A DNA stretch of 48,100 nt, taken from NCBI GenBank assembly GCA_012511955.1, contig JAAZFC010000096.1:1-48100 (forward strand), in the 5' to 3' direction. The notes beneath the pieces were generated by a model. It saw only the letters and a program-made list of their open reading frames with translations. It was not told the DNA's origin and did not search any database. Positions 1-48,100 of this stretch are shown piece by piece (position 1 is the stretch's first letter; the number at the start of each line of letters is the position of its first letter). Origin of the DNA: Fibrobacter sp. (GTDB taxonomy: Bacteria > Fibrobacterota > Fibrobacteria > Fibrobacterales > Fibrobacteraceae). The translations under genes were made by a program, and so were the position numbers.

Positions 1-267
1 GTAATCTTAAATGCCAGAGGAAAATCTTTGTCCCGCATGGGAGCTTGGAAAATTTTGCAACGCTTGGCTGTAAATCAGAGCAAAGCTATTTACCCCCATA
101 TTTTACGCCATTCTTTTGCTACGCATCTTTTAAAAGGCGGCATGGATTTGCGAGTTTTACAAGAATTGCTTGGGCATTCTGATATAAGCACCACACAAAT
201 TTATACTGAACTTGATAAATCTTATCTAAAAGAAGAACACAAATTTTTCCACCCTAGAGAAAAGTAA
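1..267 (+). CDS. Tyrosine recombinase XerC/XerD, C-terminal part (5' end outside window)
   Basis: Site-specific recombinase of the XerC/D family, which resolves chromosome dimers at dif. The reading frame is open from base 1, so the N-terminal core-binding domain is missing. The visible 88 residues hold most of the catalytic domain: the HxLRH motif in [12 protein letters not shown], then [14 protein letters not shown] with the second conserved His (LGH) and the Tyr nucleophile. The C-terminal [14 protein letters not shown] tail matches the Xer pattern rather than phage integrases. XerC and XerD cannot be separated from this fragment. It stands alone ahead of cheX, with 118 nt between them holding a promoter, so it is probably not co-transcribed with cheX. 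Confidence 0.9.
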
Positions 268-311
268 TTTACACAAAAAAACAACTTATTTATAAATTTG
301 TAAAAATATAC

Positions 312-340
312 TTGTTTTATTAAAAAAATCGTGATAGAAT
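312..340 (+). promoter_or_regulatory. Sigma-70-type promoter for cheX-cheY
   Basis: TTGTTT at 312-317 and TAGAAT at 335-340 are separated by 17 nt, in the 118-nt AT-rich gap before cheX. The start of transcription would fall near 347, giving a leader of about 40 nt ending in a GGAG ribosome site before the ATG at 386. Inferred by eye. Confidence 0.5.
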
Positions 341-385
341 GTTGTAAAGAACAGAACATATCACCATTGAAAAATTGGAGTATAA

Positions 386-844
386 ATGAAAGCAGAGCAT
401 ATAAATCCTTTTTTGAAATCCACCATTGATACCTTTGATACAATGCTCAAAAAAAAAGCAGTTCCCGGCAAAATTTTCTTACGCACTAAGCCTCACAATG
501 CAGATATTTCAGGCGTAATTGGTTTATCTGGAGATATTAGAGGAGCTGTGGTAATGGCTTACCCTAAACAAACTGCGATTAATGTAGTTTCAGCTTTTTT
601 AGGAGAAGAAGTAACAGATTTTGACGAAGATGTTTCGGATGCCATTGGGGAACTAACAAACATAATCACTGGCTATGCCAAAAGAGATCTCACTGATCTT
701 GACTTGTCTATATCTCTACCCAGTGTCATACGCGGTGCTAACCATTTAGTAGATATGCCCAAAAATGCGCCAGTGGTATGCATTCCTTTTGATGGGGACT
801 GTGGAGAATTTGTCATAGAAGTAAGCATGATTGGTAAAGAATAG
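386..844 (+). CDS. cheX: CheX-type CheY-P phosphatase
   Basis: Chemotaxis phosphatase of the CheC/CheX/FliY superfamily, CheX type (about 150 residues, one domain). It removes phosphate from CheY-P in the cytoplasm and so resets the flagellar switch signal. The signature ExxN is at E89 and N92 (DAIGELTNIITGYAK), the residues that position the attacking water in Thermotoga and Borrelia CheX. An AVVMAYP strand and a basic, Gly-rich N-terminal half match the family fold. It is followed after 8 nt by cheY, its expected substrate, so the pair forms a two-gene operon. CheX is typical of spirochaetes and several deep lineages and replaces CheZ. No kinase or receptor genes are in the window. Confidence 0.88.
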   Translation: MKAEHINPFLKSTIDTFDTMLKKKAVPGKIFLRTKPHNADISGVIGLSGDIRGAVVMAYPKQTAINVVSAFLGEEVTDFDEDVSDAIGELTNIITGYAKRDLTDLDLSISLPSVIRGANHLVDMPKNAPVVCIPFDGDCGEFVIEVSMIGKE

Positions 845-852
845 GGATTAAA

Positions 853-1218
853 GTGAAAATATTACTTGTTGATGATTCTAGTACTATGAGGCGCATTCAG
901 GCGAATACGCTTAACTCGTTGGGTTACGATGATCTCGTACAAGCTGAAGACGGAGCTGACGCTCTTAAGCAGTTAAAAGCAAATCCCGATGTAAAATTAG
1001 TGCTGTTGGATTGGAATATGCCAAATATGAATGGCTTGGACTGCCTTAAAAGCATCAAAGCCAACCCTGACACCAAAGATATACCCGTAATGATGGTAAC
1101 ATCTGAAGCTGAAAAAACAAGAATAATTGAAGCTGTGCAAGCTGGAGCTACTAATTACTTGGTAAAACCCTTTGACGCAGAAGCGTTAAAGGCAAAAATT
1201 CAAGCAATTTTAGGATAG
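853..1218 (+). CDS. cheY: CheY-type chemotaxis response regulator
   Basis: Single-domain receiver of 121 residues. The acid pocket is D7/D8 (ILLVDDSS), the phosphoacceptor D53 (LLDWNMPN), switch Thr T83 (MMVTSEAEK) and Lys K105 (YLVKPFDAE). There is no output domain, so it acts by protein binding. The WNMPNMNG loop and TSE motif are characteristic of chemotaxis CheY rather than generic receivers. Its place 8 nt behind cheX supports a chemotaxis role, with flagellar motor FliM as the likely partner. The start codon is GTG at 853, preceded by an AGGGATTA ribosome site. The gene ends just before a strong hairpin terminator. Confidence 0.9.
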   Translation: MKILLVDDSSTMRRIQANTLNSLGYDDLVQAEDGADALKQLKANPDVKLVLLDWNMPNMNGLDCLKSIKANPDTKDIPVMMVTSEAEKTRIIEAVQAGATNYLVKPFDAEALKAKIQAILG

Positions 1219-1233
1219 ATTTGTTGTTTTATT

Positions 1234-1264
1234 AAAAAAAGTGGTCCTATTAACCACTTTTTTT
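1234..1264. terminator. Bidirectional intrinsic terminator between cheY and the response regulator
   Basis: Perfect inverted repeat: A-tract plus GTGGT (1234-1245), 7-nt loop, ACCAC plus T-tract (1253-1264). The A- and T-tracts give a U-run in both directions. It lies between convergent genes and includes the last codons of the minus-strand gene that ends at 1250. Confidence 0.85.
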
Positions 1265-1663
1265 GTCGTTTCTTTCTTTAAAATTTAATTGAACTAATAC
1301 TTTTGTTAACTGAGCTTCTTCCACTGGTTTGATTAAATATGCCTCACACCCTTCATTAAAGGAATCTATAATATCTTTACGATCATCTAAAGCCGTAGTC
1401 ATGATTATTTTGGCTTGTTTATCTTCTGGAATATTGTTTTCAACCTCGAATCTACGAATTCTTCTTAAACACTCCATACCATCCATTTCTGGCATCATTA
1501 TGTCTAAACAAATAAGATCAAAAGGGTCATCCCTATGGGCGAGTTCAAAAGCTTGTATAGCTTCTAAACCATTGGTAGCAAACACACAACTACCATAGTC
1601 TTTTAAGTACACATTTAACAATCTGCGACTGGCATAATTATCATCAGCTATTAAAATTTTCAT
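1250..1663 (-). CDS. Stand-alone receiver-domain response regulator
   Basis: 137-residue CheY-like receiver. Acid residues D7/D8 (ILIADDNYASRR), phosphoacceptor D54 (LICLDIMMPEMDG), Thr T89/T90 (IIMTTALDD) and K112 (YLIKPVEE) are all in place, so it can be phosphorylated. The IMMPEMDG loop is that of general two-component receivers rather than motor-binding CheY. The C-terminal stretch is short and charged, with no DNA-binding domain, so the output must come from a protein partner. Its stop lies inside the terminator shared with cheY, which is convergent. No histidine kinase is nearby. It could be a second chemotaxis regulator or part of a phosphorelay. Confidence 0.82.
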   Translation of the reverse strand: MKILIADDNYASRRLLNVYLKDYGSCVFATNGLEAIQAFELAHRDDPFDLICLDIMMPEMDGMECLRRIRRFEVENNIPEDKQAKIIMTTALDDRKDIIDSFNEGCEAYLIKPVEEAQLTKVLVQLNFKERNDKKSG

Positions 1664-1732
1664 ATTATAAACTTCCTATAAAAGTTATATTACGAAAAGA
1701 AATAAATTAAAGCAAGTAAAAAAAACTTTAAA

Positions 1733-3280
1733 TTAAGTGTTTGCATTTACCGTAGCGGGAGCTTCCGATGGACGGCGCCAAGAATGCGCCAAACTAGAAA
1801 TATAGTGCATAAAGGATAGCACGCCTACTGACAGGAAGCCTATGGCATAAAGAGCCAAAAAGGGGCCTATTAAGTAATTGCGGGCATCTATGTACTCCAA
1901 CAGCCCCCACACACAATAAGCTCCTACAGCCATTTCTATAATAGCTAGCACTGGGAACTTTTGTCCATAACTACTTACAGACTTATTTCCTTTTTTAGGA
2001 GTACGCACAAAAGCACCCTTGCCACCAAATAGAGCAGACAGTACAGCCCTAGTGTTATTAATGGCAATACCTACTCCCAAACTCATCAACATAGGTAAAG
2101 CTAAAAGCCTAACATGCCAACCCTTGTACCCCGAACTGTTTTGCGCCACAAAATAAAGTACAGAGGGGGCAATAGCCGCCATGATAATAAAGAAAAACAA
2201 CATATAAAAGAAAGCACCAGTTATATTAAGATCGTACCAAGCAAGCAAAGGGAAAGCTAAAAGAGCAGTTAAAAGCATAAAGGGGTGAATCATATAGTGA
2301 GTGGTGTGCATAAAAGACTGCCACTTCACGCGCAAAGGTATGTCTTTGGCTTTGAAAATTTTGGGTAAAACTTTTTTCGCTGTTTGTATAGAACCTTTAG
2401 CCCAACGGAATTGTTGGGTTTTAAAAGCATTAATATCAGAAGGTATTTCAGCGGGTACAATCACATCAAAAACAAACTTCATCCGCCAACCAGCTAATTG
2501 CGATCTATAAGAAAGATCCATATCTTCAGTGAGAGTGTCGCCTTGCCATCCCCCAGCATCGTCAATAGCTTGGCGGCGCCAAATTCCAGCAGTACCATTA
2601 AAGTTCATAAACAAATTACCCCAAGCACGGGCGGATTGTTCGATGACAAAATGACCATCTATTCCTATGGATTGCGCTAGAGTTAGACCAAATTCGTTGA
2701 GATTTAAGTGTCCCCAACGCCCTTACACCCATCCAATTTCTCGTTGCAATACCAAATAAGGCACGGTACGCATCAAAAAATCTGGAGAAGGAACAAAGTC
2801 AGCATCAAAAATAGCCACAAATTCACCGGTGGCTGATTTAAGACCTTCTTTTAAGGCACCAGCTTTATATTCTGTACGAATTTTACGATGTATAAGTTCT
2901 ATGTTAAAGCCTTTGGCTTTCATTTCTGCCACTTTGCGACGCGAAACATCTATGCACTCATCCGTGGAATCATCGAGCACCTGAATTTGATGTAAATGTA
3001 TGGGATAATCTATGGCACAAACAGTATCTATTAAACGCTCTACGCAGTTAGCTTCGTTAAACACAGGGAGCTGAGTGGTTACTTTAGGAAAGTCTTCTTG
3101 GGGAGTCTCTCTTAAAAATTTTAAGAGATTCCTTCGATCGTTTAACCTAACTGTTCTGCTGTTTCGGAGAAACAAAAATATAGAGTAGTAGCAATTAAAA
3201 CCATAAGCTACAAGCCCAACGCCAGCTATGACATATAAAACAAATAAAGCATTGAGTAGGTACTGACTTAGCATTAACAA
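1733..3280 (-). pseudogene. Membrane glycosyltransferase family 2 (cellulose-synthase-like), interrupted by one in-frame TAA
   Basis: The two halves (3280-2723 and 2722-1733) are in the same frame and join into one family 2 processive-type glycosyltransferase of about 515 residues. The N-terminal half has an N-terminal membrane helix, the LDDSTDECID nucleotide-binding motif and the FDADFVP DxD motif. The C-terminal half has TEDMDLSYR (catalytic Asp), QQFRWAKGS (QxxRW) and several membrane helices. The break is codon 186, TAA at 2725-2723. The next residues read GRWGHLNLNEFG, and relatives read V-Q-x-R-W-G-H-L-N here, so a CAA Gln codon has probably become TAA by one C-to-T change. All other motifs are intact, so this is a very recent pseudogene, a sequence error, or a readthrough case. 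It would transfer an NDP-sugar at the inner membrane. A good AAGGA ribosome site precedes the ATG at 3280. Confidence 0.8.
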
Positions 3281-3367
3281 ATCCTTATGATAGCTTTAAA
3301 GTTGAAAAATATAGTAAAGCATTATAAATTGTGGACTTAGCAAGCGGTTTTTGTTATCTTCTATGAT

Positions 3368-3685
3368 ATGAGTGATAGACATGAAGAATTTGCGGGTAAA
3401 AATGCCGCTATGAGTAGAGCTTGGGGTGCTAGTAAGCCCAAAGTAAGAAAAAAGAAAAATGAGCCCAAAACTGGCATCTGTGAAAAATGCCAACAAGAAA
3501 AAATGGTGCGCTCTTACAGAGTAAGGTTAAATGACCGTAGTGAGGGCGTGGCATCTTATGGTTTTACTAGCCGTGTTTTATGCGAAGAATGCAGATTTCA
3601 AGGTAAGCCCCGCAAAAAAGAAGAAGCTTTATCGGACAAAGCAATAAAAAGTATGTTGCGTAACGCTAAAAGAAGCCTGCGTTAA
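3368..3685 (+). CDS. Small basic zinc-ribbon protein of unknown function
   Basis: 105 residues, not assigned to a known family. Two CxxC knuckles (CEKC near residue 38, CEEC near residue 75) are about 34 residues apart and should bind one zinc. The rest is very rich in Lys and Arg (KPKVRKKKN before the first knuckle, RFQGKPRKK after the second, and RNAKRSLR at the end). The pattern suggests a cytoplasmic nucleic-acid- or ribosome-binding protein, but this is an inference. It stands alone, divergent from the glycosyltransferase and convergent with dusA. No clear ribosome site precedes the ATG. The overlapping minus-strand frame at 3296-3496 has no recognisable features. Confidence 0.65.
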   Translation: MSDRHEEFAGKNAAMSRAWGASKPKVRKKKNEPKTGICEKCQQEKMVRSYRVRLNDRSEGVASYGFTSRVLCEECRFQGKPRKKEEALSDKAIKSMLRNAKRSLR

Positions 3686-3701
3686 TATTTCAATAGCTTT
3701 T

Positions 3702-4766
3702 TTATGATGAAATAGCACCCACAGCTCTTTTTAAAATACTGATATTTGCGGCGGTAGCGCATGATTGTTCTCCCATGATTTGTCGATATTTGCGAGCTCC
3801 TGGTTGTCCTGCAAAAAGGCTGAGTATATGCTTAGTCATTAAGTGCAAGGGCACGCCTTTTTCCATTTGCTTAGCTATATAAGGCTCTAAGGAAAGCAAA
3901 TATTCTTTTTGAGATTGCGGTTCTGCGGTGGGCTTTTCTCCAAAAATCTTTTGATCAACTTCGCGCAATATCCACAAATTTTCATATATGCCCCGCCCCA
4001 TCATTACTCCGTCAAGCTTGGTGCCCGAGATGATTTGATTCTGAACTTCCGCATATACGGGATGCGTTCCTTGGAGTAAGATTTGAACTTCGTCTAAGCT
4101 TCTAATACCTCCATTTATGCTAAAACCTTTGGATGGCAAAAGGCTTTTTAAACGCAAAACTTTGGCATAATCTAAAGGGGGAACATCGCGGTTTTCTTTG
4201 GGACTTAAGCCTTTGAGCCAGGCTTTGCGAGCGTGGATTATCCAATGATCTACCCCAGCAGCATCTACAGTACGCACAAAATCTGCTAAAAACTCCCAAG
4301 AATCTTGATAATCTATGCCCAAACGAGTTTTAACCGTGACGGGGATTTTAACTGCAGCCTTCATGGCGGCAACGCATTCTGCCACCAGCTCTTTATGATT
4401 CATTAAGCAAGCACCTATACGCCCGCTTTGCACTCGGTCTGAGGGGCAACCGCAGTTCAAATTAACTTCGCTGTAGCCATATTCTTCGGCCATTTTTGCA
4501 CTTTGGACCAAAGCTTTGGGATCGCTTCCCCCTAGCTGCAATGCCAAAGGTAATTCTTCGGAATTGTAGCGCAAATGCCGGTGGGAATCTCCAAGTAAAA
4601 TTGCGCTAGTAACCACCATTTCTGAGTAAAGCAGCGCGTTTTTGCTAAGAGCACGCATAAAAAACCGTGCGTGCCTATCGGTCCAATCCAACATGGGCGC
4701 CACGGATAAACGACGATTAAAAATCAAAGGATCTGTGGAGCTAAAATCTTCATTTTTCAACGACAT
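3702..4766 (-). CDS. dusA: tRNA-dihydrouridine synthase, DusA type
   Basis: FMN- and NADPH-dependent reduction of uridine to dihydrouridine in the D-loop of tRNAs. 354 residues, slightly longer than E. coli DusA. VAPMLDWTDRHARFF opens the TIM barrel (FMN-binding, with the DusA-specific W-T-D-R-H). The catalytic Cys is C107 in NLNCGCPSDRVQSGRIGACLM, and INGGIRS and GVMMGRGIYENLW form the phosphate-binding end. The H-A-R-K-A-W-L-K-G-L-S-P-K-E-N motif is DusA-specific. It starts 2 nt after the mnmG stop, so the two tRNA-modification genes are translated from one message with the methyltransferase upstream. Confidence 0.93.
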   Translation of the reverse strand: MSLKNEDFSSTDPLIFNRRLSVAPMLDWTDRHARFFMRALSKNALLYSEMVVTSAILLGDSHRHLRYNSEELPLALQLGGSDPKALVQSAKMAEEYGYSEVNLNCGCPSDRVQSGRIGACLMNHKELVAECVAAMKAAVKIPVTVKTRLGIDYQDSWEFLADFVRTVDAAGVDHWIIHARKAWLKGLSPKENRDVPPLDYAKVLRLKSLLPSKGFSINGGIRSLDEVQILLQGTHPVYAEVQNQIISGTKLDGVMMGRGIYENLWILREVDQKIFGEKPTAEPQSQKEYLLSLEPYIAKQMEKGVPLHLMTKHILSLFAGQPGARKYRQIMGEQSCATAANISILKRAVGAISS

Positions 4767-4768
4767 AA

Positions 4769-6640
4769 CTATTCTCTATTAAACCAACGCATTAAAATAT
4801 GAATATCTGTAGGTCGCACTCCCGCAATGCGTGCCGCTTGCCCCAAAGTTAGTGGTCGCATAGCTAATAAACGCTGTTTGGATTCTGCACTAAGAGAATC
4901 CACTTGATTATAATCAAAATCAGCAGATAAGGGAAAGCTTTCCATTTTGCGTTGTTGTTCTATATCCCTCTTTTGTCTTTCATAAAAACCACTGTACAAT
5001 TCTTGGGCATAAATATGCAACCATTCTATGTCTTTAAGTGAAAACTTGAGCTGAGATATATGTTCAGACTGAACTAATTGCTTTATTTTAGACAAAGAAA
5101 CCCCGGGGCGGCGCATAAAACTCATCCATTTAAGGCGATCTTGGGGGGGATTTTGCCCAGAATCCCGCAATAAAAGCTCAACCTGTTCGGAAGTGGGAGA
5201 ATTTTGCTCCAACCAATGGCGCACTGCGACAATTCGCTCTTGACTTTGCTCAAAAGCATGCCATTCACTATCATTTAACATGCCCAATTCCCTGGCTTTG
5301 GGGCTTAACCTTTGGGCGGCATTATCGTGGCGTAAAAACAAGCGGTATTCTGCTCTGCTAGTGAACATCCTATAGGGTTCAATCAGTTCAATGCTGGTTA
5401 AATCATCTAGCATCACCCCCACATAAGATTCCGAGCGTCCAGGCACCCAAGGAGCCTTTTTTTGTACATATAAAGCGGCATTTATTCCAGCGATTATCCC
5501 CTGCCCAGCGGCTTCTTCGTAGCCCGAAGTGCCGCAAACCTGACCCGCAAACCACAACCCCGCATGTTTTTTACTTTGCAGAGATGGATGCAATTGCGTG
5601 GCGTCTATCCCATCGTATTCTACCCCATAGCCGTAGAAGTCCACCTCGCAATTTTCCAATCCTGGCACCGTGCGCAAAGCATTTAATTGCGTTTCAGCGC
5701 TCAAACTAGAGAAAAAGCCGTTGACATAAATGCTACCCCCACTTAGACTTTCGGGTTCTAAAAATAACTGATGAGAACTGCGGTCCGAAAATCGGGTTAT
5801 TTTTTCTTCGATGGTGGGGCAATAGCGTGGTCCTGTGCCTTTAATTTCACCGTTAAAAAGAGGACTTTCCGCAAAACCTTGGCGCAAAATTTTATGGGTT
5901 TGCTCATTGGTTCGCGTAATCCAGCACACGGCTTTGTTGGTCAAAGTTTTAGGGTCTGTGGAGCTGGAAAAAGTCTGGGGTTGCTCGTCTCCCTTTTGCA
6001 CCTCGCATTTACGGTAATCTATGGATTTAGGGTCTAAACGCGGGGGAGTTCCCGTTTGAAAGCGTTTTAAAGCTAAACCCAGCTTTACCAAAGACTTAGA
6101 AAGCGCCGTGGCAGAAGTCTCGCCAATGCGCCCTCCAATGGACTTTTCTCTACCAATAAACATTTTAGAATCTAAAAAAGTCCCCGCGGTAAGCACCACT
6201 GCACGGGCAGAAAAACTTTGGTTTGAAGCTAATTTTATACGCCAAAAACCACCATCTGCTTCTAGGCTTAGCACTTCACCTGCTAAAATATTTAAGCCAT
6301 CCAAAGACTCCATGGTTTCTTGGGCCAATTGTTCATACAAATACATATCAGTTTGACAACGAGGTCCCCACACCGCTGGCCCTTTGGATTCGTTGAGCAT
6401 TCTAAATTGGATTCCTGCTCTATCGGCTAATTTGCCCATCAAACCGCCTAAAGCATCGATATCTCGCACAATTTGACCCTTTCCTACCCCGCCAATGGCA
6501 GGGTTACAAGGCATTTTGCCAATGGTCTTAGGGTTCATGGTCAAAAGCGCCACTTTTAAGCCCATTTTCCACCCCGCATGAGCTGCTTCTATGCCGGCAT
6601 GGCCCCCACCAACAACTATGATATCGTAATCTGTTCCCAT
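4769..6640 (-). CDS. mnmG: tRNA uridine-5-carboxymethylaminomethyl modification enzyme MnmG (GidA)
   Basis: FAD protein that works with MnmE to modify the wobble U34 of several tRNAs, using methylene-tetrahydrofolate. 623 residues, the usual length. It has the N-terminal Rossmann motif VVGGGHAGIEAAHAG, the MnmG signature CNPAIGGVGKGQIVRDIDAL, a second FAD region GLWFAGQVCGTSGYEEAAGQG, TSRAEYRLFLRHDNA (GidA family signature) and the C-terminal MnmE-binding helical domain. It sits 9 nt downstream of the methyltransferase gene and 2 nt upstream of dusA, so all three form an RNA-modification operon. No mnmE is in the window. Confidence 0.96.
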   Translation of the reverse strand: MGTDYDIIVVGGGHAGIEAAHAGWKMGLKVALLTMNPKTIGKMPCNPAIGGVGKGQIVRDIDALGGLMGKLADRAGIQFRMLNESKGPAVWGPRCQTDMYLYEQLAQETMESLDGLNILAGEVLSLEADGGFWRIKLASNQSFSARAVVLTAGTFLDSKMFIGREKSIGGRIGETSATALSKSLVKLGLALKRFQTGTPPRLDPKSIDYRKCEVQKGDEQPQTFSSSTDPKTLTNKAVCWITRTNEQTHKILRQGFAESPLFNGEIKGTGPRYCPTIEEKITRFSDRSSHQLFLEPESLSGGSIYVNGFFSSLSAETQLNALRTVPGLENCEVDFYGYGVEYDGIDATQLHPSLQSKKHAGLWFAGQVCGTSGYEEAAGQGIIAGINAALYVQKKAPWVPGRSESYVGVMLDDLTSIELIEPYRMFTSRAEYRLFLRHDNAAQRLSPKARELGMLNDSEWHAFEQSQERIVAVRHWLEQNSPTSEQVELLLRDSGQNPPQDRLKWMSFMRRPGVSLSKIKQLVQSEHISQLKFSLKDIEWLHIYAQELYSGFYERQKRDIEQQRKMESFPLSADFDYNQVDSLSAESKQRLLAMRPLTLGQAARIAGVRPTDIHILMRWFNRE

Positions 6641-6649
6641 ATTAACTCA

Positions 6650-7627
6650 CTAAGATAGTATATGCACCACAATCCCCGCCAAATGACTAGCAGCGTGCAA
6701 GCCACTACCCACAAAATCTTGGTCTTGGCCAAAATGCTGGACTTTTATTTTCCCCAATTTAAGCTGTTTCACAGTTTTTTGCGCCAAAGCAGATAAGTCT
6801 TGGCTAGATAAAGCATTGCAATTAGTCGCCACCAAAAGACTTCCCTTGGAATTCAACACACTTAAACATTGCTCCATAAGTTCAGGCAAGGCATTTTGCA
6901 CACGAAAAATATCTTTTTTAGAGCGACTAAATGTTGGCGGATCCAACACAATATGATCAAACTTTAATCCTTTGCGTCTTGCCCAGTTTAGATATTGTCG
7001 TGCATCGCCTCTGAAAAACTCTCCTTTTTGAGCTTCTATGCCATTGGTGGCATAATTCAATTGCGTGCGACCATGAATTTTAGAGCTAATATCTACATTC
7101 ACCACTTTTTGCGCCCCCGCCAAGCGGGCATGCACCGAAAAAGAGCCAGTATAGCTAAATAAGTTGAGCAGACTTTGACCAGGCTTTATTCTTTGAGCCA
7201 AGGCTAGCCTTTGAGCACGCATATCTAAAAACAAGCCAGGATTTACCGTATCTAGCAAATCCACTACAAAAAAAACATTCCCTTCTTGCACTGTGCATTG
7301 GCTGTTTTCGCTCTTGCCTCGCAATATTTCGAGCGGTGCTTGGGACAAAAGCTTGCCATCAGCAGAAAAACGCCCTTTTACCACCATAAAATCCACAGGA
7401 GTCAATTGCTCCATAAATGCTGCGATAAATCCAAGATGTTCTTGCCAAACAGGGTGATAAAGAGTTATTTGAATATGGCGATTATAAACATCTATTACCA
7501 AATTTTCCAAAGCATCCCCCACACCATTGCACCAGCGAAAAGCATTACTAGACAACACCATGTTTTTGCGCAAAAAACCTGCTTGGCGCAAATTTTCAGC
7601 AATAATATCTCGGTGGGGAACTTTCAT
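6650..7627 (-). CDS. SAM-dependent RNA methyltransferase, RlmI/RlmK-like without PUA domain
   Basis: Class I methyltransferase of 325 residues. It has a first strand with NLFSYTGSFSVHARLAG (SAM-binding motif I), VNVDISSK (motif II acid), GDARQYL and the catalytic LDPPTFSRSKK (DPPxF motif of m5C/m2G rRNA enzymes such as RlmI and RlmKL). The N-terminal third (FRWCNGVGDALENLVIDVYN) matches the RlmI middle domain with its G-D-x-L-x-x-L-x-x-D pattern, but the usual N-terminal PUA RNA-binding domain is absent. It probably methylates rRNA, with the exact base unknown. First gene of the operon with mnmG and dusA. Confidence 0.8.
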   Translation of the reverse strand: MKVPHRDIIAENLRQAGFLRKNMVLSSNAFRWCNGVGDALENLVIDVYNRHIQITLYHPVWQEHLGFIAAFMEQLTPVDFMVVKGRFSADGKLLSQAPLEILRGKSENSQCTVQEGNVFFVVDLLDTVNPGLFLDMRAQRLALAQRIKPGQSLLNLFSYTGSFSVHARLAGAQKVVNVDISSKIHGRTQLNYATNGIEAQKGEFFRGDARQYLNWARRKGLKFDHIVLDPPTFSRSKKDIFRVQNALPELMEQCLSVLNSKGSLLVATNCNALSSQDLSALAQKTVKQLKLGKIKVQHFGQDQDFVGSGLHAASHLAGIVVHILS

Positions 7628-7771
7628 AGGGTAAATTTAACAATAGCCAGAATATTTTGCCTTTAAGTAAATCTCTTTAAGAAGATTTTGCCCCTAAAAA
7701 GCTGGATTTATGCAGTTTTTGCATAAAATGATCTAATAAAACGCTTTTTAAGCCATGGAAATGAGCTTTCT

Positions 7772-7812
7772 CTATCCCGCCAAATTCGGCACAATATTTG
7801 CTTGTGGGATAG
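7772..7812 (+). promoter_or_regulatory. Sigma-54 promoter of flgB inside a 7-bp inverted repeat
   Basis: TCGGCACAATATTTGCT (7786-7802) has GG (7788-7789) and GC (7800-7801) exactly 10 nt apart and the TTGC of the -12 box, matching the sigma-54 consensus TGGCAC-N5-TTGC except for one base (C for T at 7787). It is bracketed by CTATCCC (7772-7778) and GGGATAG (7806-7812). The expected transcription start is about 7813, 20 nt before the flgB ATG. The repeat could be an operator overlapping the promoter; that part is an inference. Confidence 0.7.
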
Positions 7813-7833
7813 TGTATTAATACGGATAAAAAT

Positions 7834-8256
7834 ATGAATGTAGAACTAAAAAAATATTTGTTCGGCTCCACCGCCCGACAATTGGTGTATAAAAGCTTAG
7901 ATGCCAGCATGGTGCGCAGCCGAGCCATTGCCCAAAATATCGCCAATGTTTCCACCCCTGGTTATCAGCGTAAAGAAGTAATTTTTGAAGAAAAAGTGCG
8001 GGAGGCCTTAGAAAAAAAGGTCAGCGGAAACACCACCGATCCCAATCATTTACCCATTGGGCCAGGAGTGGATATAGCCAAGCTCAAACCCGAAGTTTAT
8101 GAGCCTTTAGACCCCACCCTACCAGGGGAAATTAACAATGTGGATATAGATCTGGAAAACGCTAAATTAGCCGAAAACCAGATTATGTATCAATTTGGCT
8201 TACGTTTTGCGAGTTTTGAAAAATATATGGCCGCCATTCGAGGTCAAGCCATGTAA
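7834..8256 (+). CDS. flgB: Flagellar basal-body rod protein FlgB
   Basis: Proximal rod subunit of the flagellar basal body, exported through the flagellar type III apparatus and acting in the periplasm. 140 residues, the usual size. The rod-protein signature is in SRAIAQNIANVSTPGYQRKEV (near residues 28-49) and the C-terminal coiled segment in NVDIDLENAKLAENQIMYQF. It is unusual in standing alone: flgC and fliE, which normally follow, are absent, and the next gene runs the other way. A sigma-54 promoter directly precedes it, as for rod and hook genes in several phyla. There is no strong ribosome site (GGATAAAAAT before the ATG). Confidence 0.92.
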   Translation: MNVELKKYLFGSTARQLVYKSLDASMVRSRAIAQNIANVSTPGYQRKEVIFEEKVREALEKKVSGNTTDPNHLPIGPGVDIAKLKPEVYEPLDPTLPGEINNVDIDLENAKLAENQIMYQFGLRFASFEKYMAAIRGQAM

Positions 8257-8267
8257 TTTCAACATTT

Positions 8268-8684
8268 TTACTCTGTAGCTTTATCTTTCCTATCAAAATA
8301 AAGACGATCGATAAACTTGTAAACACCTACTTTATAATAGAAAAACACGCCTGCAGCAGCTTCTGCGACATCGGCTACCCAATCTCCTAGAGAAGCATGT
8401 CTGTTGGGCACCCAAGATTGGTGTATTTCATCAAAAGCACCATAAGCAGCACAAACAGTCCAAACCACTAAAAGATATAAATGAGGGTTGGTGCGCCACC
8501 TTTCACCTCGCACCCAAAAGCTAAAAGATACTGCCAAAACAAAATAAGCACCAAAATGCACAACTTTATCTAAGGATCCTATTAGCCAACCTCCAGGTAA
8601 ATTACTTTGGGAAGAAGACCAAAACAATAAGGCCATTAATAAAATCCCAGGAATATTTACAAAACGGAAAAACTTTTTAAGCAT
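8268..8684 (-). CDS. VanZ-like membrane protein
   Basis: 138-residue integral membrane protein with about four hydrophobic segments. It has the VanZ-family core: DKVVHFGAYFVLA in the second segment and DEIHQSWVPNRHASLGDWVADVA ahead of the last segment (the D-E-x-x-Q ... R ... D-x-x-x-D pattern). Members are linked to teicoplanin resistance in enterococci but are widespread in bacteria with unknown cell-envelope roles, so no resistance should be inferred. It is last in the minus-strand run that begins with pyrD, 12 nt after the preceding gene. Confidence 0.8.
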   Translation of the reverse strand: MLKKFFRFVNIPGILLMALLFWSSSQSNLPGGWLIGSLDKVVHFGAYFVLAVSFSFWVRGERWRTNPHLYLLVVWTVCAAYGAFDEIHQSWVPNRHASLGDWVADVAEAAAGVFFYYKVGVYKFIDRLYFDRKDKATE

Positions 8685-8696
8685 AAAACACCTAAA

Positions 8697-9665
8697 CTAC
8701 TCTACAGAAAGAATTAAACGGCCTTGCCCATTACTAAGCACCTGCATTTGCCTACCATCACTACATTTTTCACTATACAAAAGTATTTCTGCGGGGGGAT
8801 TGCTTAGCTGCAAAATTTCTCTTAATATTTGAGGATGAATTTTGTTAGCTGAAACCGATTCTAGCCAATGCCAAGACTGCCAATTAAACAAATTGGGAGC
8901 TGTTTCAATAAATGCGCGCACAGCTAAAGACTGTTCATGCTTAAAATATGCTCCATAATCATCTATTAGTTCATTTTGAAGTTGTACACTCAACCGAGTA
9001 AAATTTGGTACCATGGGTAAGTTTTCCGTATCAGGATTATGGTATTCCATGCGTAACCTAGTGGCATTTAGCGTGATTTTAAGGCGAGAGTCATCACCAT
9101 GCACCATAACGCAATCTCCTTGACCATCTAAGCACAAAGCCGTGCCTAAAAGCTTAAAATCAGAAAAATCTTGGGGGTGACCGCTAAAATTACACACTAA
9201 TTGCGGAGCTTTTCCAGTTAAAATTTGATTAGGCAAAAGGCTAAGGCGCAAATAGGAGGATATACCCCGAGAATGTAGGGTGGCTAATACAAATTCTGCT
9301 CGGTGACTTCTATTTACCCAAGCATGCTCAGCTCCTTTTAAATGCTTTTTCAAAGGTTTTTCTGTATAACCTTTTAAATTCACTTCGGTCCAAGCTGAGC
9401 TTTCCCCTACCCAATCCAAAAAACCCCATAAATCTTCCACCGCAAATAAACGAGGGTTTTCTATGACTATTTTTAGGAGCTTAGCTTTATCAAAACTTAA
9501 CTGCAAAGCTAATTGGGGCAAATGGTTGGGAGCAAACCATTGTTTTTGATTAGCATCGTAGCGTAAAATTTTAGCAACTTGCATACTATCAAGGCCTAAA
9601 ACACCCCCAGACCAACTCCAAACCAAGGCGAAACTAGCCCATATACTCATAATAAAAGCGCGCAT
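8697..9665 (-). CDS. Exported protein of unknown function
   Basis: 322 residues, not recognised. The N-terminus (basic R2, then a hydrophobic run up to about residue 24, ending GGVLG) looks like a signal peptide, so the protein is probably periplasmic or surface-exposed. The body has no repeats or membrane helices. It contains three Cys in the middle and one near the end (CNFSGHP, CLDGQGDC, EKCSDG), which may form disulfides. That fits its position directly after a thioredoxin-fold gene: the ATG at 9665 touches the preceding stop in TAAATG, so the two are translationally coupled. A substrate or partner of that thioredoxin is possible but speculative. Confidence 0.7.
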   Translation of the reverse strand: MRAFIMSIWASFALVWSWSGGVLGLDSMQVAKILRYDANQKQWFAPNHLPQLALQLSFDKAKLLKIVIENPRLFAVEDLWGFLDWVGESSAWTEVNLKGYTEKPLKKHLKGAEHAWVNRSHRAEFVLATLHSRGISSYLRLSLLPNQILTGKAPQLVCNFSGHPQDFSDFKLLGTALCLDGQGDCVMVHGDDSRLKITLNATRLRMEYHNPDTENLPMVPNFTRLSVQLQNELIDDYGAYFKHEQSLAVRAFIETAPNLFNWQSWHWLESVSANKIHPQILREILQLSNPPAEILLYSEKCSDGRQMQVLSNGQGRLILSVE

Positions 9666-10427
9666 TTACAATCCTATTAATTTCTTGATTTCGTTTTCTA
9701 ACTGTCGGGGACTAGGAGCCCCGGTCCACACTTTTTGCACATAACCCAAAGAATCTGTGAGAATCAAGGTAGGCAAACCGCGCACACCATAATATGAACT
9801 CTGCACATTATTTATATCCCTAAGCAAAGGCCAAGGTAGTTGTTCCTTTTTTTGAAACTCTTGCAAAACGGGAAGACTCTCTGAACTTAAACCCACTATA
9901 TCTAAGCCCAAATCATGATATTTGTCGTACATGTTTTTTAATAAAGGAAATGTTTTGCGACATGGAACACACCAAGTGGCCCAAAAATCGAGCAAACGAG
10001 CTTTGGGTTGTTTAGACATGGATTGTTTATTAGCATAAATATTATCGCTTAAATCCCCCACTTTGGTTCCCACCGGAGAGTTCATAAATTGCCGCAAATC
10101 GTGGGGCCGCGCCCTAAGCTCCACATTTAAGCTTCGCTCCTGCCCTTGGTCATTGCGAATTTGTAAGGGCAGTTTGCTACCCGTTTTGGCTCCCTGTAGA
10201 GCTTTTTGCAGTTGTCCCAAACTTTGTAAAGGCTTTCCCCGCACGCCAATTACGGCATCGCCCACGGATATTCCCGCGCTAAGTGCTCCAGAATTGGGAT
10301 GCACTCCTCTCACTTCTAACTCTATCCCTCCAGGGACTTTTTTTTCTAAAAAACTAAAACCTAGCCACACTTGGGCATATAAAATACTAGGAATTAATAA
10401 AAAAAAGTAAAATCTTTTTAAAACCAA
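9666..10427 (-). CDS. PDZ-thioredoxin (TlpA/ResA-like) fusion, exported
   Basis: 253 residues in three parts. First is a signal peptide (to about residue 18, ending LYAQ). Second is a PDZ domain, residues 20-105 (GVHPNSGALSAGISVGDAVIGVRGKPLQSL). Third is a TlpA-type thioredoxin domain from about 120, with FWATWCVPCRKTFPLL and the redox pair C153/C156, and the cis-Pro loop GVRGLPTLILTD. Thioredoxins of this type reduce or shuffle disulfides in the periplasm. The PDZ domain would recruit a peptide tail. The start is TTG at 10427, chosen because GGAGGAG lies just upstream. The start overlaps the end of the preceding gene by 10 nt. Fusion order PDZ-TlpA is uncommon. Confidence 0.82.
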   Translation of the reverse strand: MVLKRFYFFLLIPSILYAQVWLGFSFLEKKVPGGIELEVRGVHPNSGALSAGISVGDAVIGVRGKPLQSLGQLQKALQGAKTGSKLPLQIRNDQGQERSLNVELRARPHDLRQFMNSPVGTKVGDLSDNIYANKQSMSKQPKARLLDFWATWCVPCRKTFPLLKNMYDKYHDLGLDIVGLSSESLPVLQEFQKKEQLPWPLLRDINNVQSSYYGVRGLPTLILTDSLGYVQKVWTGAPSPRQLENEIKKLIGL

Positions 10428-11026
10428 AACACTCCTCCGCGCAACTCTAAAAGCAAATGACCGCTTTTAGTTTCTGGGATGCCAAAAATTCCCGTGGAAA
10501 GCCTATTTACCGTGCCTCCTAAGGTACTTCCAATCAAAAATTCAAAACGCAAACCCCAGGTGGCACTATCCCAAAATAGCAAATCTCGCCCATATCCACC
10601 ATTAATACTCCAAATCAGCTCCCAACTACTACATTCATAACCGCAAGCGGGATCCCATACTGAATTCAGCCACCAAGGGCCGCCATTAATTAGCAAATAA
10701 TCTCTATAAGTAGAGCGATGCAGATTTCCTCGCAAGTGATACTTTAAGCTAAGTTCAGGATTAATTCCCTCTCCCATTATATTAACTGAAGCGGTGGCTC
10801 CAGCATACAATTTCGCAGTCAATTCCCAAACCACTGATGCTTGTAACCAGTGATCCATTCCCCCAGTTATGTAAGAAGTGCGCCAAGACACTGATTGCAT
10901 CCTAGCAATGGGTTCATTTACTTCAGTCCAAGCAAAATAATCATCTAAAATAAATTCTGCTGATAAAAAACTATGAAGTAGAAGCACCCCAAAAAGAGCT
11001 TTTTTTATACTAAAAAATCTAAGCAC
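10418..11026 (-). CDS. Predicted outer-membrane beta-barrel protein
   Basis: 202 residues, family unknown. The N-terminal signal peptide (basic residues to K9, hydrophobic core, cleavage likely after LLHSFLSA) is followed by alternating aromatic and Gly-rich strands (ASVVWELTAKLYAGATASV, WGLRFEFLIGS, LLLELRGGVFWF). The protein ends in Phe with aromatic residues in the last strand, the usual recognition signal for outer-membrane insertion. It would form a small barrel of perhaps eight strands. The apparent start is GTG at 11026, overlapping the pyrD stop by 8 nt. Its end overlaps the PDZ-thioredoxin start. Start choice is uncertain. Confidence 0.6.
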   Translation of the reverse strand: MLRFFSIKKALFGVLLLHSFLSAEFILDDYFAWTEVNEPIARMQSVSWRTSYITGGMDHWLQASVVWELTAKLYAGATASVNIMGEGINPELSLKYHLRGNLHRSTYRDYLLINGGPWWLNSVWDPACGYECSSWELIWSINGGYGRDLLFWDSATWGLRFEFLIGSTLGGTVNRLSTGIFGIPETKSGHLLLELRGGVFWF

Positions 11027-12185
11027 GATTAGAAATTAACTCTTTTAAAGAAGAACAGTGGTTTTCTTGCATTTTTAGAGCTAATTCCTTACGCATTTGT
11101 GTAATAGCAAACCATCTATACGCTAAAACACTGTAGCATTGAACAGCATCAGCTCCCGCATTTAGCAAATCCCAAGCTTTGGCGCCATGATCTACTCCCC
11201 CACTAGCAACAATAGCCAAGTCAGGGTAATGCTTTTTTACAAAAGACACGCTTTTATATGTGGAATCGTAAAGGGCGCGCCCAGAAAGCCCTCCTTTGGC
11301 ACCATCTGCGGCTAATACTGGCAAAGATGCCACGGGCGTTTGCAATAGTTTTTGCGCTTGTAAGGTCGGATAAGTATTGCTGAGTACTACCCCAGAAAGG
11401 CCATAGTTTTGCACCACATCGAGCAAACAGCGCAAATGCGCTTCATTTAAATCTGGGGAAAGTTTGGCAAAAACAGCTTTTGACCGAGAGTGTTGTGCTC
11501 GGATTTTTTGCACTTCAGCAAATATTTTCTCTGTAAATTGTGTGTCTAAATCTCCACGAGCTACCCCAGTGTTAGGACAACTCACATTAATTTCTACATA
11601 ATCCGCCACTTGGTAGGCCATTTCAAAGCTTTGTACTAATTCTTTTAAACGCTCCGCCTCATCCACTAAACCAGGCGTTTCAGCCATGGAAAATCCCACA
11701 CTCAAGTTTTTGCTATGAGCAGCACCTAAACTTTGCTTTACGCGCTGGGAAATAACTTCAACTCCAGGATTGTTGAGCCCCATGCTATTATGAATACAGC
11801 GATCGGCTTCGACCATACCCATCCGAGGGCGATGGGCATTTCCTTTTCGAAAATACCGAGTGGCTGTACCTACAGTTACTCCACCAAAACCCAAATTAGC
11901 CATGGGAACTATGCCACGACCAGTTTTATTAGCCCCAGCCGCCAAGATAAAGGGATTAGATAAATAAAGGGGTGCACTGCCATCTTTAAAATTAATTTGG
12001 TAAGATAATTTCTGATCTAACTTTGCTTTGTGTCCCAATATAGGAGCCATATAAGCTAAGGGGAACAAAGCCTGATGACGCAGTTCAGGACTTGGGATAG
12101 CCTTGCGTATTCGAGCTAAAATTTTATCGCCGAAATTTAATTTGTAATCGTGATTTGCGCCCGCAGGCATATTGTCAAAAGTCAT
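11019..12185 (-). CDS. pyrD: Dihydroorotate dehydrogenase
   Basis: Oxidises dihydroorotate to orotate in pyrimidine synthesis, using FMN. 388 residues, with an N-terminal extension of about 75 residues before NPFILAAGANKTGRG, as in the class 2 (membrane, quinone-linked) enzymes. NSMGLNNPGVEV also matches the class 2 substrate loop. The base motif, however, reads INVSCPNT (C203), where class 2 enzymes have Ser and class 1 have Cys. SGRALYDSTYKSVSFVKK and ASGGVDHGAKAWDLLNAGADAVQ bind the FMN phosphate. Divergent from pyrE, the next enzyme in the pathway, with only 55 nt between them. First gene of a run with four envelope genes. Confidence 0.88.
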   Translation of the reverse strand: MTFDNMPAGANHDYKLNFGDKILARIRKAIPSPELRHQALFPLAYMAPILGHKAKLDQKLSYQINFKDGSAPLYLSNPFILAAGANKTGRGIVPMANLGFGGVTVGTATRYFRKGNAHRPRMGMVEADRCIHNSMGLNNPGVEVISQRVKQSLGAAHSKNLSVGFSMAETPGLVDEAERLKELVQSFEMAYQVADYVEINVSCPNTGVARGDLDTQFTEKIFAEVQKIRAQHSRSKAVFAKLSPDLNEAHLRCLLDVVQNYGLSGVVLSNTYPTLQAQKLLQTPVASLPVLAADGAKGGLSGRALYDSTYKSVSFVKKHYPDLAIVASGGVDHGAKAWDLLNAGADAVQCYSVLAYRWFAITQMRKELALKMQENHCSSLKELISNRA

Positions 12186-12192
12186 ATATATT

Positions 12193-12225
12193 AAGATAGA
12201 AAATAGCTTAGCAATGTTCTATCTT
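12193..12225. promoter_or_regulatory. Inverted repeat between pyrD and pyrE
   Basis: Perfect 9-bp repeat AAGATAGAA (12193-12201) and TTCTATCTT (12217-12225) with a 15-nt spacer, in the 55-nt divergent gap between the two pyrimidine genes. It may be an operator serving both, or a hairpin in the pyrE leader just before its GGAGG ribosome site. Which one is not decided by the sequence. Confidence 0.5.
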
Positions 12226-12240
12226 TATGCGGAGGTCTTT

Positions 12241-12909
12241 ATGAATGAAAAATTGAAGTTTATAGAATTTTTAATTTCTGTGGGTGCATTGCGCTTTGGG
12301 GATTTCACCACTAAAAGCGGCAGGCAAAGCCCTTATTTTATCAATACTGGAGAATTTCGCACGGGAAAAGCTATGCTAGAACTAGCGCGAGCTTATGCCC
12401 AGACATTTACCCAAAATTTTGCTTCCCAAGCTGACAATTTATACGGTCCAGCCTATAAAGGCATCCCTTTATGCACCGCCACAACTATGATTTTAAGCGG
12501 AGAGCATAACTTAGATGTGAGCTTTACCTATAACCGCAAAGAACGCAAAGATCACGGTGAAGGCGGTTTGTTAGTGGGCGATACATACTCCGAAACCAAG
12601 AAAATTGTGATAATAGAAGATGTGGTTACAGCGGGGACTTCGGTGCGGGAAACCATGAATTTATTAAAAGATATCCCCCAAGCCCAAGTGGTGGGACTAA
12701 TTGTAGCAGTAGATCGCAAAGAAAAGCTAGAAAATGGCCAAAGCGCTTTAGCCCAAATCCAAGAACAATGGGGTATTAAAACCCATTCAATCATAGATAT
12801 TGACGATATTATCGCCTATATTGAAAATCCCGAAAACTTGCGCAACTTAGGCCAAGACGACTCCTTGCTCCAACGCATCCAAGCTTATAGACAAAAGTGG
12901 GGTAGCTAA
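12241..12909 (+). CDS. pyrE: Orotate phosphoribosyltransferase
   Basis: Makes orotidine monophosphate from orotate and PRPP. 222 residues from the ATG at 12241. This start is preferred over an in-frame one at 12172 because GCGGAGG lies 5-6 nt upstream and the longer version adds 23 unconserved residues that would run through the inverted repeat. Key parts are FTTKSGRQSPYFINTG (orotate side), GPAYKGIPL, FTYNRKERKDHGEGG (mobile catalytic loop) and the PRPP loop IIEDVVTAGTSVRE. Its stop overlaps the dcd start by one base (TAATG), so the two are coupled. It is divergent from pyrD. Confidence 0.94.
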   Translation: MNEKLKFIEFLISVGALRFGDFTTKSGRQSPYFINTGEFRTGKAMLELARAYAQTFTQNFASQADNLYGPAYKGIPLCTATTMILSGEHNLDVSFTYNRKERKDHGEGGLLVGDTYSETKKIVIIEDVVTAGTSVRETMNLLKDIPQAQVVGLIVAVDRKEKLENGQSALAQIQEQWGIKTHSIIDIDDIIAYIENPENLRNLGQDDSLLQRIQAYRQKWGS

Positions 12910-13475
12910 TGTTTTTAACAGGAACAGCTATTAAAGAAGCCGTTAAAAGCGGTGAAATTGTGATTTCCCCTTTTAACGAGAAAAATCTTTCCCCAAATTC
13001 TTACGATGTTACCCTAAGTCCACAAATTTTGGTTTACAATTTGACCGAAAGTGGATACTTAGATATGCGCAAAGACAATCCCACTTTAGAATTTACTATC
13101 CCCGAAGAAGGGTTAATTATGCAACCGGGAATTTTGTACATAGGCATGACTAATGAAACTGCGGTCTCCCGTCACTATATCCCTATGCTCGAGGGTCGCA
13201 GCTCCGTGGGGCGCTTAGGAATTAACACACATATTACCGCAGGATTTGGCGATGTGGGTTGGGGTTTTGAAAAACTCCCAGATGGCAGTATAATTTGTCA
13301 CAAACCCACTTGGACTTTAGAAATCAGTGTGGTGCATCCGGTGCGCATTTACCCCAATATACGCATCGGTCAGGTTTATTTTGTACAACCCAAGGGTGAT
13401 ATTAAACTTTACTCTGGCAAATATATTCGCCAACGCAAACCCCAAGCTTCGAAGATTTGGCAAGATTTTGAGTAG
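12909..13475 (+). CDS. dcd: dCTP deaminase
   Basis: Converts dCTP to dUTP, feeding thymidylate synthesis. 188 residues, the length of the trimeric Dcd family. The fold and active site show in NSYDVTLSP, the signature EGRSSVGRLGI (residues near 95-105, with the catalytic Ser-Ser-x-x-Arg), THITAGFGDVGWGF, WTLEISV (with the Glu that activates water) and RIGQVYFVQP. Whether it also hydrolyses dUTP (the bifunctional type) cannot be read here. It overlaps pyrE by one base, so pyrimidine supply genes are grouped. No clear terminator separates its end from the convergent sigma-54 activator gene 29 nt away. Confidence 0.94.
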   Translation: MFLTGTAIKEAVKSGEIVISPFNEKNLSPNSYDVTLSPQILVYNLTESGYLDMRKDNPTLEFTIPEEGLIMQPGILYIGMTNETAVSRHYIPMLEGRSSVGRLGINTHITAGFGDVGWGFEKLPDGSIICHKPTWTLEISVVHPVRIYPNIRIGQVYFVQPKGDIKLYSGKYIRQRKPQASKIWQDFE

Positions 13476-13504
13476 ATTGGGGAAAACTAAAAGCCAGGCC
13501 TAGT

Positions 13505-14848
13505 TCAACTCTTTATTTTGCGATAGAGTGTGGCTTCGCCAATACCTAATATTTCCGCAGCTTGGCGGCGATTGCCTTCGGTGTAGCGCAAAGCATTTTC
13601 GATGGCAATTTGCTCAATTTCACGCATGGTTAATAAAGGCAAATTCTTAGTAGAAAATATTTCGCTATGATAAGGTGACGCTTGGGCAATATCGCTGGGT
13701 AAAAGTTCCATACCGAGCTCTTGCTGCTCTTCTGCTGCTAAAGCCATGGCTCGATGCACAGTATTTTCTAGTTGGCGTACATTGCCCGGCCAAGCGTACA
13801 TAACAAGCGTTCTTAGCACTTCGTCAGAAAACTCTTTTACTCCATAATCTTCGTTGTATTTATTTAAAAAATGAGATATCAAAAGCTCTATGTCCCCTGT
13901 TCTTTCTCGCAAGGGAGGGATATCTAGCTTAATTATGCTCAAACGGTAGTATAAATCTTCACGAAAACGCCCAGCTTTAACTTCTGCGAGCAAATCTCTG
14001 TTGGTAGCGGCGACTATACGTGCATTGATGTTTTTATACAGAGTGGAACCTAAAGCCCGAACTTGATATTCCTGCAAAACTCGCAAAAGCTTAGCTTGTA
14101 AATCCAAAGGCAATTCGCCTATTTCGTCCATAAATACAGTTCCGCCCCGCGCGGCAATCAGCAGACCCTCTCGCCGTTGGTCAGCCCCAGTAAAAGCCCC
14201 TTTTTCATGCCCAAATAATTCGCTTTCAATGGTATTTGCATGCACCGCAGCACAATCTACCACCACAAAAGGTTCCTCTTTGCGTTCACTAAGTTCGTGC
14301 AAAGATTTGGCCACAAGTTCTTTACCAGTACCAGATTCCCCGTAAATTAAAATAGTAGATTTACTATTAGCTAATCTTTCCACCGACACCATGACTTTTT
14401 GCATGGCTGGAGAATTTCCCAATAAACGAGTGAAACGACCTTGTTTAACTTTTTGCAATAATTCAGCGTTTTCGCGTTTTAAAATTTGAGTTTCTTCGAT
14501 ACTGCGAATACGCCGTAACAGTAAATTGGACTCTATGGGTTTTTCAATATAATCCGTAGCCCCTAATTTCATAGCTTCTACCACTCGAGAAATATCGGTA
14601 TTGGCACTGCATACAATCACAGGAGTCTTCAAACCTAATTTGGCATAATGCTCTAAAAACTCAATACCATCCATCTCAGGCATCATAATATCTAAAAGTA
14701 TTAAGTCATAATGTATGCCTTTGAGTTTTTCTAAAGCTTCCCTACCATTACCAGCCTCAAATATTTGCGAAAATTTTTGATGTAAAATACGAGCCAAGGC
14801 CTTGCGGTTGCTTGGTTCGTCATCTACAATAAGTATAGAAGAAAACAT
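13505..14848 (-). CDS. NtrC-family sigma-54 response regulator
   Basis: Two-component activator of sigma-54 promoters, 447 residues in three domains. The receiver (1-115) has phosphoacceptor D53 (LLDIMMPEMDG) and K103. The AAA+ domain (about 140-375) has Walker A GESGTGKE (170-177), the sigma-54 contact loop GAFTGA (217-222) and Walker B FMDEIGELP. The C-terminus holds a Fis-type helix-turn-helix (NRRQAAEILGIGEATLYRKI). All catalytic motifs are intact. It begins 3 nt after the stop of the 1350-residue secreted protein, so it looks co-transcribed with two exported proteins. No sensor kinase is near. It could drive the sigma-54 promoter of flgB, but that is inference. Confidence 0.93.
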   Translation of the reverse strand: MFSSILIVDDEPSNRKALARILHQKFSQIFEAGNGREALEKLKGIHYDLILLDIMMPEMDGIEFLEHYAKLGLKTPVIVCSANTDISRVVEAMKLGATDYIEKPIESNLLLRRIRSIEETQILKRENAELLQKVKQGRFTRLLGNSPAMQKVMVSVERLANSKSTILIYGESGTGKELVAKSLHELSERKEEPFVVVDCAAVHANTIESELFGHEKGAFTGADQRREGLLIAARGGTVFMDEIGELPLDLQAKLLRVLQEYQVRALGSTLYKNINARIVAATNRDLLAEVKAGRFREDLYYRLSIIKLDIPPLRERTGDIELLISHFLNKYNEDYGVKEFSDEVLRTLVMYAWPGNVRQLENTVHRAMALAAEEQQELGMELLPSDIAQASPYHSEIFSTKNLPLLTMREIEQIAIENALRYTEGNRRQAAEILGIGEATLYRKIKS

Positions 14849-14851
14849 ATA

Positions 14852-17800
14852 TTAGTTCTTTTTACGGCGTACTCCAACTTTTTCTGTACGCTCTTCTTTT
14901 ATGGTAGCACCTTCATAGCGAATAATCAGGTTAAAGTTAGTTACATATACCCCTGTTCCTACAAACCTTCCTGTACGATCTTTAAAGTTCCAATTAACAA
15001 ACATCTTTTTGGTGGTATTTAAGCAGTTTCCACCAAAAGCTGGATGTGCACAGCTAAAGACCATAACCGTATCCGAAACATATTGACCTTGATTATCAAA
15101 GAAATATGTTGAAACAGTAATTGAAACATCTTCTGGATCTATTTCTTCGGGATCCACTCCAGATTGATGCACCAACTGAGGCATAAACCTTTGTCCAAGT
15201 TCTATAAGTTGACCCACCTTACCTTGTTCGCGTAAATCTCTGCTACGCATGGAGCCAGGTACTGAATTAATGCTTACGGTACCCAATAGAGCTAAGCTAT
15301 CCATACTCTTGTATGTCAAATAACCCATATTAGAAGATTGCACCAAGTGATTTAAGCCACCTTGCACCAATACTGGTTTAGTATCGCGATGGGGCGTATT
15401 ATCAAAATAATCCACCACTTGCCCACCGACTTCTCCATCACCGCGGAATAGGAGGAAATCTCCAGGAATAACTGGATCTACTTCTCCAGCCATTAAGATC
15501 AATGAAGCTGTTTTTCCATCATCGCTCCACAATATTTCTAGAGGTCGCAAAATCAGCGTGTCTTCTCCATGCACATACTTGAAAATATCTGTGCGAGTAA
15601 TCTTATTGTAATCCACAGGTTCACTAATATTTACCACCAAGGTATCGGCATCTTCAGAATACCGCAAATGCGCCCTGACTATAGCTGGAGGCATCATATC
15701 TTGCATTTCAAAAGTGCGGTGCTCTACAAACTTCGTGCCAGAAATTTCATAACTCATATATAACTCGGCGACGGGTAAATCTGGTTTTAAAGAAGTTAAA
15801 CCAGACTGCATATCCACATTGGAACGCACTCTCCAAGTAACTAGAGTTGGATCTTTAGGGTCTATTCGCAACTCCTCTGGAGTAGGCATAAGTTGCACCA
15901 TGCGATTGCGATAACTGTACCATGGAATACTAAAACTCATCATCGCCAACTGTTCCTCCGTGACGGGTTCTTCAAAACGCACTACTATACTATCCATAAC
16001 CCCATCGAGGTTGGAATCATAGTAAGCACCTCCCCAAGAGACAATACTGGGAAGACGATCCACCACTGTTATGGGAACCTTTCGATCATACTCCTCATCT
16101 ACAATAAAAGGCATATTTATAAAAGTCGCTAACTCATGCAATTGCACAAAATTGTCTTCTTTAGTCCAATCAATACCACTGCTTTCTATTAAAATTAAGT
16201 TGCGCCCAGGTTGTCTTACCACTTTCACTGTTATGTCTTTACCATTAACCCTAATCAGTGAGTTTTTAAGTTCTAGGTCTTCGCGAGCTATATCAAAAGT
16301 GTATTCTATAAACAAGCTGTCCATACCATCTTTGCTACGAATAACAGTGGCATTAGAAATCACCTTAGTATTTATTTCTTCCAAAGGAAGAACCCTATCA
16401 TAAGTGTGAGATTTTTCATCGGAGAAGAATATTTTCACTTGATCAGAGGGCTTTACTTCATGATTATCCATACCTAATTCTTTAGCGTTTATGGTAATTT
16501 TAGTGCTGTCAGCCGATAAACTTATGCCTTTTTTAGGCACAGTTACCGTTTTACCACCAAAAGTTATTTGTACAGAATCAATTTTTATACTTGGATTTAA
16601 AGGTCTATCTAAGAATATATCAATGGCATCCTTTTTGCCATCGCCATTGGAGTCCTTAAGTATGCTAAGTTCAGGTTCAGGCAAGGGGTCAAAGAAATCA
16701 ATACCATTGTATATTAAAGTTTTGCCCAGAGGAGAGGTGAATTTAATATATCCACCCAAAGCGATTTCATCTGATGTAATCCAAATACGGTCAGAACTGC
16801 CATCTAAAGGAAGAGTAATACTAGGTTCAAAGTGGCCAGGCTGATTGGGGTCAAGCACTTGAATGCCTTGAGATCCGCTCACAACTACTTTATCTACATC
16901 TTCAAAATAATTTTTTAAGCGTTCTATATCTAAATCTATGGAGATAATTCCGCCTAAAGATATGGAGTCACGCACACCCATGGACCCTGGCTCAAATCCG
17001 TCAATGGGATCCCCTGGGGTATTAGTTTTCACATAGATTTTGCCATTCACTATAATAGTATCTTCTGGATTAAAGGGCATTCCAGGTTGCACGGGATAAA
17101 TTTGTTGTCCACCGGTTACGGTAGAATCCGCTACTTCTCGCTTGTCTTGGCTAGGATAGTCATCGGCGCCAGTATTGTCTGGAACTTCATTACCTATGCC
17201 AGTAAAATCCCATGTTGAATCAGCCCAGTCAGGGATGAACCCGCCGGAACCTTCTCCGGAAGAGCCACTGCTGGGATCATCTATGGAGCCACCAGAACCA
17301 TCACTGCCTGAACCACTGCTGGGATCATCTACGGAGCCGCCAGAACCATCACTGCCGGAACCACTGCTGGGATCATCTATGGAGCCACCAGAACCATCAC
17401 TGCCGGAACCACTGCTGGGATCATCTATGGAGCCACCAGAACCATCACTGCCGGAACCACTGCTGGGATCATCTGGGGAACCGCCAGAACCATCACTGCC
17501 GGAATCACTGCTGGGATCATCTGGGGAACCGCCAGAGCCATCACTGCCGGAATCACTGGAGCCATCTGGAGAACCGCCAGAACCATCACTTCCAGAACCG
17601 CTAGAGCCATCTGAGCCATCGCCGGTGGAACCGCTGGAGCCAGAACCATCGCCGGTGGAACCACTGGAGCCAGAGCCATCGCCGGTGGAACCACTGGAGC
17701 CAGAACCATCGCCGGTGGAACCGCTGGAGCCACCGCCAGTTGAACTCCCATTACTAGAAGAGCTAAGTGCAGGGCTGCTCCAATATTGGTTACCCCCAGA

Positions 17801-18904
17801 ACTTCCCCCTCCCCATGCGCTGGAATATCCTGAAGCGGAAGAAAGAACTACTGTGGTTTTAGGTTCTGAACCGGCACCAGATAAAGGGGCCACATCATCT
17901 AATTGTGGATCTAAATACTGTATATGAATCAAGATATTATCATCAATTCGTTTTTGTGGATTAGAAGTATAATCCACAAAAACTAAATAACCATTATTTT
18001 CTGCCACATACAAATGCCCTTTGCCATCGGTGGTGCCTTGGTCAAAACGGAAACCATATTTAGTGGAATCGTATATGAAGTTAAAATGATTAGCGTAGTC
18101 AGCAAATTCCTTATCAAACTCCAACTCTGCTATCTTAACTCTTGAAATGGGATCTATTTGCACAATACGCTTACCACCAAAAGTTATGATTGTTTTGGAA
18201 TAGGTATCGTAAGTCATACCGTGAGCGCCTTCCATAACTCCGCTAATGCTCCGAGTTGCAACCATAGTATTCAAGTCTATCACACCAAAGTAGCCATATC
18301 CCCTATCATTAGAGGAAGTGTAAAAAGCTTGACCATTTTCATCCCAAGCCAAGGTGCAAATTAGGGAATCCTTCCCTATTATTTTGCGATAAGTTCCTTC
18401 TCCTAATCTACCAGGTTGGTTTTTGTCTAAGGGAAAACTAAAAAGACGACCAGGAATACCCGCCGCCCATAAAGTTTCGTTGTCGGGATCCATCATCAAA
18501 TGAAAAACTCCGTATCTCTTAGTCCTTTGCCTTCCACCTTCATCTGTGGCTTGGGCTACTATTTGCCCACTACTTTGATTGACTTTATACACATATTCAT
18601 TTTGCCCTGCAATAAGAATATCGCCATCAGGGTGGTGCACTATACCGTCAGCTCCAGGGGTGCTTGCAATGGTGGTTTTATTTTCTAGACGAAAGTACCC
18701 CATGCCATTGTAACGGAATGTTACCTTCTTTACCCGATCATCGCCTTCGTAACGAGTATAATATAAATCACCCGACACCGAATCACTGGGATAAATCTGC
18801 CCTTTTTGCTTAATATAAACCCCATTAGCTGGGTTCCACACATCTTGAGCCATAAGAGCCGTAATGGCTAATAAAATAAACAAGATTGTTTTTTTGCTCT
18901 GCAT
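14852..18904 (-). CDS. Giant exported multidomain protein with propeller-like N-terminus, repeat linker and shared C-terminal module
   Basis: 1350 residues, function unknown. It has a signal peptide (cleavage near LMAQ, residue 19). Residues 20-350 carry propeller-like blades (HHPDGDILIAGQNEYVYKV, FHLMMDPDNETLWAAG, GHLYVAENNGYLVFVD). A Ser/Gly/Asp/Pro linker (about 385-560) follows, built of four 10-residue and six 16-residue repeats. Calcium-loop-like modules DSNGDGKKDAIDIFL (near 750) and DSNLDGVMDSIVVRF (near 965) come next, then an NISEPVD module. The final domain has CLNTTKKMFVNWNF, GRFVGTGVYV and a basic tail ending RRKKN. The last three elements recur in the neighbouring 927-residue protein and the GH9 enzyme. 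It starts 12 nt after its neighbour with a strong GCGGAGG site. Likely surface-located; its ligand is unknown. Confidence 0.8.
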   Translation of the reverse strand: MQSKKTILFILLAITALMAQDVWNPANGVYIKQKGQIYPSDSVSGDLYYTRYEGDDRVKKVTFRYNGMGYFRLENKTTIASTPGADGIVHHPDGDILIAGQNEYVYKVNQSSGQIVAQATDEGGRQRTKRYGVFHLMMDPDNETLWAAGIPGRLFSFPLDKNQPGRLGEGTYRKIIGKDSLICTLAWDENGQAFYTSSNDRGYGYFGVIDLNTMVATRSISGVMEGAHGMTYDTYSKTIITFGGKRIVQIDPISRVKIAELEFDKEFADYANHFNFIYDSTKYGFRFDQGTTDGKGHLYVAENNGYLVFVDYTSNPQKRIDDNILIHIQYLDPQLDDVAPLSGAGSEPKTTVVLSSASGYSSAWGGGSSGGNQYWSSPALSSSSNGSSTGGGSSGSTGDGSGSSGSTGDGSGSSGSTGDGSGSSGSTGDGSDGSSGSGSDGSGGSPDGSSDSGSDGSGGSPDDPSSDSGSDGSGGSPDDPSSGSGSDGSGGSIDDPSSGSGSDGSGGSIDDPSSGSGSDGSGGSVDDPSSGSGSDGSGGSIDDPSSGSSGEGSGGFIPDWADSTWDFTGIGNEVPDNTGADDYPSQDKREVADSTVTGGQQIYPVQPGMPFNPEDTIIVNGKIYVKTNTPGDPIDGFEPGSMGVRDSISLGGIISIDLDIERLKNYFEDVDKVVVSGSQGIQVLDPNQPGHFEPSITLPLDGSSDRIWITSDEIALGGYIKFTSPLGKTLIYNGIDFFDPLPEPELSILKDSNGDGKKDAIDIFLDRPLNPSIKIDSVQITFGGKTVTVPKKGISLSADSTKITINAKELGMDNHEVKPSDQVKIFFSDEKSHTYDRVLPLEEINTKVISNATVIRSKDGMDSLFIEYTFDIAREDLELKNSLIRVNGKDITVKVVRQPGRNLILIESSGIDWTKEDNFVQLHELATFINMPFIVDEEYDRKVPITVVDRLPSIVSWGGAYYDSNLDGVMDSIVVRFEEPVTEEQLAMMSFSIPWYSYRNRMVQLMPTPEELRIDPKDPTLVTWRVRSNVDMQSGLTSLKPDLPVAELYMSYEISGTKFVEHRTFEMQDMMPPAIVRAHLRYSEDADTLVVNISEPVDYNKITRTDIFKYVHGEDTLILRPLEILWSDDGKTASLILMAGEVDPVIPGDFLLFRGDGEVGGQVVDYFDNTPHRDTKPVLVQGGLNHLVQSSNMGYLTYKSMDSLALLGTVSINSVPGSMRSRDLREQGKVGQLIELGQRFMPQLVHQSGVDPEEIDPEDVSITVSTYFFDNQGQYVSDTVMVFSCAHPAFGGNCLNTTKKMFVNWNFKDRTGRFVGTGVYVTNFNLIIRYEGATIKEERTEKVGVRRKKN
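17273..17560. repeat. Six tandem 48-bp repeats coding a Ser/Gly/Asp linker
   Basis: The sequence GGGATCATCT recurs at 17273, 17321, 17369, 17417, 17465 and 17513, exactly 48 bp apart. Each unit encodes 16 residues of the type GSDGSGGS(I/V/P)DDPSS on the minus strand, inside the 1350-residue protein. Units are nearly identical in DNA, differing at the I/V/P codon, so copy number may vary between strains. Confidence 0.9.
17616..17735. repeat. Four tandem 30-bp repeats in the same linker
   Basis: CCATCGCCGGTGG begins at 17616, 17646, 17676 and 17706, 30 bp apart. Each unit encodes ten residues (GSTGDGSGSS type) on the minus strand. It lies next to the 48-bp array but has a different unit, so the linker grew by at least two duplication events. 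Confidence 0.88.
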
Positions 18905-18916
18905 TTTTGCCTCCGC

Positions 18917-21700
18917 CTAATTTCTTAATAAAGTGGGACGACCACTACCATTGCCTGCTTTTACCCCCCACGCGTAGGTTTTAACCACACGATGGGTCTT
19001 TTTCGCACCACTTACCTTTACAGTCAATTTAGCCGCATATACTCCGTATCCCACTTTGCGACCATTTTCAGCTAACATATTCCAAGATAAATAAACCCGC
19101 CGTCTGTTTTCAAAACAGTTACCTGCTTGATCGCCTGTAACTGAAAATTCAGGATCTGTGCAGTTTATCTCCCCTTTGGAACTGGCTACAAAACCACCTA
19201 AACTTGTGAAAATATCTAATTGCCAACTTAGCTTTATCTTTTCGTAATCCAAAGCTAACTCTTCGCTAATACTATCTAAATCTCCCACGGTAGCCATACC
19301 AACATCTAACAAAACCCCTAAGGAACTCCCTCGCAAACCATCGTCTAACTTCACATTATCTGGTAAAAAATCCACGCTAATTGCTTCGGGGTTGCCATCT
19401 TTATCCCGAGGGATATCGTCATTGCCAATGGCCATACGATTAACACCCACTATAAAAGCATCATCACTTAAAATGCGTGCTCCTCCTTGCAACAACACCG
19501 CATTTCCATCAGATTCCATAGCATTGCCTTGGGTATCTTGTAAACCATGGGACAAGGATTTAACAAATAACGAATCTCCAGGATTAGGTCTATCCCATAA
19601 ACTTGTACCTTGGGCTAACTGAACGCTGAGTACTTTCCCACTATCACTCCAAATTGCTTTGGCCAAGCCCAAATCTCCAGAGCCACTCCCCGTTTGTAAA
19701 AACTCTAAAAAGTCCAAAGTTTTAAGAGCATTTGTGTCCACCTCTTCAGAAAAGTATAACACCAGTGAATCTCCTTTGTTTTGGTTCTTAGAATTAGGCC
19801 AAATCATAGCTGTAGTTAACACCGGGGCCATGCGATCAGTCATTTTTACCGTGGAAGTATCGTAAAGAACATCTTCTAAAATTTCTTGTTTATTAATTAA
19901 AAAACCATAACCATAACTGGGATTATCTATGGAGGTTAAATTATGCTGAATACCATAATCGTCGGGATCAAACTTCCAGGAAATTTGTGTAGGGTTTTTA
20001 CTATCCCATTGTAAATCTTTAGGATCTGGCTTAAGCTCTATGATTTTGTCGGCGGTATCTTTCCAGAAAAAGCGGACATCGAGGGAGTCTAACTGCCATT
20101 CTTGCAGTGCTTCAGTAAACTCGAGAGTTATACTATCTAAACGCCCATCGAGGTTAGAATCAAAAAAGCCATTGCCATCTTCGGTTAAAGGCGGAATATT
20201 ACCTGCTTCGCGAATGACCACCTTGCGATTGTTGCTGGCGGGCAAGTTTTGATCGTGGGTTTTAAGTCCACCATTTGCGGAGATATTAATGGAATCTCCC
20301 GGATTAACTTTTTCCGCATCGCGCTCATCTACAATAAAACGCCAAACTCGCCCTTCTACAGGTTTACCACTTACACGAACAGAATTGCCATTTACTAAAA
20401 AAGCTTTACCTTGACTGAAGGAATCATCTAATTCTTTATTGAAGAGTGCCACTAAAGTATCAGGATCACCATCATTACCGCGAATTATTGTCACCCCATT
20501 GAGCACTGGCCCTATTTTATCTTTTATAGGTGTTTGGGTTGGGAACCATTGCCCAGACTCGCTTTGGACTTCCACCGCAAAATCTCCCTGGGCAGGTGGG
20601 TTTTTCACAGTTCGTTGCTCTACATCCACCTCTATATAATTATTGCCCTTGGCAAAACCTATGGAGGCACCACCTGGGTTTACGGAACTTAGTTTTTCGC
20701 CATGGGGCCAACTCATTTGTGGATCGCGAGGACTATGTTCTAAACCTTCGTTAAACCATGCTTGAATATGATCGCCAATGCCATCGCCATCTAAATCGTA
20801 TATATGGGCTGAATCCAACAAAGGATAATCGCCGTAGTTAATATTGATTTCCCCAGGGAAAGGCACGGTATCGCGAGGGCGCTCACTCGGCTTTAATAGT
20901 TGAGAATACATTGCAAAATGAAAGTCAATTTTAGCTCCATTTACTGGTGCGGATGCTCCCATATAGAACTGCGCTTTACCTTCAGTTATTTTGATGCTAT
21001 CGATTTTATCAGATTTATTGCCGTTATTATCAACAATAAAAAACTCCAAATTAGTGTTGTCGCCCACATCGGGAACTAGCCAATTGGATCCCCCCGTGCT
21101 GGTAAAAGTATTATCTGGTTTTCCATTGGGGGTAGTAGCCTGTACATTGATTAACTTATATTCCCCTGTTTTAAAATTAATATCCGATAATTTGTCAATT
21201 TTTTCCCCCTTTTCATCGGAGAAAACTAAGCGAGGATAGTAAAAATAAAGTTCTGCAAAAGTATTAACTTGCTCGTCTTCATCTTTGATACTCACTTTTA
21301 CCATTTCTTCATCTAAGTTGGAAAGCATAAAACAACGCCAACCATCTTTACAGGCAAGAAGCCCATTACCGTCTGGTATAGCCGAAGTGTCTGGCTCCTC
21401 TGGTGATGAAGGAGTTTTAAACTCATCACCACTGGCGAAGAACTTAGTATCATCGGATAAATGCCAAACTTTTGTAACGCTGCTGTCTTCGTTAAACAAT
21501 AAAGCAAATTCCTGGTCGTATAAAGGAACTAAGTTATCACCTTCAGAAAGCACAGGATCTTTAATAGTAACTTCTACTTGATAGCGCCCCCCCACACGCA
21601 CAGTATCACGGAGCAACTGCGAGAAACTGTTGCCCCATAAAAGCAACAATAAAAACAGATATATTCGCAATCTTGTCGAATCTAACCGAAACCCTAACAT
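18917..21700 (-). CDS. Large exported protein with calcium-loop-like modules and shared C-terminal domain
   Basis: 927 residues, function unknown. It has a long signal peptide (hydrophobic run LRIYLFLLLLLWGNSFSQ). The body is acidic and beta-rich. Two D-x-D/N-x-D-G loops stand near residues 298 (DLDGDGIGDHIQAWF) and 511 (DSNLDGRLDSITLEF). A module then begins DRMAPVLTTAMIW and carries YFSEEVD. The last domain has GNCFENRRRVYLSWNM, NGRKVGYGVYAAKL and a basic tail (KKTHRVVKTYAWGVK, then GRPTLLRN). This layout repeats that of the next gene and of the GH9 protein. It is first in an operon with the 1350-residue protein (12 nt on) and the NtrC-type regulator. A GAGAGG ribosome site precedes the ATG at 21700. 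Confidence 0.8.
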   Translation of the reverse strand: MLGFRLDSTRLRIYLFLLLLLWGNSFSQLLRDTVRVGGRYQVEVTIKDPVLSEGDNLVPLYDQEFALLFNEDSSVTKVWHLSDDTKFFASGDEFKTPSSPEEPDTSAIPDGNGLLACKDGWRCFMLSNLDEEMVKVSIKDEDEQVNTFAELYFYYPRLVFSDEKGEKIDKLSDINFKTGEYKLINVQATTPNGKPDNTFTSTGGSNWLVPDVGDNTNLEFFIVDNNGNKSDKIDSIKITEGKAQFYMGASAPVNGAKIDFHFAMYSQLLKPSERPRDTVPFPGEININYGDYPLLDSAHIYDLDGDGIGDHIQAWFNEGLEHSPRDPQMSWPHGEKLSSVNPGGASIGFAKGNNYIEVDVEQRTVKNPPAQGDFAVEVQSESGQWFPTQTPIKDKIGPVLNGVTIIRGNDGDPDTLVALFNKELDDSFSQGKAFLVNGNSVRVSGKPVEGRVWRFIVDERDAEKVNPGDSINISANGGLKTHDQNLPASNNRKVVIREAGNIPPLTEDGNGFFDSNLDGRLDSITLEFTEALQEWQLDSLDVRFFWKDTADKIIELKPDPKDLQWDSKNPTQISWKFDPDDYGIQHNLTSIDNPSYGYGFLINKQEILEDVLYDTSTVKMTDRMAPVLTTAMIWPNSKNQNKGDSLVLYFSEEVDTNALKTLDFLEFLQTGSGSGDLGLAKAIWSDSGKVLSVQLAQGTSLWDRPNPGDSLFVKSLSHGLQDTQGNAMESDGNAVLLQGGARILSDDAFIVGVNRMAIGNDDIPRDKDGNPEAISVDFLPDNVKLDDGLRGSSLGVLLDVGMATVGDLDSISEELALDYEKIKLSWQLDIFTSLGGFVASSKGEINCTDPEFSVTGDQAGNCFENRRRVYLSWNMLAENGRKVGYGVYAAKLTVKVSGAKKTHRVVKTYAWGVKAGNGSGRPTLLRN

Positions 21701-21827
21701 TTACGCCTCTCAAAGAGTATATCTATCTTTATCTTGAGTCAATAAATAGATAAACCCTATTAAAATTAAAGTAAATCAATTTCCTACAAAATCAACCACA
21801 ATCAAAAATAATTTATTTGCAAGTATA

Positions 21828-22955
21828 TTATTCCATTATAGACGCTAAACTTGCAATTATATCGTCTAGATACACCCAACCGTCTCTCATTATTTGCACA
21901 AAACCATCATTTTGAGACATCCATCCTAAATTTACATATTTTTTAAACACTGAATGAGAACTGCTTATTCCCAATTTTTGCCATTCTTGAATATTAATCC
22001 CCGCATTTTGCCGCAATCCCAACCATAGTTTTTCCAAATTTGCGGCTTCTTCATTAACTTCATCGAGTTCCATTAAGCCCTCTGGACAGGATTGATCCAC
22101 CCATTTAAGCCAATGCACAAAGCTTCGAGGATTGCCATAACGCACCCCATTTATAAAAGAATGCGCCCCTGGCCCCAGCCCCAAATACTCTCCCCGCTGC
22201 CAGTAGTGAAGATTATGCAAAGACTCATGACCGGGGCGAGCAAAGTTTGAAATTTCATAGCGATTTAAACCCTCTTTTTCTAAGAGCTCCACCCCACCAT
22301 GGTAAAACTCGCTGTATGAAGCTTGGTTATGGCTAAAAATGCCTTTACGCATTTGTTGGTCTAGCAAAGTGTGGGCTTCTATTTGCAGCCCATAAAAAGA
22401 GATGTGTGGCAAACCTAGAGCCACCGCTTTGCGTAAATCGTCGTGAAACTGAGCTGAACTTTGCTCTGGTAAATCAAAAATAAAGTCAGCATTTACTTTA
22501 TAATTTGAGTTTAATAAAAGTTCAATAGCACGCATTGCTTGGGTAGAGTTATGATTGCGTTGGATTTTTTGTAAAATTTGGTCATTAAAACTTTGCACCC
22601 CAAGACTAAAACGATTTACGCCCCAATCACTCATTAATTGAACCCAGGTCTTAGTGGTGGATTCAGGATTAGACTCCACAGAAAACTCTCCGCTACTGCA
22701 GTTCAGTTGGTGAATTTGATTTAAGCTTTCCAAAAGTTTAAGCCATAAATTGTGTTCCAAAGCCGAAGGAGTGCCGCCCCCAAAATATATGCTATACCAT
22801 TGTTTTAGATGCAAAGGGGGTATGCGCAAACTGGCTTCTCGTAGAATTGCGCTTACAAATTGTTCCTGTATCCTCGACGGGGCTTTAAGCACGGGAAAAT
22901 CACAATAACTGCATATACGAGCGCAAAAAGGGATGTGTACATATAGAGAAAGCAT
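21828..22955 (-). CDS. hemW: HemW-type radical SAM protein (coproporphyrinogen oxidase-like)
   Basis: 375 residues. The radical SAM cluster is bound by C11, C15 and C18 (CARICSYCDF), as in HemW and HemN, and YFGGGTPSAL is the SAM-binding glycine motif. FSVESNPES, NRFSLGVQSFND, NADFIFDLPEQS and ISFYGLQIEAHT follow in the usual order, and GLGPGAHSF is the C-terminal signature. HemN needs an extra N-terminal region which is absent here, so HemW (haem chaperone) is the better name than coproporphyrinogen dehydrogenase. It is transcribed away from the cyclase gene. A 127-nt AT-rich gap follows before the exported-protein operon and holds that operon's promoter region. Confidence 0.9.
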   Translation of the reverse strand: MLSLYVHIPFCARICSYCDFPVLKAPSRIQEQFVSAILREASLRIPPLHLKQWYSIYFGGGTPSALEHNLWLKLLESLNQIHQLNCSSGEFSVESNPESTTKTWVQLMSDWGVNRFSLGVQSFNDQILQKIQRNHNSTQAMRAIELLLNSNYKVNADFIFDLPEQSSAQFHDDLRKAVALGLPHISFYGLQIEAHTLLDQQMRKGIFSHNQASYSEFYHGGVELLEKEGLNRYEISNFARPGHESLHNLHYWQRGEYLGLGPGAHSFINGVRYGNPRSFVHWLKWVDQSCPEGLMELDEVNEEAANLEKLWLGLRQNAGINIQEWQKLGISSSHSVFKKYVNLGWMSQNDGFVQIMRDGWVYLDDIIASLASIME

Positions 22956-23023
22956 TTATAGTAATAGAACTTTGGGAGAAAAAATTAACTTCTGTAGTTG
23001 GTTATTTTATTATAATAGAAATT

Positions 23024-24073
23024 ATGGTGTCTAAACTCAATAAAAAGCGCATTTTATTCCTTTCATTCTTTATAGTTGCATGGATGGCATTGAGTTTAGC
23101 TTTTGTATTTTTACATAATTCCCCTCAAGACGAAGTTAATAAGAAGCTTCAAATGATTCTTATCGCCCTACAATTTGGATGGTTGCTTGGAATATTTCAT
23201 GGGGTTTTTGAAGTATTATGGGGTGAAAAAGATCGCGGACACTGGCCTAATATAGCCTACTTTCTAGGTCGCATCTTATTATTTTCAGTACTCATTTTAA
23301 TTAATGGTGCAGTAGTTTTTTTGACTTGGAATCTGTATAATTTCAACAATATATGGCAAAGTGAACTTTGGAAAACAGCATTTGCTAATTTCGCATTTTT
23401 TCGCTTCTTTTTTTATGCTTTATTCTGTGGTTTTCTTATCACATTTGTCCATTCCATCCATAAAAAACTTGGCTGGCGCACTTTGATAAACAGCCTCTTA
23501 GGAATTAAGCAAAAAGCCATAGAAGAAGAACGAGTTTTTGTGTTTTTGGACTTGCGCTCAGCCACTACCTTAGCAGAAGATATTGGACACTTATATTATA
23601 GTAGTTTTTTGCGGGAATATTTTCACTTAATATCTAATTGCTGCGCAGAAAACTCTGGGGAAGTCTATCAATACGCTGGCGATGGAGTGATTCTCACTTG
23701 GCTAACACAAAAATGTCGCCGACATCCCTACCCCTTATATTTTTTAAAAGATTTAGTAGAACTTTTTGATAAACGCAAAGATTATTTCAAGGAAAAATAT
23801 CAAAACGCCCCTGTATTTAAAGCATCTGTACATTCAGGGCGAGTGATTGCCACGGAAGTTGGAAATTTTGGCAGTGCCATAGCCTACCACGGCGATATTT
23901 TAAATAGCACAGCTCGCATCCAATCTCTATGCAATTTGCTTAAAAAAGATTTTGTCGTTTCTGATACTTTTTTAAAGAAAATGCCCCACACCCATGGTTT
24001 TAAAGTCCAAGCCCACGGCAGTTTTCAAATGCGCGGCAAAGACCAGGATTTAGATGTCTATAGCTTAAATTAG
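23024..24073 (+). CDS. Membrane-anchored class III adenylate/guanylate cyclase
   Basis: 349 residues: about four membrane helices (residues 10-30, 43-64, 78-101, 122-145), a short linker, and a C-terminal class III cyclase domain from about 165. The two metal-binding Asp are D176 (VFVFLDLRSATTLAE) and D220 (YQYAGDGVILTW). The transition-state pair is N294 and R298 (GDILNSTARIQ). All needed residues are present, so it should be active as a homodimer. Whether it makes cAMP or cGMP is not settled by the motifs. The ATG follows a TATAAT (23011-23016) by 7 nt with no ribosome site, so a leaderless message is possible. Confidence 0.88.
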   Translation: MVSKLNKKRILFLSFFIVAWMALSLAFVFLHNSPQDEVNKKLQMILIALQFGWLLGIFHGVFEVLWGEKDRGHWPNIAYFLGRILLFSVLILINGAVVFLTWNLYNFNNIWQSELWKTAFANFAFFRFFFYALFCGFLITFVHSIHKKLGWRTLINSLLGIKQKAIEEERVFVFLDLRSATTLAEDIGHLYYSSFLREYFHLISNCCAENSGEVYQYAGDGVILTWLTQKCRRHPYPLYFLKDLVELFDKRKDYFKEKYQNAPVFKASVHSGRVIATEVGNFGSAIAYHGDILNSTARIQSLCNLLKKDFVVSDTFLKKMPHTHGFKVQAHGSFQMRGKDQDLDVYSLN

Positions 24074-24083
24074 TAGAATGCCA

Positions 24084-24527
24084 TTAATCTTTTAAGTTTT
24101 TGACTTGATCTAAAAACTCATCCACTTCTTTAAATTCTCTATAAACCGAGGCAAAACGCACATAAGCCACCGCATCTAATGAGCTTAAAGCATCCATCAC
24201 TAAATTGCCGATTTTTTCGTAACTAACTTCTTGAGAATCGCCGTTCATCAAGGTGTTTTCAATGTCATTTACTATTTCATCTATGGCATTGCGTGAAATA
24301 GGTCGCTTTTTACAAGCAGTCATTATACCATTCAATAGTTTTTCCCTGGCAAAAGCTTCGCGGGTTTCATCTCGCTTTACCACAGTTAAAGGGACTTTTT
24401 CCACATACTCATAGGTGGTAAAACGCCGAGAGCAGTTACTACATTCTCTGCGACGGCGTATAGCTCCACTAGTAGCTCGCGAATCGACTACGCTGTTTTT
24501 ATCGTGTTTACAAAAAGGACATAACAT
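24084..24527 (-). CDS. nrdR: Transcriptional repressor NrdR
   Basis: Represses ribonucleotide reductase genes in response to ATP/dATP. 147 residues from the ATG at 24527; an in-frame TTG two codons upstream is less likely because most NrdR proteins begin M-x-C-P. The N-terminal zinc ribbon is CPFC and CSNC (near residues 3-6 and 31-34), with the basic RRRRECSNCSRRFTTYE. The rest is an ATP-cone domain (VVKRDETREAFAREKLLNG). It begins 12 nt after the GH9 cellulase stop, so it may be read from the same message as an unrelated neighbour. No ribonucleotide reductase is in the window. Confidence 0.94.
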   Translation of the reverse strand: MLCPFCKHDKNSVVDSRATSGAIRRRRECSNCSRRFTTYEYVEKVPLTVVKRDETREAFAREKLLNGIMTACKKRPISRNAIDEIVNDIENTLMNGDSQEVSYEKIGNLVMDALSSLDAVAYVRFASVYREFKEVDEFLDQVKNLKD

Positions 24528-24539
24528 AAGCAAAATTGA

Positions 24540-27500
24540 TTAATGAACTCTAATTACTCCAAAACTACTAGTTTTTTCGGCATGGGATTTTTTAGCACTA
24601 CCCCTGCGGTAAGCCGGCACTCTTTCGGCAACGCCTTTATCATCTAAAGGCACCTTTTCGTCTTCCATGGCCATGTACGAAGTGGTGAAATTAAATCTTC
24701 CCACATAAGATCCACTCCCAACAATACGCCCCGACTTAGATTTAGGACCAGAACCGTCATGGCTAAGCCATTCAAAATTCAAGGAAAGTGTACCATCATC
24801 GCTGATATATTCTCTACCTATATCGTCTAAATTAAAGCGCAATTTAGTACCATTAACAAACTGTCCTAATTGATCGTATATGTTTAAAACTATTGATAAT
24901 TGGTAATTTACGGTGTATTTATCTCCATCGTATTGGTGATCAGTCCATGGCAGATTTATCTCAACTTTAAAAGTTGTACCTAAACAGTTATAGGCTGTAG
25001 TATCATATATTACACCTTTATTCACAAACATATTAGTACTACCTTCGGAAATATTTTGCATGGTATTTTCCCCAGGTAAATTTACTGTAATTCTAAAATA
25101 ATCATCAGGATCGGGAGCATGGGGTCCATAGCCTTGTTGCACAGCATCGGGATCTCTACCTACCACTGGTGTATGCACGCTAATTTTATAATCAACTTTA
25201 TCATCCTCTACCCCTTTAACTTGAATCCAAGGTGCATTGGGTGCAGGTAAGATATTTGCTCTATCCACTAAGCCACTTAAAACAGGCTCGGAATATAGGC
25301 GTACAAAGTCTCCGATGCGAACTGTACCAGCATTTTCTTTATCAAAGAAGAAAATAAAGAGAGAATCGTTTCCAAGGCGCATGGAAACAGCAGGAATAAT
25401 TTCAGAAACATTGCCACTGCGACGGCGCAGTAAAATCACTCCTCCGGTGGTATCTACGGGTTCACTTACAACCAAGCCCAAGGAGTCCATTCCCGAACGC
25501 ATATTAGACAATCGTGCCGCAGTTAAAACCGGACCTACGGAGTCAGAAACGCTATATTCCACTTCAAAAAAGCCTCCCGCAGGCCCCAAACGAGGTTTTA
25601 CACGACCACGACCGTTACGATGGCCATGGGTGGTACCAAAGGGGAAGATTTTTTCATCGAACTCCAATTCTAAGACCGAGAAAGTATCTGTTTGGGTTTC
25701 AAAAATTGGCATATCATTAGCGTCGAGTACAGCATCGCCATTTGCATCGAAAACTCCCACTTTATTTTCGCGAGTTTTATAATCTAAATTCCACTGACGC
25801 GCTTTGGAGGGAAGCAATGATCGTTGAATAGCGGGGTTTCCCCAACTCACCACAAAACTGTCGAGCATATCTTTATCGCGGAGCTTGCGGGCAAATTCCA
25901 TGTAAAGTACTTCGGGGTAGCCGTTGCCATCTACATCCTTCATTATAGCCACATTTACTGGTACTGGTTTAGGCACTTCTATGACCATTACTCGTCCGTC
26001 GCAACCATTGGGATCCAAAGAGTTTAAAGCATTGTCATTAACTAAAAAACTTGGATCTATTTCCGCAAAATAGCCTGAATCTATAAGACTACCATTGGTG
26101 TTGCCAGTGATGGCAAAAAGCCAACTTTGTCCATCATTTTCAGTGTTGGCTCTATCCACCACAGTAATACTAGCAGTGTTTAATTTTTCCCCTTGGCTAT
26201 TATAGACGGCCAAAGGCCAAGTACTGCGACTTTGCAAGGAAACAGGCTCATTAAAGCTGATCATTATGGTATCTTGCTCTGACTCCCTATCAATATTTTC
26301 TAAAATGCTCACCCCAATAAGCTTAGGTAAAATACCATCAGTTACTTTAACCTTAGAATCTTCGGCACCAATGCCATCTATGTGCATTTTCACAGAAACT
26401 TCACCACTAGGAGCTGCATTAGTAGTTAAGTTTGCCGAGGTGGGAATAGGGATTTGAATGGTAGCCAAATTTGTTACCGGTTTATCATTAATAAGCGTAA
26501 AGCTTATAACTCCACCGGTGAGAGGGTTATCCACGCTTATATTTATGGTGTCTAATTTGTCACCAGGTCCAAAAGCTTGACTAAAATGTAATTCAAGCAT
26601 ATCGGGAATATCATCGCAATCGCTGTCTAAAAGCTTAGCCACGGTCAAAGCAGGGGTTTTGCTTTCGGCATAAAAACTTTGTTCGCTCACATCTTCGTCA
26701 TCGTCGGGATCCACATAGCGCACGATGATAGTATCGCCAGCGAAAAAGACGATTTCGTCTTTGCCCGTAGAGCCTACGGCTTTGGGTACGCCACTGATGG
26801 GGCTAGATGAACTGAAAACACCATTATCATTGAATTTCAAATCAACTTTTAGGGTATCGCCTTTGCGAGCATTGATAACCAACACAGGCACGCTGGGAGT
26901 TTTAGCCTTGATTTTGTCGTCATCACGCACGGTGATGTTAAAGTTGATAGCGCCAGGTTCTGCAGGGCTGGTTACGGACTTGCCTGTGGCCACATCGGTG
27001 ATTATCAAAGTAGATGCGGTGAGTTCACCACGACTAAATTGCACAAAGAAGTTATGGTTGGTAAAGGCGCAACCTCCAAACTCTTGACACTCCGCACAGC
27101 TGAGATCGGGGCCTGCAAATACGGTGATATCCACCTTATTGCCTCCAATGCCCATGCGTACGGGGATATTTAGATCAAACATTTCCGTATCATAGTTGTA
27201 AATCGCTGCCTTTTGCACTTCTTCGTCGGAAAGAGGGCTTCCATTTACCCAAATTGAATTGATGCTCCCCGCTTCGGTTACATGGGCGGTTCCCTTTACA
27301 TAAATGGTTGAAGAAGCTGCGTCAAGCTCTACCCTAGCTCCGTTGGAAACATTAAAAGGCGCTTGAAAAGTAGTAGTTATTTTATAATCCGAGCGTTTGG
27401 TAATTTGCTCTTGATACGAAGGAGAGAAACCCCAGACAAATTCATCTTTGCGATATACCACAATATAGGGATTAACAGGAGCCATATCAGCATCGCCAAA

Positions 27501-30500
27501 TTCTTTATCTTCCGTGGGCATTCCCACATAATCCACGGGATCACCTTGGGCGCGACTGTGGGGCATCCAGCTCCAATCCCCCCCGGCAGCACTAAAGCGT
27601 TTTGCCGCTGGAGTTACCATGGGGTCGCACTTAATGGAACCATCGGGGTTTCTGTTACCAATACCGCCACTTAAGCGAATATCTTGGCGTAAACGGGAGG
27701 AAGATTTTATGGTGGTAGAACCTAGATTTAAGGGAATATACCAAGAATACTCTGAGGTTTGCGGGTTATAGGTGTCATCTAAGCGCTGGGGTTTTGCTCC
27801 GCGCAATAAGTCGCGAATTTCCCGGTCATTTTCACAGGGCAAATTAAAGCCAGCCTCATTATAAGCTTGGCAAATATCGCTATCAAACATAATCTGACAA
27901 TTAGACATCTGGGCTTCGGTGGCATTTACATACAGTCGTAAAGTGAGACTATCAAAAGCTCGTTCTTCGTTATTAAAGATATTAAAGTTTATAAATTGCA
28001 TGCCACCAATATCGTACTCATAGGTACGCACTTCAAAGTCATATTGGGTTACTGGAGTAGTAAATTGTAGGGGTTGACCATTATCATCTACGGCTTTGCG
28101 CACACCGTTACTTTCCACCACATAATAATAAGTGGTTTTCTCTTGTAAACCGCCAATTTTCATATAATGGAAACGAGTGGGCACACCACTTTCATCGCCA
28201 CTTTTGCTCCACCGCATATTGTCGTAAGAAGTTAATACCGTGTCCCAATAAATTTTCGATTCGTATTCGCCATTGGGGGTAAACCACATGATTTCGGCAC
28301 TATCGGCTGAGACATTACAAACCTTGACATTTTGAATATCCGCAGAAGCCGGGGGACTGGCTAGAGTGGTGAAGGTAAAGGGAGTTTGGGTGCTGTCCAC
28401 TGCGTAAATTACCCGGTGATTGCCACTTTGTTGGTTGTATGCACTCACAGTAAAGAAGTATTCAGTGCCATTTTGCAAGGGTTTTAAAATAATGGTATGG
28501 ATGGAATTAGGGGTATCGCTGCTTACGCTTTGATCTAAAACTTCGGGGGAAGTGCCAAAATTTATGGTAGAAGTACCAAAACGGTCTTGACGCACCACCA
28601 CGATGGCGGAATCAAAACCCACATATTTAATTTCTACGGTGGCACTGGGAGGGCGCATTAAATCTTCGCTTTTAGCAGCTACAATGGTGGGAGCTATAAA
28701 AGAAGCTGTGCCATCTATACAAGTTTCCGAAAGATGGTAATCTTCCCAACTCATGGAAGCTGGAACCATGGAATTAGTCCCTCCCGCAGGTATGCCTCCA
28801 TATAAAGCTCCCGTGGGAGGACGGTATTTGTAGGGAGCTCCGGGAACATTTTTGCCTTCGGGGTTAGCGGATCTATGGTGAGGGTGGGCATCGTTTTTGT
28901 CGCCCACACCCAACAGCATAGAGAGATCCCAAGGATTCATGCCTAACATGTAGTTCAGCTGATTAATGCCCAGTTGCTGCATTTCTTTGGACTTCCAGTC
29001 TTGTGCCCCCATATTGGGCAAATTAAGACCTTCTAAATCTTTAGCTATATCGGCATAGGCCATGACTTCAAAAATATTCCCCGCTTGGTAGCGATTATAA
29101 ATCCAAGTTTGGTCGGTGAACATGGTAAACCATATTGGATCGTATTTAACCTGGCTCTGCTTCCACATTATAACCCCACTGGGTAGTGTAATACTTGTGC
29201 TGGCAGATCCTAAGCTCATGTCACCAAGGTTACAAACCATGGTTAAAATCACATCTTCTATATAAGCCAAACGGCGATTATTATCTATGCCATATTGGGC
29301 GGCGCGGTCTGCTGAAGATAAAATCAACTTATAAAAGGCATAAAGCGTATAAGTGTAAGCGTTAGCCCAGGAGGTGTTTTTGCCACTTTTTAGCAAGGTT
29401 GGTTCTTTATGCGCAAACCACCCTCCCCTAAAAGCCCCTGCTCCATTTCTATCATGCATAAAATCGTGTTTATTTTGCCCTTCGCTAAGCGCAGGGTTTT
29501 CCACAGCATCGTAAAGGTACATGGTATCTTGGGTAGCATAGAGCAAAGCAATGGCGGCTAAGCCCAAATCATCATAGTATTCGTTATTACCATTATAAGC
29601 AGAGCTTGAGAAAGTGGATAAGGTGTTGTTAGCGTTATTAGAAGTTCCTAGGGCAAGTTCCTTGGCAAAAACATAGAGTTCTTTGGCTACTTTTAAGGCT
29701 TTGGCAGCAAATTCTGGGTCATAGACCTCATAATGCACGGAAAGTATGGCTAAACCAGCAGCAAACTGCGCACCAACTGTGGAACCCACTTCTCCCAAAC
29801 GCAAATCACGCTCGTGAGGGCCTCCCCGACCTGTGATGCTAGTGGGGATAAAATCTTGATTTTCGGGTCTGCCCCACCAACCGTGGTCGGCACCAAAATT
29901 ACCCACAGACAAGGGCATATTATCGATTACTCCATTGGCAAAATCATAAGCCTTTAGAGCATAATCGGCACCGTGTTTGGCTTCGCGCAAAATATCAGGG
30001 ATGCCATCGGTGTTATGTATTTCTGAATGGTTATAAGCGTAGTTATCTTCATCCCGGGTGGGGTCAGCGGCATGCATAACAGATAAAACCATAAATGCGT
30101 AGGATTGAGTAAGAGATTCTTTAAGATGGTCACCGCAGTCGTACCAACCTCCAGACATGGAGCCAGGAGTACCAGTACCGCCTCCACCTTGTCCTCCCAC
30201 TATGGGTCCACCACCATCTTGGGTGTGCGAAGGGGGATGAAACCAAGATTCACTATCACCGCTGCGGTTGATGCCATAAAATTTGAGGGTGGCATCGCGC
30301 ACCATGGAATAAATACGGTCACTGATAATAAAAGTCGCAGAAAAATCATTACCCACCTTGATGCGCATACGAGTTTCCTCAGGTAGTCCCCCTGGTAAAA
30401 AGCCTTTTTGCAAAGAGCCTTTAGGACCAAAATTTTCCACAGAATAACGAATATTCATATCTCGTTCTGCATTAACCCCAGCCACAATCTTATAATGGGA

Positions 30501-30902
30501 TTCCGTGGAAGTGCCCGTGGGTTCAAAAGTACCCGTACCCAAAACTGTGGTGCCACTGGAATCCACCACCTCGAAAGTACTGGCATTACCCACATAGTAA
30601 ATCATTTTTTCGGGATCCGAAGGCAAATATCCCGCCTGATTTACCCGAATGGGTGACATATTCAAATTAATAGCATCCAAATAAGCTTGGTTAAGAGTAT
30701 CAGGAATGGGTGCATTGGGTTCGTAAGCCGCTGGGGTGAGGTTGGTGGGTACGGAATTGCTACGCATACCAGGCACATATTGGTCGAAAATAGTGCTGTC
30801 CCAAGATAAGGGAAACACTGGCCTAATAAGTTCAAAAGGCGTGGGTTCTATTTGAGCAAACGCTGTTAGACAACTTAGCAACAAAACTATAATAAAACGC
30901 AA
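24540..30902 (-). CDS. Giant multimodular GH9 cellulase (endoglucanase)
   Basis: 2120 residues from a TTG at 30902. This start is preferred to an ATG at 30953 because GCGGAGG lies 6 nt upstream and the product then begins with a clean signal peptide ending LTAFAQ. It has a CelD-type Ig-like domain (PIRVNQAGYLPSD near 85), then a GH9 catalytic domain with GGWYDCGDH (D255, D258), GMNPWDLSMLLG, the HHRSANPEG motif near 675 and the catalytic Glu E726 (LSETCID). Two fibronectin-like modules follow, then beta-rich regions with CQECGG-type Cys, calcium-loop-like modules (near 1423 and 1651), a VVSEPVD module and a basic C-terminal domain (GRIVGSGSYV, tail RRGSAKKSHAEK). It hydrolyses beta-1,4-glucan outside the cell. 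It is far larger than most GH9 enzymes. The last modules match two other large proteins here. Confidence 0.9.
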   Translation of the reverse strand: MRFIIVLLLSCLTAFAQIEPTPFELIRPVFPLSWDSTIFDQYVPGMRSNSVPTNLTPAAYEPNAPIPDTLNQAYLDAINLNMSPIRVNQAGYLPSDPEKMIYYVGNASTFEVVDSSGTTVLGTGTFEPTGTSTESHYKIVAGVNAERDMNIRYSVENFGPKGSLQKGFLPGGLPEETRMRIKVGNDFSATFIISDRIYSMVRDATLKFYGINRSGDSESWFHPPSHTQDGGGPIVGGQGGGGTGTPGSMSGGWYDCGDHLKESLTQSYAFMVLSVMHAADPTRDEDNYAYNHSEIHNTDGIPDILREAKHGADYALKAYDFANGVIDNMPLSVGNFGADHGWWGRPENQDFIPTSITGRGGPHERDLRLGEVGSTVGAQFAAGLAILSVHYEVYDPEFAAKALKVAKELYVFAKELALGTSNNANNTLSTFSSSAYNGNNEYYDDLGLAAIALLYATQDTMYLYDAVENPALSEGQNKHDFMHDRNGAGAFRGGWFAHKEPTLLKSGKNTSWANAYTYTLYAFYKLILSSADRAAQYGIDNNRRLAYIEDVILTMVCNLGDMSLGSASTSITLPSGVIMWKQSQVKYDPIWFTMFTDQTWIYNRYQAGNIFEVMAYADIAKDLEGLNLPNMGAQDWKSKEMQQLGINQLNYMLGMNPWDLSMLLGVGDKNDAHPHHRSANPEGKNVPGAPYKYRPPTGALYGGIPAGGTNSMVPASMSWEDYHLSETCIDGTASFIAPTIVAAKSEDLMRPPSATVEIKYVGFDSAIVVVRQDRFGTSTINFGTSPEVLDQSVSSDTPNSIHTIILKPLQNGTEYFFTVSAYNQQSGNHRVIYAVDSTQTPFTFTTLASPPASADIQNVKVCNVSADSAEIMWFTPNGEYESKIYWDTVLTSYDNMRWSKSGDESGVPTRFHYMKIGGLQEKTTYYYVVESNGVRKAVDDNGQPLQFTTPVTQYDFEVRTYEYDIGGMQFINFNIFNNEERAFDSLTLRLYVNATEAQMSNCQIMFDSDICQAYNEAGFNLPCENDREIRDLLRGAKPQRLDDTYNPQTSEYSWYIPLNLGSTTIKSSSRLRQDIRLSGGIGNRNPDGSIKCDPMVTPAAKRFSAAGGDWSWMPHSRAQGDPVDYVGMPTEDKEFGDADMAPVNPYIVVYRKDEFVWGFSPSYQEQITKRSDYKITTTFQAPFNVSNGARVELDAASSTIYVKGTAHVTEAGSINSIWVNGSPLSDEEVQKAAIYNYDTEMFDLNIPVRMGIGGNKVDITVFAGPDLSCAECQEFGGCAFTNHNFFVQFSRGELTASTLIITDVATGKSVTSPAEPGAINFNITVRDDDKIKAKTPSVPVLVINARKGDTLKVDLKFNDNGVFSSSSPISGVPKAVGSTGKDEIVFFAGDTIIVRYVDPDDDEDVSEQSFYAESKTPALTVAKLLDSDCDDIPDMLELHFSQAFGPGDKLDTINISVDNPLTGGVISFTLINDKPVTNLATIQIPIPTSANLTTNAAPSGEVSVKMHIDGIGAEDSKVKVTDGILPKLIGVSILENIDRESEQDTIMISFNEPVSLQSRSTWPLAVYNSQGEKLNTASITVVDRANTENDGQSWLFAITGNTNGSLIDSGYFAEIDPSFLVNDNALNSLDPNGCDGRVMVIEVPKPVPVNVAIMKDVDGNGYPEVLYMEFARKLRDKDMLDSFVVSWGNPAIQRSLLPSKARQWNLDYKTRENKVGVFDANGDAVLDANDMPIFETQTDTFSVLELEFDEKIFPFGTTHGHRNGRGRVKPRLGPAGGFFEVEYSVSDSVGPVLTAARLSNMRSGMDSLGLVVSEPVDTTGGVILLRRRSGNVSEIIPAVSMRLGNDSLFIFFFDKENAGTVRIGDFVRLYSEPVLSGLVDRANILPAPNAPWIQVKGVEDDKVDYKISVHTPVVGRDPDAVQQGYGPHAPDPDDYFRITVNLPGENTMQNISEGSTNMFVNKGVIYDTTAYNCLGTTFKVEINLPWTDHQYDGDKYTVNYQLSIVLNIYDQLGQFVNGTKLRFNLDDIGREYISDDGTLSLNFEWLSHDGSGPKSKSGRIVGSGSYVGRFNFTTSYMAMEDEKVPLDDKGVAERVPAYRRGSAKKSHAEKTSSFGVIRVH

Positions 30903-30984
30903 GAAAACCTCCGCTGATAATACCCTTTTACCCACTACACCCATTGAAATCAATAATATAAATATTTTTGCTTTTCACAACAAC

Positions 30985-31012
30985 AATATATACTAATGTA
31001 TAATATTCTCAA
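30985..31012 (-). promoter_or_regulatory. Sigma-70-type promoter for the GH9 gene
   Basis: On the minus strand, TTGAGA (31012-31007) and TATATT (30990-30985) are 16 nt apart in the AT-rich gap behind the MATE gene. Transcription would begin near 30978, leaving a leader of about 75 nt before the TTG start. Inferred by eye. Confidence 0.45.
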
Positions 31013-31092
31013 ACATAATATTTGTAAAAATGGTGATGGAGTTTCAACGAGCTTGACGGGGAGTAATTAGTAGAGTGCTTTCTTCGAAAAGA

Positions 31093-32502
31093 TTAGTCTA
31101 ATATAGTTTTCCAATTGCCGGTCCGCCAACGAGCTATTAAGAATACGGGGAATACCACAAAAACGGCCACCGTTGCAGCCCAGCCCACTTTAGCTCCTAA
31201 ATCGAGTACATTAAGTAAGATATATAAAATGCCCACCAGCGCCCAGTTTACGCTTACCATTATCACCATGGTCCAAAATGTATCGCCAGCACCGCGCAAA
31301 GCCCCGGCAAAAACCACCATTACAGCTTGGGTAAACACATAAAGTGCAGCGATGCGCAACATAAACACGCTGATTGGAAAAGCTTGCAAAAACATATCAT
31401 CTACTGGATGCGGCCTAAATACATGCACTAAAAACTCTGGAAATCCCACAAATGCCACCAAAACCACTGCAGAAAAGCCCCACCCTATGAAGATTCCCGA
31501 GCGAGTGGCCTTTTTTACGATGTCAAACTTTTTGGCGGCCGCATAGCGCCCCACCAAGCTACTCATAGCTACTTCTATGCCCAAAAGCGGCACATAAGAG
31601 ATGCTATCCCAGGTGAACATGATGGTTGCAGCGGCGGCCACCACAGCCCCTTGGCCGTGAAAGAGTTGCACCAATAGTTGAAAAGAAAACAAGTTTAAGA
31701 ACATTTCTAGGCCAGCGGGGCTGCCCTTGCGCACCAAGGTCCAAAAGTATATGCGGTGATAGCGCAAGGAGCGTTTGGTTCCACCAAAGCGGTGGCGAAC
31801 TCGCCGCTTAGCGTACTGCCCTGCCATCACTGCCACGGTAGCTATGCCTCCGAGAATAGTCCCCACGGCTGCGCCTTGGATTCCCCAAGCAGGCAAACCA
31901 AAATTTCCGAAAATCAAACCGTAATTTGCCCCGGCGTTTACCAATAATCCCACCACCGAAGCTACCATAATCACCCGAGTTTCCCCAATTCCCGAAAAGA
32001 AGGAAGCCAAAGCATGACGAATCAAAGGCACTATGGATCCAAGTATTAAAATATTGAAATACTGGTTTTGTAAAACTAGTTGCTGGGGGTCTATGCTCGA
32101 TGCACCAAAAATTATGCGGGCAAAAGGCCGGGAAAGAATCACAACTACAGGCCATGACATCAACGCAATAATCAACGCTTGAATTAATATGCGAGAGCAA
32201 GATTTTTCTCGACGAGCGCCCAAACTTTGAGCCACTAAAGCATTGGCATAGCCAATTAAGCCCATAAAAAAAGTAGTACTGGTAAAGCTAGCTAAGCCCC
32301 CCGCCATGGATGCGCTCATGTGCAAAGTTCCTAAACGCGCCAGAAAAAGACGATCCACCATGGTCATCAAGGTATCTAAAGCGTGAGAAACAATCATGGG
32401 CAAGGAAATCGCCATGGTTTCGCGAATACCGCCAGGAACATATTTTTTTTGTCTTAATTTATTCAAAAGTGAGTCAATTATAACAAAAAACTGCCTTCGC
32501 AA
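31093..32502 (-). CDS. MATE-family multidrug/organic cation exporter
   Basis: 469 residues with about twelve membrane helices, the MATE layout. The typical N-terminal motif is PGGIRETMAISLPMIVSHALD, followed by TMVDRLFLARLG and, in the second half, RKGSPAGLEMFLNL and GAGDTFWTMVIM. It exports organic cations or drugs, coupled to Na+ or H+; the substrate is unknown. The start is unsure: the longest frame begins with TTG at 32502, but that codon lies in the loop of a terminator-like hairpin with no ribosome site. TTG at 32466 or ATG at 32415 are alternatives. If the hairpin acts in the leader, the gene starts at 32466 or later. Confidence 0.85.
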   Translation of the reverse strand: MRRQFFVIIDSLLNKLRQKKYVPGGIRETMAISLPMIVSHALDTLMTMVDRLFLARLGTLHMSASMAGGLASFTSTTFFMGLIGYANALVAQSLGARREKSCSRILIQALIIALMSWPVVVILSRPFARIIFGASSIDPQQLVLQNQYFNILILGSIVPLIRHALASFFSGIGETRVIMVASVVGLLVNAGANYGLIFGNFGLPAWGIQGAAVGTILGGIATVAVMAGQYAKRRVRHRFGGTKRSLRYHRIYFWTLVRKGSPAGLEMFLNLFSFQLLVQLFHGQGAVVAAAATIMFTWDSISYVPLLGIEVAMSSLVGRYAAAKKFDIVKKATRSGIFIGWGFSAVVLVAFVGFPEFLVHVFRPHPVDDMFLQAFPISVFMLRIAALYVFTQAVMVVFAGALRGAGDTFWTMVIMVSVNWALVGILYILLNVLDLGAKVGWAATVAVFVVFPVFLIARWRTGNWKTILD

Positions 32503-32516
32503 AACAAAGGCAGTTT
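32485..32516 (-). terminator. Terminator-like hairpin in the 5' region of the MATE gene
   Basis: Inverted repeat AAACTGCCTT (32488-32497) and AAGGCAGTTT (32507-32516), 9-nt loop, followed on the minus strand by six T. No minus-strand gene ends here. It lies about 40 nt inside a transcript expected from TTGACA (32590-32585) and TATTTA (32567-32562). It could be an attenuator or the end of a short RNA of about 70 nt. Confidence 0.55.
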
Positions 32517-32561
32517 ATTAACAGAGGAGACTTCAACAAATACTAGAACAACTATTCTATA

Positions 32562-32590
32562 TAAATACATTTTGTTTATTTCAATGTCAA
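32562..32590 (-). promoter_or_regulatory. Strong -35 promoter reading toward the MATE gene
   Basis: Consensus TTGACA (32590-32585 on the minus strand) with a 17-nt spacer to TATTTA (32567-32562). The predicted start near 32555 puts the hairpin at 32516-32485 within the first 70 nt of the transcript. The region also has to hold the dnaG promoter on the plus strand. Confidence 0.5.
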
Positions 32591-32620
32591 GACGATAATA
32601 AATTAATTTTGTCTGCATAT

Positions 32621-34468
32621 ATGTTGCATTACAGTGAAGACATTATCCAACAACTAAAATCCCATGCTGATATTGTGCAGATTATACAGAATTTTGTACC
32701 CTTGCGCCGCCAAGGTTCTAGCTGGGTAGGTCTATGTCCCTTTCACGATGATAGTTCTCCAAGCATGCATGTAACTCCAAGCATGGGTATATATAAATGC
32801 TTTGCCTGTGGAGCCGGGGGGGATGTTTTAAAGTTCATCATGGAACACGAAAAAATGGACTTTATTTCAACATTAAAATTCGTAGCTGCAGAATCTAACT
32901 TTAGCCTTCCCGCCTTAAAAGAAATTGATCCCGCTAAAAGAGAAGAACAAGGCATACTTTTAGAATTACACGACTTGGCAGAAAAGTGGTTTATGCAGCA
33001 ATTGCAAAACACCCAGGATGCGCAACAATATTTGCACAACCGCGATATTAATCTCACTACACAAAAAGAATTCTCCATTGGCTGGGCACCGGCATTGAGG
33101 CAAGGTTTTGTAAAGTGGGCTCAAGAAAAAGGTTTTAGCACAGATTCTATGATTAAAGCCGGGCTTGCAGTGGAGCGAGAAGGCGGAGAAATCACCGATA
33201 GATTTCGCAATAGATTAATTTTTGCTATTAAAAACTTAAGTGGAAACACCATTGGCTTTGGCGGCAGAATTATAGTTGATAATCCTCGGGCTCCCAAGTA
33301 TTTAAATAGTCCAGAAACTCCACTATACAATAAAAGTTCAATTTTATATGGTTTGAATACCGCTCGCAACTTCATGTCCAAAAGCAACGAAGTTTTGGTA
33401 GTAGAGGGTTATTTTGATGTAATTTCGTTAAATCAGGGGGGGATAAATAATGTGGTGGCGGCTTCGGGCACGGCTTTAACAGAAAATCATGGCCGAATTT
33501 TGTCGCGTTACGCCCAAAAGGTATTTCTGCTTTTCGATGGGGATGACGCTGGTCGCACTGCAGCCCGTCGTAGCTTAGATGTGCTTTTACCTTTAAACTT
33601 AACCGTACGGGTTTTGTTGTTTCCCCAAGGTAGTGATCCCGACGATTTGATTAAAACCCATGGTGCAAAAAAGTTCCGCGAATATATAAGTTCTGAATCC
33701 GTAGATTTCATGGAGTTTTTGAGTGTTAGCAGCCCCCAAAACACCCCGGAAGAAAAAGCACAATTTTTACATGAAGTCCGCCAATGTGTGAATTTGATTG
33801 CAGATCCTCTTTTGCGTCAAGAGTACCTAAATTTAGCCACTCGCCGCTTTAATGTAGCGCGGCAAAACTTAACAATGCAGAATCCGGTCATGACACCAAG
33901 GAATTTTGCACCCCCTAAGCCCAATTTAGCACAACCCGCATTAAAGATTCCCAATTTAGAAGCACGTTTTTTAAAGCTTATGTTAGTATCTCCTCAACTT
34001 TGGTCTTATTTACATCCTTGGTTTATCCCCGAAATATTTTCAGTTAGTGCCGTGGCAGAAATTTTGGACTTGGGATTAGCTTTAGTAGAAGAAAAAGGGT
34101 GTTTTAAGCTTTTAACACTCACTGAAGAGCTAAATGACGAAGAAAAAGAGATTATTATTAAATTAAAAGATGAAAAATGGACAGAAAAAAGCGCCGCCCA
34201 AGAATTTTTGGCTAGTTTAATACAGATGTATGGAAGTTATATACAAAATTTGCGTAATAAGTCGCATAAATTTGCCATAAAAAATAACACTTCTGCTGAG
34301 GAATTTAATATCTTGAGACTAAAAACCGCTGGAATTTTAAAAAGGATGAATGAATTGAAACTGCATACCAGTAAAACAGAGAATATCGCTGAATTGTTTA
34401 AACAATGGAATGGCGTCTATCAAGACATTTACCCCTTGATTGAAGAAATGAAATCGAGTTTAACATAA
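32621..34468 (+). CDS. dnaG: DNA primase
   Basis: Makes RNA primers for replication. 615 residues from the ATG at 32621; a TTG four codons upstream is possible. The CHC2 zinc finger is at residues 35-60 ([13 protein letters not shown] then [13 protein letters not shown]), followed by FSIGWAP and [11 protein letters not shown]. The TOPRIM catalytic domain is [13 protein letters not shown] and [16 protein letters not shown]. The C-terminal part, which would bind the DnaB helicase, is weakly conserved. First gene of the dnaG-rpoD-rel run, with rpoD 14 nt on. There is no clear ribosome site. Confidence 0.96.
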
Positions 34469-34482
34469 TTTTAAGGAGTTAT

Positions 34483-35778
34483 ATGCCTAACCGACATTCT
34501 ATAAATTATGCAGATCCTACTACTATCTATTTAAATGTAGCCACCAAAGCCCCGCTGCTTACGCGGCAAGAAGAAGTTATCATAGCTAAAACCATAGACG
34601 AAATTCAGAAAAAAATCTGCAAACTCATTTTTGAATACCCCGCAACCATTGCTGCAGTAACGGATATTGAGGAAAAATGCTATAGTCCTAATTTTAAAGT
34701 AGAAGATTTTGTGCGACTTCCAGCAAAAGCATGGGAATCTAACGAGAACTACAAAGATTCCTTAAAATGTGTCCAAAAAACACTTACTTTGCTAAAAAAG
34801 GCGTATCATAAATGGGAAGCAGCCATAGACGATCTTTCTGTAGCCACCATGCGAGGTGATGAAAAACAAAAGATTGACAAACTTAAAGCTGCTGTTAATA
34901 ACTTAGGAAAAGATGCCCAAAACACAACACTCAAACTCAGCTATACCCATCGTCAAACTGACAGATTAATAGAGATATATAAAATTAATGTGCAACAAAA
35001 CCCCCAATCCATGAGGGTTTTAGAAAAACTTGGGCAACTTGAAAATATGCGCAATGGCGCTAAAGAAAAGATTATTCAAAGTAATCTGCGCTTAGTAATT
35101 AGCATAGCTAAAGGATATAACTCCACAGGCATGGAATTTATCGACTTAATCCAAGAAGGAAATTCAGGCTTGATAAAAGCGGTGGAAAGCTTTGATTACT
35201 CCAAGGGTTTTAAATTTTCTACCTACGCCACTTGGTGGATTCGCCAAGCTATTACTAGAGCCATTGGCAACAAAGGCAAAGTAATCAGGATTCCCGCCAA
35301 TGTGCAAGAAATTGTGCGCAAATTGTACAAAGCACAGCGTACATATATGCAAAAACATGGCAATGACCCTAGCCCCGAAGATTTGGCGAAACTTATGAAA
35401 ATATCGCTAGATAAGGTTGTTCTTGCCATAGAAGCCAGCCAAGAAACGATTTCTCTGGATAGTTATATAGACGACGAAGAAAACAGCACATTGGGTTCCA
35501 CTATAGAAGACCCAAATTCCTTGGATCCCACGGAAAGAAATTACCAAGAAAATGTACGCAGCGAGCTCAACAAAATTTTAGGTTCTTTAGAGCCCAAAGA
35601 ACAAGAAATTATAGCCATGCGCTTTGGACTTGATGATGGCGTGGTAAATACTCTTAAAGATACGGGAGAATATTTTAATATCTCCAGAGAAAGAGTGCGC
35701 CAAATTGAAAATAAAGCCATACAAAAATTAAAGCACCCTTCGCGCATATCACATTTACTTAAATTGGTTATTGATTAA
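34483..35778 (+). CDS. rpoD: Primary RNA polymerase sigma factor (RpoD family)
   Basis: 431-residue sigma-70-family factor. Region 1.2 starts near residue 10 ([21 protein letters not shown]). The core regions 2.1-2.4 are [27 protein letters not shown] and [20 protein letters not shown]; region 3 is [16 protein letters not shown]; region 4 is [41 protein letters not shown]. It lacks region 1.1 and has only a modest insert, so it is shorter than E. coli RpoD. The dnaG-rpoD order is the conserved 'macromolecular synthesis' arrangement, supporting the housekeeping role. AAGGAG precedes the ATG. Its stop overlaps the next start by one base. Confidence 0.93.
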
Positions 35779-37925
35779 TGTCCTCCACTGAAGAATTATC
35801 GCACCGACATTTTATCCGTTTTTTATTAGCTCGCAATGAAGAACTTGACGGCGAAAGAATAGCTAAAGTTTTACCTTTTTTAGCTGAAGCCCATCGCAAT
35901 CAGTTTCGCAAAAGTGGCGCTCCATATACCGAGCACCCCCTAGAAGTAGCGAAGATTTTAGCTTCGTTAAAGCTAGACACAGACACTATTATTGCTGGTT
36001 TACTACACGATGTTGTAGAAGATACTGAATACAGTTTAGAAGAATTAACGGAAATGTTTGGTGCCGAAGTGGCTTTTATGGTGGATGCTGTAACCAAAAT
36101 AAGCACTATACAACAGTCCATGGTCGGAAATGTTAAAGAAGAGCAAAAAATAGCCACTTATCGCAAATTTATAGTCTCTATGGCCCAAGATCCACGGGTG
36201 ATAATGATCAAATTAGCCGACAGACTACATAATTTGCGAACACTGCATTATATGCGCCCTGAAAAGCGCCGAGAAATTGCCAGAGAATCTTTGGATATAT
36301 ACGCTCCCCTTACCCACCGGTTTGGCTTGCATCGCATTAGATGGGAATTGGAAGATTTATCATTAAAATACATCGACCCCGAAGGCTACAAAAATATTAT
36401 AGACAAACTGCAGCAATCTCGCAGCAATAGAGAGGCTTATATTTCTTCAGTTATTATGCCTCTAGAAATGAAAATGGCTTTAGAAAATTTGGAGTGTACC
36501 ATTCAAGGGCGCCCTAAACATGTTTATAGTATTTATCGAAAAATCAAAGCCCGCAACTGCACTGTGGATGATTTATTTGACCTATTTGCCATAAGAATTT
36601 TAGTAGATACTATTCCAGACTGCTATTTAGCTCTAGGTTATGTGCACAACTTATGGACTCCTTTACAATCGCGTTTTAAAGATTATATAGCCACACCCAA
36701 ACCTAATCTGTATCAGAGTTTACACACCACGGTTATTGGTCCCGAAGGTAAAATGGTGGAAGTACAAATTCGCACTCACGATATGGATGCCACTGCAGAG
36801 CACGGTTTTGCGGCTCACTGGGCATACAAGATAGATGAAAATAATGAAACTAATTTGAAATGGGTTAAGCAACTGGCTCAAGCTCAAAGTGAAATTACTG
36901 ACTCTAAAGAGTTCTTAGAGTTTTTACGCTTAGACTTAGAACCCACTGAAATTGTAGTTTTTACTCCTAAGGGGAAAGCAATATCTTTACCCATGGGAGC
37001 CACAGTCCTAGACTTTGCCTTTGCTGTGCATTCAGAACTGGGACTTCAATGCGTGGGAGCTAAAATAGATGAACAAGTGGTAGGAATTAGCGAACCATTA
37101 AGTCACGGTCATACTGTACACATTATTCGTAATCCCGACCAAGAGCCTTCTCGTGATTGGTTAGATAGTGTTACTACCCATAAAGCCAAACTTGCCATAA
37201 GGCGCAGATTGCGTTCTTCTGAATTAAAGCAATCCCACAATATCGGTAAAGCAATTTATGAAAGAGAGTTGCGCAATGCTAAAATTGCTCAAGAAAGCTA
37301 CCCCAAAGAAAAAGAAATTATAGAACGCTTTAAGGTCAAAAGCATGGATTCTTTTTATGAAGTCATAGGAACTGGTAACATTACTTCTGAAGATATTGCG
37401 GATTTTCTACTTGAAATCGACGAAGGTCAAATAATAAAACGCAAAGATCGCAGTATATTGAACTATATATTAGGCAAGGAAGAAGAAGAACAAGATATAA
37501 AGAAAATCGTGGTTAAAGCCGGAGCACCATCCATCACTTTTGCCCCCTGTTGTGGCCCCGTCCCTGGTGATAAAATCATTGGAGTCATGCAAAAGAACAA
37601 AGGTTTATTTATACATAAAGACAGCTGTAAAGTTGTGAAAAAAATCTCGCAAAACTTAAGAATTAGTGCCACCTGGGACGAAAAAACCACTGAAACCACA
37701 CGCACTAGAATAGAATTACAAGCACAAAACCGCGATGGTTTGCTCGCAGAAATAACAGCTATGTTGCACACTAACCATATTTCTGTGGTAAATGCTTCTA
37801 TAATCACCCTAAACAATCAGGTGCGCAACAAATTTACTGTGGAAGTCTATAGCTTGGCGCAATTAGAAAGAGTTATGCAAAAACTGCAAGATATTCCTAG
37901 CATAAAAAGAGTTAGGCGTTTATAA
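35778..37925 (+). CDS. rel: Bifunctional (p)ppGpp synthetase/hydrolase (Rel/SpoT)
   Basis: 715 residues with four domains: HD hydrolase, synthetase, TGS and ACT. The hydrolase motif is intact (GLLHDVVEDTEY, KLADRLHNLRTL). The synthetase has HVYSIYRKIKAR, an R-F-K-D motif (LQSRFKDYIATPKPN), the charge type of bifunctional enzymes, and YQSLHTTVIGP, EVQIRTHDMDATAEHGFAAHW. TGS follows (VVFTPKGKAISLPMGATVLDFAF) and an ACT domain ends it (RIELQAQNRDGLLAEITAML). A CCxPVPGDKI-type Cys patch lies between the last two. The start overlaps the rpoD stop (TAATG), so the stringent-response enzyme is made with the sigma factor. Confidence 0.95.
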   Translation: MSSTEELSHRHFIRFLLARNEELDGERIAKVLPFLAEAHRNQFRKSGAPYTEHPLEVAKILASLKLDTDTIIAGLLHDVVEDTEYSLEELTEMFGAEVAFMVDAVTKISTIQQSMVGNVKEEQKIATYRKFIVSMAQDPRVIMIKLADRLHNLRTLHYMRPEKRREIARESLDIYAPLTHRFGLHRIRWELEDLSLKYIDPEGYKNIIDKLQQSRSNREAYISSVIMPLEMKMALENLECTIQGRPKHVYSIYRKIKARNCTVDDLFDLFAIRILVDTIPDCYLALGYVHNLWTPLQSRFKDYIATPKPNLYQSLHTTVIGPEGKMVEVQIRTHDMDATAEHGFAAHWAYKIDENNETNLKWVKQLAQAQSEITDSKEFLEFLRLDLEPTEIVVFTPKGKAISLPMGATVLDFAFAVHSELGLQCVGAKIDEQVVGISEPLSHGHTVHIIRNPDQEPSRDWLDSVTTHKAKLAIRRRLRSSELKQSHNIGKAIYERELRNAKIAQESYPKEKEIIERFKVKSMDSFYEVIGTGNITSEDIADFLLEIDEGQIIKRKDRSILNYILGKEEEEQDIKKIVVKAGAPSITFAPCCGPVPGDKIIGVMQKNKGLFIHKDSCKVVKKISQNLRISATWDEKTTETTRTRIELQAQNRDGLLAEITAMLHTNHISVVNASIITLNNQVRNKFTVEVYSLAQLERVMQKLQDIPSIKRVRRL

Positions 37926-37950
37926 GCAGAATAATTGATATATTTTAACT

Positions 37951-38535
37951 ATGACTTCTGAACCTACTACTCCTTTAGCGCTTCAAATTGCTAAAAACCG
38001 CGTTTTTAATTGTAAAATGCGGAGTAAATATTATGAAAAATCATTTTATAATTTTCGTAAGGTCCAAGCTTACTTAGACGAAAATCAAGAAAACTTTAAA
38101 TTAGACCACCATGATTTTTTAGAAGTCTTCGAAGTTTTTGCTAAAGATTTGGCAAGCTGTTTAGAATACGCAAAAAGTGCAATATTTTTACACAAAAAAG
38201 CTAAACTGCCTAGTTTTAGCAGAGAAAAAAAATATGGTTTAATCACTGAAGAAATTATTCTAATGCATTTCTTACAAAAACTACATGATTTGACTCAATA
38301 CATTATTGGCTTTGTAAAGGCTAATTTCTCTTTGGCTGAGCTTTCTAATGAAACCACCATAATCCAAAGCACCAGTCAAGCCCATAAAGGTTTTGCTAAG
38401 CAACTTTATAAAAGTTTACAAGAAATAAGTACCAGTGATCAACTAGAACTTATTAAACACATTGAAACCATTGGTAATAGATACACTGTAGCCAATAAAT
38501 TGTTTTCTTTTTTACAAGATTTACAAAGATTCTAA
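37951..38535 (+). CDS. Hypothetical helical protein
   Basis: 194 residues, not recognised. It is predicted to be almost entirely alpha-helical, rich in Lys, Glu, Phe and Tyr, with no signal peptide or membrane helix, so cytoplasmic. No catalytic motif or metal-binding pattern was seen. It begins 25 nt after the rel stop and 67 nt before fusA, in the same direction, so it probably belongs to the dnaG-rpoD-rel transcript. The long uninterrupted frame and ordinary amino-acid use favour a real gene. Confidence 0.65.
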   Translation: MTSEPTTPLALQIAKNRVFNCKMRSKYYEKSFYNFRKVQAYLDENQENFKLDHHDFLEVFEVFAKDLASCLEYAKSAIFLHKKAKLPSFSREKKYGLITEEIILMHFLQKLHDLTQYIIGFVKANFSLAELSNETTIIQSTSQAHKGFAKQLYKSLQEISTSDQLELIKHIETIGNRYTVANKLFSFLQDLQRF

Positions 38536-38602
38536 AAAACATCCCGTATTCATTTTTTTTTATATATTTGGCACTCAAATTACATGAACCCCATAAGAAA
38601 AT

Positions 38603-40702
38603 ATGAAAAACATACAAAATCATAGAAACATTGGTATATCTGCCCATATTGACTCGGGCAAGACCACCCTAAGTGAAAGGATTCTCTTTTTCACTGATAG
38701 AATTCACACTGTTCACGAAGTTAAAGGTAAAGACGGTGTGGGTGCCACCATGGATCACATGGAATTGGAAAGAGAAAGAGGCATCACCATTCAATCTGCC
38801 GCCACTTATAGTACATGGAAAGACACAACTATCAATATCATTGATACTCCAGGTCACGTGGACTTTACCATCGAAGTAGAACGCTCTTTAAGAGTGTTAG
38901 ATGGGGCTATTTTAGTGCTTTGCAGTGTAGCAGGTGTTCAATCTCAGTCAATTACTGTGGATAGGCAAATGCGTCGCTACAATGTCCCACGCATTGCTTT
39001 TGTAAATAAATGCGACCGCTCTGGAGCAGACCCGTTGCGCGTAGCCAATGATTTGGAAGAAAAACTAAATCATAAACCCGTGGTTTTGCAAGTTCCCATT
39101 GGCCTTGAAGATCAGCTTAAAGGCGTGGTAGATTTAGTGGAAATGCGCGCTTTCTATTTTGAAGGCGACAAAGGTACTGAACTACGCGAAGACGATATTC
39201 CCGCAGACTTGGTAGAATTAGCCGATGAATACCGCGAAAAACTTTTAGATGTTGCTTCCGAATATTCCGATGAAATTATGGAATTAATGTTAGAAGACCA
39301 AGAAGTTCCCCAAGATTTAATAAAAAAAGCTCTGCGTAAAGCCACCATTGATTTAGATATTACTCCCGTATTTATGGGCTCTGCTTATAAAAACATTGGA
39401 GTACAAAAATTATTAGATGGCGTAACAGACTTTTTACCCAATCCCACCGAAGTGGAAAATGTTGCCTTAGACATTGATAACGATGAAGCTGAAGTTGTGC
39501 TTAGCACCGATGACGATAAACCTTTGGTTTGCTATGCATTTAAGCTTACCGATGATCGCTACGGCCAACTAACTTATATACGCATTTATCAAGGCTCTAT
39601 CAAAAAAGGCAGCCAGATTTATAATATGACCACTGGCAAACGCATTAATGTAGGTCGCTTGGTACGCATGCACTCCGATGAAATGGAAGAAATTAATGAA
39701 GCGGGTGCAGGTGATATTGTAGCACTATTTGGCATTGATTGTGCCACTGGAACCACATTTACTGATGGAACTTTACGGGTTAATATGACTTCTATGCATG
39801 TACCCGAGCCAGTAATCGAATTAGTCGTTGAAACTAAAAACCGCGACGATTTAGCTAACCTTTCCAAAGCATTAAACCGCTTTACCAAAGAAGACCCTAC
39901 TTTCCAAGTGGAAGTGGATAGAGAATCTGGACAAACCATTGTGAAAGGTATGGGTGAATTGCACTTAGATGTTTACATCGAGCGCATGAAACGCGAATAC
40001 AAAGTAGAAGTTAATGTGGGTGCGCCTCAAGTGGCATATCGCGAAACTATTACCCGCGAAGCTGAGTATGACTACACTCATAGAAGACAAACTGGTGGTT
40101 CAGGGCAGTTTGCTAAAGTACAAGGCTTTATGCGCCCCTTAAACTTGGAAGAAAATCCCGAGAAGAACTACGAATTTATCAGTTCCGTGGTAGGTGGTCG
40201 CATTCCTAAGGAATTTATCCCTTCCTGTGATAAAGGTTTCCAATCTTGTATGGAATCTGGTTCTTTAATTGGCTTCCCTGTTTTGGGTATTCAAATGGAA
40301 GTAACCGACGGTCAATATCACGATGTGGACTCTTCGGACATGGCTTTCCAAATTGCAGCTCGCATGGCTTACCGTCAAGCTTTTGAAAAAGCAGGTGCCC
40401 AAGTCTTAGAACCCATTATGAAAGTAGAAGTGGAAACTCCCACAGAATTTCAGGGTGCTGTGGTAGGTAACTTATCTCAACGCCGTGGAACTGTTCAAGG
40501 TACCACTGAACAATTGGGATACACCACTATTATATGTGAAGTTCCCTTGGCTGAAATGTTTGGTTACGCCACTGATTTGCGCTCCATGACCCAAGGTAAA
40601 GCTGAATTTACCATGGAGTTTGCTAAGTATCATCCAGTACCACGCAATATTCAAGACGAATTAGTTGAAAAATATGGTGATCGTGCTAGAGATCAACGCT
40701 AA
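38603..40702 (+). CDS. fusA: Elongation factor G, mitochondrial/spd type 1
   Basis: GTPase that moves tRNA and mRNA through the ribosome. 699 residues. The G motifs are AHIDSGKT (14-21), DTPGH (81-85) and NKCD (135-138). The text around them ([45 protein letters not shown]) matches mitochondrial EF-G1 and the 'spd' EF-G1 of spirochaetes, planctomycetes and deltaproteobacteria, not ordinary bacterial EF-G, which reads AHIDAGKTT and GAATMDWM. Such organisms usually have a second EF-G for ribosome recycling, which is not in the window. It is not next to rpsL, rpsG or tuf, as is usual for ordinary EF-G. A hairpin terminator follows. Confidence 0.92.
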
Positions 40703-40725
40703 GCGTAATTTTTAAGAAAAGATTT

Positions 40726-40754
40726 AAAAGACTGGCTATATGCCAGTCTTTTTT
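40726..40754 (+). terminator. Intrinsic terminator of fusA
   Basis: AAAAGACTGGC (40726-40736), loop TATAT, GCCAGTCTTTT (40742-40752) with further T residues. It lies 24 nt after the fusA stop. Confidence 0.9.
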
Positions 40755-40885
40755 ATTTTAAGTTATGCTACTACGCTAAAAAAGACGCTGGAGAAGCCTC
40801 GTAAAGCCCCAATCTTTTCTGAGTTATAAACACAAGAGCTTTTGCCAAGAGTTTGGGTATGTGCTTGCCTGAATTGTCATCTAGG

Positions 40886-40912
40886 AAAAAAAACCGGCTC
40901 CTAAGAGCCGGT
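40886..40912 (-). terminator. Intrinsic terminator of gyrA
   Basis: Stem ACCGGCTC (40893-40900), loop CTAA, GAGCCGGT (40905-40912). On the minus strand it is followed by a run of eight T. It lies about 20 nt beyond the gyrA stop. Between this and the fusA terminator (40755-40885) nothing was recognised. Confidence 0.9.
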
Positions 40913-40933
40913 CATCGTTTAATTTTCAAATAT

Positions 40934-43549
40934 TTAATCTTCGTCTTCAGAAGTTTCAGTTTCTGCGGAATCTTCACTTTCCACATCTTCCGAGCCATCT
41001 TCATGGGAAGAATCTCCTACATTTTCTGCGGAGTTTTCTGCTTGGGAATCATTTTCCACAATTTCAGCATCTGTGACATTTTCACCTTGTTCTTCAGCTG
41101 GAGTCTCTTCTATGTCTTCCATGGGAGGCAAAGCTGCCATATCCATCACCACATCACTATCTCGTAGCGATATAGCACGCACACCTTGAGCAGAACGCCC
41201 AGTAATACGCACGCTTTCCACGGGAATACGAATAACTACGCCTTCGCGGCTAGTGATAATTAAATCATAATCATCTAGCACCGCAGCCACCGCTACCGCT
41301 TTTCCAGTTTTTTCAGTGATTTGCACATTGCGCACTCCTTTTCCACCGCGATTTGTTACGCGATATTCTGAAGGAACAGTGCGCTTGGCATAGCCATTTT
41401 CGGTTAAAGTTAGCACTAGGGTATCTTCTTTGAGCAAAATCATGCCTATAACATAATCTGCGTCATCTAAGCGAATACCCCGCACGCCGCGAGTTCCACG
41501 CCCCATGGCACGGAAAGCACTGGGTGGGAAGCTAATAGCTTGACCGTTGCGAGTGGCTATAAGAAGGTTGGTTTTATCTTGGGCTAAAAGTACACTTACC
41601 AGAGTATCATCTGAATCTAGGGTAATAGCATTAACCCCGGTGCGACGAGGCCGGCTAAAGTGTTCTAAGCTCATTTTATTTATTATACCATTTTTCGTGC
41701 ACATAACAAGATAAAAACCTTCATCAAAATTACGAACTGGTACTATAGCTGTTACATTTTCATCTTCTGCCAATTCCACCAAGTTTACCACCGGCCGTCC
41801 CCTACCCGTGCGAGCACCTTCGGGGATACGATAAACTTTAGTCCAGTGAACTCTTCCTCTATCAGTAAATATGAGTAGGAAGCTATGGGTAGAAGCGGTA
41901 AATATGGAGACTATATTATCTTCATCTTTTAGATTTGCTCCTATCACCCCTCTGCCCCCGCGACCTTGGGATTTAAAGGTATCAATATGAACGCGTTTAA
42001 TATAACCTTCTTTAGAAAGGCTAATTACTTGTTCTTCTTCGGGAATTAAATCTTCAATTTCAAAATCTTCGATGGCATCTTCAATAGCCGTGCGCCTTTC
42101 ATCGCCAAAACGATTGTTCACTTCTTCTAATCGATCTATCACTATCTGCATGCGTCGATCACGGCTAGCTAAAATTTCTTTTAAATTAGCTATAACCACC
42201 AATAAATCGTTATATTCCTTTTCAATCTTTTCTATTTCTAAGCCAGTGAGTTGGCGTAAACGCATATCTACAATGGCTTGGGATTGTATTTCCGAAAGAT
42301 CAAAGCGTTCCTGCAAGGTTTTTTTAGCTATGTCCGTATCGGGAGCATTGCGTATAATACGCACCACTTCATCAATGTTTTGTTGAGCTATGCGCAAACC
42401 TTCGAGAATATGCGCGCGGGCTTCAGCTTTTTTAAGCTCAAGCTGGGTGCGACGCAAAATAATTTCGTGGCGATGTTCCACATAATGCACTATAAGCTGT
42501 TTCAGCGTAAGTAATTTAGGCTCTCTATTTACCAAGGCTAAGTTGTTAACGCCAAAAGTTTCTTGGCATTGGGTATATTTGTAAAGGTTATTTTGCACCA
42601 CTTCAGGCACAGCATCGCGCCTAAGTTCGATAACCACCCTCATTCCCTTACTATCAGACTCATCGCGTATGTCAGAAATACCTTCTAAACGCTTGTCACG
42701 CACTAAATCTGCCATTTTTTCTAGCAAATTAGTTTTGTTTACCATATAAGGGATTTCTGTAATCACCAAACGCTCGCGATCTTTACCAAAAGTTTCAGTA
42801 TGAAAGCGAGCTCGTACCACCACCCTTCCCCTTCCAGTAAGGTAAGCGTCACGAATACCTGAGCGTCCGCAAATTATCCCACCTGTGGGAAAGTCTGGTC
42901 CAGAAACATAGGGTAAAAGTTCTTCATCACTAATTTCGGGATTCGCCACCACCGCTTTGATTGCATTGGTTATTTCTCTTAAGTTGTGCGGGGGCATATT
43001 AGTGGCCATCCCCACAGCAATTCCCGTGGTACCATTTACCAACAAATTCGGATAAACCGCAGGTAAAACCGTGGGTTCTTCCATGGATTCATCGTAGTTA
43101 GCTTGAAAATCTACGATTTCTTTATCTAAATCTTCTAAAAGCAATGCTCCCATGTGTGCCATACGCGCCTCGGTATAGCGCATAGCTGCTGCAGAGTCAC
43201 CATCTATGGAACCAAAGTTTCCTTGTCCATCCACCAAGGGATAGCGTAGGGAAAAATCTTGAGCCATACGCACTAAGGTGTCGTAAACCGCAGCATCACC
43301 ATGGGGATGATATTTACCTATGACATCTCCCACAATACGAGCAGACTTTTTATAGGACTTGCCAGGATAAACGGAAAGATCGTGCATTCCGTATAAAACC
43401 CGGCGATGCACCGGCTTTAGACCGTCGCGGACATCGGGTAAGGCACGCGAAATAATCACACTCATGGAATAACGCAAATAGCTGTCCTTCATATCCTTTT
43501 CAATTAAGGACGGAATAGGTGTTCCGGGAGTAAATTTATTTTCTGACAT
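40934..43549 (-). CDS. gyrA: DNA gyrase subunit A
   Basis: Breakage-reunion subunit of gyrase, 871 residues. The active Tyr is Y125 ([10 protein letters not shown]). The GyrA box [10 protein letters not shown] marks gyrase rather than topoisomerase IV, and the C-terminal propeller ([12 protein letters not shown] to [14 protein letters not shown]) is complete. The quinolone-binding loop reads [10 protein letters not shown], with Ala86 where E. coli has Ser83, a position whose change reduces quinolone binding. The last 60 residues or so form a strongly acidic tail. It lies 16 nt behind surE, in the same direction. A terminator follows. A gyrB is not in the window. Confidence 0.96.
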
Positions 43550-43565
43550 AAGTATTCCTAAATTT

Positions 43566-44321
43566 CTATGAGTTGGGAGATAATATTTTTTGTAAACGAT
43601 TTATTTCAGAATGGGAGCTCTGATCTAATTGCAAAGGCGTTAAAGTTGGATGCCCTTGATAAAGCCACCAATCATCACTTTCTGTTTTGAAGCTAGAGCG
43701 ATCTTTACGACCCACTAGCCAAAAATCTTCAATGCCCCGCGGATTGGTATGAGTTATATATTTGTCTTCAAACATAGTGGTATCCATGGGACAAATTTTC
43801 ATTTCTTTGGGCTCAGCAGTGGCAGGGAAATTCACCGACCAACATATTTGTGGCGAAATCTCTTTATGCAATTGTTTTTGCACCACCTGAGAAACCCATT
43901 CTAAACATGGAGCATATAAATCATCTCGTAATTTCTGCATGGAAATCGCTATGGAAGGAATATCCCAAGTGGCACCTTCGCGTGCAGCGGCGATAGTTCC
44001 TGAGTATATCACAGAAATCCCACTATTTTCGCCATTATTTATTCCCGAAATAATCAAATCGGGCAAGCTATCCGCCATTAATTTGCAAACAGCAAACTTC
44101 ACGCAATCCCCAGGGGTACCTTCGAGCCAATAGGCTTCGCAGGGGAAACCATCAACTTTTTGAAACTGTATGGGACGATAATAAGAAAAAGCATTGCTCA
44201 CGCCGCTTTGCTCATTGCGGGGAGCCACTACTATCACTTGAGCTATTTTGCTGATTTCAGTAGCCAAACATAAAAGGGCATTACTGTTAATTCCATCGTC
44301 GTTGGTAAGCAGTATCTTCAT
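43566..44321 (-). CDS. surE: 5'/3'-nucleotidase SurE
   Basis: Metal-dependent nucleoside-monophosphate phosphatase, 251 residues. The active-site metal ligands are in [13 protein letters not shown] (D8, D9), [18 protein letters not shown] (with Ser) and [25 protein letters not shown] (Asn). [13 protein letters not shown] is the family motif. The usual partners pcm and rpoS are absent. First gene of a pair with gyrA, divergent from hisS. The 152-nt gap upstream (44322-44473) is AT-rich and must hold both promoters; no clear site stands out. Confidence 0.93.
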
Positions 44322-44473
44322 TAATTTCCAATGCTAAATAACAAACTCTTATCTAATATAGCGATTAAGCTATTTACAGCTTAAATCTAGCAAATTAATA
44401 GAGAAATAACGGAAAACAATTTATAGGGTATTTGTGCTATTAGTTAAAATATTTATGCTAAATTTGCACTACG

Positions 44474-45745
44474 ATGAGCATAAAACTCCCCAAAGGCACT
44501 AGAGATTTTTTTCCGCCCGAACAGCGTATTCAAAACCACATTTTTGATACTTGGCGCCAAGCTTGCATCAAATTTGGTTACGAAGAATATGAAGGGCCCA
44601 TTTTTGAACATTTGGAACTTTACACCGACAAATCTGGCGACGAAATTGTTCAGCAATTGTATTATTTTAGGGACAAGGGCAAAAGAGAACTATCTTTGCG
44701 CCCCGAAATGACCCCTACCCTAGCTCGCATGGTAAACCTAAAGGGTGCCGCTTTGCGCAAACCTTTGCGTTGGTTTTCCATTCCTCGCTTATTTCGCTAT
44801 GAAAGGGCTCAAAAAGGCCGTTTGCGAGAATTTTTCCAGCTAAACTTAGATATAATTGGATCTGATAGCATATACGCCGAAGCTGATTTGATAAGCGCAA
44901 TAGTGTCCATGCTCAATGATTTTGGTCTTAAAGCAGACGATTTTGTTATAGGCATATCTAGCAGAGAGCTTTTGGCCACTTGGTTTGCAGAAATTGGCAT
45001 CGCCGACCCCGACAAAGTATATCCCGTGTTAGATAGGCGTGCCAAAGTTAGCCCCGAAGTTTTTCGAGATAATCTAAACGAGTTAGAACTAAATGCCGAG
45101 CAAGTGCAATTATTAGACGATTTTATGCTTTGCACAAGCTTAACAGAAATTGAAAAACTCACCCAAAAAGAAGCTTCACAAAAAGCTTTAGCCGACTTAA
45201 AACAGCTTTTTGCAGTTCTCGAAAAAGCGGGAATCGCAGAGTCTATCCAACTAGATTTAAGCATAGTGCGAGGATTGGCTTATTATACCGGAATAGTTTT
45301 TGAAGTGTTTGACTGCAAAAGATCTATGCGAGCTGTAGCTGGTGGTGGTCGCTATGACTCCCTGACCCAACGCCTTGGTGGAAGTAAAGTTCCCTGCGTA
45401 GGTTTTGGTATGGGCGATGTGGTTTTAGCAGATTTATTGGAAGAAAGAGGGCTTTTACCTTCTCCCCAAGCGGAAATTGATGTGTGGTTGGTAAGTTTTG
45501 GTAACGATATGGAAAAAATCTTTAGTATTGCTGCAAAAGTGCGAAAAATGGGGCTATCATGCTCCCATATATTATCGCCTACCCGAGTGGGCAAGCAGCT
45601 AGAAAGTGCCAACATCGCCGGAGCCAGGGCAGTGATTTTTGTAGATGGAGATCGCGCTCCCGAAGGAGCTTTTGAATATAAAATTATGGAAACAGGCAAA
45701 CAAAGTGCCGATAGTTTAGCAAATATTGTCAAGGAAATAAAATGA
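44474..45745 (+). CDS. hisS: Histidyl-tRNA synthetase
   Basis: Charges tRNA-His. 423 residues, class II. Motif 1 lies around KLPKGTRDFFPPE. Motif 2 is RYERAQKGRLREFFQLNLDIIG, and the His-binding loop is SLRPEMTPTLARM. The histidine-A motif is RGLAYYTGIVFEVF, and motif 3 is AGGGRYDSLTQRLGGSKVPCVGFGMG. The C-terminal anticodon domain is VWLVSFG and SPTRVGKQLESANIAGARAVIFVD. It overlaps queF by four bases (ATGA), so both are translated together. HisZ (a regulator) is shorter and lacks these motifs, so hisS is secure. Confidence 0.96.
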   Translation: MSIKLPKGTRDFFPPEQRIQNHIFDTWRQACIKFGYEEYEGPIFEHLELYTDKSGDEIVQQLYYFRDKGKRELSLRPEMTPTLARMVNLKGAALRKPLRWFSIPRLFRYERAQKGRLREFFQLNLDIIGSDSIYAEADLISAIVSMLNDFGLKADDFVIGISSRELLATWFAEIGIADPDKVYPVLDRRAKVSPEVFRDNLNELELNAEQVQLLDDFMLCTSLTEIEKLTQKEASQKALADLKQLFAVLEKAGIAESIQLDLSIVRGLAYYTGIVFEVFDCKRSMRAVAGGGRYDSLTQRLGGSKVPCVGFGMGDVVLADLLEERGLLPSPQAEIDVWLVSFGNDMEKIFSIAAKVRKMGLSCSHILSPTRVGKQLESANIAGARAVIFVDGDRAPEGAFEYKIMETGKQSADSLANIVKEIK

Positions 45746-46155
45746 CTAGTAAAGAAAATACTTATAGCACTGGTACTCCAGGATCTTATAAAAATTTACA
45801 AGAAGATATTACTTCTTTAAAAACTCCCAGTATAGAAACTTGGGACTTTGAATATCCTGGTACCCAAACTGATTTAGAAATAAATATCCCAGAATTTACT
45901 TGTATATGCCCTAAAACCGGACTTCCTGACTTTGCGGAAATCATCATAGAATATCGTCCTAAAAAACAGTGTATTGAGCTAAAAAGTTTGAAAGAATACA
46001 TTACTTTTTTTCGCGATGTGGGCATTTTCCACGAACATGTTGTAAACCTAATTTTAAAAGATGTCGCCCAAGCCTGTGACCCAGAATATATGATAGTTAC
46101 AGGAGTTTTTAACACCCGTGGTGGCATTCAAACCACCGTACAAGCCAAAATCTGA
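45742..46155 (+). CDS. queF: NADPH-dependent 7-cyano-7-deazaguanine reductase (short QueF)
   Basis: Reduces preQ0 to preQ1 in queuosine biosynthesis. 137 residues, the short single-domain form. The catalytic Cys is C56 in FTCICPKTGLPDFAEI, with D63 as the neighbouring acid. The signature ELKSLKEYITFFRDVGIFHEHVVN binds NADPH and substrate. The start overlaps the hisS stop (ATGA), and serC follows after 7 nt. Queuosine modifies the wobble base of tRNA-His among others, so a place beside hisS makes sense. Other queuosine genes are not in the window. Confidence 0.93.
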   Translation: MTSKENTYSTGTPGSYKNLQEDITSLKTPSIETWDFEYPGTQTDLEINIPEFTCICPKTGLPDFAEIIIEYRPKKQCIELKSLKEYITFFRDVGIFHEHVVNLILKDVAQACDPEYMIVTGVFNTRGGIQTTVQAKI

Positions 46156-46162
46156 GGAGAAA

Positions 46163-47260
46163 ATGAAAGCAATTTACAATTTTAGCGCCGGACCAAGTGT
46201 ACTCCCCCAAGAAGCTCTTCGCGCTGCTGCAGAAGCCGCCACGAATTTTAATCAAACCGGAATGAGTTTAATGACCATGTCCCACCGCTCTAAGCCTGTG
46301 ATGGATATGTTTGCAGAAACTGAGGAGCTAATTCGCGAATTACTAGCTGTGCCCAGCAACTTTAAGGTCTTGTTTTTGGGTGGTGGCGCTTCCATGCAGT
46401 TTTGCATGGCTCCTATGAATTTACTACCACAAAATGCAGTGGCCGATTACACTGATACTGGTGCATGGGGATCAAAAGCTTTGCAAGAAGCCAAGATGTT
46501 TGGTCAAGTCAATGTAGCTTGTTCTTCAAAAACAGATAATTACTCCTATATTCCCAAAGATTTACAACAATCCAAAGATTCCGTTTATTTACATCTCACT
46601 AGCAATAACACTATTTTTGGAACTCAATGGAAAGAACTCCCTACCCCTATTAATCCTGAAGCTTATCAAGTTATAGATGCAAGTTCTGATATTTTCAGCT
46701 ATGAACTAGACTGGTCGCGCATAGGTATGGTGTATGCTGGGGCGCAAAAAAACGCAGGTCCTGCGGGAGTGACTTTGGTGATTATTCGCGAAGATATTGT
46801 AGGTAAGAGCGGTAGAGAAATCCCCACTATTTTAGATTATGCCACGCATATCAAAGGTGCTTCGATGTATAACACGCCACCAGTGTTTAGCGTTTATGTT
46901 ATGAACGAAACCCTGAAATGGCTAAAATCTTTGGGTGGCATTAAAGCCATGCAAGCAATCAACGAACGCAAAGCGGCTAAATTATACGCTGAAATTGATG
47001 CTAATCCGCTTTTTAAAGGAACTGCTGCAAAAGAAGATCGCAGTTTAATGAATGTACCCTTTATTTTAAACCCTGAAAAAGTAAGTGCTGAGCAAAAAGA
47101 AAGCGCTGAAAAGAGCTTTTTAGCCTTTTGTAAAGATCGCGGCTTGGAAACTTTGGCTGGGCATCGTGTGGTGGGCGGATTCCGCGCCTCTATCTACAAC
47201 GCCATGCCCGAAGCAGGTATAGATGCCTTAGTTCAAGCCATGAAGGATTTTAAAATATAA
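46163..47260 (+). CDS. serC: Phosphoserine aminotransferase
   Basis: Makes 3-phosphoserine in serine synthesis, with PLP. 365 residues from the ATG at 46163, chosen because GAGGAG precedes it and the product then begins with the family's YNFSAGPSVLP. A longer in-frame start at 46118 would overlap queF. The PLP Lys is K196 (YAGAQKNAGPAG); SHRSKPV and LFLGGGASMQF bind phosphate and cofactor. GHRVVGGFRASIYNA near the end is the substrate-binding signature. Third gene of hisS-queF-serC. A terminator follows at 47283. Confidence 0.95.
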   Translation: MKAIYNFSAGPSVLPQEALRAAAEAATNFNQTGMSLMTMSHRSKPVMDMFAETEELIRELLAVPSNFKVLFLGGGASMQFCMAPMNLLPQNAVADYTDTGAWGSKALQEAKMFGQVNVACSSKTDNYSYIPKDLQQSKDSVYLHLTSNNTIFGTQWKELPTPINPEAYQVIDASSDIFSYELDWSRIGMVYAGAQKNAGPAGVTLVIIREDIVGKSGREIPTILDYATHIKGASMYNTPPVFSVYVMNETLKWLKSLGGIKAMQAINERKAAKLYAEIDANPLFKGTAAKEDRSLMNVPFILNPEKVSAEQKESAEKSFLAFCKDRGLETLAGHRVVGGFRASIYNAMPEAGIDALVQAMKDFKI

Positions 47261-47282
47261 TTTTATTGTATAAATTCACCCT

Positions 47283-47305
47283 GAGCGGATTATTCCGCTC
47301 TTTTT
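47283..47305 (+). terminator. Intrinsic terminator of hisS-queF-serC
   Basis: GAGCGGA (47283-47289), loop TTAT, TCCGCTC (47294-47300) and five T. It lies 22 nt after the serC stop. Confidence 0.88.
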
Positions 47306-47320
47306 ATGTATAATATCCTT

Positions 47321-48100
47321 ATGAATTTCTTGCCTATTATATTACTAGTTCTTAGCTCTTTTTGGGGGCTTTCCCAAGCACAGTTGTCTTCTCAACAATT
47401 TTTGTTGCCCACTTCCGAAGGCACTGAAGCAAAATCTACCATAGCCTTAACCCCTATTTATACCGATTCTGAAATCGATTCTAATTATATAATAGGACCT
47501 GGAGACTTTTTTGAGATACTTGCAGGAGAAAAGACCGTTACGGTGCAGGTTTCCATAGAAGGAGCTGTAAGCCTAGAGCGAGTAGGCATCATTTATGTAA
47601 ACAAAATGACTTTGGCAGCTGCTAAAAGAGCAATTATTGAAAAGCTTTCAATCCGCTATAACCCCGAGCATGTATTTGTGCAACTGCTGCAAACTAAAGC
47701 GCTTACCGTGAGCAGCACAGGCTCCATAAACTCCCCTGGTTTACATCATTTACCCGCCCATTCGCGTTTAAGTTCTTTAATACGCATTTCAGGGGGACTA
47801 ACTGGCAACGCAGACGAACACAACCTCAAACTCATTCGCCAAGGGGACACTATAAATCTTAACTATTACGCTGTAGAATACTTAGGAGATGTAGAGCAAA
47901 ACATACGCTTAGAGCAAGGCGATGTGCTATTTGTACCATTTATTGATTACGAAAACAACATAATTAAGATAACTATGAACAGCCATAAGTGGAATATTCC
48001 CTGGCACGAAGGTATGACTGTACTTGAAGCCCTTAAACAAAGTGGCGCCATACGCAGTGCTCATAATATTGATATGGTAACTATTATTTCTAAAAACTCA
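47321..48100 (+). CDS. Wza-type polysaccharide export protein, N-terminal part (3' end outside window)
   Basis: Outer-membrane polysaccharide export channel family; 260 codons are visible. It has a signal peptide (MNFLPIILLVLSSFWGLSQA). The Poly_export domain runs from YIIGPGDFFEIL to IEKLSIRY, with SIEGAVSLERVGIIYV. SLBB-type domains follow (VSSTGSINSPGLHHLPAHSRLSSLIRISGG) and a second begins near KWNIPWHEGMTVLEALKQSGAI. It lacks an obvious lipobox Cys, unlike Wza. It would carry an exopolysaccharide or capsule across the outer membrane. TATAAT (47309-47314) lies 6 nt before the ATG with no ribosome site, so the message may be leaderless. The gene runs past the end of the window. Confidence 0.85.
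   Translation, partial: MNFLPIILLVLSSFWGLSQAQLSSQQFLLPTSEGTEAKSTIALTPIYTDSEIDSNYIIGPGDFFEILAGEKTVTVQVSIEGAVSLERVGIIYVNKMTLAAAKRAIIEKLSIRYNPEHVFVQLLQTKALTVSSTGSINSPGLHHLPAHSRLSSLIRISGGLTGNADEHNLKLIRQGDTINLNYYAVEYLGDVEQNIRLEQGDVLFVPFIDYENNIIKITMNSHKWNIPWHEGMTVLEALKQSGAIRSAHNIDMVTIISKNS

What the first reader, a model, noticed from the sequence alone, without database searches (positions are those of the whole stretch)
14852..30902. Three giant exported proteins share one C-terminal building plan
The 927-, 1350- and 2120-residue proteins each have two D-x-D/N-x-D-G or closely related loops followed by a beta-strand (DLDGDGIGDHIQAWF, DSNLDGRLDSITLEF, DSNGDGKKDAIDIFL, DSNLDGVMDSIVVRF, DSDCDDIPDMLEL, DVDGNGYPEVLYM). 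Each then has an S-E-x-V-D module and a last domain with GR-x-VG-x-G-x-Y and a basic tail (fGV-R-type ending). One is a GH9 cellulase, so the module is probably a sorting or surface-anchoring signal, or part of a polysaccharide-binding surface complex. It resembles the 'basic terminal domain' reported in Fibrobacter cellulases but that identity is not proven here.
Basis: partly seen in the sequence, partly recalled or inferred. Interest (0 to 1): 0.7.

Follow-up and report, generated by a model that had tools for sequence, protein, structure and literature searches.

The report
New secretion-tail class in Fibrobacter relatives

Summary
p927, p1350 and the GH9 protein end in one ordered module: a Ca-type DxDGDG loop opening an Ig-like domain (I), an Ig domain with S-E-x-V-D (II), and a terminal domain (III) with N-L-G-x-[YF]-[VI], W-[ND], GR-x-VG-x-G-x-Y and W/F-G-[VI]-x-R. 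A profile of II+III finds it in 139 of 151 sampled Fibrobacterota genomes. Carriers are fibro-slime proteins, the p927/p1350 pair (hemW-p927-p1350 block) and giant GH9 cellulases (11 of 11 giants, none of about 29 small GH9). In 79 proteins domain III is always terminal, never internal. Both predicted tails have the T9SS sortase PorU as best PDB fold match. By profile, domain III resembles PorU/FlgD-type tails, but not the TIGR04183 tails (34 in this genome) to which the Fibrobacter basic terminal domain has been assigned. SprA, PorV and PorU homologues are present; PorP/SprF and type-B tails are not. Best reading: a distinct Fibrobacterota class of T9SS C-terminal sorting/anchoring domain, sending cellulose adhesins and giant cellulases to one place. 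The sorting-signal guess is supported; the basic-terminal-domain identity is not. Secretion itself is inferred, not shown.

The parts
14852..18904 (-). p1350 gene: signal peptide (MQSKKTILFILLAITALMAQ, Q at +1), propeller-like N-terminal region, Ser/Gly linker, then I-II-I-II-III tail
   Evidence: orthologues in all 11 pair loci
17855..18844 (-). p1350 residues 21-350: conserved N-terminal region (beta-propeller-like by eye; no Pfam or PDB sequence match), orthologous across the family
   Evidence: the propeller label is inference from repeat pattern
15971..16018 (-). p1350 second DxDxDG loop, residues 963-978 (first loop at residue 751, window 16607-16654)
15359..15706 (-). p1350 domain II (residues 1067-1182), Ig-like, SEPVD at 1094
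14855..15358 (-). p1350 domain III (residues 1183-1350), terminal T9SS-CTD-like domain, ends GVRRKKN
   Evidence: model pLDDT 90.4; top PDB fold hit PorU
18917..21700 (-). p927 gene: signal peptide (..LLLLLWGNSFSQ), unknown N-terminal domain, then I-II-I-II-III tail
20114..20161 (-). p927 second DxDxDG loop, residues 514-529 (first loop at residue 302, window 20750-20797)
18920..19843 (-). p927 domains II+III (residues 620-927), SEEVD at 651, GRKVGYGVY at 880
24540..30953 (-). giant GH9 cellulase gene (2137 aa from earliest start; 2120 in the finding)
   Evidence: Pfam PF00759 2.5e-57, CelD_N, fn3/Pur_ac_phosph_N
28692..30311 (-). GH9 catalytic domain (residues 215-754)
25890..25937 (-). GH9 DxDxDG loop residues 1673-1688 (degenerate first loop at 1443, window 26589-26627)
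24543..25550 (-). GH9 domains II+III (residues 1802-2137), SEPVD at 1830, GRIVGSGSY at 2075, long loop before the last strand, ends FGVIRVH
   Evidence: model pLDDT 76.5; top PDB fold hit PorU again; GH9 tails form one clade, support 0.993
21828..22955 (-). hemW (radical SAM heme chaperone), conserved neighbour upstream of p927; housekeeping, not part of the module
   Evidence: TIGR00539 1.7e-79; same position in the pair loci except where the contig ends
23024..24073 (+). divergent class III cyclase-like gene, conserved neighbour of the hemW-p927-p1350 block
   Evidence: PF00211 7e-5
13505..14848 (-). NtrC-type sigma-54 response regulator 3 nt downstream of p1350; beside p1350 only here and in L051 among 11 pair loci

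Best explanation
The shared tail is a three-domain C-terminal export and anchoring module. Domain III is a divergent T9SS C-terminal domain (CTD) of the PorU/FlgD-Ig type. It forms a class of its own in Fibrobacterota, beside the TIGR04183 (type A) tails of the same genomes. Domains I and II are Ig-like spacers, I opening with a probable calcium loop, that hold the cargo away from the surface and may protect its folding during export. Proposed working: Sec exports the precursor by its N-terminal signal peptide. Domain III is then recognised by the outer-membrane translocon SprA and a PorV-family shuttle. The protein emerges on the surface and stays attached there through, or after processing of, domain III. 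Because fibro-slime cellulose adhesins, giant GH9 cellulases and the p927/p1350 pair share this tail while many other exported proteins of the genome have type A tails, the tail probably sends this set to one common surface location. Shown: shared module, strict C-terminal position, fold and profile affinity to PorU-type tails, carrier set, presence of T9SS core homologues. Inferred: secretion by T9SS, shuttle, calcium binding, anchoring chemistry, co-location.
For: Six carriers found first in this genome; a profile of the module matches 139 of 151 sampled Fibrobacterota genomes, about 8-15 matches per genome in most Fibrobacter-type genomes. Carriers are fibro-slime (TIGR02148) proteins, the p927/p1350 pair (11 loci) and giant GH9s. 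Domain III terminal in 79 of 79 proteins with no internal copy. AlphaFold models of the p1350 tail (pLDDT 90.4) and the GH9 tail (76.5) both have latent PorU 6za2 as best of 350,542 PDB chains (E 1e-7; E 2e-5). 7 of 48 tails weakly hit the NCBIfam PorU model (best E 0.021). hhalign of domain III against PorU/FlgD_ig tails: score 30-31, P 7e-5 to 1.4e-4, against a maximum of 17 in 200 column-shuffled controls, with W-N / GR-x-VG-x-G-x-Y in register with W-D-G / GR-x-LANGLY. Type A tails reach the same PorU tails at P 2.6e-6, placing both in one superfamily. GxY found in 48/48 and a terminal G-x-x-R/K-type motif in 42/48 tails, matching the published CTD motif pattern B-D-E (PMC11969387). T9SS homologues in this genome: SprA (882 bits), PorV (140 bits), PorU (336 bits, below cut-off). 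SprA homologue in 151 of 151 genomes, so no carrier genome lacks it.
Against: No experiment: export, cleavage and anchoring are untested. Ig-like folds are common, and whole-chain TM-scores to PorU are low (0.26-0.27), as expected when two domains are superposed at once; which PorU domains are matched was not printed. Both models used the same set of sequences as alignment, so they are not fully independent. The profile link to PorU tails covers about 33-36 columns (hhalign probability 53-78%). No tail matches TIGR04183 or TIGR04131. The SprA frame of this very genome carries one in-frame TGA, an assembly or sequencing error or a real break. Since SprA is universal in the phylum, co-occurrence has no power to discriminate.
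Confidence: 0.72

Rival explanations
1. The tail is a retained docking module: calcium-loop Ig domains plus domain III hold fibro-slime, giant GH9 and p927/p1350 together on the surface (a cohesin/dockerin-like role), while export uses another route.
For: DxDGDG loops in 55 of 57 tails; carriers are the proteins expected in a cellulose-attachment complex; a fibro-slime protein, cellulases, OmpA and TPR proteins co-occur in a vesicle complex of F. succinogenes (cited in PMC6851124).
Against: Domain III is never internal, as a docking domain might be; its best fold match is the T9SS sortase PorU, not a dockerin; the known complex also holds cellulases with type A or BTD tails (PMC6851124).
Confidence: 0.13
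2. The tail is only an Ig/FlgD-like spacer or a carbohydrate-binding surface, with no sorting role.
For: Domains I and II are generic Ig-like repeats (weak Big_5 matches), and I-II is duplicated in p927 and p1350.
Against: Strict terminal position, conserved terminal G-x-x-R motif, FlgD/PorU-type profile affinity, no CBM match.
Confidence: 0.08
3. It is the ordinary Fibrobacter basic terminal domain (BTD/FPm-1), that is a TIGR04183 type A CTD.
For: C-terminal, basic (most pI 8.6-10.1), same phylum, GxY motif shared.
Against: 0 of 48 tails match TIGR04183; hhalign with 17 TIGR04183 tails of this genome gives only a 9-column match, P 0.024; conserved length about 170 aa against 70-90; two conserved cysteines in most tails and an extended insertion between the B-like and D-like motifs.
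Confidence: 0.05

Closest known systems
PorU C-terminal region (T9SS sortase; 6za2, NCBIfam NF033707)
   Same: Best PDB fold match for two module models; FlgD-type W-D-G ... GR-x-x-x-x-G-x-Y pattern in register; terminal basic residue
   Different: Cargo proteins rather than a sortase; about 33-36 aligned columns only; extra cysteine-bearing hairpin; fused to domains I and II
T9SS type A CTD (TIGR04183), including the Fibrobacter BTD/FPm-1 as reclassified by Raut et al. 2019 (PMC6851124)
   Same: Basic C-terminal domain on exported cellulolytic proteins, GxY motif, same superfamily through PorU tails
   Different: No profile match; about twice as long; different motif block and cysteines; different cargo set (34 TIGR04183 tails versus about 8-10 module matches in this genome)
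T9SS type B CTD (TIGR04131) with PorP/SprF shuttles (PMC12618676)
   Same: Long signal (150-235 aa), N-x-x-G ... W ... GxY ... terminal R pattern, carried by adhesin-like proteins
   Different: No TIGR04131 match in the tails; genome has no PorP/SprF homologue
Fibro-slime proteins (TIGR02148) of Fibrobacter
   Same: They carry the same tail; two window proteins and the GH9 share it
   Different: Window proteins lack the fibro-slime/PA14 domain; no export signal for fibro-slime proteins was named in the papers read (PMC3079729, PMC6851124)
FlgD Ig-like domain (PF13860)
   Same: Same Ig-type fold pattern by profile; 1 of 48 tails hits it weakly
   Different: Not above the Pfam cut-off; cysteine hairpin and GVxR ending

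Membership tests
T9SS C-terminal domain (broad superfamily) | Located at the extreme C-terminus of Sec-exported proteins | tested here: met
   79 of 79 terminal, 0 internal; hydrophobic N-terminus in 69 of 78 by a rough pattern
T9SS C-terminal domain (broad superfamily) | Ig-like beta-sandwich related to solved CTDs (RgpB, PorU, PorZ) | tested here: inconclusive
   PorU 6za2 top hit for both models, but TM-scores low and target region not printed
T9SS C-terminal domain (broad superfamily) | Motifs B (G), D (GxY), E (terminal basic residue) | tested here: met
   B-like pattern 35/48, GxY 48/48, terminal G-x-x-R/K 42/48 with regular expressions
T9SS C-terminal domain (broad superfamily) | Genome encodes the translocon SprA/Sov, PorV and PorU | tested here: met
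   SprA homologue in 151/151; own SprA has one in-frame TGA
T9SS C-terminal domain (broad superfamily) | Necessary and sufficient for secretion through T9SS | not testable with these tools
   needs a reporter fusion
T9SS type A CTD (TIGR04183) / BTD | Match to TIGR04183 | tested here: not met
   0 of 48 tails; hhalign P 0.024
T9SS type A CTD (TIGR04183) / BTD | Basic C-terminal domain, pI above 9 | tested here: met
   most tails pI 8.6-10.1; p1350 9.5, p927 10.0, GH9 8.8
T9SS type B CTD (TIGR04131) | Match to TIGR04131 | tested here: not met
   0 of 48 tails in the NCBIfam scan; only the PorU tail of this genome hits, below cut-off
T9SS type B CTD (TIGR04131) | Cognate PorP/SprF shuttle | tested here: not met
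   no TIGR03519 match in the genome
Cellulosomal dockerin | Two tandem calcium-binding F-hand repeats in about 70 aa | tested here: not met
   loops are 212-230 aa apart; no dockerin Pfam match

The most novel reading that the evidence does not exclude
Fibrobacterota have a third class of T9SS sorting signal with its own shuttle (one of the several PorV-family paralogues of these genomes). It routes fibro-slime adhesins, giant GH9 cellulases and the p927/p1350 pair into one cellulose-attachment complex separate from the type A hydrolases: a cellulosome substitute built by secretion-tail sorting.
Probability: 0.3. Interest if true: 0.82.

Novelty: new variant of a known kind. Interest (0 to 1): 0.62.

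Why it matters
How Fibrobacter attaches to and degrades crystalline cellulose without a cellulosome or soluble enzymes is a long-standing question. The 2011 genome paper found no previously reported anchoring domain on the cellulases (PMC3079729), and the 2019 proteomics paper named no T9SS signal for the fibro-slime proteins (PMC6851124). One tail shared by fibro-slime proteins, the giant GH9 cellulases and a conserved surface-protein pair gives a testable common export and anchoring route, and a profile that annotates about 8-15 surface proteins per genome whose export signal was unassigned. It also adds a CTD class to T9SS outside Bacteroidota.

Tried and rejected
First alignment call failed on frame. 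The search for related loci with the six-protein alignment had no conserved stretch; a p1350-only alignment worked. PDB sequence search with the tail profile gave only chance matches; the p1350 N-terminal region and p927 N-terminus gave none. Rfam scan of the window: nothing. An enzyme role for the neighbouring radical SAM gene in modifying the pair was considered and dropped: it is hemW. A dedicated shuttle gene next to the carriers was sought; PorV-type genes lie near fibro-slime genes only in two loci of one genus (L062, L074), too little to claim. A first FlgD-tail set contained wrong-strand junk and was rebuilt. Test by co-occurrence with SprA had no power because SprA is universal.
Full report
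1. Observation. The three open frames are at 14852-18904(-), 18917-21700(-) and 24540-30953(-). p927 and p1350 are plain homologues over 638 aa (3.5e-37). GH9 joins them only through intermediates and profiles. Pfam and NCBIfam name nothing in p927 and p1350 with significance; GH9 has the GH9 catalytic domain, CelD_N and fn3-type domains.

2. Other carriers in the same genome. The window is contig C76 (48100 bases) of a 2.68 Mb, 150-contig, 97% complete assembly. Its relatives by protein match are Fibrobacter and other Fibrobacterota. The p927 query found three further proteins on C88 and C115. All three are fibro-slime proteins: PA14 by Pfam, and TIGR02148 at 1e-37 for the two scanned with NCBIfam. 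A better profile added a second giant GH9 (C6) and a 1073-aa protein (C17).

3. Anatomy. Domain I opens with the DxDGDG loop, which lies about 88-129 aa (mostly 101-107) before domain II in 55 of 57 proteins; 0.9% of shuffled segments contain one. Domain II is Ig-like with S-E-x-V-D. Domain III, about 170 aa, has [YF]-x-N-L-G-x-[YF]-[VI], two cysteines in most copies, W-[ND], GR-x-VG-x-G-x-Y, and W/F-G-[VI]-x-R at the end. GH9 tails lack the cysteines and have a longer loop before the last strand. Domain III is at the very end in 79 of 79 proteins and never internal.

4. Distribution. The A1 profile matched 139 of 151 sampled Fibrobacterota genomes. Matches outside the order are mostly weaker and often cover only domain II, so the full module is best established in Fibrobacteraceae and some sister families. 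p927 and p1350 are neighbours in all 11 pair loci examined. hemW and the divergent cyclase gene lie next to them wherever the fetched stretch reaches far enough (in L054 the contig ends first, and in L070 the stretch ends after hemW), giving a conserved cyclase / hemW-p927-p1350 block. Named organisms include Fibrobacter intestinalis ATCC 43854, Fibrobacteria bacterium AD312 and many Fibrobacter genomes from gut samples. About sixteen Fibrobacter-type genomes had best matches only near 1e-40; whether they keep the pair was not checked.

5. GH9 split. In five genomes, every giant GH9 (11 proteins; complete ones 1931-2212 aa by open frame, one cut by a contig end) carries the tail and none of about 29 smaller GH9 frames does. 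Giant GH9 genes often stand in tandem (L221, L223, L226). Their tails form one clade (support 0.993), and the p1350-type tails another (1.0), so each carrier class kept its own version.

6. Fold. The p1350 tail model has mean pLDDT 90.4, the GH9 tail 76.5, with a similar order of strands. Both have P. gingivalis latent PorU (6za2) as best hit among 350,542 PDB chains (1e-7; 2e-5). Limits: shared alignment, low whole-chain TM-scores, common Ig folds.

7. Profile relations. 0 of 48 tails match TIGR04183 or TIGR04131; 7 weakly hit the PorU model and 1 FlgD_ig. hhalign of domain III against 17 TIGR04183 tails of this genome: nothing. Against PorU/FlgD_ig tails of this genome and relatives: P 7e-5 to 1.4e-4, score 30-31 against a maximum of 17 in 200 shuffles; domain II gives nothing, and TIGR04183 tails reach the same PorU tails at P 2.6e-6. 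So domain III sits in the T9SS-CTD/FlgD-Ig superfamily, nearer to PorU tails than to type A tails.

8. Machinery. This genome has SprA (882 bits, with one in-frame TGA), PorV plus paralogues, PorU (336 bits, below the 420 cut-off) and 34 TIGR04183 tails. It has no PorP/SprF and no type-B tail above cut-off. A SprA homologue occurs in all 151 phylum genomes.

9. Interpretation. The published CTD pattern is motif B with G, motif D GxY, motif E terminal basic residue (PMC11969387). Type A tails use PorV; type B tails are longer, use PorP/SprF shuttles and route adhesins to particular places (PMC12618676). Raut et al. propose that the Fibrobacter BTD is a TIGR04183 signal and model cellulases and fibro-slime proteins in one surface complex, but give no T9SS signal for the fibro-slime proteins (PMC6851124). 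The present module fills that gap as a CTD class of its own. In length and cargo it works like type B, but it is not a member of it. Steps not shown: T9SS dependence, shuttle, cleavage or retention, calcium binding, co-location.

10. Verdict. Observation confirmed. Sorting-signal idea supported by sequence and fold; BTD identity not supported. New variant of a known kind.

Noticed in passing
L230:2311-3561 (also G004:C16:3569-4426, G001:C8:20622-21467): Small secreted proteins (416-427 aa; L230 read in full) that appear to be nothing but signal peptide plus domains I-II-III, a stand-alone tail; possibly a structural or signalling partner.
   Followed up: partly
L109:2237-9085 (own genome C1): The SprA translocon gene of this genome is split into 1757- and 519-aa frames by one in-frame TGA; an assembly or sequencing error or a real break. 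SprA matches listed from other genomes show no internal stop.
   Followed up: partly
window 23024-24073, 21828-22955: A class III cyclase-like gene divergent from hemW is conserved beside the p927/p1350 pair across the family; why a cyclase sits there is unexplained.
   Followed up: no
window 13505-14848: NtrC-type response regulator directly downstream of p1350 (3 nt gap), seen at this place only here and in L051 (59% identical).
   Followed up: no
L009:11414-12250: A 278-aa probable outer-membrane beta-barrel protein follows the tandem fibro-slime genes fsA and fsB; no relative in other fetched loci.
   Followed up: partly
own genome C11, C142, C99, C67, C61: Several PorV-family genes, one (C11) in a 726-aa frame longer than PorV; candidates for specialised shuttles.
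   Followed up: partly
window p1350 residues about 352-600: Long Ser/Gly/Asp-rich repetitive linker (SGSDGSGGSxDDPS repeats) between the propeller-like region and the tail.
   Followed up: no
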